Shown here: positions 1-64,000 of the stretch, piece by piece
How positions within the stretch are numbered: position 1 is the first letter of the stretch
How the letters are laid out: each line of letters starts with the position of its first letter
Source: Clostridia bacterium
GTDB taxonomy: Bacteria; Bacillota; Clostridia; Christensenellales; Borkfalkiaceae
DNA: 64,000 nucleotides
Assembly (NCBI GenBank): GCA_017504165.1
Contig: JAFVRR010000009.1
Coordinates: 24,251 to 88,250, forward strand
Direction: 5' to 3'
Notes under the pieces: model-generated
Database searches by the model: none
What the model saw: only the letters and a program-made list of their open reading frames with translations
Told to the model about the DNA's origin: nothing
Position numbers and translations under genes: made by a program

Positions 1-1768
1 CAACGACGTCTACGTCAAATTGAGGGCTTGCTTTACCCATTGCGCCGATTTTTGGAGTTGTGCCCACAAGGTTAGCAATAGCAAGCGTAGTTTCCGTTTG
101 ACCGAAGCCTTCCATAATTTCAAGACCTGTCGCGTCTTTAAATTGTTTGTGTACTTCTGGGTTCAACGCCTCACCCGCAGTTGTCATATGGTGAATTGAA
201 GATAAGTCGAACTTAGATAAATCGCCACGTATAAGCATTCTGAGCATCGTTGGCGGAGCGCAGAAAGTAGTTATTTGATATTTTGCAAACATTGGAAGAA
301 TGTCGTTTTCGTCGAACTTGTCGAAATCGTAAACGAATACTGCCCCTTCACAAAGCCATTGACCGTAGAGTTTACCCCAAAGCGATTTACCCCAGCCTGT
401 ATCTGAAATAGTTAAATGTAAACCGTCTCTTTCACAACAATGCCAATATTTAGCCGTTACGAAATGACCTAAAGCGTAAGTGTGCTTATGAGCAGCCATT
501 TTAGGATTGCCCGTCGTTCCAGACGTAAAGAACATAAGAGCAGTATCATCACCGCAAGAAGTGTTAACGTTGCGATAATAGTGTGCGCTATAAAGTTGAT
601 ATTCCGTATCGAAATCTCTCCAACCTTCTTGTACCCCGCCTACCATTAATAAAGTATCTACTTGAGGGCATTTTTTAGCGGCGCTTTCGGCGTATTTCCA
701 AGTATCACCGTCGGCAGTACAAATAATAGCCTTTACACCCGCTGAGTTGTATCTATATTCAAAATCGTGTTCTTTAAGTTGGTTGGTAGCAGGAATTGCA
801 ACTGCGCCGAGTTTATGAAGGGCTACCATTGCAAACCAAAATTGATAATGGCGTTTAAGTACGAGCATTACCTTGTCGCCCTTTTTAATGCCGATAGCGG
901 TTAAGTAGTTTGCAACTTGGTTAGAGGCGCGCTTTATATCGTTAAAGGTAAAACGACGCTCAGTTTTGTTTTTATCTAAGTGGAGCATAGCAAGTTTGTT
1001 TGGATATTCCTTTGCAATTTGGTCTACTATATCAAAACCAAAGTTGAAAGTATCGGTATTTTTAAACTTGATGCTTTGAAGTTCGCCGTTTTCGTTTTCC
1101 GTAGCCTCAACAAACTTTTCGCAAACGAGTTTTTGCGAAGATTTCGCCGCCATAACGCTCTTTCTAACGACGGTTTCTTCCGTTTTTTCGCCAGACATAA
1201 CTACGGCAACGAAAGTACAGTCTTTACCGTCAACGGCAATCATACCGTGTGGCGTTGAAGAGTTGTAGTAAATACTGTCGCCTTCGGATAAAATTTCAAC
1301 GTGGTCGCCTACTTGAACTTTAAGTTTGCCCTTTAAGACAAGGTCGAATTCTTGTCCAGAGTGGGTAGTTAAGTGAATAGGTTTATTTTGTTGGCTTGCC
1401 GAATATTCGTAAGTAACGTAGTAAGGTTCGGCAAGTTTATCTTTAAATTTAGGGGCAAGGTTAGCGATATCTATACCGTCTTCTTTTGCCGTGCCTTGAC
1501 CTTGACCTTTTCTAGTTACGGTATAGGTTGAAAGTTTTGCCGAACTACCCTCTAAAAGGTCTGTCATATCAACGCCGAATGCGAGCGCGCATTTATGTAT
1601 AAAAGAGAAAGGAATGTCTACTTTTCCGCTCTCGTATTCTAAATATTTAGTTTCGTCAACGTCAGTTTTTTCAGTCATTTGAGAAACAGAAAAACCCATA
1701 ATCTCACGCAACTCCTTAATTCGCGTTGCAATCTCCGATAACTGATTTAAAGTGTTGTTTGTGTTCAT
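1..1768 (-). CDS. XRE-cupin-acyl-CoA synthetase fusion (C-terminus beyond window)
   Basis: Read by hand on the minus strand from an ATG at 1768 with AAGGAGG at 1778-1784; the frame stays open to the window edge (589 codons). Residues ~10-70 form an XRE-type helix-turn-helix (IKELREIMGFSVSQMTEKTD). Residues ~110-190 form a cupin. The rest is an AMP-binding acyl-CoA/aryl-CoA ligase with P-loop TSGTTGNPK and GFGQTETT. The family activates carboxylic acids with ATP and CoA; the fused DNA-binding and cupin parts suggest ligand-sensing autoregulation (inference). An isoleucine-specifier T-box precedes it, so its substrate may be a branched short-chain acid such as 2-methylbutyrate (inference). The class is secure; the substrate is not. 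Confidence 0.85.
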   Translation of the reverse strand, partial: MNTNNTLNQLSEIATRIKELREIMGFSVSQMTEKTDVDETKYLEYESGKVDIPFSFIHKCALAFGVDMTDLLEGSSAKLSTYTVTRKGQGQGTAKEDGIDIANLAPKFKDKLAEPYYVTYEYSASQQNKPIHLTTHSGQEFDLVLKGKLKVQVGDHVEILSEGDSIYYNSSTPHGMIAVDGKDCTFVAVVMSGEKTEETVVRKSVMAAKSSQKLVCEKFVEATENENGELQSIKFKNTDTFNFGFDIVDQIAKEYPNKLAMLHLDKNKTERRFTFNDIKRASNQVANYLTAIGIKKGDKVMLVLKRHYQFWFAMVALHKLGAVAIPATNQLKEHDFEYRYNSAGVKAIICTADGDTWKYAESAAKKCPQVDTLLMVGGVQEGWRDFDTEYQLYSAHYYRNVNTSCGDDTALMFFTSGTTGNPKMAAHKHTYALGHFVTAKYWHCCERDGLHLTISDTGWGKSLWGKLYGQWLCEGAVFVYDFDKFDENDILPMFAKYQITTFCAPPTMLRMLIRGDLSKFDLSSIHHMTTAGEALNPEVHKQFKDATGLEIMEGFGQTETTLAIANLVGTTPKIGAMGKASPQFDVDVV

Positions 1769-1850
1769 GGTTGTATACCTCCTTAAATAATAATGATAAA
1801 ATATTTTAAATTAACTTAGTTGATTTATTTTTTGAATTTTTTTATAAAAC

Positions 1851-1889
1851 AGTAAACGACGCCTAACGAAGTTTATACACTTTTAAAAT
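1851..1889 (+). repeat. Half copy of the dispersed palindromic element
   Basis: CAGTAAACGACGCCTAACG followed by GTTTATA and CTTTTAAA matches the right arm of the complete copy at 43.6-43.74 kb. No left arm is visible. It sits in the 5' UTR between the T-box terminator and the acyl-CoA synthetase start. Confidence 0.55.
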
Positions 1890-2150
1890 AAAAAAAGTCT
1901 CAAAACGATTTACGTTTTGAGACGGGTAATAACATACTCGCGGTACCACTCAAATTACCTAAAAATAGGTCACTCAGGATCTAACAATCCGTATACACTA
2001 ACGTAGTAGCACGGAAACGCTTACTATAAATTCAGCCTTTCTGCTCGGAAGTGATAGGTTTACTCGAATTATCGTTATCGGCTTGCACCAAACGCCGACT
2101 CTCTATAAACTTTAAAACGAAACCGTCTTCGTCATAGCATTTATTAATTG
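1885..2150 (-). ncRNA. T-box leader, isoleucine specifier
   Basis: On the minus strand the T-box core GAGTGGTACCGCG (plus 1937-1951) is followed by a terminator stem at 1897-1923 and a T-run. Stem I shows AGAGAGTCGG and GGTGCAAGCC. The specifier region reads TATCACTTCCGAGC, the same TATCACTTC context as in the ileS leader at 36.4 kb, so the specifier is read as ATC (Ile; plus 2053-2055). Uncharged tRNA-Ile should promote read-through into the acyl-CoA synthetase gene at 1768. Confidence 0.88.
1890..1923 (-). terminator. T-box intrinsic terminator
   Basis: Perfect 11-bp stem GTCTCAAAACG / CGTTTTGAGAC with a 5-nt loop, followed on the minus strand by a run of T. It is the termination arm of the T-box leader. 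Confidence 0.88.
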
Positions 2151-2155
2151 AGACG

Positions 2156-2184
2156 ATTATATACCAAAAAAAAACTGATGTCAA
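2156..2184 (-). promoter_or_regulatory. Promoter of the T-box/acyl-CoA synthetase transcript
   Basis: Minus strand -35 TTGACA (2179-2184), 17-nt spacer, -10 TATAAT (2156-2161): a perfect consensus vegetative promoter. Transcription should start near 2149, at the 5' edge of the T-box, giving a leader of about 380 nt. Confidence 0.85.
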
Positions 2185-2237
2185 CTATTTTTTAGGGTTT
2201 AAAAAAATTTTTTTACAATTTTTAATTAATTAAAACG

Positions 2238-2266
2238 TTGACAATTTCGCCGTTTAGTAGTATGAT
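2238..2266 (+). promoter_or_regulatory. Promoter of the SCIFF gene
   Basis: -35 TTGACA (2238-2243), 17-nt spacer, -10 TATGAT (2261-2266). It is divergent from the T-box promoter 54 bp away. Confidence 0.8.
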
Positions 2267-2298
2267 TATAAAAAAGAGTTTTAAAAGGAGATATTTCT

Positions 2299-2454
2299 AT
2301 GAAACATATTACTACTTTAAAGACAAGAAACCTTTGCGAAAGCGCTAAACACGGCGGTTGTGGTGAATGCCAAACTTCTTGCCAATCTGCTTGCAAAACA
2401 AGTTGTGGTATTGCTAACCAAAAATGCGAAAGCACTAAAAAAGAAAGCAAATAA
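2299..2454 (+). CDS. scfA: SCIFF ranthipeptide precursor (six cysteines in forty-five)
   Basis: A 51-residue peptide starting MKHITTLKTRNLCESAKHGG, with ribosome site AAAAGGAGAT just upstream. The core CGECQTSCQSACKTSC, plus the later Cys43, carries the clostridial SCIFF cysteine pattern. The SCIFF family is a ribosomally made peptide in which Cys sulfurs are linked to other residues by a radical SAM enzyme (thioether cross-links). Its maturase gene follows at 2523. The peptide has one extra Cys near the N-terminus (Cys13), as in many homologues. Biological role in clostridia is not established. Confidence 0.95.
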   Translation: MKHITTLKTRNLCESAKHGGCGECQTSCQSACKTSCGIANQKCESTKKESK

Positions 2455-2467
2455 TTATATAAAGGCA

Positions 2468-2497
2468 GGGTTGTCCAAACAGGCAACCCGTTTTTAT
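2468..2497 (+). terminator. Terminator between SCIFF and its maturase
   Basis: Stem GGGTTG / CAACCC followed by GTTTTTATTATTTT. It probably lets the small peptide transcript exceed that of the maturase (inference). Confidence 0.75.
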
Positions 2498-2522
2498 TAT
2501 TTTCTAATTTTATTTTACTATT

Positions 2523-3899
2523 ATGATACACCAATATAAATTTGACAAACTTAATATCGTTTTAGACGTGGCTTCAGGCTCTATTCACTTGGTAGACGAT
2601 ATCGCGTACGACGTTATCGCCCTTTTTGAAGATGCTAAAAAAGAAGAAGTCGTTAATAAAATTTACGAAAAATATAAAAGCGAAAGCGTTTCTTTAAAGG
2701 AAGTTCAAAACTGTTATAATCAAGTTTTAGAACTTAAAAATAACGGAACGCTTTTTAGTGAAGATAATTTTGCGCCTATTGCCCAAACTTTAAAAAATAA
2801 AAGTAAAGGCATTGTTAAAGCGCTATGTCTACACGTTGCGCACACTTGCAATTTAAACTGCTCTTACTGTTTTGCAAGCCAAGGTAAATATCAAGGCGAA
2901 CGCGCCGTTATGAGTTTAGAAGTCGGCAAACGCGCCCTTGACTTCTTAATTGAAAATTCGGGTACTAGAAGAAATCTTGAAGTAGACTTTTTCGGTGGCG
3001 AACCGCTTATGAATTTTCAAATGATTAAAAACCTTGTGGCGTACGCTAGAAAAATTGAGAAAAAGCACAATAAAAACTTCAGATTTACCCTTACAACCAA
3101 CGGCGTTTTAATCGATGACGACGTTATTGATTTTGCCAATAAAGAAATGAGCAACGTAGTACTTAGCCTTGACGGTAGAAAGGAAGTACACGATAAATTT
3201 AGGGTTGACTACGCAGGTAAAGGAAGTTACGATAAAATCGTTCCTAAATTCCAAGAACTTGTTAAAAGGCGCAATAACCAAAATTATTATATGCGCGGAA
3301 CTTTTACGCATAATAACCCGGACTTTTTAGAAGATATTAAAGAAATGCTAAATCTTGGTTTTACCGAACTTAGTATGGAGCCCGTTGTGTGCGCGCCAAA
3401 CGATCCTTCCGCCCTTACTAAAGAAGATTTAGAAATAGCATTAAAACAATACGAAGACCTTGCGCATTTACTTATTGAAAGAAAAAAAGAAGGCAAGCCT
3501 TTTACATTCTATCATTATATGATAGATTTAAACGACGGCCCTTGTATTTATAAAAGGGTTTCCGGTTGCGGGTCTGGTACTGAATATATGGCGGTTACGC
3601 CTTGGGGCGACTTATACCCTTGTCACCAATTCGTCGGCGAAGAAGAATTTAAACTTGGCGATATTTATAACGGCGTAACTAACACCGCTAAACAAGAAGA
3701 ATTTTCTAAGGTAAACGTCTACGCTCACGAAGAGTGTAGAGATTGTTGGGCAAGGCTTTACTGTTCGGGCGGGTGCGCGGCAAACGCCTACCACGCAACT
3801 AAGAGTATAACGGGTATTTATAAAGACGGTTGTACTTTATTTAAAAAGAGAATGGAATGCGCAATTGCGGTGCAAATTGCGGATATGATAGAAGAATAA
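2523..3899 (+). CDS. scfB: SCIFF maturase, radical SAM/SPASM enzyme
   Basis: 458 residues. An N-terminal peptide-recognition region (1-95) precedes the radical SAM motif CNLNCSYCF with cluster ligands Cys109, Cys113 and Cys116, and GGEP lies about 45 residues later. The C-terminal SPASM region is Cys-rich (CGSG, CHQF, CRDCWARLYCSGGCA), which binds auxiliary Fe-S clusters. The family makes thioether bonds in the SCIFF peptide, encoded immediately upstream. No clear Shine-Dalgarno precedes the ATG, which lies 25 nt after the intergenic terminator, so expression may depend on read-through. The next gene starts 1 nt after the stop. Confidence 0.95.
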   Translation: MIHQYKFDKLNIVLDVASGSIHLVDDIAYDVIALFEDAKKEEVVNKIYEKYKSESVSLKEVQNCYNQVLELKNNGTLFSEDNFAPIAQTLKNKSKGIVKALCLHVAHTCNLNCSYCFASQGKYQGERAVMSLEVGKRALDFLIENSGTRRNLEVDFFGGEPLMNFQMIKNLVAYARKIEKKHNKNFRFTLTTNGVLIDDDVIDFANKEMSNVVLSLDGRKEVHDKFRVDYAGKGSYDKIVPKFQELVKRRNNQNYYMRGTFTHNNPDFLEDIKEMLNLGFTELSMEPVVCAPNDPSALTKEDLEIALKQYEDLAHLLIERKKEGKPFTFYHYMIDLNDGPCIYKRVSGCGSGTEYMAVTPWGDLYPCHQFVGEEEFKLGDIYNGVTNTAKQEEFSKVNVYAHEECRDCWARLYCSGGCAANAYHATKSITGIYKDGCTLFKKRMECAIAVQIADMIEE

Positions 3900-3900
3900 T

Positions 3901-5241
3901 ATGAAAACGCCTATTTGTGATTTTGTAAATGAATACGTAAATAAAAAATCACACCGCTTACACGTCCCTGGTCATAAGGGTAGCGGTTTTTTAGGCGTAG
4001 AAAAATTTGATATAACTGAAATTGACGGGGCGGACGATTTGTACTGCCCTTCTTCTATTATTTTAGAAAGCGAAGAAAACGCCTCTAAAATATATAACTG
4101 CCCTACTTACTACACTACGGAAGGCTCTTCCCACGCGATTAGGGCTATGGTTTACTTAGTTAACCTTTACGCGAAACGAAATGGTAAAAGTACTAAAATT
4201 TTAGCGACTAGAAACGTTCATAAAAGTTTTTTAACCGTGACGATGTTACTTGATATCGACGTGGATTTTATAAACACCTCTGAAAACGGCTCTTATCTAT
4301 CTAGCAATTTAAACGCTGAAGTTTTAGATAATTATTTAAAGACCTTAAAAGAATTACCTTGCGCTTTATATATCACTTCGCCCGATTACTTAGGAAATAC
4401 CGCCGATATTAAAGAAATTAAAAAAGTTCTTAATAAATACGATATTTATTTACTTGTAGACAACGCTCACGGCGCATACTTAAAATTTTTAGACGACAGT
4501 TTGTTTCCTATCGATTTAGGGGCGGATATGTGCGCTTCTTCGGCGCATAAAACACTCCCCGTACTTACGGGTGGCGCGTATTTACACTTGTCCAATAATG
4601 CATATAATCTATTTAAAGGCGACGTTTTAACCGCGCTTACCACTTTTGGTTCGACAAGTCCGTCTTATCTAACCTTACAATCGCTTGACTACGCCAATAA
4701 AATTTTATCTACAACTTTTAAAGGCGATTTAAAAACGACTATTAAAAAAATTAACGAATTAAAGGTAAAACTAAAAGAATTATCTTATACTATTTGCGAT
4801 AGCGAACCTTTAAAAATCACTATAAAGACTAAACCTTACGGTTATTTAGTTGAAGATTTTATTAAAATTTTATACAAAAATAATACAATCCCCGAATTTT
4901 ACGATACCGACTATATAGTTTTATCTTTTAGTCCAAGCACTGACCTTTCTACTTACGATGCCGTTTATAGTTTGCTAAAAAATATTGATAAAAAAGAAAG
5001 CGTTTGCGATAATATTCCTAAAATAACAAAGTACAAAAAGGCGTTATCCATTAAAGACGCTATTTTTAGCAAGCACGAAATAGTTGACGCATCTAAAAGC
5101 GAAAACAAAATTTACGCAGATATAAATATACATTGTCCCCCAGCCGTACCTATTGTAATTCCCGGCGAAATTATAACTAAAGAAGTAATAAATACTTTTA
5201 TATATTACAATATAGACAAAGTAAAAATTGTAAAACAATAA
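3901..5241 (+). CDS. PLP-dependent Orn/Lys/Arg decarboxylase family protein
   Basis: 446 residues of the fold-type I decarboxylase group related to B. subtilis SpeA/YaaO. Visible signatures are HVPGHKG (21-27), DNAHGAY (188-194) and SSAHKTLPVLTGGAYLH, with Lys217 expected to hold PLP. It is shorter than classical arginine decarboxylases (~480-490) and has a compact C-terminal domain. The substrate (Arg, Lys or Orn) cannot be read from the sequence. It starts 1 nt after the SCIFF maturase stop, so it is almost certainly co-transcribed with it; whether it has a functional link to the peptide is unknown. Confidence 0.88.
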   Translation: MKTPICDFVNEYVNKKSHRLHVPGHKGSGFLGVEKFDITEIDGADDLYCPSSIILESEENASKIYNCPTYYTTEGSSHAIRAMVYLVNLYAKRNGKSTKILATRNVHKSFLTVTMLLDIDVDFINTSENGSYLSSNLNAEVLDNYLKTLKELPCALYITSPDYLGNTADIKEIKKVLNKYDIYLLVDNAHGAYLKFLDDSLFPIDLGADMCASSAHKTLPVLTGGAYLHLSNNAYNLFKGDVLTALTTFGSTSPSYLTLQSLDYANKILSTTFKGDLKTTIKKINELKVKLKELSYTICDSEPLKITIKTKPYGYLVEDFIKILYKNNTIPEFYDTDYIVLSFSPSTDLSTYDAVYSLLKNIDKKESVCDNIPKITKYKKALSIKDAIFSKHEIVDASKSENKIYADINIHCPPAVPIVIPGEIITKEVINTFIYYNIDKVKIVKQ

Positions 5242-5311
5242 TACCACCGCAAGTAAAAAAATTACCACGACCTGTTTTCTTTAAAACAATTTTATAATGG
5301 TCTTTTAAATG

Positions 5312-5350
5312 CAAAAAAATGGCTTTCAAAATTAATTGAAAGCCATATTT
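5312..5350 (-). terminator. Bidirectional terminator between the decarboxylase and pyrB
   Basis: Stem ATGGCTTTCAA / TTGAAAGCCAT. A seven-A run on the left gives a T-run for the minus-strand pyr operon, and ATTTTATT on the right serves the plus strand. Confidence 0.8.
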
Positions 5351-5375
5351 TATTACGTTTAAATGTCGTTATTTC

Positions 5376-6455
5376 TTAAACGGTTTTATCGCAGTATACG
5401 CAACGATATACACCGCCTTCACATTCTTTAGCCATACCTTTTAATTCTTGTTCGGTTTGACAAATACAAACTGGGTTTGTACATTTAAATTTATTGTATA
5501 CGATTTTACTATCGTTAAGCGTATATTTAGATTTATCTTTTTTAGCGATATTAAGTAACATTAAAATAAGCGCCATACGCATAATTTTTCCGTTTTCTAC
5601 TTGTTTAAAGTAGCACGCCCTCTTATCGTCGTCAACGTCAACGGAAATTTCGTTTACCCTTGGTAGTGGGTGAAGAACAATCGTATCGTCTTTTGCTTTA
5701 TTTAACTTTTCACGCGTTAAAACGTAACTGTCTTTAAGCCTATTGTACTCGTCTTTATCTGTAAAGCGCTCTTCTTGAATTCTAGTCATATAAAGTACGT
5801 CTAAATTAGGAAGAGAATCTTCAAGGCTAGTCGTTTCAACGTATTCCATATTAAATTTATCTAAAACGTCTTCCTTAACGTACGACGGAAGTTTAAGTTC
5901 ATCAGGCGAAATTAACACGATTTTTACATTATTATATCTAGATAACGCGCCTATTAAAGAGTGTACCGTTCTACCGTACTTTAAGTCCCCGCAAAAGCCT
6001 ATCGTCAAGTTGTCAAAAGAGCCCTTCTCACGACTGATTGTAAGTAAATCTGCAAGAGTTTGTGTTGGGTGACAATGTCCGCCGTCGCCCGCGTTGATAA
6101 CGGGAATTTCCCCGCTTAAACTAGCAACTAACGGAGCGCCTTCTTTAGGGTGGCGCATTGCGATAATATCGGCGTATTTAGAAACGACTTTCGCCGTGTC
6201 GCTAATACTTTCGCCCTTTGATGCCGACGAACTAGACGGAGAAGAAAAACCGATAGCGCTACCGCCAAGTTCTATCATTGCCGACTCAAAAGAAAGTCTA
6301 GTTCTAGTAGAAGGCTCGAAAAATAGCGTTGCTATTTTTTTACCTTTGCATTTTTTAGAGTATTTTTTAGGGTTTTTAATAATGTCTTTACCCGTTGCAA
6401 TTAACTTGTCTATTTCTTCAACAGATAAGTCTACTATATCAATAACACTTCTCAT
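5376..6455 (-). CDS. pyrB: Aspartate carbamoyltransferase with fused PyrI-type zinc ribbon
   Basis: 359 residues. The first ~310 are the catalytic chain that makes N-carbamoyl-aspartate: carbamoyl-phosphate loop FEPSTRTRLSFE, HPTQTLADLL, and HPLPRVNEI. The last 35 residues hold four cysteines (Cys325, Cys330, Cys352, Cys355) spaced C-x4-C and C-x2-C, as in the zinc domain of the regulatory chain PyrI, but the nucleotide-binding allosteric domain of PyrI is missing. Last gene of the pyr operon, 8 nt after pyrE. In E. coli the zinc domain docks PyrI to PyrB, so here it may act in oligomer assembly without ATP/CTP sensing (inference). Confidence 0.95.
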   Translation of the reverse strand: MRSVIDIVDLSVEEIDKLIATGKDIIKNPKKYSKKCKGKKIATLFFEPSTRTRLSFESAMIELGGSAIGFSSPSSSSASKGESISDTAKVVSKYADIIAMRHPKEGAPLVASLSGEIPVINAGDGGHCHPTQTLADLLTISREKGSFDNLTIGFCGDLKYGRTVHSLIGALSRYNNVKIVLISPDELKLPSYVKEDVLDKFNMEYVETTSLEDSLPNLDVLYMTRIQEERFTDKDEYNRLKDSYVLTREKLNKAKDDTIVLHPLPRVNEISVDVDDDKRACYFKQVENGKIMRMALILMLLNIAKKDKSKYTLNDSKIVYNKFKCTNPVCICQTEQELKGMAKECEGGVYRCVYCDKTV

Positions 6456-6463
6456 AATTCCCC

Positions 6464-7102
6464 TTATTTAATCCAAGATTCGTCCGACGGATTGTTTCTA
6501 AATTTAATGAGCCTTTCAACGTCTTCAGTTGCAATATAGCCTTCTTCAGCGGCAGTTTCCGCAATTACGTCAAAGTTAGTTAAAGATACGTTTTTAACGT
6601 TTGCCTCGTTTAATCTATCAAGACCTTTTTTCATTCCGTAAGTAAAGATACTTACAACGCCTAAAACTTCAGCGCCCGCCTCTCTTAAAACGTTAACTAC
6701 TTCGATAACGCTACCGCCCGTTGAAATTAAATCTTCAACGACTACTACCTTTTGACCTTTTTCAAGTCTACCTTCAATTTGGTTTTGTCTACCGTGGTCT
6801 TTAGCGCCAGAGCGTACGTAACCCATAGGTAAATTTAATAAGTGACCTGTGATTGCAGCGTGGGCGATACCCGCAGTTGACGTACCCATTAAAACTTCAA
6901 CTTCAGGATAATTTTCTTGAATAGTTTTTGCAAGTGCGTTTTCAACGTCGTTTCTAACTTCAACTGAAGTTAACGTTAAACGGTTGTCGCAATATACCGG
7001 GCTTTTAATTCCGCTAGCCCAAGTAAAAGGCTCGTTAGGACGGAAGAAAACCGCTTTAATTTTAAGTAAATCTTTTGCAATAAGTTTTTGAATATTTTCC
7101 AT
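6464..7102 (-). CDS. pyrE: Orotate phosphoribosyltransferase
   Basis: 212 residues. The type I PRTase PRPP-binding loop is VVVVEDLISTGGSV, and the N-terminal part carries the FTWASGIKSPVYCDNR substrate region. It converts orotate plus PRPP to OMP in the cytoplasm. It lies between pyrF (78-nt gap) and pyrB (8-nt gap) in the pyr operon, with a GGAG-type ribosome site before the ATG. Confidence 0.96.
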   Translation of the reverse strand: MENIQKLIAKDLLKIKAVFFRPNEPFTWASGIKSPVYCDNRLTLTSVEVRNDVENALAKTIQENYPEVEVLMGTSTAGIAHAAITGHLLNLPMGYVRSGAKDHGRQNQIEGRLEKGQKVVVVEDLISTGGSVIEVVNVLREAGAEVLGVVSIFTYGMKKGLDRLNEANVKNVSLTNFDVIAETAAEEGYIATEDVERLIKFRNNPSDESWIK

Positions 7103-7180
7103 ATTTTCTCCTTAATTTTTAAAAGTAATTAAAGTTTATTTTTCATTATTTTATCGTAAATTTTAAGAATATGAATACTC

Positions 7181-7879
7181 TTAACCTAAAAACTCTGATA
7201 CGCAACGATTATACGCTTGAACAGGGTCGTCAGCCGCGGTAATTGGTCTACCTACAACGATGTAGTCAGAGCCGATTTCTCTTGCAAGTTTAGGTGTAGT
7301 AACGCGCTTTTGGTCGCCTACTTCACCGCCCTCTAATCTAACGCCTGGTGTTACCGTTAAGAATTCATCACCGCAAGCGCCGTGCACTTTACCCGCTTCA
7401 AGTGGAGAACATACAACCCCGTCAAGACCTGCAATTTTTGCGTTTTTAGCGTAGTGCATAACTACTTCGTCGATAGGTTTATCGATTAAAAGGTCCTTTT
7501 TCATACTCTCTTCATCGGTAGAAGTAAGTTGAGTTACCGCAATTAAAAGTGGTCTAGTTCCGTCGGGCCTAGTAAGACCTTCGATTGCCGCTTTCATCAT
7601 ATTAATAGTACCACCCGCGTGTAAGTTACACATATCTACGTCAAGCCTTGATAAAACCGCCATTGATTTTTTAACGGTGTTAGGAATATCGTGAAGTTTT
7701 AAATCTAAAAAGATTTTGTGCCCTCTCTTTTTAATTTCTTTTACAATTTCAGGACCTTCGGCATAGTATAATTCCATACCGATTTTTACAAAAGGTTTTA
7801 CGTTTGTAAACTTGTCTAAAAAGTTTAAAACTTTTTCTTTACTGTCAAAATCACAAGCAATAATTACGTCTTTAGCCAT
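7181..7879 (-). CDS. pyrF: Orotidine-5'-phosphate decarboxylase
   Basis: 232 residues. The N-terminal IIACDFDSKEKV and the catalytic DLKLHDIPNTV (Asp/Lys network) identify the family, and GVRLEGGEVGDQKR is the phosphate-gripping region. It decarboxylates OMP to UMP, the last step of the pathway. It begins 1 nt after pyrD ends, so translation is probably coupled. Confidence 0.96.
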   Translation of the reverse strand: MAKDVIIACDFDSKEKVLNFLDKFTNVKPFVKIGMELYYAEGPEIVKEIKKRGHKIFLDLKLHDIPNTVKKSMAVLSRLDVDMCNLHAGGTINMMKAAIEGLTRPDGTRPLLIAVTQLTSTDEESMKKDLLIDKPIDEVVMHYAKNAKIAGLDGVVCSPLEAGKVHGACGDEFLTVTPGVRLEGGEVGDQKRVTTPKLAREIGSDYIVVGRPITAADDPVQAYNRCVSEFLG

Positions 7880-7880
7880 A

Positions 7881-8792
7881 TTAGTGCGCTCCTTTAATAA
7901 TATCTTTTAGTGAATTAATTTTATATTTTTCCATTACTCTTGGCAAGTCTTCAATAATCTCTTTACAAGCGTAAGGATTGATTAAGTTTGCCGCGCCTAC
8001 TTCAACCGCAGTTGCGCCTGCAAGCATCATTTCTATAACGTTTTCCGCGCTTTCAATACCACCTATTCCGATAACTGGAATTTTAACGGCGTTAGATACT
8101 TGGTATACCATTCTAACTGCTACTGGAAAGATTGCTGGACCTGAAAAACCGCCCATTTTATTTGCAATTATAGGCTTTTTAGTCTTTAAATCTATGCGCA
8201 TTCCAAGAAGTGTATTTATTAAACTTATACCGTCTGCGCCACCCTCTTCACACGCTTTTGCAATGGAAACAATATCCGTAACGTTTGGCGAAAGTTTTAA
8301 AATAACAGGCTTAGTAGTTGCCTTTTTTACCGATTTAGTTACTTCGTAAACGTTTTTGGTATCCGTACCAAAACTCATACCTCCACCGTGCACGTTAGGG
8401 CAACTTACGTTGATTTCAAGCCAACCCACTTCTTCGCATTTATCTAAAAGTGAAGAGGTGTACACGTATTCGTCAATAGAAAATCCGCTAACGTTAGCCA
8501 TAACCTTTTTGTTAAAGCATTTTCTAAGTTTTGGAAGTTCTTCTTCAATAACCTTGTGAACTCCGGGATTTTGAAGTCCTACCGCGTTTATAAGCCCCCT
8601 TTCGCACTCTGCAATACGAGGAGTTGGATTACCAAATCTGGCCTCTTTAGTAGTGCCTTTAAAGGAAAAAGTACCTAAAAGGTTTATATCGTAAAATTCA
8701 GCGAATTCGTAGCCGTAACCGAACGTACCGCTTGCGGGAATTACTGGGTTATCAAGTTCAATTCCGCATAAATTTACCTTCATTTCTCCCAT
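7881..8792 (-). CDS. pyrD: Dihydroorotate dehydrogenase, class 1B catalytic subunit
   Basis: 303 residues. Class 1 features: FMN-binding N-terminal NPVIPASGTFGYG, the active-site loop NVSCPNVHGGG with its catalytic Cys, and the C-terminal glycine motifs GIGGIESAEN and GATAVEVG. It works with PyrK (the class 1B, NAD-dependent enzyme); the pyrK gene overlaps its start by 13 nt, which fits a tight two-subunit complex. Confidence 0.96.
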   Translation of the reverse strand: MGEMKVNLCGIELDNPVIPASGTFGYGYEFAEFYDINLLGTFSFKGTTKEARFGNPTPRIAECERGLINAVGLQNPGVHKVIEEELPKLRKCFNKKVMANVSGFSIDEYVYTSSLLDKCEEVGWLEINVSCPNVHGGGMSFGTDTKNVYEVTKSVKKATTKPVILKLSPNVTDIVSIAKACEEGGADGISLINTLLGMRIDLKTKKPIIANKMGGFSGPAIFPVAVRMVYQVSNAVKIPVIGIGGIESAENVIEMMLAGATAVEVGAANLINPYACKEIIEDLPRVMEKYKINSLKDIIKGAH

Positions 8793-9514
8793 ATAATTTC
8801 CTCCTTTTTAAGAACGGGGCCGTCTTTACAAATACGCTTATTGCCGTATAAAGTTTTACAAGAACAACCCATACAAGCGCCGAAACCACAGCCCATACGC
8901 TCTTCAAAACTGTATTCCCCGCTAGTTTTCGTAGCGTTATACACCGCTTTAAGCATTGGAAGAGGTCCGCAAGTATAAACGTAAGTGTAATCAAGTCCGT
9001 CAAGAGCGTTAGTTACAAAGCCCTTTACGCCGTAACTGCCGTCAACAGTCGTAACGATAACGTCTACGCCAAGGTCTAAAAAGTCTTTTTCTAAAATAAT
9101 TTCGCTACTTGTATTAAAGCCTAAAATTACCGTTGGCTTTTTATTTTCGCTAATTAATTTTTTGCAAAGTAGATAGAGTGGCGGAACGCCTACGCCACCG
9201 CCGATAAGTAGCGGTTTATCGCCCGAAAGGGATAAATCATAGCCGTTGCCAAGACCTGTTAAAACGTCTAGCACGCCATCTTTCATAGAAGACATAACTT
9301 CCGTGCCTTTGCCCACTACTTTATAAATAATAGTTACGGATTTTGGCGTAGCGTCGTAAACGGAAATAGGTCTACGAAGATACAATCCGTCAAGTTTAAT
9401 ATTGATAAATTCGCCCGCATTAACGATAGAACTTGCATCGCCTAAAAGTTGCATTTTGTAGACGTTTTCTGCAATTTTATCGTTAGATGCAATGGTAAAA
9501 TAACCTTGTTTCAT
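8780..9514 (-). CDS. pyrK: Dihydroorotate dehydrogenase electron-transfer subunit
   Basis: 244 residues. Ferredoxin-reductase-like: the FAD region LRRPISVYD, a nucleotide-binding GGGVGVPPLYLL, and a C-terminal [2Fe-2S] site ERMGCGFGACMGCSCKT with a further Cys in RICKDGPVL. It passes electrons from PyrD to NAD+. It overlaps pyrD and lies 7 nt after carB. Confidence 0.95.
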   Translation of the reverse strand: MKQGYFTIASNDKIAENVYKMQLLGDASSIVNAGEFINIKLDGLYLRRPISVYDATPKSVTIIYKVVGKGTEVMSSMKDGVLDVLTGLGNGYDLSLSGDKPLLIGGGVGVPPLYLLCKKLISENKKPTVILGFNTSSEIILEKDFLDLGVDVIVTTVDGSYGVKGFVTNALDGLDYTYVYTCGPLPMLKAVYNATKTSGEYSFEERMGCGFGACMGCSCKTLYGNKRICKDGPVLKKEEIIWEK

Positions 9515-9521
9515 AATTCTC

Positions 9522-12500
9522 CTATGCGTCGATTGTAGATATACAAATCGTAGTTTCTTCTAATACGTCAAGTAGCGTTTTAACGGTATCGAGCGAAGTA
9601 AAAATATTAACGTTGTTTTCCGTTGCAAGTTTTCTAATCTCGTGTCCGTCAAACGACGTAGATTCGCTACTACCTATATCGCTAGTGTTGATAATATACG
9701 CAAGATGGCCTTGTCTTATAGCGTTAGGTATTTCGTCCGAGCCTTCGCTAATCTTTTTAAGAACGTGCGTTCTAATACCGTTAGATTTTAAGAATTCCGC
9801 AGTACCCTTTGTCGCTTGAATGTTAAAGCCAAGGTTATAGAACCTTCTAATAAGCGGTAAAACTTCTTCTTTATCGTTGTTTGCAACCGTTGCGAAAACC
9901 GTGCCGTAGTTTTGTACTTTAAGACCGGACGCTTGAAGTGCTTTATAGAACGCGCGGTACAATTTATCGTCGTAACCAATCGCTTCACCGGTCGATTTCA
10001 TTTCAGGTGAAAGGTATGCGTCTAAGCCTCTAATTTTATTGAACGAGAATACTGGAACTTTAACGTACCATCTCTTCTTTTCGTCTGGGTAAATATCGAA
10101 TATGCCTTGTTCTTTTAAACTCTTACCTAAAATAACTTCTGTTGCAATATCCGCTAAACTATATCCCGTTGCTTTTGATAAGAAAGGTACTGTTCTAGAT
10201 GAACGTGGGTTAACTTCAATAATATAAACGTTATCTTCTTTATCTACGATAAATTGAATATTGTATAAACCTACGATACCAATTCCTAAGCCTAACTTTT
10301 TAGCATATTCTAAAATAATTCCTTTAACTTTATTAGATACCGAGAACGTTGGGTATACGCTTATCGAGTCGCCCGAGTGAATACCCGTTCTTTCAACAAG
10401 TTCCATAATACCAGGAACGAATACGTTTCTACCGTCGCAAATAGCGTCTACTTCAACTTCTTTACCAACGATATATTTATCTACTAAAACAGGCTTGTCT
10501 TCATCGATTTCTACGGCAGTTTTTAAGTACTTTACAAGTTGTTTTTCGTTTGCGACGATTTGCATTGCCCTACCGCCTAAAACGAAACTTGGTCTAACGA
10601 GTACCGGATAGCCTATTTCTTCAGCGGCTTTAATACCATCTTCAATCTTAGTTACCGCTTTGCCCTTTGGTTGCGGAATGTTAAGTTCTTTTAAAATCTT
10701 TTCAAAACTATCTCTATTTTCCGCCCTTTCAATCGCGTCGCAATCAGTACCGATAATTTCAACGCCACGCGCCCTTAAAGGCTCGGCAAGGTTGATTGCC
10801 GTTTGTCCGCCAAGCGACGCAACTACGCCGTTAGGGTTTTCAAAATGAATGATATTCATTACGTCTTCCGCCGTTAACGGCTCAAAGTATAATTTATCGG
10901 ACGTAGTGTAGTCGGTAGATACGGTTTCTGGATTATTATTGATGATAATCGCTTCATAGCCCGCTTTTTTGATTGTTGAAACGGCGTGCACCGTAGAATA
11001 GTCGAACTCTACGCCTTGACCAATTCTAATTGGACCAGCGCCTAAAACTACTATTTTTTTCCTATCTTCAAGTTTAGCCTCCGTCTTGCCAATATATGAA
11101 GAATAGAAATATGGAATATACGCGTTAGTATGGCAAGTGTCAACCATTCTAAAAGATGGATATAAGTTGTTTTCCTTTCTTAAAGAGTAAACGTCAAGTT
11201 CGCTAACTCCCCATAACTTTGCAATAAATTTATCAGAAAAGCCCATCATTTTAGCGCCTTTTAACGCTTTAATGTCGCCTTTTTTATCTTTTAAAATCTC
11301 TTCCATTTCAACTATTTTTTCAATAGTTTCCAAGAAAAGCGGTGTGATTTTAGTAACTTCGTGAAGTTTTTCTACGCTTTCTTTTCTTCTTAAAAGTTCG
11401 GCGATAGCGTATAAATTATCATCTCTAAAATCTTTAATATAATCGTAAATTTCGCCAGTTGATTTATTATCAAACTTAGGCATATGAATATGACAAACGC
11501 CGATTTCAAGCGAACGGATAGACTTTAACATACATTCAGTTAAAGATGAGCCTATACCCATAACTTCGCCCGTCGCTTTCATTTGAGTACCAAGTACGTT
11601 TGTCGCGTTTGTGAACTTATCGAATGGGAAACGTGGGAATTTAGCAACGACGTAATCAAGCCTTGGCTCAAATTCCGCAGTAGTGTTAGCAATAGTAATT
11701 TCATTAAGCGCCATACCAACCGCAATTTTTGCAGTTACCCTTGCGATAGGATAACCACTTGCTTTAGATGCAAGCGCAGACGAACGAGAAACCCTTGGAT
11801 TTACTTCGATTAAATAGTATTCGCTAGAATATGGGTTTAATGCGAATTGAACGTTACAACCGCCTTCGATTTTAAGTTCCCTTATAAGTTTAATAGCGCT
11901 ATCGTTAAGCATTTTTAAATCTTTATCGTTAAGGGATAAAATAGGCGCAACCACGACAGAGTCGCCCGTATGTACACCAACTGGGTCGATGTTTTCCATA
12001 CCGCAAATAGTTATTGCTTTATCGTTAGAGTCGCGCATTACTTCAAACTCTATTTCCTTATAACCCTTTACGCTCTTTTCAATTAAAACTTGATGAACGG
12101 GTGAAAGTTTAAAAGCGTTTAAGCCGATTTCAACAAGTTCTTCTTCGTTATCGGCAAAACCACCGCCCGTACCACCTAAAGTAAAGGCTGGACGAAGTAC
12201 TACTGGATAGCCTATTCTTTTAGCCGATTCTTTCGCCTCTTCGATAGAGTAAGTGATTTCAGATGGAATAACAGGTTCGCCAATGCTTTGGCAAAGTTCT
12301 TTGAACATTTCCCTATCTTCCGCCCTTTCAATACTTTCAACTTTAGTGCCTAAAAGTTCTACGCCACATTCTTGAAGCACGCCCTTTTTAGCAAGTTGCA
12401 TTGCAAGGTTAAGACCAGTTTGACCACCGATACCCGGCAAAATAGCGTCAGGTCTTTCGTATCTTAAAATTTTAGCAACGTATTCAAGCGTTAACGGTTC

Positions 12501-12698
12501 CATATACACCTTGTCGGCAATAGTCGTATCCGTCATAATAGTTGCAGGGTTAGAGTTAACGAGTATTACTTCGTAACCTTCTTCTTTTAGCGCCAAACAC
12601 GCTTGAGTGCCCGCATAGTCGAATTCTGCCGCTTGGCCGATAACTATCGGACCAGAACCGATTATAAGTATCTTTTTAATATCACTTCTTTTAGCCAT
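9522..12698 (-). CDS. carB: Carbamoyl-phosphate synthase large subunit
   Basis: 1058 residues, close to the usual ~1070. Two homologous ATP-grasp halves are visible: GSGPIVIGQAAEFDYAGTQ near the N-terminus and GAGPIRIGQGVEFDYS at about 550. A C-terminal MGS-like allosteric domain starts near 930 (VFATVANNDKEEVLPL). It makes carbamoyl phosphate from bicarbonate, ATP and ammonia delivered by CarA. No carA lies in this operon, so the glutaminase subunit must be encoded elsewhere. Confidence 0.97.
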   Translation of the reverse strand: MAKRSDIKKILIIGSGPIVIGQAAEFDYAGTQACLALKEEGYEVILVNSNPATIMTDTTIADKVYMEPLTLEYVAKILRYERPDAILPGIGGQTGLNLAMQLAKKGVLQECGVELLGTKVESIERAEDREMFKELCQSIGEPVIPSEITYSIEEAKESAKRIGYPVVLRPAFTLGGTGGGFADNEEELVEIGLNAFKLSPVHQVLIEKSVKGYKEIEFEVMRDSNDKAITICGMENIDPVGVHTGDSVVVAPILSLNDKDLKMLNDSAIKLIRELKIEGGCNVQFALNPYSSEYYLIEVNPRVSRSSALASKASGYPIARVTAKIAVGMALNEITIANTTAEFEPRLDYVVAKFPRFPFDKFTNATNVLGTQMKATGEVMGIGSSLTECMLKSIRSLEIGVCHIHMPKFDNKSTGEIYDYIKDFRDDNLYAIAELLRRKESVEKLHEVTKITPLFLETIEKIVEMEEILKDKKGDIKALKGAKMMGFSDKFIAKLWGVSELDVYSLRKENNLYPSFRMVDTCHTNAYIPYFYSSYIGKTEAKLEDRKKIVVLGAGPIRIGQGVEFDYSTVHAVSTIKKAGYEAIIINNNPETVSTDYTTSDKLYFEPLTAEDVMNIIHFENPNGVVASLGGQTAINLAEPLRARGVEIIGTDCDAIERAENRDSFEKILKELNIPQPKGKAVTKIEDGIKAAEEIGYPVLVRPSFVLGGRAMQIVANEKQLVKYLKTAVEIDEDKPVLVDKYIVGKEVEVDAICDGRNVFVPGIMELVERTGIHSGDSISVYPTFSVSNKVKGIILEYAKKLGLGIGIVGLYNIQFIVDKEDNVYIIEVNPRSSRTVPFLSKATGYSLADIATEVILGKSLKEQGIFDIYPDEKKRWYVKVPVFSFNKIRGLDAYLSPEMKSTGEAIGYDDKLYRAFYKALQASGLKVQNYGTVFATVANNDKEEVLPLIRRFYNLGFNIQATKGTAEFLKSNGIRTHVLKKISEGSDEIPNAIRQGHLAYIINTSDIGSSESTSFDGHEIRKLATENNVNIFTSLDTVKTLLDVLEETTICISTIDA

Positions 12699-12708
12699 AA
12701 AGTACTCC

Positions 12709-13890
12709 TTAAATATTTAAAATCTTACCGTTTTTTATCGTTTTAATTAGTTTTCCGTTTACCTTTAAACCTGTAAAAGGACTTGATTTGCCCTTTGATT
12801 TAAAGTCTTTACTATCAATTTCATACTCGCTATCTAAATCCCAAATAGCGTAGTCGTTATTAAGGGTTAATCCAAAGCGTTTTCTTGGATTTATCGCCAT
12901 AAGTTCAATAAGTTTTTCAAGGGTTATAATCCCCGTTTTAACTAAATTCGTATAAAGTATTGGAAAGGCGGTTTCTAGACCGACAATTCCGTTTAAACTG
13001 CCCTTTAAACCCTTGCTTTTCTCTTCGTAAGAGTGTGGAGCGTGGTCGGTTGCTATCATATCTATAGTACCGTCTTTAATACCTTCAATTAAAGCAAGTC
13101 TATCTTCTTCACTTCTAATTGGCGGATTCATTTTAAATCTACCGTCGTCTTGTAAATCAAGGTCGTTAAACACTAAATAATGTGGGCCCGTTTCGCAAGT
13201 AATATCAACCCCTTCCGCTTTAGCCTTTCTTATAATATCAACGCTTTCTTTAGTGGAAATATGGCAAACGTGGTATTTTACACCAGTTTTTTTAACAAGT
13301 TTGATATCTCTTTCAATTTGTTTATATTCACTTGCTGAACAAATGCCTTTGTGTCCGTTCATTTTAGCGTATTCACCGTCGTGAATATATCCGCCGTTTA
13401 AAAGAGAATTATCTTCACAATGCGCAACGATAAGTTTATTTAAACTCTTCGCTTTAAGCATTGCCTTTTCCATCATATCGTCGCTTTGAACGCCCCTACC
13501 GTCGTCTGAAAAAGCGCAAACGTAAGGAGCAATATCTTCCATATCGGAAAGTTCTTCGCCCATTTGCCCTTTGGTTATAGAGCCGTAAGGAACAACTTCA
13601 ATAAGTCCGCATTTTTTAATGGCGTCAAGTTGAATATTTAAATTATTTAAACTATCCGGCACGGGTTTTAAGTTAGGCATAGTAAACACGGTCGTATATC
13701 CGCCGTTTATAGCGCTTTCGCTACCCGACGAAATTGTTTCTTTATATTCAAAACCCGGTTCTCTGAAATGCACGTGCACGTCACAAAAACCGGGTAAAAT
13801 ATAATAATTATCAAAAAGGGAAGAAATCTCCCCGTCAAAATTCTTATATTGGTTAGTAGTTTTAAATTGTTTAACCTTTAAAATTTCCAT
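12709..13890 (-). CDS. pyrC: Dihydroorotase
   Basis: 393 residues from the ATG at 13890. Zinc-binding DVHVHFREPGFEYKET, metal-site IVAHCED, and ATDHAPHS identify a type I dihydroorotase that cyclises carbamoyl-aspartate to dihydroorotate. The start at 13890 (MEILKVKQ) is preferred to a longer frame from 13944, because AGGGAG precedes it and the longer frame would be read through the attenuator hairpin at 13913-13935. First gene of the pyr operon, 10 nt before carB. Confidence 0.93.
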   Translation of the reverse strand: MEILKVKQFKTTNQYKNFDGEISSLFDNYYILPGFCDVHVHFREPGFEYKETISSGSESAINGGYTTVFTMPNLKPVPDSLNNLNIQLDAIKKCGLIEVVPYGSITKGQMGEELSDMEDIAPYVCAFSDDGRGVQSDDMMEKAMLKAKSLNKLIVAHCEDNSLLNGGYIHDGEYAKMNGHKGICSASEYKQIERDIKLVKKTGVKYHVCHISTKESVDIIRKAKAEGVDITCETGPHYLVFNDLDLQDDGRFKMNPPIRSEEDRLALIEGIKDGTIDMIATDHAPHSYEEKSKGLKGSLNGIVGLETAFPILYTNLVKTGIITLEKLIELMAINPRKRFGLTLNNDYAIWDLDSEYEIDSKDFKSKGKSSPFTGLKVNGKLIKTIKNGKILNI

Positions 13891-14005
13891 AAACTCCCTA
13901 TAAAAAAGCAAAGTCTGCCGTAATTTACGGCAGACAAAAAACACCTATATTAGTAGTAGGATTATTTCATCTTGCCGATATCACAGTATCGCCCTTAAAG
14001 ACATT
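13891..14005 (-). promoter_or_regulatory. pyr operon leader with intrinsic attenuator
   Basis: Between the predicted start (~14005) and pyrC lies a ~115-nt leader. It ends in a strong stem GTCTGCCG / CGGCAGAC (13913-13935) followed by TTTGCTTTTTT, only ~20 nt before pyrC. Upstream are smaller paired elements (CGATA/TATCG and CCTA/TAGG). No PyrR-type binding loop is recognised. Attenuation is likely; what is sensed is unknown. Confidence 0.7.
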
Positions 14006-14011
14006 TTTACT

Positions 14012-14040
14012 ATGATACCACAAAATTGACTATTAGTCAA
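14012..14040 (-). promoter_or_regulatory. Promoter of the pyr operon
   Basis: Minus strand -35 TTGACT (14035-14040), 17-nt spacer, -10 TATCAT (14012-14017). The -35 box lies in a 19-bp palindrome (14024-14042, arms AATTGACTA / TAGTCAATT), a possible operator or weak fhs terminator. Confidence 0.75.
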
Positions 14041-15714
14041 TTAAAATAACCCTGAAATTACTCCATTTTCATCAACGTCAATATTTTCTGCAGAAGGAAC
14101 TTTAGGAAGACCAGGCATAGTCATAATATCGCCAGTTAACACTACGATAAATCCTGCGCCGGCTGAAACCTTAACGTTTTTAACGGTGATTTCAAAATTT
14201 TCAGGAGCGCCTAATTTTTTAGCATCGTCCGAGAAACTATATTGCGTTTTTGCTACGCAAATAGGTAAGTTGCCGTAGCCAAGTTCAGTAAGACGGTCGA
14301 TTTGCTTTTTAGCACTAGGAGCGATAACCGCACCCTTACCACCGTAAATTTTAGTAACTAAAGCGTTGATTTTTTCAGTAATTGATAAATTATCGTCGTA
14401 CGCAAAAGTAAATTCGTTAGGCGTGTCGGCAAGTTTAACCACTTCTTTAGCAAGTTCCACGCCACCTTCGCCACCTTTAGCCCAAACGTCTGATAAAATA
14501 ACGTTTACGCCAAGTTTTTTACAAGCGCTAATGATAAATTCAATTTCGCTATCCGTATCGGTTGGGAATTTATTAACTGCAACGACTGACGGAAGTTTAT
14601 AAACGTTTTTAATATTAGAAACGTGTCTAAGAAGGTTTGGAATACCCTTTTCAAGCGCTTCAATATTTTCTTTATTAAGGTCGGGTTTTGCTACGCCACC
14701 GTGCATTTTAAGCGCCCTTACCGTTGCGACGATAACTACTGCAGATGGTCTTAAACCCGTTTTTCTACACTTGATATCTAAGAATTTTTCCGCGCCGAGA
14801 TCTGCGCCGAAACCCGCTTCGGTAATAGCGTAATCGGCAGATTTTAACGCCATTTTAGTTGCTAAACAAGAGTTACAACCGTGCGCGATATTAGCAAAAG
14901 GTCCACCGTGAACGAATGCAGGGGTATGCTCTAAAGTTTGAACTAAATTTGGCTTAATAGCGTCAACGAGTAATGCCGTCATAGCGCCCTCTGCCTTTAA
15001 GTCCTTACAGTAAACAGGCTCGTCTTTATAATTATAGCCGATTATTATGTTAGAAAGTCTTTCTTTTAAGTCTAAAATTGAAGTAGATAAGCAAAGAATT
15101 GCCATAATTTCACTAGCAACGGTAATATCAAACCCGTCTTCACGAGGTACGCCGTTAGCCTTACCGCCTAAGCCGTTTACGATATTTCTAAGTTGCCTAT
15201 CGTTCATATCTACGCATCTTTTAAAGGTTATTTTTCTAGCGTCGATTCCAAGCGCATTTCCTTGATGGATATGGTTGTCAATCATAGCGCAAAGAAGGTT
15301 GTTAGCCGCGCCGATTGCGTGGAAGTCACCCGTAAAGTGAAGGTTGATGTCTTCCATAGGTACGACTTGAGCGTATCCACCGCCCGCAGCACCGCCTTTA
15401 ACACCGAAAACAGGTCCAAGCGAAGGCTCGCGAAGGGCAACCGCAACGGACTTGCCTATTTTTTTAAGACCGTCCGCAAGCCCGATAGTCGTAGTTGTTT
15501 TTCCTTCGCCCGCTGGGGTTGGGGTAATTGCCGTAACTAAAATGAGTTTACCCTCTTCTTTACTACTTTCTTTTAAGTAAGAGAGGTCGATTTTAGCCTT
15601 ATATTTGCCGTAACAATCAACGTATTTATCGTCAATACCGATTGACTTTGCAATATTAGCAATATTATCTAATTTTGCGCTATGCGCAATTTCTATATCT
15701 GTTAAATATGCCAT
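14041..15714 (-). CDS. fhs: Formate-tetrahydrofolate ligase
   Basis: 557 residues, full length. The ATP loop [18 protein letters not shown] and the folate/metal region [15 protein letters not shown] are clear. It makes 10-formyl-THF from formate, THF and ATP, the one-carbon donor for PurN and the AICAR formyltransferase encoded upstream. Last gene of the purine operon, 11 nt after purL. Its stop codon lies in the palindrome that overlaps the pyr promoter. Confidence 0.96.
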
Positions 15715-15725
15715 AACTTCACCTA

Positions 15726-18700
15726 TTATTTAAAATATTTTACTGCAGACTTAAACATATTGATGTCGTAATTGCCTAAAACGTTTTTGTATAAGCCGTT
15801 GTTATAACGCTCTGAGTGACCCATTTTACCAAATACCCTACCGTCAGGCGATAAAATACCTTCGATAGCCATATTAGAGTTATTTGGGTTAAATTCTATA
15901 TCACTAGTTGCATTGCCGTTATCGTCAACGTATTGAGTAGCAATTTGACCATTTTCAATTAAAGTTTTAATAACGTCGTCGTTTGCGATAAATCTACCTT
16001 CGCCGTGAGAAATAGGAACTTTAATAATATCGCCAACGTTTACCATTTGTAGCCATGGCGAATTGTTAGAAACCACTTTTGTATTTACAATTTTAGATTG
16101 GTGTCTACCTATCGTATTGAAAGTAAGTGTTGGAGAATTAGCGTCGGTATCGATAATTTTGCCGTAAGGAACAAGTCCAAGTTTAACAAGCGCTTGGAAA
16201 CCGTTACAAATACCGCACATTAAACCGTCGCGCTTTTCAAGTAAAGAAGTAACCTTTTCTTTAATTTCTTTATTTCTAAAGAACGCGGTAATAAATTTAC
16301 CCGAACCATCAGGCTCGTCCCCACCGGAGAAACCGCCTGGAATAAAGATAATTTGAGATTCTTCTATCTTTTTAGCAAAGGTTTCAACGCTTCTTTGAAC
16401 GCCGTCCGCCGTCAAGTTGTTGATAACGAAAATTTCCCCTTCCGCACCAGCAGTTTCAACCGCTTTTTTAGAGTCGTATTCACAGTTCGTGCCTGGGAAT
16501 ACAGGGATTAATACTTTCGGTTTAGCAACTTTAATATTAGGCGCGTAAATCTTATTAGATTTAAATTCAACGTTCTTGATTTCACGGCTATCTTCTTTTG
16601 CCTTCATAGGATATACGCTTTCAAGCACGTTTTCGTATTTTTCTTCTAACTCGGCAAGATTTATTACTTCGTTGCCGTATTTAATAGTGTTTTCACTAGT
16701 AACTAAACCTAAAGTTTTACCTACTTTAACTCCGTCTACTACTTCTAAAATAAACGAGCCGTAAGTGTATCCGAAAATTTCTTGAACGGTAAATTTGCTA
16801 TCGTAATTAAAGCCTAATCCGTTACCGATACACATTTTAAATACTGCTTCGGCAATACCGCCGTAAGTTGGCGTGTAGCAAGCCAACACTTTATTTTCTT
16901 TAACGAGGTCGCTAACGATTTTATAGTTTTTAAGTAAACTATCCACTTTAGGTAAGTTGTTTTCGTCGTATTCAGTTTTTAAGTAAACGACCTTACTTCC
17001 CGCCTTTTTAAATTCAGGGGAAATGATATTTTGAACTTTGCTAGTCGTAACCGCAAAGGAAACAAGCGTTGGTGGAACGTCTAACTTTTCAAACGAACCG
17101 CTCATACTGTCCTTACCACCGATTGCCGCAATACCTAAATCTTTTTGCGCCTTAAACGCGCCGAGAAGAGCAGCCATAGGCTTGCCCCAACGCTTAGCGT
17201 CTTTAGATGGGCGTTCAAAATATTCTTGGAAGGTAAGATAAGTATCTTTAAATTCTGCGCCAGTAGCGATAAGTTTAGAAACGGATTCTATAACCGCAAG
17301 GTAAGCGCCGTGGTATGGGCTGTTTTCCGAAATGAACGGATTGTAGCCCCAACTCATTAACGAGCAGTCGTCAGTAGAGCCAGTTTCAACAGACACCTTT
17401 TGTACCATTGCTTGAATAGGCGTTCTTTGTCTATTACCGCCAAACGGCATTAAAACCGTACCCGCGCCGATAGTTGAGTCAAATCTTTCAGATAGACCGC
17501 GCTTAGAGCAAACGTTAAGGTCGGTTACGAGTTTAGTATAGTTTTCGGTAAAGTTATTTTTTACGATTTTATCGTAATTATTTACTTTAGAAACGGCTAC
17601 GTCGATATGTTTTTCCGCACCGTTAGAATTTAAGAACTCACGGCTAATATCAACGATAATATTGCCCTTCCATTCCATAGTAAGTCTAGGCTCGGCTTTA
17701 ACGGTAGCAACTACGGTTGCCTCTAAGTTTTCGCTATCCGCAAGTTTAATAAATTTATCTACGTTCTTGCTTTCAACAACGACCGCCATACGTTCTTGCG
17801 ATTCGCTTATTGCAAGTTCCGTGCCGTCAAGACCTTCGTATTTTTTAGGAACTTTGTCAAGGTTGATATGAAGTCCGTCTGCAAGTTCGCCGATGGCAAC
17901 TGAAACACCGCCCGCGCCGAAGTCGTTACAGCGTTTTATCATCTTGCTTGCAGTTGCGTTTCTAAATAATCTTTGAAGTTTTCTCTCTTCAGGGGCGTTA
18001 CCCTTTTGAACTTCCGCACCACAATTTTCAAGTGATTTTAAAGTGTGCGATTTAGACGAGCCTGTCGCGCCACCGCAACCGTCCCTACCAGTTCTACCGC
18101 CTAATAAAATAACGACGTCGCCGTCTTCTGGGCGCTCTCTTCTAACGTTTCTTTCAGGGGCTGCAGCAATAACCGCGCCGATTTCCATTCTCTTTGCTTG
18201 GTAACCTTCGTGATAAAGTTCGTCAACGATACCCGTTGCAAGACCGATTTGGTTACCGTACGAAGAATAGCCCGCAGCAGCGGTAGTTACAATTTTCCTT
18301 TGTGGAAGTTTACCTTCTAAAGTTTTATTGATAGGCTTTAAAGGATTGCCTGCACCTGTTACACGCATTGCGCCGTAAACGTAACTTCTACCTGAAAGTG
18401 GGTCTCTTATAGCACCGCCGATACAAGTTGCTGCGCCACCAAAAGGCTCGATTTCAGTTGGGTGATTGTGAGTTTCGTTCTTGAAAAGTAAAAGCCAAGG
18501 CTCTTTCTTTCCGTCGATAGTAACTTCAATTTTAACTGTGCACGCGTTGATTTCTTCAGACTCGTCAAGTTTGTCGAGTTTGCCCGTCTTTTTAAGGTAT
18601 TTACCGGCGAGTGTACCGATATCCATTAAGTTTATAGGTTTAGTTCTACCTAAAAACTCTCTCGTTTTAATATAGTCGTCATACGTTTCTTGTAAGAGTT

Positions 18701-19415
18701 CATCTTCAAATTTAACGCTATCAATCGTAGTTAAAAAGGTAGTATGACGGCAGTGGTCCGACCAGTACGTATCAATCATTTTAATTTCGGTAATGGTTGG
18801 ATTTCTGTTTTCCTTTTTAAAGTATTCTTGACAAAAAGCAATATCGTCTTCATCCATAGCAAGTCCGTAAGACTTGATAAATTCTTTAAGCCCACCCTTG
18901 TCAAGATTATTAAATCCGTTTAACGTTTTAACGGTAGAAGGAAGGTCGTATTCAACTTTTAAAGTAGAATAAGTTTCAAGCGACGCCTCGCGTGATTCTA
19001 CTGGGTTAATAACGTATTTTTTAATTTCTTTAATATCTTCTTTAGATAAATCGCCGTATAAAACGTAAATTTTAGCAGTTTTAACGAGTGGACGTTCAAT
19101 TTTAGCAATAATTTGCAAGCATTGTGAACAAGAATCCGCCCTTTGGTCGAATTGACCTGGTAAATATTCTACTGCAAAAACTACGCCCTCGTCAGTTTTT
19201 AAAGTTTCGTAGCAATTATCGACTTGAGGCTCTGAAAAAACGGTAGTTTTAGCGTATTTGTAAAGGTCGTAATCGATATTTTCAACGTCGTATCTATTAA
19301 TAACCCTAACTTTAGTTAAACCCTTTATTCCTAAAAAGGTAATAATATCGCTATATAACGCGTTTGCTTCGTGTAAAAAGCCTTCTTTTTTCTCTACAAA
19401 TAAACGATATACCAT
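15726..19415 (-). CDS. purL: Phosphoribosylformylglycinamidine synthase, single-chain
   Basis: 1229 residues in one chain, the long clade found in many Firmicutes, instead of separate PurS/PurQ/PurL. Order: PurS-like N-terminal domain, two AIRS-type ATP-binding halves (SDHCRHTTF, then [22 protein letters not shown]), and a C-terminal glutamine amidotransferase with [10 protein letters not shown] and the nucleophile Cys in CGICNGFQ. It converts FGAR to FGAM using glutamine and ATP. One nt separates it from purD. Confidence 0.96.
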
Positions 19416-19416
19416 T

Positions 19417-20685
19417 TTATTCTCCTTTAACGCTAAGCGCCTTTTTGCCTATGTCAGTTCTACAATATTTATTTTCAAATTCTATTTTACTAGAAAGTTC
19501 ATAAGCCTTTTTAATTGCATCGGTTAAATTTTTACCAACTGCAGTTGCACCTAAAACTCTACCACCCGAAGTCTTTAACTTGCCCTCTTCCATTTTTGCG
19601 CCCGCGATATAAATTTCGCCGTCGCAAGTGTTTGGCAAGGTTATTTCATAGCCCGTTTCATATTTTTGTGGATAGCCCTTTGACGCTAACACTACGCAAC
19701 AAGCGCTATCAGATGAAAATTCTACCTCTACGTCACTTAAAGTGCCGTTAGTGGTTGCCATCATAACTTCAAGTAAGTCTGATTTTAAAAGCGGTAAAAC
19801 TACTTGTGTTTCAGGGTCGCCAAATCTACAGTTATATTCTATAACCTTAGGTCCGTTTTTAGTGAGCATTAAACCAAAGTATAAGCAACCTTTAAAAGTC
19901 CTACCCTCTTTATTCATTGCGTCAATAGTAGGTAAGAAGATGGTTTCCATACACTCTTTAGCAATTTCTTCAGTATAGAAAGGGTTAGGAGCAATAGTGC
20001 CCATACCACCGGTATTTAAACCGGTGTCGTTATCGCCCGAACGCTTGTGGTCCATAGAAGAAATCATAGGAACGACCACTTTGCCGTCGGTAAATGATAA
20101 AACGGAAACTTCAGGGCCTTCTAAAAACTCTTCAATAACTACGTTATTACCGCTAGCGCCAAAGATTTTATCTTCCATAATAGACTTAACGGCGTCTTTA
20201 GCCTCTTCAAGCGTCATTGCGATTATTACGCCCTTGCCAAGTGCAAGTCCGTCCGCTTTAATAACTACTGGAATAGGCGAAGTTTCAAGGTATTTAAGCG
20301 CGTCTTCAATATTATTAAAGGTTTCGTATTGTGCGGTTGGAATACCGTATTTTTTCATTAAATTTTTAGAAAAAACTTTACTGCCTTCAATAATAGCCGC
20401 GTCTTTATTTGGGCCAAAACAAGGAATTCCTACCTTATTTAACGCGTCAACCGCGCCTAAAACGAGCGGGTCGTCAGGAGCGACTACCGCGTAGTCAATT
20501 TTATTAGAAACTGCAAATTCTACGATTTTATCTATATCTTTTGCGCCAATATTTACACAAGTTGCGTCAAGCGCAATACCGCCGTTACCAGGGAGAGCGT
20601 AAATAGTTTCTACATTTTTGTTTTCTTTAATTTTTTTGATTATAGCGTGTTCTCTACCACCGCTACCAACTACTAAAATATTCAT
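19417..20685 (-). CDS. purD: Phosphoribosylamine-glycine ligase
   Basis: 422 residues of the ATP-grasp family. VVGSGGREHAI at the N-terminus, the ATP-binding VVIKADGLALGKGV, and EYNCRFGDPETQ near 290 are diagnostic. It forms GAR from phosphoribosylamine and glycine. The gene abuts glyA directly (stop and start 0 nt apart), matching the use of GlyA-derived glycine. Confidence 0.96.
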   Translation of the reverse strand: MNILVVGSGGREHAIIKKIKENKNVETIYALPGNGGIALDATCVNIGAKDIDKIVEFAVSNKIDYAVVAPDDPLVLGAVDALNKVGIPCFGPNKDAAIIEGSKVFSKNLMKKYGIPTAQYETFNNIEDALKYLETSPIPVVIKADGLALGKGVIIAMTLEEAKDAVKSIMEDKIFGASGNNVVIEEFLEGPEVSVLSFTDGKVVVPMISSMDHKRSGDNDTGLNTGGMGTIAPNPFYTEEIAKECMETIFLPTIDAMNKEGRTFKGCLYFGLMLTKNGPKVIEYNCRFGDPETQVVLPLLKSDLLEVMMATTNGTLSDVEVEFSSDSACCVVLASKGYPQKYETGYEITLPNTCDGEIYIAGAKMEEGKLKTSGGRVLGATAVGKNLTDAIKKAYELSSKIEFENKYCRTDIGKKALSVKGE

Positions 20686-21930
20686 TTAAATTTCCTTTCC
20701 GTATATTGGGAATTTTTCACAAAGTTCAACAACTTCTTTAAGTACTCTATCTTTAGAGTTTTCGTAATCGAAAATAATATCGCTAATAAATCCTGCAATT
20801 AATTCCATTTCCTTTTCGCCAAATCCCCTTGAAGTTACCGCAGGAGTGCCAAATCTTACACCGCTTGTAACGAATGGGCTTTCAGGGTCGTTAGGAATAG
20901 CGTTTTTGTTTGCGGTAATGTGAACTTCATCAAGTCTTTTTTCAAGTTCTTTACCAGTAATACCCGTACCCCTTAAATCTAATACCATAAGGTGGTTATC
21001 AGTACCGCCAGAAACAAGTTTAATGCCCTTTTCAGTAAGTTTTTCCGCTAAAACTTTAGCGTTTTTAACGATTTTTTGTTGATAAACTTTAAATTCATCA
21101 GTCAACGCTTCGCCAAAAGCAACCGCCTTTGCAGCGATAATATGCATAAGCGGACCGCCTTGAGTGCCTGGGAATACCGCTTTATCAATCGCTTTAGCAA
21201 GGCTTTCTTTACATAAGATAAGACCGCCCCTTGGACCGCGTAAAGTTTTGTGGGTTGTAGTCGTAACGACGTCGGCGTATGGAACTGGGTTTTCGTGTAA
21301 ACCTGCGGCAACTAAACCCGCAATGTGCGCCATATCTACCATAAAGTAAGCGCCAACTTCATCGGCAATTTCCCTAAACTTTTTAAAGTCTATTTTTCTA
21401 GCGTAAGCGGATGCGCCCGCTAAAATGAGTTTAGGCTTGTTTTCTAAAGCCAATCTTCTAACTTCGTCGTAGTTAATAGTTTGAGTTTCATCGTCTACCA
21501 TATAAGGTACGATGTTAAAGTATTTACCCGAAATATTAACAGGTGAGCCGTGTGATAAGTGACCGCCGTGAGCAAGGCTCATAGAAAGAACGGTGTCACC
21601 AGGTTGTAATAACGCAAAGAAAGTTGCAAGGTTTGCGTTAGCGCCACTATGTGGTTGTACGTTGGCGTGTTCTGCACCGAAAAGTTTTTTCGCCCTGTTT
21701 CTTGCAATTTCTTCAACTTCGTCAACGTAAACGCAACCGCCGTAATATCTCTTTCCTGGATAACCTTCGGCATATTTATTAGTAAGTATCGTTCCCGCTG
21801 CTAATAAAACTGCAGGCGATACGATATTTTCAGATGCAATAAGTTCAATATTGTGTCTTTGTCTTGTAAGTTCACGATTACAAGATTCGTAAACTTCGCT
21901 ATCGAATTCTTTTAATTTATCAAAAAACAT
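20686..21930 (-). CDS. glyA: Serine hydroxymethyltransferase
   Basis: 414 residues, typical length. [25 protein letters not shown] and the PLP-lysine motif [16 protein letters not shown] are all present. It interconverts serine and glycine with transfer of a one-carbon unit to THF, feeding glycine to PurD and folate units to PurN/PurH. Two palindromic elements lie between this gene and the purH-like gene upstream of it. Confidence 0.97.
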
Positions 21931-21983
21931 TTTTCTAAACTCCTAGTTTATTTGTATTATTTTTGTTCTCTATTAGATTTTTT

Positions 21984-22122
21984 TAATAACGCATTAATTA
22001 AAAGTGTAGAAGCAAGAATTTCAAGGCTCGCGATGGTTTTGGGGTGAGATTAACCTTTTGGGTTATCGAAGTCCAAAACCAAAGCAGTTAACAATGAAAT
22101 TCGACGCTTATACGCTTTTAAA
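21984..22122 (+). repeat. Dispersed palindromic element, copy 1
   Basis: About 140 bp folding on itself. The outer arms AAAAGTGTAGAAGC / GCTTATACGCTTTT pair almost fully, then GAATTTCA / TGAAATTC, then an inner hairpin GGTTTTGG / CCAAAACC with TTTTG loop. It carries the family words AAGGCTCG and GTTAAC. It lies between glyA and the purH-like gene inside the purine operon. Confidence 0.8.
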
Positions 22123-22146
22123 AAAGGAACACCGCTAAAAAGTGAG

Positions 22147-22168
22147 TATCGTTTTAATTAAAACGATA
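22147..22168. repeat. Perfect 22-bp palindrome between two repeat copies
   Basis: TATCGTTTTAA followed by its exact reverse complement TTAAAACGATA. It has no T-run and joins the two tandem palindromic elements. Confidence 0.6.
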
Positions 22169-22171
22169 TTT

Positions 22172-22313
22172 TAATAACGCATTAATTAAAAGTGTAGAAG
22201 CAAGAATTTCAAGGCTCGCGATGGTTTTGGGATGAGATTAACCTTTTTGGTTATCGAAGTCCAAAACCAAAGCAGTTAACGATGAAATTCGACGCTTATA
22301 CGCTTTTAAAAAA
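22172..22313 (+). repeat. Dispersed palindromic element, copy 2
   Basis: Near-identical to copy 1, 188 bp further on. Differences include GGGGTGAG to GGGATGAG and the hairpin loop, and they leave the paired arms intact. Looks like a recent tandem duplication. Confidence 0.8.
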
Positions 22314-22327
22314 GATGAGTATTTCTT

Positions 22328-23509
22328 TTAATGGTGGAATAAACGCATTCCCGTAAAACACATTACCATATTATATTTATCACAAGCACCTATAACCAAA
22401 TCATCTCTTACAGAACCACCTGGTTCGGCAACGTAAGATACGCCTGAAAGTTTTGCCCTTTCTATATTATCGCTAAATGGGAAGAAAGCGTCAGAACCGA
22501 GCGCAACGCCCGAAATACCGTCTAAATACTCTCTAATTTCCGCTTGAGTTAAAGGCTGTGGTCTAACGGTAAAATACTTTTGCCAAATGCCTTCAGCACA
22601 AACGTCTTCTTCAGTTTTATTTATATAACCGTCGATTACGTTATCTCTTTCAGGTCTACCAAGCGTTGGTAAGAAAGGAAGATTTAAAACCTTATCGTGT
22701 TGACGTAAAAACCAAGTGTCCGCCTTACCGCCTGCAAGCCTTGTGCAGTGAATTCTAGATTGTTGACCTGCGCCTACGCCGATTGCTTGACCGTCGTACG
22801 CGTAGCAAACGGAGTTAGATTGAGTATATTTTAAAGTTATAAGTGAAATAATAAGGTCTTCTTTGGCAGTTTCAGATAAAACTTTATTTTCAGTTACGAT
22901 GTTTTTAAGTAATTCCGCATCAATTCTAAAGTTATTTCTACCTTGCTCGAAAGTGATGCCGAAAACTTGTTTTCTTTCAACTACTTCAGGCACGTAGTTT
23001 TCATCAATTTCAATAACGTTATAATTTCCGTTTCTCTTTTTCTTTAAAATTTCAAGCGCTTCAGGTTCGTAACCCGGAGCAATAACGCCGTCGGATACTT
23101 CCCTTTTAATGATGTTTGCAGTCGTTACGTCGCAAACGTCTGAAAGGGCGATAAAATCACCGAAAGAGCATTGTCTATCAGTACCCCTTGCCCTTGCATA
23201 TGCGCAAGCGAGCATAGAGTCGTCAAGACCTTCGATATCGTTAACGAAACACGCCTTTTTGAGTTTCTCAGGAAGTTTTTTACCGATTGCCGCTGAAGTT
23301 GGGCTAACGTGCTTAAAAGAAGTTGCGGCAGGTTTGCCAAGCGCCTCTTTTAATTCTTTAACAAGTTGCCAAGCGTTGAACGCATCTAAAAAGTTGATAT
23401 AGCCTGGCTTACCGTTTAAAATTTTAATAGGGAGTTCCCCGTTTTCCATAAAAATTCTAGATGGTTTTTGGTTGGGATTACAACCGTATTTTAATTCAAA
23501 TTCTTTCAT
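22328..23509 (-). CDS. purH: AICAR formyltransferase (PurH transformylase domain only)
   Basis: 393 residues. It begins FELKYGCNPNQKPSRIF and carries SFKHVSPTSAA, ALGSDAFFPF, and YVAEPGGSVRDD, all from the transformylase half of PurH. The usual bacterial PurH is a ~510-590-residue fusion with an N-terminal IMP cyclohydrolase (MGS fold); that half is missing. It formylates AICAR with 10-formyl-THF. The next gene upstream (1-nt gap) supplies a PurO-type cyclohydrolase, so the two steps are split between separate proteins. Confidence 0.92.
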   Translation of the reverse strand: MKEFELKYGCNPNQKPSRIFMENGELPIKILNGKPGYINFLDAFNAWQLVKELKEALGKPAATSFKHVSPTSAAIGKKLPEKLKKACFVNDIEGLDDSMLACAYARARGTDRQCSFGDFIALSDVCDVTTANIIKREVSDGVIAPGYEPEALEILKKKRNGNYNVIEIDENYVPEVVERKQVFGITFEQGRNNFRIDAELLKNIVTENKVLSETAKEDLIISLITLKYTQSNSVCYAYDGQAIGVGAGQQSRIHCTRLAGGKADTWFLRQHDKVLNLPFLPTLGRPERDNVIDGYINKTEEDVCAEGIWQKYFTVRPQPLTQAEIREYLDGISGVALGSDAFFPFSDNIERAKLSGVSYVAEPGGSVRDDLVIGACDKYNMVMCFTGMRLFHH

Positions 23510-23510
23510 T

Positions 23511-24233
23511 TTAGCCCTCGTTTTTATTGATTAATCTCTCTTCAATTTCCTTTGTTGTAAGGTCTATATATCTAACGTATAAAGAGATTTTATTATTTTC
23601 ATCTAAATTATTCCAAATATCAGACGTAAACGCGTCGATATCGTCTAAAATTTTAACTCTTTCAGGCTCTCCTTGGAAAGTTGGGATAGGATTGCCGTCC
23701 GTAACGTATGTATGAATAAAGTGACCAAGACCGTTTACGGTAGGATATTCAAAAGTGTATCTTGCAGTATCCGTGCCAACTTCATCAATAGACTTTAAAA
23801 TACTCATTTTATAAGTAAAGTCGTCATTTTCAAAGGTAAGCATACCACTAATTCTAGGCGTAAAGTTAGGAGCATCAGGCTCAAAACATCTAGTTTTTAA
23901 CGCGCTATTAAAGCATTTTCCGTCTTTTATAAAATCGTAAATGGTATCCGTTTGGTCGCCGTTTGTTACGATTAACTTATTATCTATTGATTTTACTGCC
24001 GAATAGATAATAAGCGATGGGTCTTCAACTTTGCTTGCGTCAAAAGGCTCGGTATAAACGTTGCCGTCTTTTATAGTGAAAATTCTATTTCTACTATTTT
24101 CACTTCTACCCATAATAAAGTAGGCTATAACCGCCTTATTAGTATTTTCAGTCTTTCCTATAACGATGCCCCTGCCAACGTAAGGATTTCCTTTAATCCT
24201 TTTAGACATCGGTAAAATTTCATAAATATTCAT
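23511..24233 (-). CDS. purO: IMP cyclohydrolase, PurO-type
   Basis: 240 residues beginning MNIYEILPMSKRIKGNPYVGRG, with IAYFIMGRSENSRNRIF; this resembles the archaeal-type IMP cyclohydrolase PurO, an NTN-like fold unrelated to the MGS domain of PurH. It would close FAICAR to IMP, the last step. It lies between purN and the transformylase-only purH, exactly where the missing activity is needed. I am fairly sure of the family from memory of its motifs and from context; a profile search would settle it. Confidence 0.85.
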   Translation of the reverse strand: MNIYEILPMSKRIKGNPYVGRGIVIGKTENTNKAVIAYFIMGRSENSRNRIFTIKDGNVYTEPFDASKVEDPSLIIYSAVKSIDNKLIVTNGDQTDTIYDFIKDGKCFNSALKTRCFEPDAPNFTPRISGMLTFENDDFTYKMSILKSIDEVGTDTARYTFEYPTVNGLGHFIHTYVTDGNPIPTFQGEPERVKILDDIDAFTSDIWNNLDENNKISLYVRYIDLTTKEIEERLINKNEG

Positions 24234-24235
24234 AA

Positions 24236-24835
24236 CTACTCCTTAACGATTGTAGCGGAAACTTCTTCTACCGCTAAAGGTAAAATAATCCATTCCGCCT
24301 CTTCCATAACCCTTTTTTGTAAAACTTCGGGGGTGTCGCCCTCTTTAATATAGACGGCTTTTTGTTTTATAATTTTACCGCCGTCTGGAATTTCGTTTAC
24401 AAAATGCACGGTAGCACCCGTTACTTTAACGCCGTATTCAAGCGCTTTTTCGTGCACTTTTAATCCGTAAAAACCCTCTCCGCAAAAAGATGGAATAAGC
24501 GACGGATGCACGTTTAAAATTCTACCTTCAAAAGCGTCTGTAAACTTTTTAGATAAAATACACATAAATCCCGCTAAAACGATAAGATCAATACCCCTTT
24601 CATTTAAACTAGATATCAATTTATCTTCAAATTCGCTTGGACACGAACATTCCTTTTTAGAAATTACAAGCGTTTCAATCCCTGCGTTTTTCGCCCTTTC
24701 AAGCGCGTAAGCGTTTTTATTATTAGAGATTACTAAAGAGATTTTTCCGCTTTTAATAATCCCGCTGTTTTCAGCATTGATAAGCGCTTGCAAATTCGTA
24801 CCGCCACCCGAAACTAATACCGCTATTTTAACCAA
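24236..24835 (-). CDS. purN: GAR formyltransferase
   Basis: 199 residues. VLVSGGGTNLQALI, the catalytic FMCILSKKF region, NVHPSLIPSF and GATVHFVNE are the family hallmarks (Asn/His/Asp catalytic residues). It transfers the formyl group of 10-formyl-THF to GAR. Two nt separate it from purO. Confidence 0.96.
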   Translation of the reverse strand: MVKIAVLVSGGGTNLQALINAENSGIIKSGKISLVISNNKNAYALERAKNAGIETLVISKKECSCPSEFEDKLISSLNERGIDLIVLAGFMCILSKKFTDAFEGRILNVHPSLIPSFCGEGFYGLKVHEKALEYGVKVTGATVHFVNEIPDGGKIIKQKAVYIKEGDTPEVLQKRVMEEAEWIILPLAVEEVSATIVKE

Positions 24836-24846
24836 AACTATTCTCC

Positions 24847-25884
24847 TTACTCTAAAATAACGCCGTCGCCTTTTACAATTTCGCCCATAATATACGCGTT
24901 TTCGCCGTTTGCCTTTAAGATTTCTACTGCCTTTTCAGCGTCTTCCTTTTTAACGATAACGCTCATACCAACGCCCATATTAAAGGTGTTGAACATATCT
25001 CTTTCAGGGATATTGCCAACCTTTTGAATAAGGTCGAAAATAGGTAAAATTTTAAGCGCTTTTCTATCGATTTTAGCAGCCATACCTTCTGGTAAACTTC
25101 TTGGAATGTTTTCGTAGAAACCACCGCCCGTTATATGCGAAATTGCCCTAACCGTCACTTCTTCAAGGAGCGCTAAAATAGGTTTAACGTAAATTTTAGT
25201 TGGAGTTAATAAAGTTTCGCCGATAGATTTGCCGTTAAGTTCGTCTAAAGGTTTAGAAATATCCGCTTCACCAACCTTGAATACCTTTCTAACAAGCGAG
25301 AAACCGTTAGAGTGTACACCGCTTGATGGAAGGGCGATTATAACGTCGCCTTCTTGCATAGATTTTGGATTTAAAATTTTCTTTTTATCTACAACGCCAA
25401 CTGCAAAACCCGCTAAATCGTATTCGTCAATTGGGTAAAAGCCCGGCATTTCGGCAGTTTCGCCACCGATAAGCGCAGCGCCACTTTGAACGCAACCTTC
25501 ACAAACGCCCGAAACGATTGACGCAATTTTTTCAGGCACGTTTTTACCGCAAGCGATATAATCTAAAAAGAAAAGTGGTTTAGCGCCACAACAAATAACG
25601 TCGTTAACACACATTGCAACGCAGTCGATACCAACCGTATCGTGCTTATCTTGTACGAAAGCAAGTTTAAGTTTAGTACCAACGCCGTCAGTACCGCTAA
25701 CGAGTACGGGCTTTTCCATACCCTTAACGTCAAGTTCAAAAAGGCCACCGAAACCGCCAACGTCTGAACAAACGCCACTAGTCATAGTCCTAGCGATGTG
25801 CGCTTTCATAAGTTCAACCGCTTTGTAGCCCGCAGTAATATCAACGCCCGCTTGAGCGTAACTTTCACTTCTCGAATTTTTCAT
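24847..25884 (-). CDS. purM: Phosphoribosylformylglycinamidine cyclo-ligase
   Basis: 345 residues. [36 protein letters not shown], and [15 protein letters not shown] are typical of AIR synthetase. It closes FGAM to AIR with ATP. It sits 9 nt after the purF-like gene and 11 nt before purN. Confidence 0.96.
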
Positions 25885-25893
25885 AATTAACTC

Positions 25894-27321
25894 CTAATTT
25901 TCTTTACCATTCCAACAATAAGTACAAAGTTTACAAGGCTCTATACCGATTGCCTTCATCATGCCTTCTAAAGTTTGATAATCTAACGAATCAAACTTCA
26001 TTTTTTCACATATCGCCTTTCTAAACGCTTTACCCCTTTCAGTAGCGCCGTCTATGTATTCATCAATATATTTAAGCCCTTCTTCCCCTTCAAGTTCTAA
26101 AATGATTTTTCTACCAAGTAAATCATTTTCCGAATTCGTTCTAGAAAAGTTAATATATTTACAAGCAAACATAATCGGAGGACAAGCAGAGCGCATATGT
26201 ACGGATTTTGCACCGTTATTAAACAAGAAATCTACCGTTTCACTAAGTTGCGTTCCACGAACGATACTATCGTCAACAAAAAGCAAATCTTTACCTTTAA
26301 TAAGGTCAACGATAGGCACTTGTTTCATTTTAGCAACTTTCTTACGCTCTTCTTGATTAGAAGGAATAAAACTTCTAGCCCAAGCAGGCGTATATTTAAT
26401 AAAAGGACGAGCAAATGGAATATTGCTACCATGCGAATAACCTATTGCGTGAGGCGTACCAGAATCGGGAACACCACTCACGTAATCCACGCTTGGTAAA
26501 GTTCCGTTTTTCTTTTCGTTTTCAGCCATTATTCTGCCGTTATTCATTCTGAAAAGTTCTACGTTTTTGCCTTCGTACGTCGCGTTAGGATAACCATAAT
26601 ACGCCCACATAAAGGCGCACATTTTCATTTCCGTAGTGCCTTCATGCAATACAACGCATTCTTCGTTAGATATTTCTACAATTTCACCCGATTTTAATTC
26701 TTTAAAATCTTCATAACCTAATTTCTCGTAGGCAAAAGATTCAAACGAAACGGCAAAACCGCTATCGTCTTTACCAATGCTAACGGGAAGACGACCTACT
26801 TTATCCCTTGCAACGACTAAATGCCTATTTTCAAATAATAGAAGTAGCGAGCAAGAGCCCTCTATTAAATTTTGCGCGTGTTTAATACCTTCGCAAATAG
26901 TATCTTTTTCTTCAATAAGCGCGGCAACAAGTTCTAACGAGTTTACCCTATTCCCGGAAACCGCTTGAAAGATACCGTAACTTTTACCAAGATATTCTTT
27001 AACAAGTTTTTCATTGTTAGCAACGTAGCCAACCATCGCTATTGCGTAAGTACCGAATTTAGACTTAATTAAAAGTGGTTGTGGGTCAAGATCGCTAATA
27101 CAACCAATGCACGCTTTACCCTTCATTCTCGAAGTAATATTATCAAATTTAGTTCTAAACGGAGAGTTTTCAACGTTATGAATTTCTCTTTGAAACCCGT
27201 CTACGCTATTTACCGCCGCCATACCCGCCCTAGAATTTCCAAGGTGCGAGTGATAGTCAACGCCGAAAAACACGTCTTGAACACATTGTTTTTTGCTAGT
27301 AATTCCAAAAAAACCGCCCAT
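25894..27321 (-). CDS. Amidophosphoribosyltransferase-like, no N-terminal catalytic Cys
   Basis: 475 residues from the ATG at 27321; AAGGGG sits 5 nt upstream, so this start is preferred over 27342. Its C-terminal PRTase half is intact (PRPP loop LLFVDDSIVRGTQ), and the four Fe-S cysteines known from B. subtilis PurF have counterparts (MCAF, FACKY, CTYCWNGK). The N-terminal half resembles the PurF glutaminase, but the mature protein would begin Gly-Gly instead of Cys; the HNG and SDSE motifs are also degraded. It may use free ammonia or act with another glutaminase. Context places it at the first committed purine step. Confidence 0.85.
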   Translation of the reverse strand: MGGFFGITSKKQCVQDVFFGVDYHSHLGNSRAGMAAVNSVDGFQREIHNVENSPFRTKFDNITSRMKGKACIGCISDLDPQPLLIKSKFGTYAIAMVGYVANNEKLVKEYLGKSYGIFQAVSGNRVNSLELVAALIEEKDTICEGIKHAQNLIEGSCSLLLLFENRHLVVARDKVGRLPVSIGKDDSGFAVSFESFAYEKLGYEDFKELKSGEIVEISNEECVVLHEGTTEMKMCAFMWAYYGYPNATYEGKNVELFRMNNGRIMAENEKKNGTLPSVDYVSGVPDSGTPHAIGYSHGSNIPFARPFIKYTPAWARSFIPSNQEERKKVAKMKQVPIVDLIKGKDLLFVDDSIVRGTQLSETVDFLFNNGAKSVHMRSACPPIMFACKYINFSRTNSENDLLGRKIILELEGEEGLKYIDEYIDGATERGKAFRKAICEKMKFDSLDYQTLEGMMKAIGIEPCKLCTYCWNGKEN

Positions 27322-27334
27322 ATAACCCCTTAAA

Positions 27335-28018
27335 TTAAGCAAAGAAAAGTTTAGATAAAGTCATTGGGTCAACGTACACGCCGTCTTTATAAACACGCAT
27401 ATTGCCTGAAGAAATTTCGTCAATTAAAACGACTTCGTCCCCACTATAACCGAATTCAAATTTGATATCGTATAATACAAGACCTTTCTTTAAAAGATCG
27501 TCTGCTACGATTTTAGTGATTTTTTGAGTCATTTCTTTAGTTTCGTCATATTGTTTTTCAGTCATAACACCTAAAACAACTAAACCGTCTTTAGTAACGA
27601 GTGGATCTCCCTTTTCATCGTTCTTGAAAGTCATTTCAACGTAAGATGGAAGGTCTGCGCCTTCTTCAATATAATCGCCGTATCTTCTTAAGAAACTACC
27701 TACCGCTTTATTTCTACAAATAACTTCTAAGCCTTTGCCGAAAACTTTTGCTGGTAAAACTTCCATAGTAGTTTCTTTAAGGTCTGCTGAAACGTAGTGA
27801 GTTTTCACGCCAGCCTCTTTTAATTTTTCAAAGAAATACATAGACATTCTAAGGTTAACGTCACCAACGCCGTCAATAGTTAAACCAACTGAGTTTTCAC
27901 CTGGGTCAAACTTGCCGTCTTTACCCGTGCAATCGTCTTTAAACTTTAAAAGATAATTTCCATTATCAAGTGCGTATACGTCTTTAGTTTTGCCTTTATA
28001 AACAAGTTTCTTTTCCAT
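27335..28018 (-). CDS. purC: SAICAR synthetase
   Basis: 227 residues, typical of the short bacterial form. [27 protein letters not shown], and [21 protein letters not shown] mark the family. It joins CAIR and aspartate with ATP. AGGAGAAATATT precedes the ATG; 17 nt separate it from purE. Confidence 0.97.
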
Positions 28019-28035
28019 AATATTTCTCCTTTAAA

Positions 28036-28530
28036 TTAAATATTAAATTTATCTTCTACCGCTTGATTTTTTTCAAGAACGGCATTTTTATCATTTTGGC
28101 GTTTTTCGTCTAACGCTTTTGCTAAATTTTTATCAGTTATAGCAAGCATTTCTATTGCTAAAAGCGCAGAGTTTACCGCGCCGTTAACCGCAACCGTTGC
28201 AACGGGAATACCCGACGGCATTTGAAGTGTAGATAAAACCGCATCAAGCCCGCCTAAACCGCCCGACGCTATTGGAATACCAATAACGGGAAGAGTCGTA
28301 TTAGCGGCAATTGCGCCCGCTAAGTGCGCCGCCATACCCGCAGCAGCAATGATTACGCCAAAACCGTTTTTTCTAGCGTTTTTAGTAAAGTTTGCCGCCT
28401 CAAGCGGAGTGCGGTGCGCCGAATATACGTGAACTTCGTACGGCACGTTAAAACTCTTTAAAGTGTTTATTGCCTTTTCTACTACTGGTAAATCGCTATC
28501 GCTACCCATAATAATTGCAACTTTTTTCAT
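28036..28530 (-). CDS. purE: N5-CAIR mutase
   Basis: 164 residues. IMGSDSDLPV, SAHRTP, and AAGMAAHLAG are the class I PurE signatures; this class needs PurK to make N5-CAIR, but no purK is in the window. First gene of the purine operon; about 350 nt separate its ATG from the riboswitch terminator, and the intervening DNA holds two palindromic elements. Confidence 0.95.
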   Translation of the reverse strand: MKKVAIIMGSDSDLPVVEKAINTLKSFNVPYEVHVYSAHRTPLEAANFTKNARKNGFGVIIAAAGMAAHLAGAIAANTTLPVIGIPIASGGLGGLDAVLSTLQMPSGIPVATVAVNGAVNSALLAIEMLAITDKNLAKALDEKRQNDKNAVLEKNQAVEDKFNI

Positions 28531-28574
28531 ATTTATCTCCTAATATAAAATTATTTATTTAATAATAATTAAAA

Positions 28575-28680
28575 CCCCGTGTAAGTAACGTTTCAAGTCA
28601 AGGCAAATCCCGCAGGCAATAGTTTACATATTGTCAAGGGGTTTAACGATGAATTACGCAGTATATAAGCCATTTAAAGT
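28575..28680 (+). repeat. Dispersed palindromic element subtype B, copy 3
   Basis: Contains CAAGTCAAGGC, a hairpin CAATA / TATTG, and GTTTAACGATGAATT; 62 bases (28594-28655) recur exactly in copy 4. Located in the purE 5' UTR. Confidence 0.75.
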
Positions 28681-28740
28681 TTATAGCCTTAACTGTAAAA
28701 ACTAAAGTGAGTGACGGCTAGAAATTAAAGAAATTAACGG

Positions 28741-28842
28741 ATTAGATGCAAGCAAGTCAAGGCAAATCCCGCAGGCAATAGTTTACATATTGTCAAGGGG
28801 TTTAACGATGAATTGCGAAGTATATAAGACGTTTAGAATTTA
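28741..28842 (+). repeat. Dispersed palindromic element subtype B, copy 4
   Basis: The identical 62-base core recurs at 28753-28814, 159 bp from copy 3; flanks differ (AATTGCGAAG instead of AATTACGCAG). Between the ZTP riboswitch terminator and copy 3. Confidence 0.75.
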
Positions 28843-28867
28843 ATTTATAGCCATAACGAACTTATAC

Positions 28868-28985
28868 AAAAAGGCACACCTATCCTTATAAGATGGTGTG
28901 CCCAGACGGTCGGCTTACATATCCTTAGTTCCATCGTGGTACTCCACTTGTTCCGTCAGTCGCAAAGGACATTTTTAAGTTAGTT
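28868..28985 (-). ncRNA. ZTP (pfl) riboswitch with terminator
   Basis: On the minus strand: GACTGACGG, then GTGGAGTACCAC, then GCCGACCGTCTGGGCA. This is the ZTP/pfl consensus order, ending in the near-invariant GCCG..CNGGGCA. Its last GGGC bases also form the 5' side of the terminator stem GGCACACC / GGTGTGCC (28873-28902), followed by a T-run, so ligand binding and termination are mutually exclusive. ZTP/ZMP accumulates when 10-formyl-THF is short, which matches control of the purE...fhs operon. Confidence 0.93.
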
Positions 28986-28987
28986 TT

Positions 28988-29016
28988 ATTTTAACATTAA
29001 ATATGATTTTTGTCAA
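28988..29016 (-). promoter_or_regulatory. Promoter of the purine operon
   Basis: Minus strand -35 TTGACA (29011-29016), 17-nt spacer, -10 TAAAAT (28988-28993); the start falls just before the ZTP aptamer. Confidence 0.8.
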
Positions 29017-29125
29017 CGACTTAAAGGCTAGGTTTTCAGTAATTTGAATTATTATTTTTCTTTTTAGTAAAACTAGTTTTACTATTAAAATTTATTACGC
29101 GTGTTCGCTATACTTTTTACCAATT

Positions 29126-29155
29126 AAAAATGCACCCTTATATAAGAGTGCATTT
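29126..29155 (-). terminator. Terminator of the membrane-protein gene
   Basis: Stem TGCAC(T)CTTAT / ATAAG(G)GTGCA with T-run, directly after the stop at 29161. Confidence 0.75.
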
Positions 29156-29160
29156 ATATA

Positions 29161-30531
29161 TTATCTATCTTCTTCTTTTACGTCTACTTTTGTTTCCTTT
29201 GGTTTAATTACAAGTAATAAAATAATTGCAACTAAACAAGCGAAAGAAATGCAGAATAAAATGAATGGGAATACGTTTACTTCAAGCCAATCGCCAAAAC
29301 TTGTTTTGTATGGGCTAGACTTAATTGCTTTAGAAACTTTAATAACTTCAGTATACGCATCTTTAACGTGGTTAACGCCAAATACAGTTACCCTAAGTCT
29401 GTATTCGCCAGTTTTGTCAGGAGTGAATTTTAAAGAGCCGGAACTAAGTTCGTCAATAACTTCCCAATCGCTAGAACTATCTTTTCTATATTCAATTTCG
29501 TATTTTTCACTTAAAATATCGCCGTAAACGTCAACTTTTGGTAAAGTGTATTCAAGGTCAACGAAACCGTTTTCTTGGTAAGTAGAGTTAATTTTAATAG
29601 TTGGTTCTTTGCTATCTAAAGTGAAAGCAAATACAGGAACTTTTAAAGTTTCTACAACCGTTTTACCTGCAATAGAGAATTCTTCGCCGTAGCCTTTAGA
29701 AGAATTATCTTTAACGTAGTACTTTTCATCGTTTTTATTGAAGTAAAGTTCAGTGCCGTCAACCGAGCAAGCGTAGAAACCGTCTTCCTTTTCTTTAAGA
29801 CCGTCAACGGTGATTGCCTTGCCACCGTCGATATTTAAATTGCTTTTTTCGATATCGAATACAACGTAGAATCTATAAGTACCGTAGCCTTTGATAGAAA
29901 TTTTAAGGTCTGCTTTAGACGCGAAGTTACTGCTACTAACAGTATCGCCTACCGTGTAGTAGTAAACGGTTTTTCTAATACTGCCGTATGGGAAGTTTGT
30001 AGAAATAAGTTTTTCTAAACTTGGAACGGTGAAACTGCTTGTACCTGCAGTTAAATCTTCTTTAGCGTTCTTTTCAACTTCTTGTTTATATTCGTTAAGT
30101 TTTGTTTCGTCTAAAATATAATCAAGAGTGATAAATTCTTCAGTATCGCCAACGCTAAAGGTTTCTTCATACTTAGTCGTGCCTTCTTTTTTAGAAATAG
30201 TTACTTTATGAACGCCGTTATTGAAGAAAGTAATAGTAGCGGCATCGTCGCTTGCAGAGAAAGTTGCAGTATAACCGTCAACTACCTTTGCTTCGCCGTC
30301 GTAAACGATAACAGGCGCGCCACCGTCTTTTTCAATTTTAATTTCAACGTCTTTAGAATCTGCGTCTTTAAGTTCAGGAACGCTTTCAACGGAAATTACG
30401 TATTCAGTACCTTTGAATACCTTTTTATATTCGTCTGCTTTAACGCTGTTTGTTGTAAGGTTAACAAACGGCAATACGAAAATAGCGCATAATGCAAATA
30501 CGATTAGTTTTTTAACGCTGTTTTTTATCAT
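29161..30531 (-). CDS. Secreted membrane-anchored protein, Ig-like domains
   Basis: 456 residues. A signal peptide (about 1-32, cleaved near VKADEY) leads to ~390 extracellular residues with β-rich, Ig-like stretches, for example NGVHKVTISKKEGT and TGEYRLRVTVFG at 380-395. A single C-terminal membrane segment (FPFILFCISFACLVAIILLL) is followed by a charged tail, so it is a type I membrane protein. I do not recognise a named family. The last ~100 residues resemble a fibronectin-like module (inference). Monocistronic with its own promoter and terminator. Confidence 0.7.
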   Translation of the reverse strand: MIKNSVKKLIVFALCAIFVLPFVNLTTNSVKADEYKKVFKGTEYVISVESVPELKDADSKDVEIKIEKDGGAPVIVYDGEAKVVDGYTATFSASDDAATITFFNNGVHKVTISKKEGTTKYEETFSVGDTEEFITLDYILDETKLNEYKQEVEKNAKEDLTAGTSSFTVPSLEKLISTNFPYGSIRKTVYYYTVGDTVSSSNFASKADLKISIKGYGTYRFYVVFDIEKSNLNIDGGKAITVDGLKEKEDGFYACSVDGTELYFNKNDEKYYVKDNSSKGYGEEFSIAGKTVVETLKVPVFAFTLDSKEPTIKINSTYQENGFVDLEYTLPKVDVYGDILSEKYEIEYRKDSSSDWEVIDELSSGSLKFTPDKTGEYRLRVTVFGVNHVKDAYTEVIKVSKAIKSSPYKTSFGDWLEVNVFPFILFCISFACLVAIILLLVIKPKETKVDVKEEDR

Positions 30532-30605
30532 TTTTAACTCCTAAATATAATTGAGTATTAAAATTTTAAATACTAATACCCATAATAAATCACTATACTT
30601 TTTAT

Positions 30606-30634
30606 ATTTTACTTTAAAATATTGTTTTTGTCAA
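30606..30634 (-). promoter_or_regulatory. Promoter of the membrane-protein gene
   Basis: Minus strand TTGACA (30629-30634), 17-nt spacer, TAAAAT (30606-30611), followed by an AGGAG site before the ATG at 30531. Confidence 0.75.
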
Positions 30635-30727
30635 TAACATTAAATAAAATACTAAATAGAATATTTAACTTTTTTATCAAATTTTTGATTTTTTACGTAT
30701 AATGTAAGGTAAACGACTGAATATAAT

Positions 30728-31267
30728 ATGAAAACGATTATTTTATTTACGACTGCATTGTCAGTCAGTTTAGATTCGTTTTTTTGCGGACTTTCAATGT
30801 CAGTCAAGACAACTAAAAATTTTAAATTCCTTTTAGGAATTTCATTTTCCGTATTTTTACTTTGCATTTTGGGTAGTTTGTTTGGCGCAAGTTTATACAC
30901 CGCGCTATCTAGTTTTTCTGAAATTGTCGGCGGAAGTATACTAATTATTATATCCGTTTTCGGCTTTTTAGAAAACTTAAAAGAAAAAACCACCCCAATA
31001 AACACAAAAGACAATATCTTTTTAGAAAGCGTAATTATAGGCTTTGCCATAGGTCTTGACGGCGCGGTGGGTTGTCTATCCCTTTCCCTTATGGGATATA
31101 ATAGCCTATTAGTGCCAATTTTAATCACTTTCGTTCACGTTTTGCTTATGAATTTGGCAATTTTAATTTCCAAAAGCAAACTTTCTAAATTTTTAAAAAA
31201 ATTTAGTTTTACCCCGCCTTTAATACTATTTTTACTTGGCTTATTTAAACTTATTTTTTCAATTTAA
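30728..31267 (+). CDS. MntP/YtaF-like membrane transporter
   Basis: 179 residues with about five or six hydrophobic segments. The duplicated acidic motif is visible: LDSFFCGLSMSV near 15-26, and IGLDGAVGCLSLSLMGYN near 115-132. This pattern is typical of the MntP manganese-efflux and YtaF sporulation-membrane families. The second motif looks more YtaF-like. Substrate not proven. TATAAT at 30698-30703 is a possible -10, with a poor -35, and no good Shine-Dalgarno is seen. Flanked downstream by a strong bidirectional terminator. Confidence 0.75.
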   Translation: MKTIILFTTALSVSLDSFFCGLSMSVKTTKNFKFLLGISFSVFLLCILGSLFGASLYTALSSFSEIVGGSILIIISVFGFLENLKEKTTPINTKDNIFLESVIIGFAIGLDGAVGCLSLSLMGYNSLLVPILITFVHVLLMNLAILISKSKLSKFLKKFSFTPPLILFLLGLFKLIFSI

Positions 31268-31293
31268 AACACTTGTGCGGTTGCACAAGTGTT
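31268..31293. terminator. Bidirectional terminator
   Basis: Stem AACACTTGTGC / GCACAAGTGTT with AAAA on one side and ATTTTA on the other, between two converging genes. Confidence 0.8.
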
Positions 31294-31300
31294 ATTTTAA

Positions 31301-32002
31301 TTATAAAGTTGGTTTAAGCGATACCGAAGTATCAAAAAGTTTCCAAGGGCTATTGTCCTTTGGTGGTTCGGCTTTAAAGGTTAACCTTTCCTTTGTGACA
31401 GGGTGAGTAAAGGATAAAGAAGTTGCCCAAAGCGCTAAATTGCCCTTAACCGCATTTTCGCCACCGTAGCGCATATCGCCGTATACAGGGTAACCTAAAT
31501 TAGACGTTTGCACGCGAATTTGGTGAGTTCTACCCGTGTGAAGTTTAATTTCAGTAAATGATAAATTGTGGTTTTCTTCTAAAACCTTATATTCAAGTTC
31601 GGCAAACTTTGCACCCTTTACCGTTTGACCGCAAACGTAAACCATATTATTTATAGGGTTTTTCTTTAAATAATTTGTAACAGTTTGCTCTTTTTTAGGC
31701 AAAATACCAACTAAAACGGCATAATAAATCTTTTGGAAATCGCCGTTTTTCATTTGTTCTGAAAGGCGTGCGGCGGCTTTAGACGTTTTGGCAAATACCA
31801 TAACGCCACCAGTTGGTCTATCAAGCCTATGAACAAGACCTAAATAGACGTTGCCAGGCTTTTCATCCCTTACTTTTATGTAGTTTTTAATAATAGTAAG
31901 CATATCTAAATCTTTCGATTCATCTTCGCAAGAAGGTACGCTTTGAGGTTTTAATACCACTATTATATGGTTGTCTTCATATAAAATTATAGGTTCTTCC
32001 AT
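31301..32002 (-). CDS. RluA-family pseudouridine synthase
   Basis: 233 residues from the ATG at 32002 (AAAGGGTG just upstream), preferred to the GTG at 32011. LVHRLDRPTGGVMVFAK holds the catalytic Asp, and HTGRTHQIRVQ is also typical. It converts uridine to pseudouridine in rRNA or tRNA; the target position cannot be read. It follows the methyltransferase by 13 nt, suggesting an RNA-modification pair downstream of ileS. Confidence 0.9.
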   Translation of the reverse strand: MEEPIILYEDNHIIVVLKPQSVPSCEDESKDLDMLTIIKNYIKVRDEKPGNVYLGLVHRLDRPTGGVMVFAKTSKAAARLSEQMKNGDFQKIYYAVLVGILPKKEQTVTNYLKKNPINNMVYVCGQTVKGAKFAELEYKVLEENHNLSFTEIKLHTGRTHQIRVQTSNLGYPVYGDMRYGGENAVKGNLALWATSLSFTHPVTKERLTFKAEPPKDNSPWKLFDTSVSLKPTL

Positions 32003-32015
32003 AAAATTCACCCTT

Positions 32016-32876
32016 TTAGTTTTCCGTCCAAATACCAGAGCATCCGCAAGGAAGGGCTATGCCTTCGTTCGTTGGGAGCCCAACTTCGTACGCGTCGATT
32101 TTACCGCCGTAATCTTTCATATTAAGCGTTAAAATGTTCTTTATTACTTGGGGTTGTAACCCTGTCGTGTAACTGTTAATTAAGAAAAATAACGGATTAT
32201 CAGAAAGTACGCCCGTGCAAGTTTTAACAAGGTTAAAAAGTTCGTGTTCAATCTTCCACGTTTCGCCGTTAGGACCACGACCAAAAGACGGTGGGTCCAT
32301 TATAATAGCGTCATACTTTTTACCACGCCTAATTTCGCGTTGAACGAATTTTAAACAGTCGTCAATGATAAACCTTACCTTTCCTTCCCCAACTTTAGAT
32401 AGTCGGCAGTTTTCCCCCGCCCTTTCTACCATACCTTTAGCGGCGTCAACGTGGCAAACTGACGCGCCCGCCTTTAAGCAAGCAACCGTTGCCCCACCCG
32501 TATAGGCAAATAAGTTAAGTACGTTTATAGGTCTATTCGCATTTTTAATAAGGTCGGTCATTTTGTCCCAGTTGGCGGCTTGCTCTGGAAATAAGCCGGT
32601 ATGTTTAAAGCCCATAGGTTTAATTAAAAACTTAAGTTCTTTATACTCTACAATCCAACTTTCAGGAAAATCTTTAAGTTTTTCCCATCTACCGCCACCC
32701 GTTTCACTGCGGACGTATCTTGCGTTTAAGCCTTTATATTTATTTAGTTTTTCCTGCTCGGGCCAAATTACTTGCGGGTCGGGGCGAAGTAAAACTACGT
32801 CTTTCCATCTTTCTAGTTTATACCCGTCGCCCGTCGCAATTATTTCGTAATCTACCCAATTTTTAGCAAGTTCCAT
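32016..32876 (-). CDS. Class I SAM-dependent rRNA methyltransferase
   Basis: 286 residues. The SAM site is VLNLFAYTGGATVACLKAG; the acidic VDAAKGMVE and catalytic DAIIMDPPSFGRG (DPPSF) mark the RlmI/RlmK-like large-subunit methyltransferase group. It lacks the N-terminal PUA domain of RlmI, so its target is open. The stop of ileS overlaps its start by 1 nt, giving the transcript ileS-methyltransferase-pseudouridine synthase. Confidence 0.85.
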   Translation of the reverse strand: MELAKNWVDYEIIATGDGYKLERWKDVVLLRPDPQVIWPEQEKLNKYKGLNARYVRSETGGGRWEKLKDFPESWIVEYKELKFLIKPMGFKHTGLFPEQAANWDKMTDLIKNANRPINVLNLFAYTGGATVACLKAGASVCHVDAAKGMVERAGENCRLSKVGEGKVRFIIDDCLKFVQREIRRGKKYDAIIMDPPSFGRGPNGETWKIEHELFNLVKTCTGVLSDNPLFFLINSYTTGLQPQVIKNILTLNMKDYGGKIDAYEVGLPTNEGIALPCGCSGIWTEN

Positions 32877-35800
32877 TACGCTTTTTCTACTCCGATATTA
32901 ACTTTTTCGCCTGCGATATCCCATTCTTTAATATAACCGCTAAGGTTTTCAGTTTCAACGATATTATCTGCAAGAACGCCCTCTTTAATCTTGTCGGCAT
33001 TTTTAGCGATAACCGCTTTAGCATTGCCTTCAGCGTTATAGTAAATAACTATTCTATCAGTAACTTCAAAGCCCGCCTCTTTACGCATAGTTTGGATTTT
33101 AGAAACGATTTCACGCTCGATACCCTCTTCAAAGAGTTCGTTTGTGATATTAGTATCAAGAACAACCGTTACGCCGTTATCACTAGCGGATACGAAACCT
33201 TCCATAGACTCTGAAGAGATAAGTAAATCGTCGATAGTAAATTCAATATCGCTACCGCCAAGGTTAACGGTGTAAACCTTACCCGCTTTAACCGTTGCAA
33301 CCACTTCGCTAGCGTCGCAAGTTTCAAGGAAGTTTCTAATAAGTCCGAGTTTTGCGCCGTATTTAGGGCCTAAAGTTTTAAGTTGTGGTTTTAACTTATA
33401 TGAAATAAATCCGCCTGCGTCTTTTAAAAGTTCTATGTCTTTAACGTTAAGTTCGTCTCTAGCGATTGATAAAAGTTCTTCGCTAAAGTCCGCCTTTCTT
33501 TCAGTTGCAACGAATACTTTTGCAAGTGGTTGACGGTTTTTAATGTTAGAAGTGTTACGGCATTGACGGCCAAGTACTACGATATCGAGAACGATTGCCA
33601 TACCGTCTTCAAGTTTTTTATCTATCATAGACGCATCTGAAACAGGGAATGAGCAAAGGTGAACGGATTTTGGCGCGTCTTTATAGAAGTTAGGAACAAG
33701 GTTAAGGTACATACTTTCTGCCATAAACGGTACGTATGGAGCGGAAAGTTTAGCAAGCGTTAATAAAACGGTGTATAAAGTAGTGTATGCAGCCGCCTTA
33801 TCATCAGTCATTTCCTTGCCCCAGTATCTTTCTCTACCACGGCGAATGTACCAGTTAGATAAATCGTCAACGTATTCTTGTAACATTCTAGAAGTTTCAA
33901 AAATTTGATAGTTATCTAAGCCTTTATCAATGTTGTCGATTAAAGTGTTAAGTTTAGAAAGCGCCCACTTATCCATAAGTGAAAGTTTGCACTTTTTAAT
34001 ATCGTACTTGCTTGGGTCGTATCCGTCAATTTCCGCGTATAATACGAAGAATGCGTAAGCATTCCATAAAGTACCCATAAATTTACGTTGCGCTTCAGAA
34101 ACTGCTTCAGGATAGAACCTTGATGGTAACCATGGAGAAGAGCCCGTGTAGAAATACCATCTAACGGCGTCCGCACCTTGCTTGTCAAGTACCGTCCAAG
34201 GATCGACTACGTTGCCGATATGTTTAGACATTTTAAGACCGTTTTTATCGTTAACGTGACCTAAAACTATACAGTTCTTAAATGGCGATTTGCCAAAGAG
34301 TAAGGTTGAAATAACTAAAAGAGTATAGAACCAACCACGCGTTTGGTCAATCGCTTCACTAATGAAGTCTGCAGGGAATTGAGTTTCAAAAAGTTCTTTA
34401 TTCTCAAACGGATAGTGAAGTTGAGCAAACGGCATCGAGCCAGAGTCAAACCAGCAGTCGATAACGTCTTTAACCCTTGTCATTGTGCCACCGCATTCAC
34501 ATTTAAACGAAGGTTCGTCAATGTATGGACGGTGAAGTTCAATATCCCCTTCAATTCCGCAAAGGTCTTTAAGTTCTTGTTTAGAGCCGATTACGTGTAC
34601 TTTACCGCACTTATCGCAAGTCCAAACAGGGAGCGGAGTACCCCAATATCTCTCTCTTGATAAACCCCAGTCGATAACGTTTTCAAGGAAGTTGCCCATT
34701 CTACCCGTTTTGATAGTTTCAGGCATCCAGTTAACCGAATAGTTAGAGGCTAAAAGTTCTTCTTTAATCGCAGTAGTTTTAACAAACCAACTACTTCTAG
34801 CATAGTAGATTAAAGGAGTATTACAACGCCAGCAGAATGGATAACTGTGTGTAAATTCCGCAACTTTGAACATTAAACCGCGTTTATCTAAGTCTTCAAT
34901 AATAAGTTTATCGGCATCTTTAACGAAAACGCCTGCAAAAGCACCGCATTCTTCAGTCATTTTACCGCGAGCGTCTACAAGGTTAACGAAAGACACGTCG
35001 TAGTTTCCGCAAACCCTAGAGTCGTCTTCACCAAACGCAGGCGCGTTGTGTACGATACCCGTACCATCTTCCATAGTAACGTAGTCGTCAAGAACGCAAA
35101 TATACGCTTTTTTGTTAGGCTCTAACTTAGCGAAAGAGTAAAGTGGTTCGTATTCGGCGTATTCGTATTCACGACCTAGTTTAACGTCAATCACTTCGTA
35201 GTTTTCAAAGAGTTTAGCAACTAATTTTTCTGCTAAAATATAAACTGCGCCGTCTTCCGCTTTAATTTTAGCGTAGTTTTCTTTACCGTTAAAGCAAAGC
35301 GCTACGTTAGATGGTAAAGTCCAAGGCGTAGTCGTCCACGCTAAGAAATATTCGTTTTCTTTGCCCTTTACTTTAAATTTAACGAATACTGATTTTTCAG
35401 TAACGTCTTTATAGCCTTGCGCTACTTCGTGCGAAGAAAGAGCAGTACCACATCTTGGGCAGTATGGAACGATTTTATGACCTTTATAGAGTAAACCTTT
35501 CTTCCAAATTTCTTTTAAAGCCCACCATTCAGATTCAATATAATCGTCGTGATAAGTAACGTATGGGTTATCCATATCGCACCAGTAACCTAAGCGGTCA
35601 CTCATTTCCTTCCATTCGGTAGTGTATTTGAATACGGAATTTTTACATTGTTTAATAAATGGTTCAATACCGTATTTTTCAATATCTTGCTTACCGTCAA
35701 GACCAAGTTTCTTTTCAATTTCAAGTTCAACCGGAAGGCCGTGAGTATCCCAGCCCGCTTTTCTTAAAACGTGCTTACCTTTCATAGTTTGATATCTAGG

Positions 35801-36004
35801 AATGATATCTTTCATAACACGGGTTAAAACGTGACCTATGTGCGGTTTACCGTTCGCAGTCGGTGGACCGTCGTAAAAGCAAAACTCTTCGTTGCCCTCG
35901 TTTTTCTTAATACTTTCTTCAAAAATTTTGTTTTCTTCCCAAAATTTTATAATCTCTTTTTCCCTTTCAAGAAAGTTAAGATTGGTATCAACTTTTTTAT
36001 ACAT
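32876..36004 (-). CDS. ileS: Isoleucyl-tRNA synthetase, type 2
   Basis: 1042 residues. Class I signatures: HIGH as KPHIGHVLTRVMKD and KMSKS as GLKMSKHIGN. The N-terminal FYDGPPTANGKPHIGH, and overall length with a long C-terminal region, match the eukaryote-like IleS2 clade, often less mupirocin-sensitive (family knowledge, not tested). Zinc-binding CDKCGKV and CECGG lie near 470-520. It charges tRNA-Ile and is controlled by the Ile T-box at 36.3-36.5 kb. AGGAG precedes the ATG. Confidence 0.96.
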   Translation of the reverse strand: MYKKVDTNLNFLEREKEIIKFWEENKIFEESIKKNEGNEEFCFYDGPPTANGKPHIGHVLTRVMKDIIPRYQTMKGKHVLRKAGWDTHGLPVELEIEKKLGLDGKQDIEKYGIEPFIKQCKNSVFKYTTEWKEMSDRLGYWCDMDNPYVTYHDDYIESEWWALKEIWKKGLLYKGHKIVPYCPRCGTALSSHEVAQGYKDVTEKSVFVKFKVKGKENEYFLAWTTTPWTLPSNVALCFNGKENYAKIKAEDGAVYILAEKLVAKLFENYEVIDVKLGREYEYAEYEPLYSFAKLEPNKKAYICVLDDYVTMEDGTGIVHNAPAFGEDDSRVCGNYDVSFVNLVDARGKMTEECGAFAGVFVKDADKLIIEDLDKRGLMFKVAEFTHSYPFCWRCNTPLIYYARSSWFVKTTAIKEELLASNYSVNWMPETIKTGRMGNFLENVIDWGLSRERYWGTPLPVWTCDKCGKVHVIGSKQELKDLCGIEGDIELHRPYIDEPSFKCECGGTMTRVKDVIDCWFDSGSMPFAQLHYPFENKELFETQFPADFISEAIDQTRGWFYTLLVISTLLFGKSPFKNCIVLGHVNDKNGLKMSKHIGNVVDPWTVLDKQGADAVRWYFYTGSSPWLPSRFYPEAVSEAQRKFMGTLWNAYAFFVLYAEIDGYDPSKYDIKKCKLSLMDKWALSKLNTLIDNIDKGLDNYQIFETSRMLQEYVDDLSNWYIRRGRERYWGKEMTDDKAAAYTTLYTVLLTLAKLSAPYVPFMAESMYLNLVPNFYKDAPKSVHLCSFPVSDASMIDKKLEDGMAIVLDIVVLGRQCRNTSNIKNRQPLAKVFVATERKADFSEELLSIARDELNVKDIELLKDAGGFISYKLKPQLKTLGPKYGAKLGLIRNFLETCDASEVVATVKAGKVYTVNLGGSDIEFTIDDLLISSESMEGFVSASDNGVTVVLDTNITNELFEEGIEREIVSKIQTMRKEAGFEVTDRIVIYYNAEGNAKAVIAKNADKIKEGVLADNIVETENLSGYIKEWDIAGEKVNIGVEKA

Positions 36005-36099
36005 AATTTATCTCCTTTAAAACGCATTTAGCGCCTTAACATTATTAACTATTTTAAATACATTTCTTGCTTGCTTTTCACAAGTATTATTACTAAACG

Positions 36100-36250
36100 T
36101 ATCTTGCTACGAAATAAAAGCGGTTAGTTTTAAATAAGACTTGGCAAATACAAGCAAGGCACGGCTTGACCACGAAGACAAGAGTATACATCTTGCCGAG
36201 TGGTAAAGACGTGATTTGCGCAGTATTTCACAAGTATTATTACTAAACGA
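36100..36250 (+). repeat. Divergent palindromic element with duplicated flank
   Basis: Outer arms ACTTGgcAAATAC / GTATTTcaCAAGT enclose CAAGGCACGG and a hairpin CAAGA / TCTTG with CCAC/GTGG, like the other elements in shape but not in sequence. A 24-base direct repeat (36076-36099 and 36226-36249) flanks it. Located in the ileS 5' UTR. Confidence 0.55.
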
Positions 36251-36271
36251 TTTTACGTAGTAGCAATATAA

Positions 36272-36500
36272 AATAAAAAACGGCTATTCGTTATAGAAGA
36301 CGAATAAACCGCGGTACCACTTCAATTGCAAATATAAAATTTGCCTGCTTTTAACTTTAACGCAAGTTTTACGGCAACGCTTACTGTTAGTTCGGCATTA
36401 CGGCTACGAAGTGATATGGGGTTTTATAAAGCGTGCCGTTTTCAGCCAAGACGCGCACTCTCTTTCGCTTTATTTTGTAAAAAGCCAAGTCTTCGATTAT
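36272..36500 (-). ncRNA. T-box leader of ileS
   Basis: T-box GAAGTGGTACCGCGG (36309-36323), stem I with AGAGAGTGCGCG, specifier region CCATATCACTTCG giving ATC (Ile; 36413-36415), and terminator CGGCTATTCG / CGAATAAACCG (36281-36311) with minus-strand T-run. Matches the identity of the downstream gene. Confidence 0.93.
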
Positions 36501-36526
36501 CGCTTTTAGTATTATTTTGTTTTATA

Positions 36527-37210
36527 TTAGTAAGTAAATTTGTCTTTACTTGTGGTTCTTTTTAAAATTTTTAAAACCGCTTTCAAACTTTTGTCCATAT
36601 CTTTTAACAGGACGTATTCTTCCGTTGTGTGCATATTGTAATACCCACAAGAAAGATTTACCGCACCACAGTTAAAGAATGGAGCAATTATTGAAATATC
36701 CGACGCCGTGCCCGTATTAAACTTGAAAAACTTTTTAGTGATAAAATCAATAAAACTTTGATTTTTGCAACCGTAAAAAACAGCGTCGTTAGAATTTTTT
36801 CTATCAAGTTCTAAAATATAATTATACGATAAATTTTCCGCATCTTTAGTTTTAACGAATTTTTTAGCGCCAATTTCGCCAAGTTCTTCATCTTCAAAAA
36901 AGATAACGGAACATTTATATTTTTTAATAATTTCTAAAATCATATAAACGCCACATCTATCGTCACCACCTATACCTTCGGGTGAAGACACAGCGCCTAA
37001 CTTTTTATCGTAAATAAATTGTGAAGGCAAATTTTCGTGAACGGTATCTAAATGCGCCGTTAAAAGCACGGGGAAATCACCCTTTGCAAGAACGTAGCCA
37101 TCGCCAACGACAACGCCACTATAACTATTAGACAATTCGTCTATAACAAACTGTTTAAGTTCTTCTTGGCTTTTTTTGCAAATTTCTAAAAAACTAGCGT
37201 GTTTTTTCAT
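36527..37210 (-). CDS. Compact M20/M42-like zinc peptidase
   Basis: 227 residues, shorter than the usual 350-400. A complete two-metal site is visible: TAHLDTVHE (His, Asp), GGDDRCGVYM (bridging Asp), EDEELGEIGA (Glu-Glu), LELDR (Asp) and the last NMHTTEEYV (His). It appears to lack the dimerisation/lid domain of M20 enzymes. An aminopeptidase or dipeptidase role is expected. Substrate unknown. Its 3' end lies right before the ileS leader; no terminator is evident between them. Confidence 0.75.
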   Translation of the reverse strand: MKKHASFLEICKKSQEELKQFVIDELSNSYSGVVVGDGYVLAKGDFPVLLTAHLDTVHENLPSQFIYDKKLGAVSSPEGIGGDDRCGVYMILEIIKKYKCSVIFFEDEELGEIGAKKFVKTKDAENLSYNYILELDRKNSNDAVFYGCKNQSFIDFITKKFFKFNTGTASDISIIAPFFNCGAVNLSCGYYNMHTTEEYVLLKDMDKSLKAVLKILKRTTSKDKFTY

Positions 37211-37322
37211 AACTAACCTACTGGCAATTTAATTATACGTTAAATTAAATAAGGTATTTTGATATATTTTAGCAAATATTTTACTTTAAGTAAAGCAATT
37301 TACCTAATTTTATTTTAAATGC

Positions 37323-37351
37323 TTGATAATTTTGCAAATTTAGTATACAAT
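37323..37351 (+). promoter_or_regulatory. Promoter of the SRP RNA
   Basis: -35 TTGATA (37323-37328), 17-nt spacer, -10 TACAAT (37346-37351); start ~37358 at the RNA's first G. Confidence 0.8.
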
Positions 37352-37357
37352 AATATA

Positions 37358-37630
37358 GCCGTGATAGACGGGGAGTTAGCGGTGCCCTGTAACTTGCAAT
37401 CCGCTATAGCAAGGTTGAACACCCTTCGAGGTAAGGTTTATGGAAGGCAGTCGGTGACAAGTGGCGTTGATGGCAAGGTCTTATGCAACGCTGAACTGTG
37501 AACCGTGTCAGGATAGGAATATAGCAGCACTAAGCGGACCTTGGCGTGTGCCATAAGGTAGCTTTGGCGGAGCAAACTATCACCATAACGCTTCGGTAAT
37601 CATTATCGGAAAGGGCTCACGGTTTATCCT
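37358..37630 (+). ncRNA. ffs: Signal recognition particle RNA, large Bacillus-type
   Basis: About 270 nt. The 5' Alu domain reads GGGGAGTTAGCGGTGCCCTG, then AATCCGCTATAGC; the central/S domain has GTGTCAGG..GGAA..AGCAGC-like bases (37508-37545) for Ffh binding; the 3' end CTATCACC / CACGG pairs with the 5' GCCGTGATAG. With Ffh and FtsY it targets ribosomes to the membrane. Ends ahead of a terminator. Confidence 0.92.
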
Positions 37631-37635
37631 AAAAA

Positions 37636-37672
37636 GGCAAGGTTTTAGATACGCTCTAAAACCTATTTTTAT
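37636..37672 (+). terminator. Terminator of the SRP RNA
   Basis: Stem AGGTTTTAGA / TCTAAAACCT followed by ATTTTTAT. It ends within a few nt of the next ATG. Confidence 0.8.
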
Positions 37673-37676
37673 AAAT

Positions 37677-38330
37677 ATGATTAAAGATAATTTACAATTA
37701 ATTTTAAACGAAATAAAAAGCGGAAACAATTTGGGCGAATCGGTTACTTTAGTCGGCGCAACAAAATTCGTACCGGTTGAAAATATCAATATTGCAATTG
37801 ATAACGGCCTTAACGATATAGGCGAAAACAAAGCGCAAGAGTTTAGGGATAAATTCGACTTAGTTCACAAGGTAAACTACCACTTTTTTGGAAGACTTCA
37901 GTCTAATAAAATTAAATATTTAATAGGCAAAGTTTATTTAATACATAGCGTTGACAGTTTAAAACTACTTGAAGAAATTAACCGCCAAAGCGAAAACGTC
38001 AACACCGTAACTAACGTTTTATTAGAACTCAATTTAGGCGAAGAACAAAAAGGCGGTTTTAACTTTAACGAAGTTGACGATGCGCTTAAATTTGCAAGCG
38101 ATTTAAAAGCGGTTAAAGTTTTAGGATTTATGGCAATGCTCCCAGATAGTCAAGACGAAGTTTTACTTGAAAATAAAGCCAAATTAGTCCGCAAAATTTA
38201 CGATAACTACAAAGATATTTACAATTTTAAGTATTTGTCTATGGGTATGAGTAACGACTATAAATTAGCAATAAAAAACGGCTCTAATATGATAAGGGTT
38301 GGCAGTAAAATTTTTGGTAAAAGGCAGTAA
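37677..38330 (+). CDS. YggS/PROSC-family PLP-binding protein
   Basis: 217 residues. VTLVGATKFVP has the PLP lysine, IGENKAQEF and HFFGRLQSNKIKYL follow, and YLSMGMSNDYKLAIKNGSNMIRVGSKIFG is the family's C-terminal signature. Members buffer PLP and affect amino-acid homeostasis; no enzymatic reaction is known. The ATG lies 5-9 nt after the SRP RNA terminator with no Shine-Dalgarno, so its expression is odd. It is followed by sepF, the same pair as ylmE-sepF in Gram-positives. Confidence 0.92.
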   Translation: MIKDNLQLILNEIKSGNNLGESVTLVGATKFVPVENINIAIDNGLNDIGENKAQEFRDKFDLVHKVNYHFFGRLQSNKIKYLIGKVYLIHSVDSLKLLEEINRQSENVNTVTNVLLELNLGEEQKGGFNFNEVDDALKFASDLKAVKVLGFMAMLPDSQDEVLLENKAKLVRKIYDNYKDIYNFKYLSMGMSNDYKLAIKNGSNMIRVGSKIFGKRQ

Positions 38331-38333
38331 AAT

Positions 38334-38573
38334 TTGGAAAATTTATTTAACGATTTAGGCACTAAAGATATTAAAGTTTTTACTCCCCTAACGCTAAATG
38401 AAGTTGAAGAAATTATATCGTACTTAAGGTTTTACCCGTTAATTTTAAACCTTAGTAGAATAAAAGAAAATAAAAAGCAACGCTTACTAGATTTAATGAC
38501 GGGCGCTATCTGCGCCCTAGATAAAAACGTATGCGCGCTAGATAAAGATAACTATTTGTTTTTTAAAAGATAA
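38334..38573 (+). CDS. sepF: Short SepF-like cell-division protein
   Basis: 79 residues from a TTG start 3 nt after yggS. KVFTPLTLNEVEEIISYLRF, PLILNLSRI, RLLDLMTGAICALD match the SepF (DUF552) β-α-β core that polymerises and bends FtsZ filaments. The normal SepF is ~150 residues with an N-terminal membrane-binding helix and linker; here only ~10 residues precede the core, and no amphipathic helix is visible. Position after yggS supports the assignment. Confidence 0.8.
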   Translation: MENLFNDLGTKDIKVFTPLTLNEVEEIISYLRFYPLILNLSRIKENKKQRLLDLMTGAICALDKNVCALDKDNYLFFKR

Positions 38574-38603
38574 AACGGATTTGCAAAATGCAAATCCGTT
38601 TTT
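38574..38603 (+). terminator. Terminator of yggS-sepF
   Basis: Stem AACGGATTTGC / GCAAATCCGTT then TTT. Confidence 0.75.
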
Positions 38604-38637
38604 GGTTGACTAATTATCCACAAATAAAAGCAACTTA

Positions 38638-39447
38638 TCACACTTCTACTTCTAATCCATCGTAAGATATTTTAGCGCCCATTGTAACCGCAACTTTTTC
38701 TAGTTCTTCTTGAAGTGGGTTAATATTATGCGAAAAATGGTTAAAATATTTAATAGTTTTACCGTCTATTGCGCCTAATTCTTCTAACTTTTTAAGAAGC
38801 CTTTTTAGGTTATCAAAACCCATGTGACCGCCTTCGTCCGTTATAGGAATAACACCGTTAGTACAGTCAAGCGTAATCATATCAAAATAAACTTTGTTAT
38901 TTTTAAAATAATCTAAAACCTCGTCAAACAAATAACCCGTATCGTGCGCGTAAAGTATAGTTTTATCACCTTTAATTATGTAAATTACCGACACACCCCT
39001 TGCCATGTGCCTTGCGGGAAGAGCCGTTATTTCGTAACCGTCAAACTTAACGGTTTCATACAAATCTATACTATTTAAAGAAATGTTTTTATAGTATTTC
39101 GGAATTTTTTCAATGCTTGATTTAGAGCCGTAAACTTTTAATATGGGCGCTTTCATGTTATGCGCAAAAGCGCCTTGACGCATGTAAAGGTCATCGGTAG
39201 ATAAATGGTCCGCGTGCGGATGAGTGATAAACAAGTATTCAATCTCGTGTCCCTTAATTCCGTTTGATAAAAAATGCGCGTAGGTATCGCTAGGAAAATC
39301 TATTAAAATTTTATTATCAATTAAAGATTGTGAACGAGTGCGGATATTTTTACCCCCAAGTTCACGCGCTTTATTGCAGTATTCACAGTTGCAAAATACC
39401 GCAGGGAATCCTTCGGCTGCAGCCGTTCCCAAAAACTTAATTTTCAT
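38638..39447 (-). CDS. MBL-fold metallohydrolase, PhnP-like
   Basis: 269 residues. FITHPHADHLS is the metallo-β-lactamase HxHxDH site, DTGYLFDE and HMGFDNL give further ligands, and an N-terminal CNCEYCNKARE is the structural zinc motif found in PhnP/PqqB-like phosphodiesterases. PhnP cleaves cyclic ribose phosphates, but no phn genes are near, so the substrate is open. Located between sepF (convergent) and the GH-like gene (31-nt gap upstream). Confidence 0.8.
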   Translation of the reverse strand: MKIKFLGTAAAEGFPAVFCNCEYCNKARELGGKNIRTRSQSLIDNKILIDFPSDTYAHFLSNGIKGHEIEYLFITHPHADHLSTDDLYMRQGAFAHNMKAPILKVYGSKSSIEKIPKYYKNISLNSIDLYETVKFDGYEITALPARHMARGVSVIYIIKGDKTILYAHDTGYLFDEVLDYFKNNKVYFDMITLDCTNGVIPITDEGGHMGFDNLKRLLKKLEELGAIDGKTIKYFNHFSHNINPLQEELEKVAVTMGAKISYDGLEVEV

Positions 39448-39478
39448 AATTCCACCTCTTAAAATTCATAATTTTACT

Positions 39479-40885
39479 CTATACGAATTTAACGTAATCG
39501 CGAAGCGCTACTTGATTTTGAAGAGTTTTAATATCACTATTAGCATCCCAAAGCATTTCGCTATAGAGTGCTACCGGGTAATATATGTTCGCGTCAAAAA
39601 TACCATCCTCAACCAAAGCGTAAACACTAGCATTACCTCTCTTTTTGTCTTTTATAGTTTTTATAATTTTATAAACGTTATCGGCACTTGTAATCCAGTA
39701 CGCTTGAATATATTTTAAAAACGGAATTTTCTTATTATACCTATCAATAATAAAGTTTTTATCGCTTTCGCCTATTATTTGCGATCCAACTTGATGCTTA
39801 AAAGTTTGCCAGTTAAGATAGGTTAAACCTTTAGTTACCACACCAAACTTATCATTTTCACCGCGTAATAGAGCAATATCTTCGGTAAAGCGTTTAGTTT
39901 CTTCAAAGTTAGAAACATTTTGCGGATAGTAAGAATATGGCATAGACCCGCAGTCTTCCCAAATAATTTCAATACGATTATCTACGTTTTTAATAAACTC
40001 TAACCTGTTTTTAACTGAAGTTGCATGCAAGCCGAATTGCAACCTTAAATTTGGGTATTTACTAAAGAATAACCTTGCCGTTTCGTTAACAAATTTAGTT
40101 GCAGCATCGGCTATCAACACTCCGTTAGCCGACTCTTCTTTAAGTTCGGTAAAAGTTTGAAAGTAAATACCGTCAGCATTTAAACCTGCATATTCCCTCT
40201 CGTATTTTTCAAAAATTTCTTGCGATTTTTCTTTTGTGTTGACCATATCAAAAATCTTACAGTTTGTATCCCAAAGCCAAGAGAAACCCCATATAACTTT
40301 GATATTTCTAGCATGGGCGTATTCTACTATTTCTTTAGCGTTAAGCGGTACGTAATCGTTCCAAATAATAACACTATTGAATTTTAACTGCATCATATTG
40401 TCTAAGTAGCCCTTATAATCGTAGATAACGTGCCCCCAAGTCCAAAGTCCACGTTCCTTAATAGATGGGGCTGACAAACATTCAAATTCCGCCATTTTTT
40501 GCCTTGTGGTTAAAAAGTTTTTGGCAGTTTCGTCTGGACCGTAGTAGTTGTATTTTACCATATATTTATTATAAAAATCAATAACGCCATACAAAGCGCC
40601 CGCATCGTCGTACCCTTCGATAATAACGGCAGTTAAATCAACTTTTATATAGTAACTTTCGGGAATTGTAAGGCTTGATTTAGAGTTTTTTAAAATATAT
40701 GCATTGTTTGCCTTAGTGCCTAAATATATATTGATACAGTTTTCTTCGCTAGTAGTTTTATCGCTGTATTTTTCGCAAGGAGGATAAACCCCTATTGCAT
40801 CGTGTATAGTTTTAGATAATTTTTCTATCGACCTCTTTTGAATTTCTGTATTATTATCGCCAAATACTATTTTAAAAGTTTCCAT
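39479..40885 (-). CDS. Glycoside-hydrolase-like protein (GH20/GH67-type N-terminal domain)
   Basis: 468 residues, no signal peptide. Residues 1-115 resemble the β-rich domain before the barrel in GH20/GH67 enzymes (INIYLGTKANNAY, VIIEGYDDAGALYGVIDF). A TIM-barrel-like part follows (ERGLWTWGHVIYDYKGYLDN, NIKVIWGFSWLW, GIYFQTFTE, IEIIWEDCG). The catalytic acids cannot be assigned with certainty; candidates are Glu in FTE and WED. Likely cytoplasmic, acting on uronate- or amino-sugar-containing oligosaccharides. A divergent AraC regulator at 41002 probably controls it. Confidence 0.6.
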   Translation of the reverse strand: METFKIVFGDNNTEIQKRSIEKLSKTIHDAIGVYPPCEKYSDKTTSEENCINIYLGTKANNAYILKNSKSSLTIPESYYIKVDLTAVIIEGYDDAGALYGVIDFYNKYMVKYNYYGPDETAKNFLTTRQKMAEFECLSAPSIKERGLWTWGHVIYDYKGYLDNMMQLKFNSVIIWNDYVPLNAKEIVEYAHARNIKVIWGFSWLWDTNCKIFDMVNTKEKSQEIFEKYEREYAGLNADGIYFQTFTELKEESANGVLIADAATKFVNETARLFFSKYPNLRLQFGLHATSVKNRLEFIKNVDNRIEIIWEDCGSMPYSYYPQNVSNFEETKRFTEDIALLRGENDKFGVVTKGLTYLNWQTFKHQVGSQIIGESDKNFIIDRYNKKIPFLKYIQAYWITSADNVYKIIKTIKDKKRGNASVYALVEDGIFDANIYYPVALYSEMLWDANSDIKTLQNQVALRDYVKFV

Positions 40886-40940
40886 ATCTATCCTACCTAT
40901 TGACTTTTGTTTTATTTGATATTATAATTATAATATACAA

Positions 40941-40972
40941 TTTAGATAATTTCTATCAAAATATTATCTAAA
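40941..40972. promoter_or_regulatory. Operator-like inverted repeat between GH-like gene and AraC gene
   Basis: Perfect 10-bp arms TTTAGATAAT / ATTATCTAAA, 12-bp spacer. It overlaps a minus-strand TTGATA that fits a promoter of the GH-like gene with TATATT about 16 bp on. Confidence 0.5.
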
Positions 40973-41001
40973 AATATAACGGTATTGACCTATAAAACAA
41001 A

Positions 41002-41838
41002 ATGTTTAAAGACGATTTTAAATTCAGATACAAAGGAATCCCTTTTGCCACATACAAAGCAGAGTCATATTACAACAATGCGGTTGTTTTATCGCACGAG
41101 CACGCCGAAATTGAAATTATAACTATTGTAAGTGGCGAAGCGGATTTTTATATTGGCGGTAACACGTGTAAAGGCGAAAAAGGTGACGTGATAATAATTC
41201 CGCCCTATAACCTTCACAAAATTTTTATTCATAACACGGCGCACACCGTTTATAACTGCGTTTGCTTTGATTTAAAAATTATTAATGATGAAAGTATAAC
41301 AAAAGGCTTTTTAACCCAAATGCTTAACGTTCCTTTTTTAATAAAGGAAAATCTTTCTTTTGCAAGTAAACTTTATAGTTATCAAGTAAACGCGTTTAAC
41401 GCTTACGAAGGTCAAAAAAAAGGTTGGGAACTTGAAGTTATCGGTAATTTATCATTGTTTTTTGCAACCCTTAAGTCAAATGATTGTTTTGTAAAAGCGG
41501 AACACATAAAAAATGAAAAAGACTTTTCTAAAAGCGTTATCGAGTATTTGAACGATAATTTTAAAGAGCATATTACTTCGCAAACCGTATCAAAATATTT
41601 ATTTATGTCTAATAGTTATTTTTGCCGAAAGTTTAAAAAGACTTTTGGCGATACTTTTTCTAATTACTTAAACGCCTTTAGGCTAGAAAAAGCAAAAACT
41701 TTATTACGGCACACAGGTAAACAAATATCTCAAATAGCAAGCGAATGTGGTTTTGATAGCAATAGTTATTTTGGTAAAATTTTTAAAATATTTTATGGTA
41801 TTACACCACTCAATTACAGAAAAAAAGTCGGGTCATAA
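41002..41838 (+). CDS. AraC-family transcriptional regulator
   Basis: 278 residues. An N-terminal cupin (HEHAEIEIITIVSGEADFYIG, 30-100) probably binds the sugar ligand; the C-terminal double helix-turn-helix (VSKYLFMSNSYFCRKFKKTFG, then QIASECGFDSNSYFGKIFK) binds DNA. Divergent from the GH-like gene with an inverted repeat between. No Shine-Dalgarno is seen. The terminator at 41825-41850 overlaps its last codons. Confidence 0.88.
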   Translation: MFKDDFKFRYKGIPFATYKAESYYNNAVVLSHEHAEIEIITIVSGEADFYIGGNTCKGEKGDVIIIPPYNLHKIFIHNTAHTVYNCVCFDLKIINDESITKGFLTQMLNVPFLIKENLSFASKLYSYQVNAFNAYEGQKKGWELEVIGNLSLFFATLKSNDCFVKAEHIKNEKDFSKSVIEYLNDNFKEHITSQTVSKYLFMSNSYFCRKFKKTFGDTFSNYLNAFRLEKAKTLLRHTGKQISQIASECGFDSNSYFGKIFKIFYGITPLNYRKKVGS

Positions 41839-41850
41839 CCCGACTTTTAT
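41825..41850 (+). terminator. Terminator overlapping the AraC stop codon
   Basis: Stem AAGTCGGGT / ACCCGACTT with TTTATCTTTA; the loop region carries the stop codon. Confidence 0.7.
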
Positions 41851-41912
41851 CTTTATTTTAAAATAATTCTTCGTATATAGCATAAACAATAACTACACAA
41901 TAAGAATTTTAT

Positions 41913-43484
41913 TTAACCGTTAGAACCCCAACTTGTTGGACGATTTGAACTATTCCATCTAGCGTGCCAGTTTGTTGGTTTTGTTTTTTGCCTAGAGTAA
42001 AGATGTACCACGTCGCAACCATAGAAAGCATCGCAACCTATACTATCTACTTTAAAACCGATTACTACGCTTGTAACTGAATCGCAATCATAGAAGCATT
42101 CGTCACCTAAACTTACGATTTTATCACCTATTACTGCCTTTTCAAGCGCATCGCAATCGTAAAAAGCCTTATCGACAACACTTGTTACCGAATACTCTAT
42201 ACCCTTATAAGTAACGGTATCAGGAATATCGGCAATTTTTAAACTTTTTGATTGCCTTACAACTGTTGCAATATTATCCGTTGCCGAATAACTTCTTAAC
42301 GAATATCTTACGCCGTCTACTACGATATAAATATAATCGTTAGTAACTTCGTTATTATTAGCGTCCCAAACTACAGGACAATCACCACTCCAATAACTTT
42401 CCCAACCGCTTGGCTTGCTTTCCGCCTCACAGTAAATTGTAAATGAATAGCAATCGTCAAACGCACCTAAAGCAATACTAGTTACGTTATTTCCTATTTT
42501 TACACTTGTAAGCGAATTGCAATTTTTAAAAGCGTCACTACTAATAGTAGTTACGTCATAATTAACACCGTCTAAATCGATATCTGTAAGTATATTTGCA
42601 GTTTTTATGTGTAATGGTTGTCTTACAACCGTTGCAACGTTATCTTTTAAAGCATATCTTACGCTATCTTTTACCGTATAAATATATCCGTCATCCGCTA
42701 CTTTGTTGTTGTTACAATCCCAAACTGTTGGATAGCCTAAATAATTCCAATCGCTATCCCAAGTGGTTGGTTCGCTTTCCGCTTCGCAGTAAATTGTAAG
42801 CGACGGACAGGTATCAAACGCGCCAAAACCTATAGTTTCTATTTCTTTACCAAGTACTATACTTGTAAGTGTTTCGCAACTTTCAAACGCGCTTTCGCCT
42901 ATACTTGCCACTTTATTGCCAATTACTACGCTTTCAAGCATATAACATTTAGAGAAGGCGTAATCACCAATACTAGTTACTTTATCCCCTATTGTTACAC
43001 TTGTAATTAAACCGCAATCTTTAAAAGCGTTAGTAGCGATACTTAAAATAGGTTTATTATCGTACTCGTTAGAAATTGCAATATCGGTATCGGTACAAGT
43101 TCCTAAACCCGTTACGCTTAAACCGTCGACACCATCGATGGTTATAGCCTCGTAAACTAATCCTTCGCTTGATTGTTTCAGGCCGCAAACGGTACAAACT
43201 TTATCTACGAAATTACATCCTGTTAAATCGCCGTACTTTTCACCGCAAACGTCACAAGTTGCTTGATCTTTACACGTAGCAGTTCCGCCTGAGTGTCCGT
43301 CTACGTTTTGTTTTTCACCACATTCGCATTCTTTCCAATGGCTTTCCGCATCGTGCTTTAAAGTTTTATAGTCGTGAGTATGTTCTGGTGGAGTTTCAGT
43401 AGAGCCACCACACGCAGTAAATACGCCTAAACTTAAAGTTAAGGCAATAATACCAATTAAAAATTTAATTAATAATTTCTTCAT
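41913..43484 (-). CDS. BspA-like LRR surface lipoprotein with Cys/His-rich N-terminus
   Basis: 523 residues. A lipoprotein signal with Cys25 (LGVFTACGG) is followed by a Cys/His-rich part (40-105: HTHDY, HWKECECGEK, CDVCGEKYG, CTVCGLK). Treponema-type (BspA, LRR_5) repeats then run in two blocks: ITSVTIGDKVTSIGDYAFSK, LTSVKIGNNVTSIALGAFDD and more. Repeats near 230-255 and 345-370 (TIYCEAES.P..W) recur three times. Probably surface-exposed and adhesive. AAAGGTGG precedes the ATG. Paralogous to the next gene. Confidence 0.8.
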   Translation of the reverse strand: MKKLLIKFLIGIIALTLSLGVFTACGGSTETPPEHTHDYKTLKHDAESHWKECECGEKQNVDGHSGGTATCKDQATCDVCGEKYGDLTGCNFVDKVCTVCGLKQSSEGLVYEAITIDGVDGLSVTGLGTCTDTDIAISNEYDNKPILSIATNAFKDCGLITSVTIGDKVTSIGDYAFSKCYMLESVVIGNKVASIGESAFESCETLTSIVLGKEIETIGFGAFDTCPSLTIYCEAESEPTTWDSDWNYLGYPTVWDCNNNKVADDGYIYTVKDSVRYALKDNVATVVRQPLHIKTANILTDIDLDGVNYDVTTISSDAFKNCNSLTSVKIGNNVTSIALGAFDDCYSFTIYCEAESKPSGWESYWSGDCPVVWDANNNEVTNDYIYIVVDGVRYSLRSYSATDNIATVVRQSKSLKIADIPDTVTYKGIEYSVTSVVDKAFYDCDALEKAVIGDKIVSLGDECFYDCDSVTSVVIGFKVDSIGCDAFYGCDVVHLYSRQKTKPTNWHARWNSSNRPTSWGSNG

Positions 43485-43550
43485 AAGCCACCTTTTAAAG
43501 TTTAATACGTTAAGTATAACATTATATTATACAAAAATCAAGCAATTAAA

Positions 43551-43576
43551 AAAACTTCGGCATTTGCCGAAGTTTT
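43551..43576 (-). terminator. Terminator after the second LRR gene
   Basis: Stem AAAACTTCGGC / GCCGAAGTTTT; the minus-strand T-run follows. Lies past the palindromic element in the 3' UTR. Confidence 0.75.
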
Positions 43577-43609
43577 TACGTGTAAATTCTTATATTTTTT
43601 ATTTGTTTA

Positions 43610-43738
43610 TTTAAAGCACTAGAAACAAGTTGGGCAAGGCTCGTAAGTTTGGGTGGACACAATTGACCTTTTGGGTCATTGGGGTCACACAAACGAAACA
43701 GTTAACGACGCCCAACGCCGTTTATAGGGCTTTAAATT
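43610..43738 (+). repeat. Dispersed palindromic element, best-preserved copy
   Basis: Arms TTTAAAGC, CTA, AAAC, GTTGGGC pair in order with GCCCAAC, GTTT, TAG, GCTTTAAA. Inside, AAGGCTCG, a hairpin with GTTTG/CAAAC-type arms and ATTGACC / GGTCAT around TTTTG, then GTTAACGACG. 3' UTR of the LRR gene at 43742. Confidence 0.8.
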
Positions 43739-43741
43739 AAA

Positions 43742-45070
43742 TTACCAGAGTGTTGGCTCGCCGTTAACGTAATGCCAAGCCCCTGCTTTATAACTATCGC
43801 TATAATAGTAAACTTTATGGAATTCTTCGCCTTGACGGCAATTCCAGCTTTTATGCCAAGAAGCGTTATAAGTGCCTTCACAATAAAATACAAAATCCTT
43901 CTTTGCCCAACCTGCGATATTGTACCCTACTTTTTGTACGCTTTTAGGAATTATTAAATAATCAAGGTTTTTAGCATTTCTAAACACGCTATATTCAATT
44001 TCTGCAAGTTGGCAATTTTTAGGGAAATTAACTTTCTTTAACTTTCCACAACCCCACATAAATTTGGTTTGAATAAGCGTTAAAGTTTCAGGGAATGAAA
44101 TTGAAGTTATTTCCGAACAATACTGAAAACAACTGTGTGGAGCAATGGTAATTTTAGTTTTATTAAAGTTTACCGCCTCTTTTAAGGCGCTACAACTTTG
44201 GAATAGGGATACGCCCATAAAATTACATTCGCTATTTTCAGAAAAAGTAACCTTTTCAAGGCTAGCGCAACCATAGAAAGCCTCTTCCCCTAACATTTTA
44301 ACGGACGTTGGAATAGAAATTTCCGTTATACCCGTTTGTTTAAAAGAAAAGCCACAAATAACGTTTAAATTAGTATCACTTTCAAAAGTGACTGCTTTTA
44401 AACTAGTTTTATCCAAAAATGCTTCGGCTTGAATTGCTACGCAATCTTTATGAACTTTTACGCTATCACTTTCTAAGCCGTTATCAAGTATAGCATAAGG
44501 GTTGTTTGCTATTTTTAAATAGTTTGCGCCTTCGTATTCAGTTTTTGGCAAAGAAGTACAATTAGTAAACGCATAATCACCTAAATAGGTTATAGGGGTT
44601 TTATAATTAAATTCTTCAAGCGCAGTACAGTTTTTAAATGCTGAACTACCTATTTTTAAATCGCAATCGTCTTCAAAATCGACCTTTTTAAGCGCTGTGC
44701 TACCGTTGAACGCCGAAGAATTTATAAGCGTAATATATTTATGAATTTTTACGCTTTCAACTTTCTTAAAGTTAGATAAATAGTTAACGCCGTCGCCGAT
44801 TTCGGTAACTTTAACGCCTTGATAGTGCGAGGCTATAATTATATCTTTTTCAGTACAATCTTTTGTTAATCCCGTAAAAACAGCGTATTTGTTATCTCCC
44901 TGTCCGTAAACAGTATACTTTAAACCCGCCGTGCCTTCAACCGTATATTCGGGCGGATTGTTACCGCCACCGTTACCACCAGGCGTTTCAGTTCCACCAC
45001 AAGCAACTAAACTGATAGTAGATAATGAAAGTATTAAACTTAAAAATAAAACTAATAATTTTTTCATCAT
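43742..45070 (-). CDS. BspA-like LRR surface lipoprotein
   Basis: 442 residues. Lipoprotein signal with Cys24 (ISLVACGG), a Gly/Pro linker, then LRR_5 repeats: SVKIHKYITLINSSAFNG, ISIPTSVKMLGEEAFYG, ISFPETLTLIQTKFMWG. The C-terminal ~40 residues hold WHKSWNCRQGEEFHKVYYY, not repeat-like. Likely surface adhesion or host/matrix binding (family knowledge). Second of a tandem pair of lipoprotein paralogues. Confidence 0.8.
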   Translation of the reverse strand: MMKKLLVLFLSLILSLSTISLVACGGTETPGGNGGGNNPPEYTVEGTAGLKYTVYGQGDNKYAVFTGLTKDCTEKDIIIASHYQGVKVTEIGDGVNYLSNFKKVESVKIHKYITLINSSAFNGSTALKKVDFEDDCDLKIGSSAFKNCTALEEFNYKTPITYLGDYAFTNCTSLPKTEYEGANYLKIANNPYAILDNGLESDSVKVHKDCVAIQAEAFLDKTSLKAVTFESDTNLNVICGFSFKQTGITEISIPTSVKMLGEEAFYGCASLEKVTFSENSECNFMGVSLFQSCSALKEAVNFNKTKITIAPHSCFQYCSEITSISFPETLTLIQTKFMWGCGKLKKVNFPKNCQLAEIEYSVFRNAKNLDYLIIPKSVQKVGYNIAGWAKKDFVFYCEGTYNASWHKSWNCRQGEEFHKVYYYSDSYKAGAWHYVNGEPTLW

Positions 45071-45173
45071 AATCCCTTTAAAATATTACTATATTTTTAT
45101 TTTACCATATAATTTTAATCTTGAAAAGAGGAAAAGTATTACGATTTTTTAAAATTTATAATTAATTAACAAA

Positions 45174-45198
45174 GTAAAAGGGAGAGCAATGCTCTCCC
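45174..45198 (-). terminator. Terminator after the serine hydrolase gene
   Basis: Stem GGGAGAGC / GCTCTCCC; weak T-rich tail on the minus strand. Confidence 0.6.
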
Positions 45199-45213
45199 AA
45201 TATAATTTTACTA

Positions 45214-46686
45214 TTATTTTAAATAAGAGTTGACAACGCCTTGATACCCACTTAAAAAATCTTCAGCAACTTTTACCATTTGAAGTGAACAATTATCCCC
45301 GTTAAAACCGAATAACATTGCTAGATTACCAAAGTATTTATCTATAATTTGAACGCGAATACGTAAAATATGACTAACTGGACAGTCGGCGCTTACGGCG
45401 CAGTCGTATAAATTATTAGGTTCAGCCACCGTACCTACCATATCCGAGTAGCCGTATTCTGGGAATTTGCAAAACTCGTTATAATTAAGACCAAATTTAA
45501 ACTGCTTTACACCTTGTTCGTTTTCGTAATTTAAAACGCCTTGTTTTCCGTTAAACTCAAACTTAAACCATTTAAAACCACAAGCATTTTCTTCACATAC
45601 GTAAGTTTTTCCGTCAATTTTTTCAATTAAACTATCATTTATTCCTTCGTTTAAGGCAAAGAGTTTTAAATTTTTAGTATACTCTTCTAATTCGTTATAG
45701 TCCTTTTCGTTTTCTATAAGCGGTTCATCTTCAAGTTTTAATACTATTTCGTTATAGATTGCATCGTAAATTTGCTCGTAAAATATAGGGTTTCCTTGAT
45801 TATCGGAATTTACTACGATAATTAAATCGTGTTTAGGGTCCATAAAACCAAGTTGCCCACCCATTCCGTGCATCGAAAAGCAACCTAACGGCGCGCCCCA
45901 AAATTGATAGCCATAACCAAAACCACCGTGAGTTACAAAACCGAATTGATTGTTGCAAACACCGCTTACGTCCGTCGCTTTGTTTAAATACTCTTCGTTT
46001 AAGTACCTTTTACCGTTAAAAGTACCTTTGTTAAGAACGAAACGGCAAGTTAAAAGAAGATCAAAAGCGGTTACCATAAGCCCCGAATCACCCCACGAAT
46101 GACCGCCAGGGCATTTTAAACAGTAAGCATCTTCACTAAAACCGATTTCCCTTAAAACTTTGTCTTTTAAATATTCCATAAAAGGTTTACCCGTTAACTT
46201 TTCTACGATAACGCCAAGAATATAAGAGCCCGAACTATCGTAATAGAAAAAAGTACCTGGATTTTTTTCGCTTTTTTTGCTAAAATACACAGCCGTTCTA
46301 TCATCTGGTTTTGCAAGAAACCAATTTGCGCCAGGGTATTTTGAAGACTGCATTTTAAGTAAATCTTCTACCCTTGCGTTTAAAAGTTTACTATCGAAAT
46401 TCTCGTTTTTATATTCGGGAAAAAACTTAACTATTTTATCGTCAAGAGATAAAAGCCCGTCTTGCTCGCAAAAACCTATTGCAAGCGATACGAAAGATTT
46501 ACTAACGGAATACAATCTATGCTTAAAATCTTTATTAAAAGGTGCGTAGTATGTTTCAGAAAAAATTTCATTACCACGCGCCATAATTACGCTATGGATA
46601 GAAAGGTTAAATCTATTCAATTTCTTATAAAAATTAAGTACGTTTTTAGAAGAAATACCTACTTTTTCAGGTGAACAATAATTCAT
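45214..46686 (-). CDS. Serine hydrolase, β-lactamase/class C family
   Basis: 490 residues. The catalytic SxxK motif is SVSK in RLYSVSKSFVSLAIG (~66-69), with YDSSGSYILGV as the YxN-like motif and HGMGGQLGFMDPKHDLIIVV near the third motif. Residues 330-490 add a C-terminal domain. It has no signal peptide. Family members hydrolyse esters, D-amino-acid peptides or acetyl groups; with uxa genes and GH4 next to it, a carbohydrate esterase role is possible (inference). Last gene after uxaA (9-nt gap). Confidence 0.8.
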   Translation of the reverse strand: MNYCSPEKVGISSKNVLNFYKKLNRFNLSIHSVIMARGNEIFSETYYAPFNKDFKHRLYSVSKSFVSLAIGFCEQDGLLSLDDKIVKFFPEYKNENFDSKLLNARVEDLLKMQSSKYPGANWFLAKPDDRTAVYFSKKSEKNPGTFFYYDSSGSYILGVIVEKLTGKPFMEYLKDKVLREIGFSEDAYCLKCPGGHSWGDSGLMVTAFDLLLTCRFVLNKGTFNGKRYLNEEYLNKATDVSGVCNNQFGFVTHGGFGYGYQFWGAPLGCFSMHGMGGQLGFMDPKHDLIIVVNSDNQGNPIFYEQIYDAIYNEIVLKLEDEPLIENEKDYNELEEYTKNLKLFALNEGINDSLIEKIDGKTYVCEENACGFKWFKFEFNGKQGVLNYENEQGVKQFKFGLNYNEFCKFPEYGYSDMVGTVAEPNNLYDCAVSADCPVSHILRIRVQIIDKYFGNLAMLFGFNGDNCSLQMVKVAEDFLSGYQGVVNSYLK

Positions 46687-46695
46687 AATTACTCC

Positions 46696-48066
46696 TTAAA
46701 GGGTTACACCGCTTTTAAATATGGAAATTTCACTATATCCGTTAATTTCATTTTTAGTTTCTTTGCCGTTTGCTACTTCTATAATATAATCGAAAAACTC
46801 TTCGGTAAGGTCGTTGCCGTCAAGCGTAGCGGACGCGTCGAAATCAATCCAATTGCTTTTTTTAACGGCTAAGCCGTTGTTTGTTGCCACTTTTATAGTC
46901 GGTACGGGCGCGCCGAGCGGAGTTCCCCTACCCGTTGTGAAAAGTATTAAATGTACGCCCGCGCAAGTAAGGTTAGTACACGCTACTATATCGTTACCTG
47001 GTCCGTTTAAAAGGGATAAGCCGTTTTTAGTTAAAACGTCGCCGTAATCGAGAACGTCTACAACTTTCGATAAACCGCCCTTTTGAATACAACCAAGAGA
47101 TTTTTCTTCTAAAGTGGTAATACCGCCCGCCTTATTACCTGGCGACGGATTTTCGTAAATAACTTGATTGTTTTTAGCATAATAATCTTTAAAATCGTTT
47201 ATAAGTTTTACAATTTTATCAAAAACTTGCTTAGACTCTGCCCTTTTCATTAAAAGGTGTTCTGCACCGAACATTTCAGGGACTTCCGTTAAAACGGTAC
47301 TACCGCCGTTAGCCACTAACTTATCGGAAATTCTACCAACTAGCGGATTTGCAGTTATACCGCTAAACCCGTCGCTACCGCCACATTTAAGACCTATTTT
47401 AAGTTTAGAAACGGGCACTTTTTCACGATTAAACGTGCTAGCATACTCTTTAAGTTCGTTTATAATTTTAACGCCGTCAGAAATTTCGTCGCTACTGTCT
47501 TGACAGTTTAAAAATTTAACGCGCTTATCATTCCAACTGCCTAAAACCTTTTTAAATACTTCAATATTGTTATTTTCGCAACCTAGACCCAAAACTAGTA
47601 CGCCACCTGCATTAGGATGATTAACTAGCCCCCTTAAAACCTTTTGTGTTGTTTCTTGATCCCCGCCCATTTGCGAACAACCAAAAGGGTGTGGAAAACA
47701 CTTTGCGCCCGTTAAACTTGCTAACTTTTCGGCAGTTTTATTTACGCAACCAACGGTATTTATAATCCAAATTTCGTTTCTTATGCCAACGCTCCCGTCT
47801 TCGCGGACGTAGCCCATAAAAAACCTGTTTTCGTCTTCTAGTTTAATATCGTAAAACTCTGGAGCATAAGAATATTCTATTACGCTACTTAAATTAGTTT
47901 TTACGTTATGGGTGTGCACGTGGTCGCCCTTAAAAATATCTTCAGTTGCATGACCGATAGGCGAACCGTATTTCATTACGTTTTCGCCTTTTTTAATATC
48001 TTTTATAGCGTATTTATGACCGCTAGAAACATCAACTTCTACGTTGTCGAGTTTATTTATTAACAT
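46696..48066 (-). CDS. uxaA: Altronate dehydratase
   Basis: 456 residues. N-terminal SAF domain (1-75: GHKYAIKDIKKGENVMKYG, GDHVHTHNVKT) fused to the dehydratase (GYVREDGSVGIRNEIWII, HPFGCSQMGGDQ, GLKCGGSDGFSG). It dehydrates D-altronate to 2-keto-3-deoxygluconate in galacturonate catabolism. It overlaps uxaB by 14 nt. The same family includes related hexarate dehydratases, but pairing with uxaB supports altronate. Confidence 0.9.
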   Translation of the reverse strand: MLINKLDNVEVDVSSGHKYAIKDIKKGENVMKYGSPIGHATEDIFKGDHVHTHNVKTNLSSVIEYSYAPEFYDIKLEDENRFFMGYVREDGSVGIRNEIWIINTVGCVNKTAEKLASLTGAKCFPHPFGCSQMGGDQETTQKVLRGLVNHPNAGGVLVLGLGCENNNIEVFKKVLGSWNDKRVKFLNCQDSSDEISDGVKIINELKEYASTFNREKVPVSKLKIGLKCGGSDGFSGITANPLVGRISDKLVANGGSTVLTEVPEMFGAEHLLMKRAESKQVFDKIVKLINDFKDYYAKNNQVIYENPSPGNKAGGITTLEEKSLGCIQKGGLSKVVDVLDYGDVLTKNGLSLLNGPGNDIVACTNLTCAGVHLILFTTGRGTPLGAPVPTIKVATNNGLAVKKSNWIDFDASATLDGNDLTEEFFDYIIEVANGKETKNEINGYSEISIFKSGVTL

Positions 48067-49342
48067 ATTTTTCTACTTCAGGAAGTAAAAATCCAAGATT
48101 TTCGCCCCAATATTCTTCCTTTTCTAAAATTTCTTTAACGGTTGCAGTCTTCATAAATTCTTCAACGTCTTTCGCGTCGTTAACCATATCGGTACGGTAA
48201 AAATCTATAAGTTTTGCAAAAGAGAATATAAGCGTTTCAGGCATTTTGTTAAAGCGTTTAATATATTCTAAAATTGACGGAAGTACCCTAACTTTAAACT
48301 TTGATACAGAGTTAAGGGCAATTGAAGAAAGGTAATGCTTAATGTACGGATTAGAAAAACGAGTTAAAACGTCGTTAGCGTACGCAATAAGTTCGTCTTT
48401 AGGCAAATCAAGCGTAGGAATAATCTCTTCAAACACGCATTTTTTAAGGTGAGCGGACATCTTTTCATCATCCATACAACTTTTAACGGTATCAAAACCG
48501 CTCAAAAGCGCGTAAGGAACGAGCGAAGTGTGCGCGCCGTTTAAAATGCGAACTTTTCTAGTTCTATACATTTCAAGTTTGTCTTTAGTAACTATTACGT
48601 TAAGATTAGCCTTGCTGAACGGAATTTCTTTTTCAAGGTCGTAATCGGTTTCAATAACCCAAAGGTGGAAATATTCCGACGTATTAACCATAGGGTCGTC
48701 GTAACCAAGGTCGATTTTCTCATCTTTAGGATAGCCCGTATTTATGCGGTCAACGAGCGTGCAAGTGAACACGTTTTCATTTTCTACCCAAGATTTAAAA
48801 TCATCGCCTAAATTCCAAATTTTAATATATTCTAAAATACATTTCTTTAAAACGTCGCCGTTTCTATCGATAAGTTCGCAAGGCAAGAAGATAAAACCAG
48901 GAAGGCCAAGTTCATAACGCCTTTTAAGTAAAAGTGTAACTTTGGCAGGGAAAGTAACGTTAGGCGCGTCTTCCATTTTGTCTTCGCCGTTGAATACTAT
49001 GCCCGACTCAGTCGTATTAGAAACAACAAATCTAAGTTCGGGTTGAGTTGCCAAGTTAAGATACGCCTCGTAATCATCGTAAGGTTTTACCGTACGAGAA
49101 ATAACGTCAATGATGCTTTTTTCAACACCTTCTACACCCCTTATGATATGGGTATAGCAACAGTCGTTTTTGTTAAGTAAATCGCACATGCCCTTTTCAA
49201 TAGGTTGAACGACTACTACGCTACCGTCAAAATCGCTAACAGCGTTGACTTTTTGCAAAATCCAATCAACAAAACCGCGTAAAAAACCGCCTTCGCCAAA
49301 TTGGATTACTCTTTCGGTTCTAATCTTTTTATCGCAAATCAT
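48053..49342 (-). CDS. uxaB: Tagaturonate reductase
   Basis: 429 residues of the mannitol-dehydrogenase superfamily. QFGEGGFLRGFVDWIL is the NAD-binding start; RKVRILNGAHTSLVPYALLSG carries the catalytic lysine/Asn-His region. It reduces D-tagaturonate to D-altronate. It is ~50 residues shorter than E. coli UxaB, with no broken motif. AGGAG precedes the ATG. Downstream of the GH4 gene (53-nt gap), one operon. Confidence 0.9.
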   Translation of the reverse strand: MICDKKIRTERVIQFGEGGFLRGFVDWILQKVNAVSDFDGSVVVVQPIEKGMCDLLNKNDCCYTHIIRGVEGVEKSIIDVISRTVKPYDDYEAYLNLATQPELRFVVSNTTESGIVFNGEDKMEDAPNVTFPAKVTLLLKRRYELGLPGFIFLPCELIDRNGDVLKKCILEYIKIWNLGDDFKSWVENENVFTCTLVDRINTGYPKDEKIDLGYDDPMVNTSEYFHLWVIETDYDLEKEIPFSKANLNVIVTKDKLEMYRTRKVRILNGAHTSLVPYALLSGFDTVKSCMDDEKMSAHLKKCVFEEIIPTLDLPKDELIAYANDVLTRFSNPYIKHYLSSIALNSVSKFKVRVLPSILEYIKRFNKMPETLIFSFAKLIDFYRTDMVNDAKDVEEFMKTATVKEILEKEEYWGENLGFLLPEVEKYVNK

Positions 49343-49395
49343 AATTAATCTCCTTTTATAAAAATATTTTAAACCTTTACGAAGTAAAAATCAAG

Positions 49396-50784
49396 TTAAA
49401 AATTATATTCTTGCAAATAGCGTTTAGTGTTTTCTAACATTTCTTTATAAAGTTTTTTAGCGTCGTCAATGCCGATAGTTACAAGCGGATTATTGACAAA
49501 CGCTTTAAACGCCAACTCAACGTCACGCTTTAACGCCGATTCTACAACAATTTCTTGCTCGCCTATAATTCTAGTTATTAAAGGATAAATTTCAATAGGT
49601 AATTCCCCTGCCATAACAGGCGTTACCGCATCGTCGCTAAATACGGCGTTAGTTTCAACTACGACGTCAAGCGGCAAGTTAGGTATTTGCCCAACGTTTG
49701 GTAAATTTACGTTTGTTACCATAGTGTGAAGACCAAGGAGCGCTCTAATTTGATTAACGCCGTCTTCCCCCGTCTTTCTTAAAGCGATAGGTTGTTCGCC
49801 ACTAATTAACTTTCTACTTTTTTCTAAGCGGTTTTTAAGGTCGTTCTTTCTATGAGATACGGGGGTTAAAGCAAAACCCCAGTAGTCAACCGTTTCAGGA
49901 TTTTTAAGATACCAAGTTCCTTCGCAGAATTCCGCTAAATGCCTATCGCCTGCGGCGGCAATGTATTTAAAGCGCCTAAACAAATCCATTTTAACTCTAT
50001 GATTATTAGTATTAACCGTTTTTACCCAGTTTTCATCTCTACCCCTTTCATATCCGCAATCTCCGTATTTTTCAACGAACTTTTCATAAAGCGGGAAAAG
50101 GTCAATATTTTTATATTGCGCTTTAGTAAGCCAAGTAAAGTGGTTTACACCCGTTACGTTAACTTTAATTTCTTCTCTAGGAACGTCTTTAATTCCATTT
50201 TCATCTAACACGGCTGAAAGCAATCTTTGTGCGCCGAACACTTCGTGACAACATCCAAACGCCTTAATTTTAGGGAAAACTTTATAAAAAGTACGCATAA
50301 TCATAGTCATTGGATTAGTATAGTTGATAACCCAAGCGTTAGGACAATAGTTTTTAATTGCAGTAGCAATTAATTCTATCATAGGTAAAGTCCTAAGCGC
50401 CCTAACTATTCCGCCAGGACCGGTACTGTCGCCAACCGATTGGTAAATGCCGTATTTTTCAGGAGCGTGCACGTCGCTTTCCATTTCGTCAAAAGTGCCG
50501 GGAAGAATTGATACTACTACGAAATCCGCGTCCGTTAAGGCATCGCTTAGCGTTTTTACCGCTTTATATATCCATTTAGATTTAGCGCCATCTACGTCGT
50601 TATATTTATTGCCGATAATCGCGTTATTTAGCGACGCTTCGTAATCAATATCGTAAAGCCTTACTTCGCCCGAAATATCTTCAGCGGAAACAAGGTCGCT
50701 CATAAGCCCCCACGCCCAACCACGCGAGCCACCGCCAACGTATGCTATTTTAATATCTTCTACTTTATTGCCTAAATGTTTCAT
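49396..50784 (-). CDS. GH4 glycosidase, likely α-galacturonidase (LplD-like)
   Basis: 462 residues. The NAD-binding N-terminus IAYVGGGSRGWAWGLMSDL and GH4 motifs INYTNPMTMIMR, AFGCCHEVFG (Cys-His metal ligands) and NVTGVNHFTWL are clear. GH4 enzymes use NAD+ and Mn2+ and cleave by oxidation-elimination. The nearest known role is B. subtilis LplD, an α-galacturonidase; the next two genes (uxaB, uxaA) degrade galacturonate, so the operon fits pectin oligosaccharides. No signal peptide: cytoplasmic. Confidence 0.85.
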   Translation of the reverse strand: MKHLGNKVEDIKIAYVGGGSRGWAWGLMSDLVSAEDISGEVRLYDIDYEASLNNAIIGNKYNDVDGAKSKWIYKAVKTLSDALTDADFVVVSILPGTFDEMESDVHAPEKYGIYQSVGDSTGPGGIVRALRTLPMIELIATAIKNYCPNAWVINYTNPMTMIMRTFYKVFPKIKAFGCCHEVFGAQRLLSAVLDENGIKDVPREEIKVNVTGVNHFTWLTKAQYKNIDLFPLYEKFVEKYGDCGYERGRDENWVKTVNTNNHRVKMDLFRRFKYIAAAGDRHLAEFCEGTWYLKNPETVDYWGFALTPVSHRKNDLKNRLEKSRKLISGEQPIALRKTGEDGVNQIRALLGLHTMVTNVNLPNVGQIPNLPLDVVVETNAVFSDDAVTPVMAGELPIEIYPLITRIIGEQEIVVESALKRDVELAFKAFVNNPLVTIGIDDAKKLYKEMLENTKRYLQEYNF

Positions 50785-50880
50785 GTTTTCTCCTTTTAAC
50801 GTTTTATACTTTTATGGTTTTATTATATACCCCTAAATTATTAAATTCCTTAAACAGTTTGACCTATTTATTTTAATTTC

Positions 50881-50909
50881 TTGACTTTTTTGATATTTTT
50901 AATTACAAT
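50881..50909 (+). promoter_or_regulatory. Promoter of the second AraC gene
   Basis: TTGACT (50881-50886), 17-nt spacer, TACAAT (50904-50909). Confidence 0.7.
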
Positions 50910-50939
50910 ATTTTTAAATAACATATAGGTTTTAGTGGT

Positions 50940-51746
50940 ATGGAATACAATAAATTAACTGATAGTAAAAATAAATATATAAATTTCACAATAGCTGAAA
51001 GAAGTAAAAAAGTGCTAATGCCGTCAGAACATTATCACGACGTTTTTGAAATTTACTACCTTACTAAAGGTAATTGTAGATACTTTATTGACGATAAGAC
51101 TTACGAAGTAAAAGCGGGCGATATTATTTTAATCCCTAAAGGCGTCATTCATAAAACTATGTACGACGATGGCGAAATGCAAAGAAAACTAATAAACTGC
51201 TCTTACCACTATTTGCCTACGTCTATAATTCCTAAACTACCGCTTATTATGTATCATTATAGAAATATCAATATAAAAGAAGAAGTAGACGATATTTTTA
51301 TTAAAATTGAAAGGGAATACACAAAGCAAGACGAGTTCTCGCAAGACGCTTTATTAAACCTTTTACATTTACTATTCTATTTGCTTGTAAGAAATGAAAA
51401 CAAAATAGATAAAACGGAAAAGGGCAATTATTTAGTAACGGAAGTTATTACTTTTTTAAAAGAGAATTACACTAAAGACGTTTCTTTAACGGAAATTGCC
51501 GATAAACTTTCCGTTAGTATAGAGCATTTGTCTAGGGTGTTTAAAAAAGAAACGGGGCTTGCTTTTATTAAATACCTTAATATGCTTAGATTTCAAAAGG
51601 CGGAAGAATTACTTAAAAACAACGAAAATTTATCTATAACGGAAATTGCCTATAAATGCGGTTTTAACGACAGTAACTATTTTTCGGACAAATTCAAAAA
51701 ATACTACGGCATCTCCCCACTAAAATTTAAAAAAATAGGAAAATAA
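50940..51746 (+). CDS. AraC-family regulator of the galacturonate operon
   Basis: 268 residues. Cupin N-terminus (SEHYHDVFEIYYLTKGNCRYF, GDIILIPKGVIH) and C-terminal double HTH (DKLSVSIEHLSRVFKKETG, ITEIAYKCGFNDSNYFSDKF). It diverges from the GH4-uxaB-uxaA operon and is therefore its probable activator, responding to a uronate. No convincing Shine-Dalgarno; the leader is ~24 nt. Confidence 0.87.
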   Translation: MEYNKLTDSKNKYINFTIAERSKKVLMPSEHYHDVFEIYYLTKGNCRYFIDDKTYEVKAGDIILIPKGVIHKTMYDDGEMQRKLINCSYHYLPTSIIPKLPLIMYHYRNINIKEEVDDIFIKIEREYTKQDEFSQDALLNLLHLLFYLLVRNENKIDKTEKGNYLVTEVITFLKENYTKDVSLTEIADKLSVSIEHLSRVFKKETGLAFIKYLNMLRFQKAEELLKNNENLSITEIAYKCGFNDSNYFSDKFKKYYGISPLKFKKIGK

Positions 51747-51759
51747 AAATCACGGCTTT

Positions 51760-51965
51760 TAGTGCGTCAGTAATAAGGATTATTACTGACGCACTAGTTA
51801 TATTTGCCTATCGGCAAGTTATATTGCTTTCGCAGTTATATTTTGCTACGCAAAGTTATATTTACCCATTGGGTAAGTTATGGCAAATATAATATAACTT
51901 TGACTGTAAGTCAAAATCTAACTTTTAGACTTGCTCTAAAAATATAACTGTTTGCTATGCAAACA
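51760..51965 (+). repeat. Hairpin array 1: GTTATAT / ATATAAC words separating mini-palindromes
   Basis: A perfect 16-bp hairpin (51760-51796) comes first. Then GTTATAT at 51797, 51818, 51835 and 51855 (partial 51877) alternates with palindromes TTGCC/GGCAA, TGC/GCA, TTTGC/GCAAA, TTACCC/GGGTAA. The orientation then flips: ATATAAC at 51892 and 51942 (ATCTAAC at 51916) alternates with TTTGACT/AGTCAAA, TTTTAGA/TCTAAAA, TGTTTGC/GCAAACA. The array ends 7 nt before the promoter of the four-helix-bundle gene at 52008. Confidence 0.9.
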
Positions 51966-51972
51966 ATATCAC

Positions 51973-52001
51973 TTTACTTAAAACTTGTAACATGGTATAA
52001 T
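51973..52001 (+). promoter_or_regulatory. Promoter of the four-helix-bundle gene
   Basis: TTTACT (51973-51978), 17-nt spacer, TATAAT (51996-52001), then 6 nt to the ATG: the mRNA should be leaderless. Confidence 0.75.
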
Positions 52002-52007
52002 AAATTT

Positions 52008-52361
52008 ATGAGTGAAAGTGTTTTAAGAGAAAAAGCAAAAGACTTTGCTAAAAATATTGTTTTTATTACAAAAGAAATTAAGTCTAACAAAAAAGAAAGT
52101 GTATTAACTAATCAACTTTTACGTTCTGGAACAAGTATTGGTGCAAATATCCACGAAGCACAATATGCACAAGGAACGGCTGATTTTATTTCTAAACTTG
52201 AAATAGCGTTAAAAGAGTGCTTTGAAAGCGAATATTGGTTAGAATTGCTTTTTGAAACAGGATATTTAGAAGAAACTCAATACAAAAAACTTAATAACGA
52301 TTGTGGTGTTATAAGAAAAATGTTAATTTCTTCGTGCAAAACACTTAAAGAGAAAAAATAA
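52008..52361 (+). CDS. Four-helix-bundle protein (23S-IVP / Avd-like)
   Basis: 117 residues. LTNQLLRSGTSIGANIHEAQ and FISKLEIALKECFESEYWLE are the signatures of the four-helix-bundle family found in 23S rRNA intervening sequences and related to Avd of diversity-generating retroelements. The start at 52008 (MSESVLREKAKDF) is preferred to 51957, because the earlier ATG lies inside the last array hairpin and upstream of the -10 box. A nucleic-acid-binding role is likely for the family but the function of free-standing members is unknown. It lies outside any rRNA gene and immediately after hairpin array 1. Confidence 0.85.
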   Translation: MSESVLREKAKDFAKNIVFITKEIKSNKKESVLTNQLLRSGTSIGANIHEAQYAQGTADFISKLEIALKECFESEYWLELLFETGYLEETQYKKLNNDCGVIRKMLISSCKTLKEKK

Positions 52362-52364
52362 TCG

Positions 52365-52393
52365 AAACTCGACTTTAATAAGTCGAGTTTTTT
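52365..52393 (+). terminator. Terminator of the four-helix-bundle gene
   Basis: Stem AAACTCGACTT / AAGTCGAGTTT then TTTT. Confidence 0.85.
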
Positions 52394-52410
52394 TATCCAC
52401 GCGAAACTGC

Positions 52411-52439
52411 TTGATAAAACTTCTTATTAGTGCTATAAT
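52411..52439 (+). promoter_or_regulatory. Promoter of the structured RNA at 52446
   Basis: TTGATA (52411-52416), 17-nt spacer, TATAAT (52434-52439). Confidence 0.8.
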
Positions 52440-52445
52440 AATTAT

Positions 52446-52662
52446 GCCAAACGAACTTAATATTGTCGCAAATAGGCGTAGTTTCTTTTTTGTAGGATAA
52501 TCATGCTCCTATTTTGTCATACTATTCGAACAGAATCCATTTGGTAAAAGTGCGACTCCCGTTCGATAGTATGGCTATGCTTATACTTGCGATAAAGTTC
52601 GTTTGGCGACAACTTGGAGTTTCGCATTTTTCGGTGCGTTGACTTCGGTTGGCGCACTTTTT
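52446..52662 (+). ncRNA. Structured RNA of unknown class before the Ltp lipoprotein
   Basis: Starts at the predicted +1. A 13-bp closing helix GCCAAACGAACTT / AAGTTCGTTTGGC (52446-52458 with 52595-52607) encloses a second helix CATACTAT..CGAAC / GTTCGATAGTATG (52519-52573). The 5' segment TTGTCGC can pair with TTGCGATAA inside the helix or with GCGACAA just beyond it. A terminator GTGCG / CGCAC (52634-52657) plus T-run ends it, 39 nt before the lipoprotein ATG. It is either an independent ncRNA or a riboswitch-like leader. I cannot match it to a known class. Confidence 0.6.
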
Positions 52663-52695
52663 ATTTTATACTTTATTTTTGGAGGAAAAAGAAAA

Positions 52696-53109
52696 ATGAA
52701 AAAAATTGCAACTCTTTTACTTACTGCTTTAATGTTGTTTTCTACGTCATTTACTTTGACTGGTTGTCTTGACGCAACTATATCCGATACACAACAAAAC
52801 GCATCGAATAATGTCAACGCTACAATGGGCGAACGAATGGCATTATCATCAGCTAAAAATTACTTACGTGTTAGCGCATTTTCAAGAAAGGGGTTGATTG
52901 AGCAACTTGAATTCGAAGGTTATACAACCGAAGAAGCAACTTATGCAGTAAATAATTGTGGAGCAAATTGGAAAGAACAAGCAGTAAAATCAGCAAAAAA
53001 TTATTTAAAAATTATGCCATTCTCAAAACAAGGATTAATTGAGCAGCTTGAATTCGAAGGTTATACAACCGAAGAAGCAACTTATGGTGTTGAACAAGCA
53101 TATAAGTAA
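52696..53109 (+). CDS. Ltp-family lipoprotein with two tandem repeats
   Basis: 137 residues from the ATG at 52696, preceded by GGAGG. The lipobox LTGC gives Cys24. Two repeats of the host-surface lipoprotein (Ltp) motif follow: SAKNYLRVSAFSRKGLIEQL and SAKNYLKIMPFSKQGLIEQL, each continuing EFEGYTTEEATY. Phage Ltp relatives block superinfection by interfering with DNA entry; chromosomal copies are common in Firmicutes and their role is unclear. The longer frame from 52603 would read through the terminator and is rejected. Confidence 0.85.
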   Translation: MKKIATLLLTALMLFSTSFTLTGCLDATISDTQQNASNNVNATMGERMALSSAKNYLRVSAFSRKGLIEQLEFEGYTTEEATYAVNNCGANWKEQAVKSAKNYLKIMPFSKQGLIEQLEFEGYTTEEATYGVEQAYK

Positions 53110-53117
53110 AGGTGTAG

Positions 53118-53150
53118 CACACTATACTTTCAAATGAAAGTAGTGTGTTT
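53118..53150 (+). terminator. Terminator of the Ltp gene
   Basis: Stem CACACTA..CTTTC / GAAAG..TAGTGTG followed by TTTTG. Confidence 0.7.
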
Positions 53151-53165
53151 TGCAGAGCAAAAAGA

Positions 53166-53195
53166 AAAGGATAGCAAGAATTTGCTATCCTTTTA
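53166..53195. terminator. Second terminator hairpin
   Basis: AAGGATAGCAA / TTGCTATCCTT with TTTTAT on the right and AAAAGAAA on the left. Confidence 0.65.
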
Positions 53196-53267
53196 TAGTT
53201 ACTAAAAAATACCTACGGAAAGAGCACATATCCGTGATTTATTTGTTTTATTGACCTTTTTAAATAT

Positions 53268-53395
53268 GAAATTAAAGACATAGTGACAAGTTAGGCGAGG
53301 CTCTTGGGATTTTGTGGGCGAGATAGAACTTGCCGTTCATCGAGGTCACATAATCACAAAGAAACAAAGCATAACGCCGTCAATATGGCTTTAGT
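53268..53395 (+). repeat. Dispersed palindromic element after galE
   Basis: Arms TTAAAGaCaTAgTGAC, GTTAGGC pair with GCATAAC, GTCAaTAtGGCTTTA; inside are GAGGCTCT and a variable hairpin GATTTTGTG / CACATAATC. The right arm overlaps the galE stop codon. Confidence 0.75.
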
Positions 53396-54407
53396 TAGAA
53401 TAGCCGTCAGGGTTGTTAAGTTGCCAACGTAACGCGTCTTGACACATATCGTCAAGCGTTTTAGTTGCTTTAAAGCCTAAAAGTTCGTATGCAAGAGATG
53501 GGTCGGCGTAGCATTCGGCAATATCGCCAGGTCTACGCTCTACGATTTCGTATGGGATTTGTTTGCCGTACGCTTTAGAGAATGCGTTAACCATATCAAG
53601 TACGCTATAGCCAGTACCCGTACCTAAGTTTACGATAAATAAACCGCTTTTTGTAAGTAATTTTTTAACTGCTAAAACGTGGCCGACTGCAAGGTCTACA
53701 ACGTGAATAAAGTCACGTACGCCCGTACCGTCTTTAGTAGGATAATCGCCACCGAATACCCTTAATTTATCAAGTTTGCCAATAGCAACTTTTGTGATAT
53801 ATGGGCATAAATTGTTAGGAATACCGTTAGGGTCTTCGCCAATCGTACCCGATTCGTGAGCGCCAACAGGGTTAAAATAACGAAGAATTGCAATATTAAA
53901 GTCTTTATCCGCTTTATAAAGGTCTTTTAAAATGTATTCTATAAAGAGTTTAGTACTTCCGTAAGGATTAGTAGTTGAAAGTGGGAAGTCTTCTTTAATA
54001 GGAACGGTATGTGGGTCGCCGTAAACGGTAGCAGATGAAGAGAATACTAAGTTTTTACAGTTAAACTCTTTCATTACTTCTACAAGCGCAAGTAAACCGC
54101 CTATATTGTTTTGATAATATTCGATAGGTTTTTGTACCGATTCGCCAACCGCTTTATAACCTGCAAAGTTGATAACGGCGTCAATTTTATAATCGGTAAA
54201 GATTTTTCTAAGAATATCCTTATCTAAAATATCCCCTTTAATAAATGGAATTTTCTTATTAACGATTTTTTCTACGCGTTTAACCGCTTCCATTTTACTG
54301 TTAGATAAGTTGTCGATAATAACCGTTTCATAACCCGCTTTAATAAGTTCAATAACGGTGTGGCTACCAATATAACCAGCGCCACCTGTAACTAAAATAG
54401 TGCTCAT
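53391..54407 (-). CDS. galE: UDP-glucose 4-epimerase
   Basis: 338 residues. VTGGAGYIGSHTVIELIKAG binds NAD, SSSATVYG holds catalytic Ser/Thr, and NPYGSTKLFIE gives the YxxxK pair. It interconverts UDP-glucose and UDP-galactose for sugar use and envelope glycans. AGGAG precedes the ATG. Its stop lies within a palindromic element. Confidence 0.96.
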   Translation of the reverse strand: MSTILVTGGAGYIGSHTVIELIKAGYETVIIDNLSNSKMEAVKRVEKIVNKKIPFIKGDILDKDILRKIFTDYKIDAVINFAGYKAVGESVQKPIEYYQNNIGGLLALVEVMKEFNCKNLVFSSSATVYGDPHTVPIKEDFPLSTTNPYGSTKLFIEYILKDLYKADKDFNIAILRYFNPVGAHESGTIGEDPNGIPNNLCPYITKVAIGKLDKLRVFGGDYPTKDGTGVRDFIHVVDLAVGHVLAVKKLLTKSGLFIVNLGTGTGYSVLDMVNAFSKAYGKQIPYEIVERRPGDIAECYADPSLAYELLGFKATKTLDDMCQDALRWQLNNPDGYSN

Positions 54408-54520
54408 AGTACTCTCCTTGAAAGTCGTTTTTAATTATGTAATTTTAGTATATGAATATTATTAAAAAAAGTCAAGTATTTTTAAATTTAATAATATAAT
54501 TATTATTGTTATATCCTTAT

Positions 54521-54556
54521 AAAAAACATCCGCAAAGATTAGTTTGCGGGGTTTTT
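54521..54556. terminator. Terminator of the lactonase operon (bidirectional)
   Basis: Stem CCGCAAA / TTTGCGG with TTTTTT tails in both directions. Confidence 0.7.
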
Positions 54557-54570
54557 ATTATAATACAAGA

Positions 54571-54702
54571 AGTTAGCGCTTTATTTACAAGAAGCGATAA
54601 CTTTGCCGTATTTCAATTTCGAAGTATAAAAACATAAGTTTTTATGGCAAAACACTTGTTTTGCAAAGATTTTGCGAATGCAAAAGATTTAACTTCGTAT
54701 AA
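54571..54702. repeat. Cluster of small hairpins in the lactonase 3' UTR
   Basis: Three consecutive palindromes with 4-nt loops: ATAAAAAC/GTTTTTAT (54626-54645), GCAAAAC/GTTTTGC (54647-54664), TTTTGC/GCAAAA (54670-54685), inside CGAAGT / ACTTCG. It looks like the two large arrays, but no separating word and no adjacent four-helix-bundle gene are seen. Confidence 0.5.
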
Positions 54703-54703
54703 A

Positions 54704-55642
54704 TTATACTACCACACATAAAACTTTAGGAATTTTTATATCACAAATTTTACAATCTATTAAGTTGTTTTTAATATTAAATACTGTTACGTTTCCGCTA
54801 TTTTCGTTGCAAATAAATATTTTATCACCTATAATAGCAAAATCGCGCGGACTATCCCCACCACAATCTATTTTTTGAATTAACGTTAACTTTTCGCCAT
54901 CTACTTTATAAACGCAAAGTGCGTTTTCTACCCGTAAAGACACGACTAAATACTTTCCATCTTCAAAAAGTCTTATTGCAGCGCCGTTAGCACCTTCCTT
55001 TTCACAGTCAATTTTTATAGTATTTAAAAGTTTAGCCTTGCCGTTAAAGTATTTAAACACACTAATAGACGGAACAAGTTCGTTTACCGCATAAATATAA
55101 TTACTATAATTAGAAAAAACTAAATGGCGTATACCGTATCCGCTATTGACCTTTTCTTCTGAAATTAAAATTAAGTCTTTATCGTAAAAAGCAAGAATAT
55201 CCGTACCTAAATCGCAAACTGCTAAATATCCGTCTAAAGTAGTATTTATATAGTGGGTATGCGCTTCTGTTTGCCTTGTAGGATGAAGACTACTACCCTG
55301 CCTTTTGGCGATAATTTCGCCGTTTTTAACGATATTACCACTTAAATAATTGACAGTGTAAACGTCTTTATTATCTACGCATAAATGACAAGCGACCACC
55401 CCTTTAGTCGTTATTATATCGCTTGCGGTTTGTAAATTTTCGTCAATGAAAAAATATCCACTATGCTCGCTATTTTCAAAAGGCTTACGAAGTAAAACGC
55501 ATAGCCCCCTTTCGCATCTAACCGCATACATAGGTCTATCGCAAGGATAGTATTTTTCTTTTTCAAGTTTATTATCTACTAAATTATAGGCGTAAATTCC
55601 ACCGCCGTTTTCAACTAGTTCACAAGATAAAAAGTATATCAT
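54704..55642 (-). CDS. Lactonase-family β-propeller protein (YbhE-like)
   Basis: 312 residues, slightly short for the family. HTHYINTTLDGYLAVCDLGT, RHLVFSNYSNYIYAVNEL and GGDSPRDFAI are the typical motifs of the 6-phosphogluconolactonase-type seven-blade propeller, including the active-site His/Arg. It would hydrolyse a sugar-acid lactone; here the neighbouring dehydratase and SDR suggest an aldonolactone (inference). Last gene of the GH10 operon; 10 nt after the SDR. Confidence 0.75.
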   Translation of the reverse strand: MIYFLSCELVENGGGIYAYNLVDNKLEKEKYYPCDRPMYAVRCERGLCVLLRKPFENSEHSGYFFIDENLQTASDIITTKGVVACHLCVDNKDVYTVNYLSGNIVKNGEIIAKRQGSSLHPTRQTEAHTHYINTTLDGYLAVCDLGTDILAFYDKDLILISEEKVNSGYGIRHLVFSNYSNYIYAVNELVPSISVFKYFNGKAKLLNTIKIDCEKEGANGAAIRLFEDGKYLVVSLRVENALCVYKVDGEKLTLIQKIDCGGDSPRDFAIIGDKIFICNENSGNVTVFNIKNNLIDCKICDIKIPKVLCVVV

Positions 55643-55652
55643 ATTATTAATT

Positions 55653-56366
55653 TTACAACCTCATACCGCCGTCAATAATAATATCTGCGCCAGTAATATA
55701 TGCGCCATCTTCACTACAAAGCATCATAACTGCGCCTACGCAGTCGCTAGGATTGCCAAAGCGCCCCATAGGAATACAGTCTTCAACCGATTTTCTAATA
55801 TTTTCGTCGTTATACGCTCCTTCGTTTCTAGGCGTTAAAATAGCACCCGGAGAAATATTGTTTACCGTGACGCCGTAAGGCGCAAGGTCCTTTGCAATTA
55901 CTTCCACAAACTTATATACAGCGCATTTTGTTGCGGAATACATAGAGAGTTCTAAGTGTTGGCGGTGTTGATTAACGCTACCTAATGTGATTATTCTGCC
56001 AAAACCCTTTTCTTTCATATTAGGCGCGTAGGCTTGAATTAACTTTAAAGTGCTTTTAACGTTTACGTTAAATTGCTTATCGAAAGTATCGTTCGATATT
56101 TTGTCCCAAGTTTCTTTAAACTGAACGCTTGCATTTAAAATTAAGCAATCTACCGCCCCCGTCTTTTCAATTAAACTATTAACTTCTAGCATATTACTAA
56201 GGTCGCAAACAACGGCTTGATGCGCGCCTATTTCTTCCTTAATGCGATTTGCCTTTTCAATATCTTTTGAACAATGCACTATCACTTCATAGCCACGTTT
56301 AACAAAATTTAAAGCAACTTCTTTGCCTATACCTTGGGTAGAACCCGTCACTAAAACTTTTTTCAT
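55653..56366 (-). CDS. SDR-family oxidoreductase
   Basis: 237 residues. TGSTQGIGKEVAL is the NAD(P)-binding TGxxxGIG, YSATKCAVYKF the catalytic YxxxK, and NISPGAILTPRN the family loop. It reduces or oxidises a sugar or sugar-acid alcohol; substrate not readable. Its ATG overlaps the GH10 stop by 4 nt (ATGA), so translation is coupled. Confidence 0.88.
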   Translation of the reverse strand: MKKVLVTGSTQGIGKEVALNFVKRGYEVIVHCSKDIEKANRIKEEIGAHQAVVCDLSNMLEVNSLIEKTGAVDCLILNASVQFKETWDKISNDTFDKQFNVNVKSTLKLIQAYAPNMKEKGFGRIITLGSVNQHRQHLELSMYSATKCAVYKFVEVIAKDLAPYGVTVNNISPGAILTPRNEGAYNDENIRKSVEDCIPMGRFGNPSDCVGAVMMLCSEDGAYITGADIIIDGGMRL

Positions 56367-57679
56367 AATACTATTTCCTTGCCGTTTTCATCTAAATTAA
56401 CAGTATGCGATTTACCGTCGACTATTATTTCATACTCGCCGTAAAAACCTTTAAATTTAAGTTCGTTATTATTTACGGTTTTTATAAAATTAGTCTTCCA
56501 CTCTTTATTGATAAGCCTATCTAAAACTTTATAAGCAGGTTTTTCGGTCATATCAAAGCGAAGAAGTCCACCACCGCAACGGTTTTCACCTAAATTTGTG
56601 CCAAGTGGAGCGTACGCAGCGTAACCGTCTACTAAATTCCACCAAACTATGCTCTTCATATTGCGCGTAGCAAACCACGTTTTATAAAGCTCTTCTACCA
56701 AATACGCTTGAATTTCTTCGTTTTCTTCATTTTGACCGCTACCAGGCACGGTGATTTCAGAAACGTGCATTGGAAGACCGTAATTATCAAAAATCTCTAA
56801 AATTTCTAAAAGGTATTCTACGTTTAAGTAAGTATCGATAACCATATCGCCTTCCATCTCTTCAGAAGTGTTAAAAATATGGTATTGAAGCCCTATTTCA
56901 TCAATAGGTAAACCTTTATTTATAAAATCTTTAAGTTGCATATTAAACGCCATATACTTACCTTCCGTGCGATAGTCACGCCAAATAGCAGTATTCGTTT
57001 CGTTTAATATTTTTGTATTGTTAGAAAAATATTTACCACCGAGCATTAAGCCGTATTCATCGTAGTCTTCAAACAAAAATTTTAAGCCCCTACGATAATT
57101 ACTTGCGCTTTCGTTAACTATATCAAAAGAAGGAATTTTACTAGAATATTCATCCGCAATTTCTTTAAATCTACGCTCTACAATCTTTTTTCTTTCTTCT
57201 TTAGAATATTTTTCAAGCCAATCGGGAACAAATTTATTCCAAAGCAAACAATGCCCTTTAGGTTCGATACCATATTCTTTACAAAACTCTAAAACAAGGT
57301 CGGGTTGAGGACGGCGGTAGACGTTTTCCGTATCTTTTCTAAAGCGAAGTTTACCTTCTTCGGGCTCTAAATCACTCCAATAAAAGGGTACTACCGCTTG
57401 ATTAAATAAATTGACGAACTTTTCTTTATATATAACTTCTTTTTCTTCCTTTTCAAAAGAATTTAACATAAAAGCAGTCGTTCCGAATAAAAATTTGTGT
57501 TTCGTTTGTTTAACGGTAACTTCTTTTTTATCTTCGTTTAAAAATTTAATAGTAAACTCACCCTTGCGGTATTTTTCAATACCTTCTTCGTTGCGTTTAT
57601 CTAAAAGTTCTTTATTATCTAAAAAACTTTTTAATATCTTTTCTCTATCAATTTTTTTAATTTCTTCCATTTTTTTCAT
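56363..57679 (-). CDS. GH10 endo-xylanase, cytoplasmic
   Basis: 438 residues with no signal peptide. Catalytic acid/base Glu190 in SFDIVNES and nucleophile Glu308 in HVSEIT; substrate residues LLWNKFVPDWL. Residues 45-70 form a short extra N-terminal β domain. Family members cleave β-1,4-xylan; without a signal peptide this one should trim imported xylo-oligosaccharides. It is the middle gene of an operon with a dehydratase, SDR and lactonase, an unusual mix for a plain xylanase. Confidence 0.85.
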   Translation of the reverse strand: MKKMEEIKKIDREKILKSFLDNKELLDKRNEEGIEKYRKGEFTIKFLNEDKKEVTVKQTKHKFLFGTTAFMLNSFEKEEKEVIYKEKFVNLFNQAVVPFYWSDLEPEEGKLRFRKDTENVYRRPQPDLVLEFCKEYGIEPKGHCLLWNKFVPDWLEKYSKEERKKIVERRFKEIADEYSSKIPSFDIVNESASNYRRGLKFLFEDYDEYGLMLGGKYFSNNTKILNETNTAIWRDYRTEGKYMAFNMQLKDFINKGLPIDEIGLQYHIFNTSEEMEGDMVIDTYLNVEYLLEILEIFDNYGLPMHVSEITVPGSGQNEENEEIQAYLVEELYKTWFATRNMKSIVWWNLVDGYAAYAPLGTNLGENRCGGGLLRFDMTEKPAYKVLDRLINKEWKTNFIKTVNNNELKFKGFYGEYEIIVDGKSHTVNLDENGKEIVL

Positions 57680-57682
57680 CCT

Positions 57683-58999
57683 TTAAGACCATTCTCTATC
57701 GTTTGCCCATTCTTTATCCCACTCTGACGTATCTTTCCAAGGCTCGTCACAGTCGGCTTTGCGGAATTTTTCAATAAGTTCTTCGTTTAAACTTTCAATA
57801 CCCAAACCTGGCGTGTTAGGAACGTTCATAAACCCGTTTTCAAGTTTAATTATAGGATTTACAAGTTCATACCATTCAGGGTGGTCAACGGAGTGGAATT
57901 CTACGGCAAGTACGTTTTTAAGCGCAGCGGCAGCGTGCACCGCAGCCATAAAACCAATAGGGCTTTCCGCCATGTGAATAGCAAGCGCAACGCCGTATTT
58001 TTCACATAATGCGCCAACCTTTTTCATTTCCATAAACCCACCAATCGTAAGCATATCAGGATGAATAACGTTTACACCTGCTTGCATTACCTTTTCAAAG
58101 TTTTCTGCAAGGTAAATATCTTCGCCCGTGCAAAGCGGTACGCTAGAATTTTTAGCAAACTTTTCTAAATGGTTAGTTTGATGCCATGGCGCTAAGTCTT
58201 CCATCCAAGCAATGTTGTATTTTTCAAGCCTTTTAGCAAAGCGAATGGCGTCTTCTATGGCAACATGACCAAAATGGTCGATTGCAAGCGGTACTTCGTA
58301 GCCTATTTCTTCACGAATTTCCTTTACGTAGTTTTCAAGGTAATCTAAACCCTTTTCTGTAATATGAATACCGGTCGCATAGTGCGGAATAGTAAAAATT
58401 TCATAATTTTTTCCAAACATTAAAGACTTATCAATACTTCCCGATTGGTGACAAATGGCCTTCATTGAATATTTTTGCATATCTTCAAGCATACCAACGG
58501 GTGCATTTAACGTGCCTGGTTCGTCGTATAATAACTCTATACCCAAATCCATTTTTAAATAAGTAAACCCGTCTTCCATACGTTTTTTAAGGGCTTTACC
58601 CATATCTTTTCCCGTGTGTTTGCCATCTACGTCGGTATCACAATAAATACGCACCTTGTCGCGATACTTACCGCCTAAAAGTTGATAAACGGGAACTTTA
58701 TAAAATTTGCCTATAATATCAAATAAAGCAATTTCTATACCCGAAACACCACCGCCTTGGCGCGAATGTCCGCCAAATTGTTTAATTCTATTAAATAATT
58801 TTTCTACGTTTAACGGGTTTTCGCCAACAAGCCTACTTTTAAGCATTTTAGCATACGTTGCACTAGACGCATCCCTCACTTCGCCGTAACCTACGATTTC
58901 AGGGTCGTTTGTAAATATTTTTAAAAGTATCATATGTTTAGGTAAACCGTTAATGTCGGCAACCCTAATATCCGTTATCTTTAATTCGTTTGCATTCAT
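57683..58999 (-). CDS. Enolase-superfamily sugar-acid dehydratase (mandelate racemase type)
   Basis: 438 residues. Capping domain then barrel. Metal ligands: Asp in IDHFGH, Glu in WMEDLAPW, Glu in CTGEDIY; the acid/base region TYLKMDLG and the later HPDMLTIGG, AIHMAESP follow. This is the pattern of ManD/GalD-like acid-sugar dehydratases, but the exact substrate (gluconate, mannonate, galactonate, xylonate) is not readable. It is the first gene of the operon, divergent from an AraC regulator. Confidence 0.85.
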   Translation of the reverse strand: MNANELKITDIRVADINGLPKHMILLKIFTNDPEIVGYGEVRDASSATYAKMLKSRLVGENPLNVEKLFNRIKQFGGHSRQGGGVSGIEIALFDIIGKFYKVPVYQLLGGKYRDKVRIYCDTDVDGKHTGKDMGKALKKRMEDGFTYLKMDLGIELLYDEPGTLNAPVGMLEDMQKYSMKAICHQSGSIDKSLMFGKNYEIFTIPHYATGIHITEKGLDYLENYVKEIREEIGYEVPLAIDHFGHVAIEDAIRFAKRLEKYNIAWMEDLAPWHQTNHLEKFAKNSSVPLCTGEDIYLAENFEKVMQAGVNVIHPDMLTIGGFMEMKKVGALCEKYGVALAIHMAESPIGFMAAVHAAAALKNVLAVEFHSVDHPEWYELVNPIIKLENGFMNVPNTPGLGIESLNEELIEKFRKADCDEPWKDTSEWDKEWANDREWS

Positions 59000-59110
59000 A
59001 ATTGTTTCTCCTAATTTTAATTATAATTAAATTATACTATTTTATCGGAAAACACTCTATAATAATATTTTTACGTTTATAAACTATATTTCGATTTTTG
59101 TTTTTTTAAC

Positions 59111-59139
59111 TTGACAATAAATATATTTTAAACTAATCT
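59111..59139 (+). promoter_or_regulatory. Promoter of the third AraC gene
   Basis: TTGACA (59111-59116), 17-nt spacer, TAATCT (59134-59139); the start would fall on the ATG at 59146, so a leaderless mRNA is expected. Confidence 0.7.
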
Positions 59140-59145
59140 ATAAGT

Positions 59146-60000
59146 ATGGAAATTATACACGAAATTAAGTTTAATAATGTAGATGCAATTAGATTATTTT
59201 CTTCTAACGCATCGGAAAGAAAAAACAACGTTAGAATTCACTATCATTCACTTATAGAAATTTCTTTAATTTTAAAAGGTAAAGGAAAATATAAGGTAAA
59301 TAACCATATTTACGACATAAATGCAGGTGACGTTTTCTTCTTTAGACCAAACGAAGCGCATTGTGTTACAGATATTGATACGGGCGGTATGGAAATATTA
59401 AACCTACATATTGCGCCATATTATCTTTATACTAATTTACAAAACGCGCTAAACGCTAACTTTATTAAGATTTTAACGTTAAACTTTAAACTTAAAAGCA
59501 ATAAAATTAACGATACTTTACCAAGTTATCAAATGGACACAATTAAACCGTTAATCCTTTTAATAAAGCAAGAATTTATAGATAAAAAAAGCGATTATAT
59601 TACGCTTGTCAATAACTATATTTCTGCGCTACTCATAACTTTTTCTAGGGCGTATAACGAGCAGGGCTTTTCTAAAAAGGAACTGCAAAGTTATCAAAAA
59701 CTTTTAAGCGCAATTGAGTATATAGATAACCATTATAAAGAAAACATAACCCTTGACGAACTTGCTTTAAACGTTGGCTATAGCCGTTGCTATTTTTCAT
59801 CGATATTTAAAAAGTGTATGGGTATGTCAATATGGGATTATATCTCTATAAAACGTATAGAAAGGTCTCTTTTTTTAATAAAAACTACCGATAATAATAT
59901 ACTAGATATAGCGTTAGAATGCGGATTTAACAACACCGTTAACTTTAACAAAATTTTTAAAAAATATACCAACCTACTTCCTAGCGCATTTAGAAAATAA
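59146..60000 (+). CDS. AraC-family regulator of the dehydratase/GH10 operon
   Basis: 284 residues. Cupin part (HYHSLIEISLILKGKGKY, FFRPNEAHCV) and C-terminal HTH pair (LNVGYSRCYFSSIFKKCMG, DIALECGFNNTVNFNKIFKK). It diverges from the dehydratase gene and is its likely regulator. Confidence 0.87.
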   Translation: MEIIHEIKFNNVDAIRLFSSNASERKNNVRIHYHSLIEISLILKGKGKYKVNNHIYDINAGDVFFFRPNEAHCVTDIDTGGMEILNLHIAPYYLYTNLQNALNANFIKILTLNFKLKSNKINDTLPSYQMDTIKPLILLIKQEFIDKKSDYITLVNNYISALLITFSRAYNEQGFSKKELQSYQKLLSAIEYIDNHYKENITLDELALNVGYSRCYFSSIFKKCMGMSIWDYISIKRIERSLFLIKTTDNNILDIALECGFNNTVNFNKIFKKYTNLLPSAFRK

Positions 60001-60008
60001 ATAAAACT

Positions 60009-60036
60009 AAGCGGAACTATTTTAGTTCCGCTTATT
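60009..60036 (+). terminator. Terminator of the AraC gene
   Basis: AAGCGGAACTA / TAGTTCCGCTT then ATTTATT. Confidence 0.75.
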
Positions 60037-60114
60037 TATTACTTAATTTTATTATATATCACTTCTTACTATATAAATACTAAAAAAATACTTTGTTTAT
60101 TAGATATATTACTA

Positions 60115-60786
60115 TTACCAAATAAACGGAATTAAACGATATTTTACTTTTTTAGTGTATTCTTCGTAGCCATTGAGTTCTTTTAATAAAAACTTTTCTT
60201 CGCTTTTAATTCTAAATGCAATAATAAACGGATAGAGTAAAAAGATAATTAGCGAAAATACCGAGCCGAGCACTAACGGCATTGATAAGAATAAAATTAC
60301 TGTCGAAAAATACATTGGATGGCGAACTATTCCGTATAAACCCGTGTCTATTACCTTTTGATTATCTACAACCTTAATAGTACGGCTTAAATAGGTGTTT
60401 TGCTTTAAAACTATAGCGTATAGAATATAGGCAATTAAAAATAAAACGCAACCAATAATCACAATAGGTAATGGCAAAGAATACCACTTAAACCTAAAAT
60501 TAAGCCCCGCAACGATAAAACCACATATGAACATAAGCCCACTTAACTTTACAACCATAGATTGCTCTTTTAACTTTTCTTTAGCGTTAAGCCTTGAAGA
60601 TAATAAACTAGGGTTTTTAACCATCATAACAATCCCTGCTAAAAACATAGGAATAAATAGTATTCCCATTAAAAGCCAACCGTAATAGTAATTTAGCGAG
60701 CCTGCGGGAAGAAATATTAAAGCCCCAACAAGCACAGCGCCTAGTAAAAATTTTAAAATTGCCGATATAAATAATTTTAAAGTCAT
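60115..60786 (-). CDS. Isoprenylcysteine carboxyl methyltransferase-family membrane protein
   Basis: 223 residues with about five membrane segments. The C-terminal RHPMYFSTVILFLSMPLVLGS and SEEKFLLKELNGYEEYTKKVKYRLIPFIW are the ICMT/PEMT signature (His-Pro and the terminal SAM region). In bacteria these likely methylate lipids or unknown small targets. 9 nt after the zinc-motif gene upstream. Confidence 0.8.
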   Translation of the reverse strand: MTLKLFISAILKFLLGAVLVGALIFLPAGSLNYYYGWLLMGILFIPMFLAGIVMMVKNPSLLSSRLNAKEKLKEQSMVVKLSGLMFICGFIVAGLNFRFKWYSLPLPIVIIGCVLFLIAYILYAIVLKQNTYLSRTIKVVDNQKVIDTGLYGIVRHPMYFSTVILFLSMPLVLGSVFSLIIFLLYPFIIAFRIKSEEKFLLKELNGYEEYTKKVKYRLIPFIW

Positions 60787-60795
60787 AATCCACCT

Positions 60796-61050
60796 TTATT
60801 TAAACCACGTTTTATGCATATTTTTTAAAAACTCTTTTGTAATTTCAACTTTACTGTCGGGCAAAACGGAGTCAATTTGACAAAACGGACATAGCGCGGT
60901 TTCCTCTTTACTATCTTTTAACCAATTTACAATTAAATTTTTATCAAAAATTTTACCACAATAAAAGCATCCGCACTTTTTGCTTTTTAAAATTTCTTCT
61001 TTATTAAGTTTAGAGTATTCGTGCGCTAAACTAATATCGGTTATCATCAT
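60796..61050 (-). CDS. Small zinc-motif cytoplasmic protein
   Basis: 84 residues. Two CxxC pairs, CGCFYCGKIF and CPFCQIDSV, probably bind one zinc. No domain name is recognised, though similar 80-90-residue conserved proteins are common. It is co-directional with the ICMT-like gene (9-nt gap). Confidence 0.65.
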   Translation of the reverse strand: MMITDISLAHEYSKLNKEEILKSKKCGCFYCGKIFDKNLIVNWLKDSKEETALCPFCQIDSVLPDSKVEITKEFLKNMHKTWFK

Positions 61051-61125
61051 ACCCTTCCCCGCTAAATTTTATTATTTTTATTATATCAAAAATCTTTAAT
61101 AATTTCAATACAGCAAAATAAAAAA

Positions 61126-61146
61126 GCAAGGCGAACTCGCCTTGCA
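61126..61146 (-). terminator. Terminator of the zinc-ribbon membrane gene
   Basis: GCAAGGCG / CGCCTTGC with minus-strand TTTTTATTTT. Confidence 0.8.
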
Positions 61147-61155
61147 TAATCTATT

Positions 61156-61575
61156 TTATTTATAACTACCGCAATCTTTGCAGTATAAAGCCTTGCTATC
61201 GTTTTCAGTTTTGCATTTTTTACATATCCAATTGCTGTTAGAAGTTTTTATTATGCTTTCTTTTTTGATTTGTTCAGAGGTTTTGCAACTATTAGACATG
61301 TTTCCTACACTCTTTAATTTTTCCGTACTATTTGAGGAAATTTCTTTACGTATTGCATAAACGCTATAATTAATTTCTTGAAGATTATCTATAATTTCAC
61401 CAAATCCATATAATAGTATACAAAAAACAACACCAAAAACTAAACATATAAAAAAATATGTAAAATTAAAACCACTTCTATACCCGGCATTTTCTACACC
61501 TAATACAATAGAGCCTATAACAACCACTATGCCTATTATACCCGCTAAAGCTTTAATAAATTTACCTACTTCCAT
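61156..61575 (-). CDS. Two-TM protein with C-terminal zinc ribbon
   Basis: 139 residues: two membrane segments (8-28 and 36-58), a Ser/Lys-rich linker, then CKKCKTENDSKALYCKDCG, a zinc ribbon. Function unknown. Its promoter spacer contains the upstream operator palindrome, so the divergent XRE protein at 61667 probably represses it (inference). Confidence 0.65.
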   Translation of the reverse strand: MEVGKFIKALAGIIGIVVVIGSIVLGVENAGYRSGFNFTYFFICLVFGVVFCILLYGFGEIIDNLQEINYSVYAIRKEISSNSTEKLKSVGNMSNSCKTSEQIKKESIIKTSNSNWICKKCKTENDSKALYCKDCGSYK

Positions 61576-61604
61576 AAAAAATCTCCTAAAAATTTAATAA
61601 AACT

Positions 61605-61660
61605 ATTTTAATATAGAATATTCTATATGTCAAGTAAAATTATAGAAATTTCTATATACT
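61605..61660. promoter_or_regulatory. Divergent promoters with paired operator palindromes
   Basis: Perfect palindromes TATAGAATATTCTATA (61612-61627) and TATAGAAATTTCTATA (61641-61656), centres 29 bp apart, about three helical turns. The first fills the 17-bp spacer between minus-strand TTGACA (61628-61633) and TAAAAT (61605-61610); the second overlaps the plus-strand -10 TATACT (61655-61660) of the XRE gene. Confidence 0.75.
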
Positions 61661-61666
61661 AAAGAT

Positions 61667-61879
61667 ATGGAAAACAATTTTAGTGAAATATTAAAAGAAT
61701 TTTTAACCGAAAACAATTTAACTCAAGTGGAATTTGCTAAGAAAATAGGCGTTAAGCAGAGTCAAGTTAGCGAATGGCTTAAAGGCAAAGCAAAACCCGG
61801 CTACGACATTTTAAAAAGTATGGCAATTGCCTTTAACGTTTCAGCAGATTATTTTTTAGGAATTAAAAATGAATATTAA
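61667..61879 (+). CDS. Small XRE-family repressor
   Basis: 70 residues. Single HTH: LTQVEFAKKIGVKQSQVSEW, then LKGKAKPGYDILKSMAIAFN, without a sensor domain. The ATG lies where transcription should start (leaderless). It sits beside two matching palindromes and probably represses itself and the divergent gene. Confidence 0.85.
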   Translation: MENNFSEILKEFLTENNLTQVEFAKKIGVKQSQVSEWLKGKAKPGYDILKSMAIAFNVSADYFLGIKNEY

Positions 61880-61881
61880 TA

Positions 61882-61909
61882 AAAAAGCACTTCTTTTGAA
61901 GTGCTTTTT
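61882..61909. terminator. Bidirectional terminator
   Basis: AAAAAGCACTTC / GAAGTGCTTTTT. Confidence 0.8.
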
Positions 61910-61954
61910 AATTGTCTTGGGTGTGAAAAATACGCACCAAAACTCTAAATGTTT

Positions 61955-62089
61955 TTATTCTCCCAAAAAGATTTTGCGGATTTGAAAAACAGTATTTGAA
62001 CAATCCTTAATTTTAGATAACGATTGACAGAGCAATTCAATTTCCGTTGCCAACTGTTCTGCGTATTTCATTAGTATGTTTTCTTTCAT
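61955..62089 (-). pseudogene. Truncated four-helix-bundle protein
   Basis: Minus-strand ORF of 44 codons: MKENILMKYAEQLATEIELL, then CQSLSKIKDCSNTVFQIRK and a stop after IFLGE. The first 39 residues match the start of four-helix-bundle/IVP-like proteins, and the conserved RSSxSIGANIHEA part, expected next, is absent. Read by hand; weak Shine-Dalgarno AAGG. It follows hairpin array 2, just as the intact homologue follows array 1. Confidence 0.6.
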
Positions 62090-62110
62090 GAATTTTACCT
62101 TATAAAAAAT

Positions 62111-62290
62111 CACAACGCGAGTTGTGTATGTAATCCGCGATAGCGGTATGGAATCAAAACTTGTATGTAATCAAGCCGAAGCGAATAATTACATACACAG
62201 CAAGCTGTGATTACATACGCCTACGGCGATTACATACCAAACCTTCGGCTTGAATAAACAACCTAAGTTGAGAATCAACTTAGGTTGTTT
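62111..62290 (-). repeat. Hairpin array 2: TATGTAATC / GATTACATA words separating mini-palindromes
   Basis: In the minus-strand sense it starts with a 16-bp perfect hairpin (62256-62290). The word TATGTAAT(C) then separates CGCC/GGCG and CACAGC/GCTGTG. After a centre (62173-62187) the inverted word separates CCGC/GCGG and CACAAC/GTTGTG. On the plus strand, TATGTAATC lies at 62127 and 62164 (TATGGAATC at 62147), and ATTACATA at 62188, 62210, 62229. Ends ~20 nt before the truncated four-helix gene. Confidence 0.88.
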
Positions 62291-62299
62291 CTGTGAAGG

Positions 62300-62330
62300 G
62301 GCGATAAAAAAGATATTTTCGCCTTTTTTT
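62300..62330 (+). terminator. Terminator at the edge of the mobile region
   Basis: GGCGA..AAA / TTT..TCGCC followed by TTTTTTT on the plus strand. GC content rises beyond it. Confidence 0.6.
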
Positions 62331-62356
62331 GTTTGGGTTTGAACTGTCGCGCCTTT

Positions 62357-62761
62357 TTACATCGTCTGCGTGACGGGGGCTTGCGATTCTTCCTCGGAAA
62401 GCGTTTCCGTTTCGTCCTGTTCCTGACTCTGTTCCTCGGTGAGCTTCTGTTCATAAGCTGCGAGGACTTTTTTGTTGAGTTCATCTCTCGCTTCACTTGA
62501 TACGGGGTGGAACACCTCTCGGTAATTCTCGCCGTCTTTCCTTGACGGCATCGATACGAACAACCCCTTTTCCGAGTCCATGATTCGGAGTCCGTGGATG
62601 GCAAACGCGCCACCGATATTTGCACTCGCAAATGCTTTGGTTTTGCTACCTTCGTAGTCAACGAGCGAGTCGATCCTCACGTCGATGGACGGGAGTTTGG
62701 CTTTCTTGGGTGCCGCCTGCTTTTCCGGGGCTTTGGTTGTGGTTGCATTCTTTTTTGGCAT
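62357..62761 (-). CDS. SpoVG-domain protein of a mobile element
   Basis: 134 residues. A Lys/Ala-rich N-terminus (1-24), a SpoVG core (IDVRIDSLVDYEGSKTKAFA, then GGAFAIHGLRI and YREVFHPVSSEARDEL), and an acidic Gln/Glu tail. SpoVG is an RNA/DNA-binding regulator; diverged copies are common on clostridial ICEs. AGGAGGAAAACACTATG precedes the start; 15 nt after the recombinase. Higher GC than the chromosome to the left. Confidence 0.85.
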   Translation of the reverse strand: MPKKNATTTKAPEKQAAPKKAKLPSIDVRIDSLVDYEGSKTKAFASANIGGAFAIHGLRIMDSEKGLFVSMPSRKDGENYREVFHPVSSEARDELNKKVLAAYEQKLTEEQSQEQDETETLSEEESQAPVTQTM

Positions 62762-62776
62762 AGTGTTTTCCTCCTG

Positions 62777-64000
62777 TTATATATTATTTATTAAGGTTTC
62801 CGTGATTTCCAAACCGCCGACGAATACTACCTTGATGCGTTCCTTGGATTCGACCACCACGCATTCGATGATCTGACGGACGAGTCGGTCATCGTATTCC
62901 ATCGGACGATTTTTAATGCCGTCAAGTATCGTGAAAATCTCATCAAGTCGGGATTTCGTATTTTCACGTTTTTGCTTTCTTTCGGCTATCTGTGCAAGCT
63001 GTTGTTGGAGCTTGCTTTTTTCATCCATAAGCTCTTTCACTCTTTGCTCGTCAAAGGTGTCTACTGTATCGCTCGACACCGCATTCAGCATCGCCTTAAA
63101 TTCCGCATCGATCTCGGCTATCTTGATTTGTAGGTCAAGGCTCTCGTCCTCGCTCTCGCCCATATCCAAGCCCATCCCGATGTGGAGCTTTAAGGTCTTG
63201 AGAAGTTCGGCATTTTCTTTAGCCATTCTTGAGATAGCGTTCATAATAGCTTCGTGCAGTACGCTTTCTTCTACCGTTGGTGATTCGTGGCAGTATTTCT
63301 TGCCGTAGTCGAGGCGGTTAATGCATCGCCATACGATTTTCTTCTTTCCTTTGACCGTCCATGTGCATCTTCGGTACGGGGTTTTGCACTCTCCGCAGAC
63401 GAGCAGTTCGGTCAATGCAAATTTACTTGAGTATTTGCCTTGCTCGGTCTTTGTGCCGACCTGCTTGACCTTGAGCTTTCCGTTTCGTCGTGCAAGTTCC
63501 TCTTGCACTCTTGCGAATGTCGCCCTGTCGATGATGGCAGGATGATTGTTTTCTACATAGAATTTCTGCCGTTCGCCGTTGTTGACCTTGACCTTTTTGG
63601 ATATACAGTCCTCGATGTAGGTCTTATTGATAATGGCATCGCCTGCGTATTTTTCATTCGTCAGTATGGATTGGATCGTCGAGTATCTCCACGTGGGTGT
63701 TCCGCTTGGGGAGAGAATTCCTTTTTCTTCGAGCTTCGCCTTGATACCGCCGAAGCTGTCGCCTGCGAGAAAACTCTCGTATATAAAGCGTATCGTTTCA
63801 GCTTCTTCGGGGACTATTTCGGGCTTGCCGTCCTCTCCCTTGCGGTAGCCGAGGAAATTCTTGTAGTGGAATGCCACGTTACCTTCTCTCGCACTCTGTG
63901 CCTTGCCGAATTTCACGTTTGCGCTTATGTTCTCGGATTCGCTTTGTGCGATGCTACCGTAAATGGTGATGTAAAATTCAGCCCCAGGCTGTGTGCTGTG
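62777..64000 (-). CDS. Large serine recombinase (N-terminus beyond window)
   Basis: 408 codons visible, continuous to the window end. It shows FYITIYGSIAQSESENIS (end of the resolvase catalytic domain), the recombinase domain GKAQSAREGNVAFHYKNFLG and PTWRYSTIQSILTNEKYAGD, a zinc ribbon (LVCGECKTPYRRC, WRCINRL, CHESPTV), and a coiled coil (~260-340). The catalytic Ser lies outside the window. Large serine recombinases integrate and excise phages, ICEs and mobilisable transposons. The gene is GC-richer than the rest. Confidence 0.92.
   Translation of the reverse strand, partial: HSTQPGAEFYITIYGSIAQSESENISANVKFGKAQSAREGNVAFHYKNFLGYRKGEDGKPEIVPEEAETIRFIYESFLAGDSFGGIKAKLEEKGILSPSGTPTWRYSTIQSILTNEKYAGDAIINKTYIEDCISKKVKVNNGERQKFYVENNHPAIIDRATFARVQEELARRNGKLKVKQVGTKTEQGKYSSKFALTELLVCGECKTPYRRCTWTVKGKKKIVWRCINRLDYGKKYCHESPTVEESVLHEAIMNAISRMAKENAELLKTLKLHIGMGLDMGESEDESLDLQIKIAEIDAEFKAMLNAVSSDTVDTFDEQRVKELMDEKSKLQQQLAQIAERKQKRENTKSRLDEIFTILDGIKNRPMEYDDRLVRQIIECVVVESKERIKVVFVGGLEITETLINNI

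Follow-up and report, generated by a model that had tools for sequence, protein, structure and literature searches.

The window, that is, the whole 64,000-nucleotide stretch of DNA analyzed here, contains two arrays of short words and mini-hairpins (Table 1). Both were present as a sequence-only reading had first described them, array A1 upstream of a gene for the four-helix-bundle protein IVP and array A2 upstream of a truncated ORF. They share the same layout in unrelated sequence, as had been claimed, with no word common to A1 and A2. Absent from that first description was the complementarity between X (the first word plus the first 5' hairpin arm) and X' at the flip centre, which was found in A1 and, by eye, also in several other arrays. 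X is able to pair with the local hairpin or with X'.

Table 1. Features of the two arrays and their surroundings in the window.
Feature	Position	Strand	Details
Predicted host terminator hairpin, left half (AAATCACGG)	51747..51755	+	complementary to 53232-53240
Leader hairpin, left end of A1	51760..51796	+	perfect 17-bp stem, arms 51760-51776/51780-51796
X (GTTATATTTGCC), first word and 5' arm of first hairpin	51797..51808	+	complementary to X'
W arm, four GTTATAT words with mini-hairpins between	51797..51861	+	words start at 51797, 51818, 51835, 51855
X' (GGCAAATATAA), centre with word flip	51882..51892	+	inverted-repeat search
W' arm, mini-hairpins between words	51892..51972	+	ATATAAC 51892, ATCTAAC 51916, ATATAAC 51942, ATATCAC 51966
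IVP gene, four-helix-bundle protein, 117 aa	52008..52361	+	TIGR02436 113 bits, PF05635 102 bits, PDB 2rld_A E 2.6e-32
Terminator-like hairpin and T run, 3' of IVP gene	52365..52396	+	
Passenger gene, Lipoprotein_Ltp repeat protein	52696..53109	+	PF07553 111 bits, profile run on ORF 52603-53109
A1 right end (AATACCTA...), placed by eye	53208..53231	+	similar to the right ends in L006 and in solo copies
Predicted host terminator hairpin, right half (CCGTGATTT)	53232..53240	+	pairs with 51747..51755
A2 leader hairpin	62256..62290	-	16-bp stem, arms 62275-62290/62256-62271
Array A2: TATGTAATC words, flip, GATTACATA words (gene sense)	62108..62255	-	
Truncated IVP gene of A2	61955..62089	-	ATG 62089, stop 61955; 87% DNA identity to L027

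A1 is predicted to form the left-hand end of a small DNA element carrying the four-helix-bundle gene. The passenger gene sits between the IVP gene and the right end (the last of five motif candidates), and the two terminator halves match in the window. A near-identical A1-like leader occurs in other genomes, at loci L006 and L212 to L215. In A2, TATGTAATC is found in gene sense at 62228-62236 and 62209-62217 and, reverse-complemented, at 62164-62172 and 62127-62135, besides variants. The 61955 ORF gave no IVP family match in profile searches; it is read as a truncated four-helix relative, as first suggested, because the array and gene start align at 87% identity with L027, in which IVP is intact. 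By all appearances, A2 is part of a relative of this element in which the gene is truncated. Two other loci, L027 and L048, share its leader type, one of them situated behind a tmRNA and the other behind a tRNA.

The product of gene 52008 is a full TIGR02436 member, in line with its earlier assignment (113 bits, cut-off 24). A related four-helix protein is Avd of diversity-generating retroelements (DGR), but the match to the Avd model was weak (17.3 bits, E 0.0043) and far below its cut-off of 80. In an alignment of 14 IVP proteins, the invariant residues were Q36, S43, N47, E50, A67 and E73, with no recognizable catalytic site among them, and we know of no catalytic site or transposase for IVP. 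Word class matched protein kinship for 33 of 33 nearest neighbors, the classes having been assigned visually on the very loci that entered the kinship comparison, and this shows co-inheritance, not recognition. Named strains carrying relatives are Ruminococcus bromii 5AMG and Sporobacter termitidis DSM 10068.

Chance palindromes, or a composition effect of AT-rich intergenic DNA, could produce some of these features. Word count alone is weak, as a min(W, W') of 2 was reached in 18 of 100 A1 shuffles and 2 of 100 A2 shuffles, and 18 of 199 window tiles had a value of at least 2. However, hairpin coverage exceeded that of dinucleotide shuffles (z 4.7 for A1 and 4.1 for A2), and folding was strong for both the A1 RNA (z -9.0) and the DNA of the opposite strand (z -10.4). 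In the same genome, arrays were recognized by eye at all four IVP genes found and at the truncated one, with hairpin z values of 2.1 to 5.9. Among relatives, z was above 3 in 29 of 48 upstream regions of a first set and in 58 of 77 of a wider second set, compared with 2 of 68 nearby control stretches, bearing out that such hairpin density is not ordinary for nearby DNA. The hairpin-excess and fold controls refute the chance explanation, whose probability we consider negligible. The longest spaced inverted repeat reached at least 10 nt in 31 of 37 arrays and in 4.5% of shuffles, a count that takes any such pair, not X:X' alone, after 13 of 50 loci had been dropped beforehand (two short, eleven of other layout). 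Loops of the form C(TN(N)C)G or C(GN(N)A)G closed 88 of 238 array-region hairpins and 8 of 192 window hairpins, with no clean left/right split of loop type by position in the array; C(GNA)G and C(GNNA)G DNA loops are extra-stable. The expectation that other free-standing family members have such arrays mostly held for the relatives but not phylum-wide, where most of 29 loci read by eye had plain inverted heptamer word arms without hairpins and six scored low even for word arms. The hairpin layout is therefore not universal.

The proposal that the arrays belong to a mobile element gained support from three observations: some copies have no gene, some are nearly identical yet differ in their flanks, and relatives have empty sites. 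A gene-less 370-nt copy was 99% identical between congeners G002 and G000 with unrelated flanks, and its homologous site was empty in G004 and G005, where the terminator is intact; further gene-less array copies were found among related genomes. For the IVP-carrying A1 relative L006, the site in G101 was empty, with flank matches 94 nt apart versus 1301 nt in L006, and G041, also devoid of the element, has a different gene between the flanks. Filled and empty homologous sites were hence observed for relatives of the window's elements. At the L102 site only the right flank matched, which gives no empty site, and G006 and a G000 paralogue, which match L103 by its left flank alone, were not scored as empty. 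Visual inspection of the G002/G004/G005 and G026/G101 sites showed no target-site duplication, and the stems differ between species. Element content varies as well: L159 has the same ends with different content, passengers vary among nine elements of the second set, and in L215, about 672 bp long, IVP is the sole ORF of at least 60 aa from an ATG. Genomes G003, G004 and G005 had no IVP match, yet solo copies occur in G004 and G005, and in G003 there is a partial match besides a gene-less array, so copies persist without IVP or something else moves them. Nearly all of these data are metagenome assemblies. At the level of sequence, the arrays are the ends of mobile elements, with common ends, gene-less copies, differing passengers, split terminators and empty sites in relatives.

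In eight of the nine A1-type loci with both ends placeable, a single predicted terminator hairpin is divided between the two flanks, one half on each side, which would put the insertion at the hairpin tip. In the first set, the flanking halves were complementary over 14 elements taken together and 0 of 100,000 permutations were as good, while in the second set of nine elements (L214 being L006 again) the own half was the best in eight, also with 0 of 100,000 permutations as good; these figures are too favorable because whoever set the right ends, by eye, could see the halves. The test failed for L105, L114 and, to a lesser degree, L112 in the first set and for L222 in the second; the right end of L223 is one of two candidates, the alternative giving 8 nt instead of 10. 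The right end could not be placed in 12 of 26 elements. An unanchored search for split halves reached a score of 10 in 20 of 25 elements versus 366 of 600 controls and a score of 14 in 9 of 25 versus 23 of 600; too noisy at low scores, it was abandoned for the tests anchored at the right end, in which placing by eye is a bias. The element's own ends do not form one long stem, though the host terminator halves pair and the arms hold inverted repeats.

Other elements begin just 3' of tRNA terminators, 23 of 50 loci lying at most 430 nt behind a tRNA and two more behind a tmRNA, and no split terminator was recognized for these tRNA-side elements. One tRNA-Leu site is empty in three congeners and occupied by different elements in others. 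In three intervening sequences (IVSs) of 23S genes (L196, L204, L205), the IVP gene is enclosed by word arms in inverted orientation, and arms flank the gene at some other loci too. The IVP element here is not inside 23S rRNA, since the window gave no rRNA match at gathering scores. Among nine genomes of the genus, G005 alone had pieces of 23S genes, and their coordinates gave no sign of a large insertion.

We favor, as reasonably probable, the reading that each array is the end of a small mobile element and that A1-type copies occupy predicted terminator hairpins at the tip, a position to which IVP likely brought them. The words would be putative IVP binding sites. In a single-stranded element, the arms may fold back through pairing of X with X', extrusion of the hairpins and perhaps pairing of W with W'; an IVP complex would recognize a host hairpin at its unpaired tip, and the folded element would be joined in there. 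Single-stranded DNA would be the favored moving form, with cutting by host enzymes. The host stem would stay paired on both sides of the insertion, and expression would therefore suffer little. Elements behind tRNA genes would begin 3' of the terminator instead, and the 23S rRNA IVSs would be elements of this kind that reside in an rRNA.

A competing reading, which we judge rather unlikely, is that these are miniature elements moved in trans by an unrelated transposase or integrase, with IVP as a passenger, for example an RNA-binding protector or regulator of the transcript. Such an arrangement would fit the solo copies present where no IVP match was found, the other content in the same place and the lack of a recognizable catalytic site among the IVP invariant residues. 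It accords less well with the minimal 672-bp L215, which has no other ORF of at least 60 aa, with the variation of passengers among the nine second-set elements and with 18 of 29 phylum loci in which the IVP gene's own downstream flank was the best partner of the upstream flank. The array could also be a mere expression leader of the IVP gene (an attenuator or autoregulatory RNA) that does not move as such, given its place directly upstream of the gene and the alternative pairing of X. This is most improbable: the empty sites largely refute it, and it is also at odds with copies that lack the gene, with almost identical copies whose sites are unrelated and with arms that flank the gene at other loci.

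Under another explanation, an RNA copy moves: hairpins in the transcript would be recognized and a reverse transcriptase acting in trans would insert it at terminators like group IIC introns, whose insertion sites lie just behind rho-independent terminators (PMC8919778). Mismatches in the hairpins lean weakly to RNA (16 G.T versus 7 A.C), A1 has a strong RNA fold, and RNase III cuts out 23S IVS RNA (PMC4990558). However, no reverse transcriptase was present among the ORFs tested, L006 and L103 gave no Rfam match, and A1-type insertions are at the hairpin tip, not behind the stem, which makes the RNA route quite improbable. In a 12-row alignment, mismatches were 11 G.T, 8 A.C and 46 other, and compensatory double changes affected 4/5 pairs in h4, 5/7 in h6, 1/6 in h1, 1/5 in h2, 1/3 in h3 and 0/6 in h5; X and h1 are misaligned in the three A1-type rows, and this alignment therefore says nothing on X:X'.

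Going further, and more tentatively, a new class of transposons without a recognized transposase is possible, in which a four-helix-bundle protein and a short-word array with unique mini-hairpins would insert as a folded single strand into genomic hairpin tips (terminators, tRNA-terminator junctions, rRNA helices), the 23S IVSs being its long-known branch. Choosing a hairpin tip, not a sequence, as target would be an unusual way of finding a harmless insertion site. Among the literature matches listed, mostly without full text, no description of free-standing IVP elements with such arrays was found. Group IIC introns also target rho-independent terminators (PMC8919778), whereas no ribozyme or reverse transcriptase was found here (no other ORF of at least 60 aa in L215, no Rfam match in L006 and L103) and A1-type elements lie in the hairpin tip. 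Unlike the Avd/DGR system, the 52008 protein scores below the Avd cut-off and the ORFs tested include no reverse transcriptase. MITEs, BOX/RUP/SPRITE and REP/REPIN are likewise small, folded, dispersed, intergenic and partly modular, as far as the available portions of PMC3049150 and PMC3116915 describe them, but the elements here have no known transposase ends, carry an IVP gene in complete form and target a hairpin tip. An IS or MITE has a transposase in its complete form, whereas the only ORF of at least 60 aa from an ATG in L215 is IVP. For IVS elements and the S23 protein, role and mobility have been unclear since the first descriptions, and 23S IVSs have been called selfish and were once proposed to be mobile (PMC4990558); free-standing gene-carrying copies and empty sites in relatives make this mobility directly testable. 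The 23S rRNA IVSs share with the window's elements the protein family (S23/IVP), inverted arms and a host RNA gene as site, and differ from them in that the latter lie at or behind terminators, with hairpin-word arrays, passengers and gene-less copies.

Re-examination of the two hairpin arrays of the window, A1 (from 51760, plus strand) and A2 (from 62290, minus strand), recovered the layout that the sequence-only reading had described, namely a leader hairpin, short words with mini-hairpins and a centre where the word flips to its reverse complement. That reading was also right that the two are unrelated in sequence, having no word in common, and that the A2 gene is truncated, as seen in an 87% alignment of its array and gene start to L027, a locus in the compared genomes. 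Both arrays fold far beyond chance. By profile search, the gene at 52008 encodes a full member of TIGR02436/PF05635, the four-helix-bundle S23 family of 23S rRNA intervening sequences (hereafter IVP), for which a relative has a solved structure (2rld). The first word and 5' arm of the first hairpin (X) are complementary to the word-flip centre (X'), so that the first hairpin could pair locally or with X'. Spaced inverted repeats of at least 10 nt were found in 31/37 arrays versus 4.5% of shuffles, after removal of 13/50 loci and scoring any repeat pair, not X:X' alone; the longest repeat of A1, like that of A2, is not X:X' but another pair.

Features of the window, with the sequences of the predicted A1 terminator halves
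Feature	Position	Sequence
T-box leader	1915-2144	
ZMP/ZTP riboswitch	28893-28973	
Large SRP RNA	37359-37622	
A1 left terminator half	51747-51755	AAATCACGG
Intergenic stretch before lipoprotein gene	~52398-52695	
A1 right terminator half	53232-53240	CCGTGATTT
SpoVG-like protein and recombinase, flank beside A2	62357-63916	

Such arrays are not confined to the window. Its genome has four IVP genes, each with an array by eye, and a truncated one, with hairpin z of 2.1 to 5.9 at these loci. Counting this genome, 49 IVP matches occurred in 24/101 genomes, and z exceeded 3 in 29/48 upstream regions (47 of the 49 matches, two having upstreams too short, plus A2). In a second set, built from the 80 best-ranked among 407 listed relatives of the IVP encoded at 52008 (n = 77 after three short loci were dropped), z was above 3 in 58/77 and above 2 in 70/77, versus 2/68 and 8/68 in control stretches 630-900 nt further upstream; nearby DNA thus does not match this hairpin density, as the original claim would have it. 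The sets overlap (L214 = L006, L222 = L029, L227 = L009). By eye, L005, L007, L008, L018, L021, L028, L033 and L034, all in the first set, carry arrays of short words in place of this layout, and in several of these eight the word's reverse complement is found 3' of the gene. In L002 (1355-1500) and L025, another array, or part of one, follows the IVP gene, and L015 and L035 have repeated array segments upstream of theirs.

Genome comparisons indicate that the arrays are ends of mobile elements, a reading raised as possible at the outset and now supported by gene-less copies, near-identical copies with unrelated flanks, and empty sites in relatives. Searching nine congeners with the A1 locus revealed array matches apart from IVP genes. 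One copy in the window's genome (G000) and a 370-nt copy in G002 share 99% identity and have unrelated flanks; in G004 and G005 the sequences flanking the latter lie next to each other, with an intact terminator in between and no copy. The flank matches of the IVP-carrying L006 (G026) lie 1301 nt apart, versus 94 nt in G101, where an intact terminator stands without the element; G041 also lacks it and has another gene between the flanks. No target duplication was evident by eye in these filled/empty comparisons, and the exact joined bases are unreadable because stem sequences differ among species. The A1 left flank had only weak matches within the genus. The flank beside A2 is 93% identical to that of L020, an element unlike A2 that occupies the place behind this flank in another genome. 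Left-end fragments (~92-99% identity) occur at several contig ends in G009 and G106, which points to a repeat of high copy number at which assemblies break.

In A1-type elements, the left and right flanks are the 5' and 3' halves of a single predicted terminator hairpin. The halves were in sight when the ends were placed, which makes the following figures too favourable in both sets: among 14/26 elements of the first set with a right end placed by eye, own halves outpaired swapped ones in all 100,000 permutations, the own right half ranking first in 8/14 and first or second in 11/14 (L112 5th; L105 and L114 12th and 13th); in the second set, where 26 of 80 loci were taken and nine had a clear leader and right end, halves were complementary over at least 9 nt in 8/9, the own half was best in eight, and 0 of 100,000 permutations did as well. 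For L223 the better of two right-end candidates was used, and a single one is listed for the other eight. The halves fail to match in L222, which has a stop in its IVP gene. From its halves, the candidate A1 unit would be ~51756-53231, enclosing the IVP and lipoprotein genes. The intergenic stretch before the latter recurs in congeners (L001 1837-2139, at most 88% identity) and directly 3' of a gene-less array in L075; it may be a structured RNA and has no match in Rfam.

A second mode places elements behind tRNA genes (within 430 nt at 23/50 loci) or tmRNA genes (two more). On the tRNA side, the array begins after the terminator, and no split terminator was recognised within 1.6 kb. At the tRNA-Leu(CAG) site, with a long tRNA match in 8/9 genomes, we found a GATGAAATC element in G000, an AATGATG element in G001, a short-word array in G007, half of a TATGTAATC array in G004, and a terminator with no array in G002, G005 and G008 (181 nt visible before the contig end). 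The G003 match (80%), followed by a gene-less array, may be a different tRNA-Leu. The long complementary matches of L003 and L016 are to the very end of the tRNA or tmRNA. A tRNA-Asn 3'-end-like sequence flanks L022 on both sides, resembling attachment sites of a larger island.

Content varies. In L215 (~672 bp), the IVP is the sole ORF of at least 60 aa from ATG, while L216, L217, L219 and L223 carry a 198-aa ORF (a SAM-methyltransferase match in L217), L213 a GIY-YIG protein like group I intron endonucleases (2933-3814), and L212 and L214 ORFs without family. L159 has ends 96% identical; of its IVP gene only the first codons are present, with other DNA following.

The comparisons show element ends, copies, split terminators and empty sites of relatives. 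As for mechanism, the IVP would bind the array words, the moving form would be a folded single strand, and host enzymes would cut it and join it at an unpaired hairpin tip. That copies occur in genomes lacking an IVP match argues against a constant need for the protein. Array hairpin loops look selected: closing C-G pairs occur in 158/238 array versus 30/192 window hairpins, and C(TN(N)C)G or C(GN(N)A)G loops in 88/238 versus 8/192. This fits loops that are extra stable in DNA, and the bias was counted for DNA as the moving form, whereas hairpin mismatches (G.T 16 versus A.C 7) were counted for RNA; neither bias settles the matter. Related IVPs on 25 plasmid and two phage records make these possible vehicles.

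In the literature searched, with most subscription journals outside it, we found neither free-standing IVP elements nor their arrays nor insertion into hairpin tips described. Across the phylum, the IVP family occurred in 53/299 genomes. At 18/29 loci fetched, the upstream flank paired best with its own downstream flank, and at 11 the pairing exceeded the 99th percentile of swapped pairs; L193, L195, L197, L207, L209 and L211 scored low. Pooled over those 11, both arms have a 7-nt period, with identity of 0.48 and 0.47 at lag 7 and 0.46 and 0.40 at lag 14, versus 0.20-0.32 at the remaining lags between 3 and 13. Since L196, L204 and L205, located inside 23S rRNA genes, are among the 11, the intervening sequences of 23S rRNA (background in PMC4990558) share gene and word-arm plan with many free-standing IVP loci. 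The window-type elements are taken here as a variant of such IVS-like elements.
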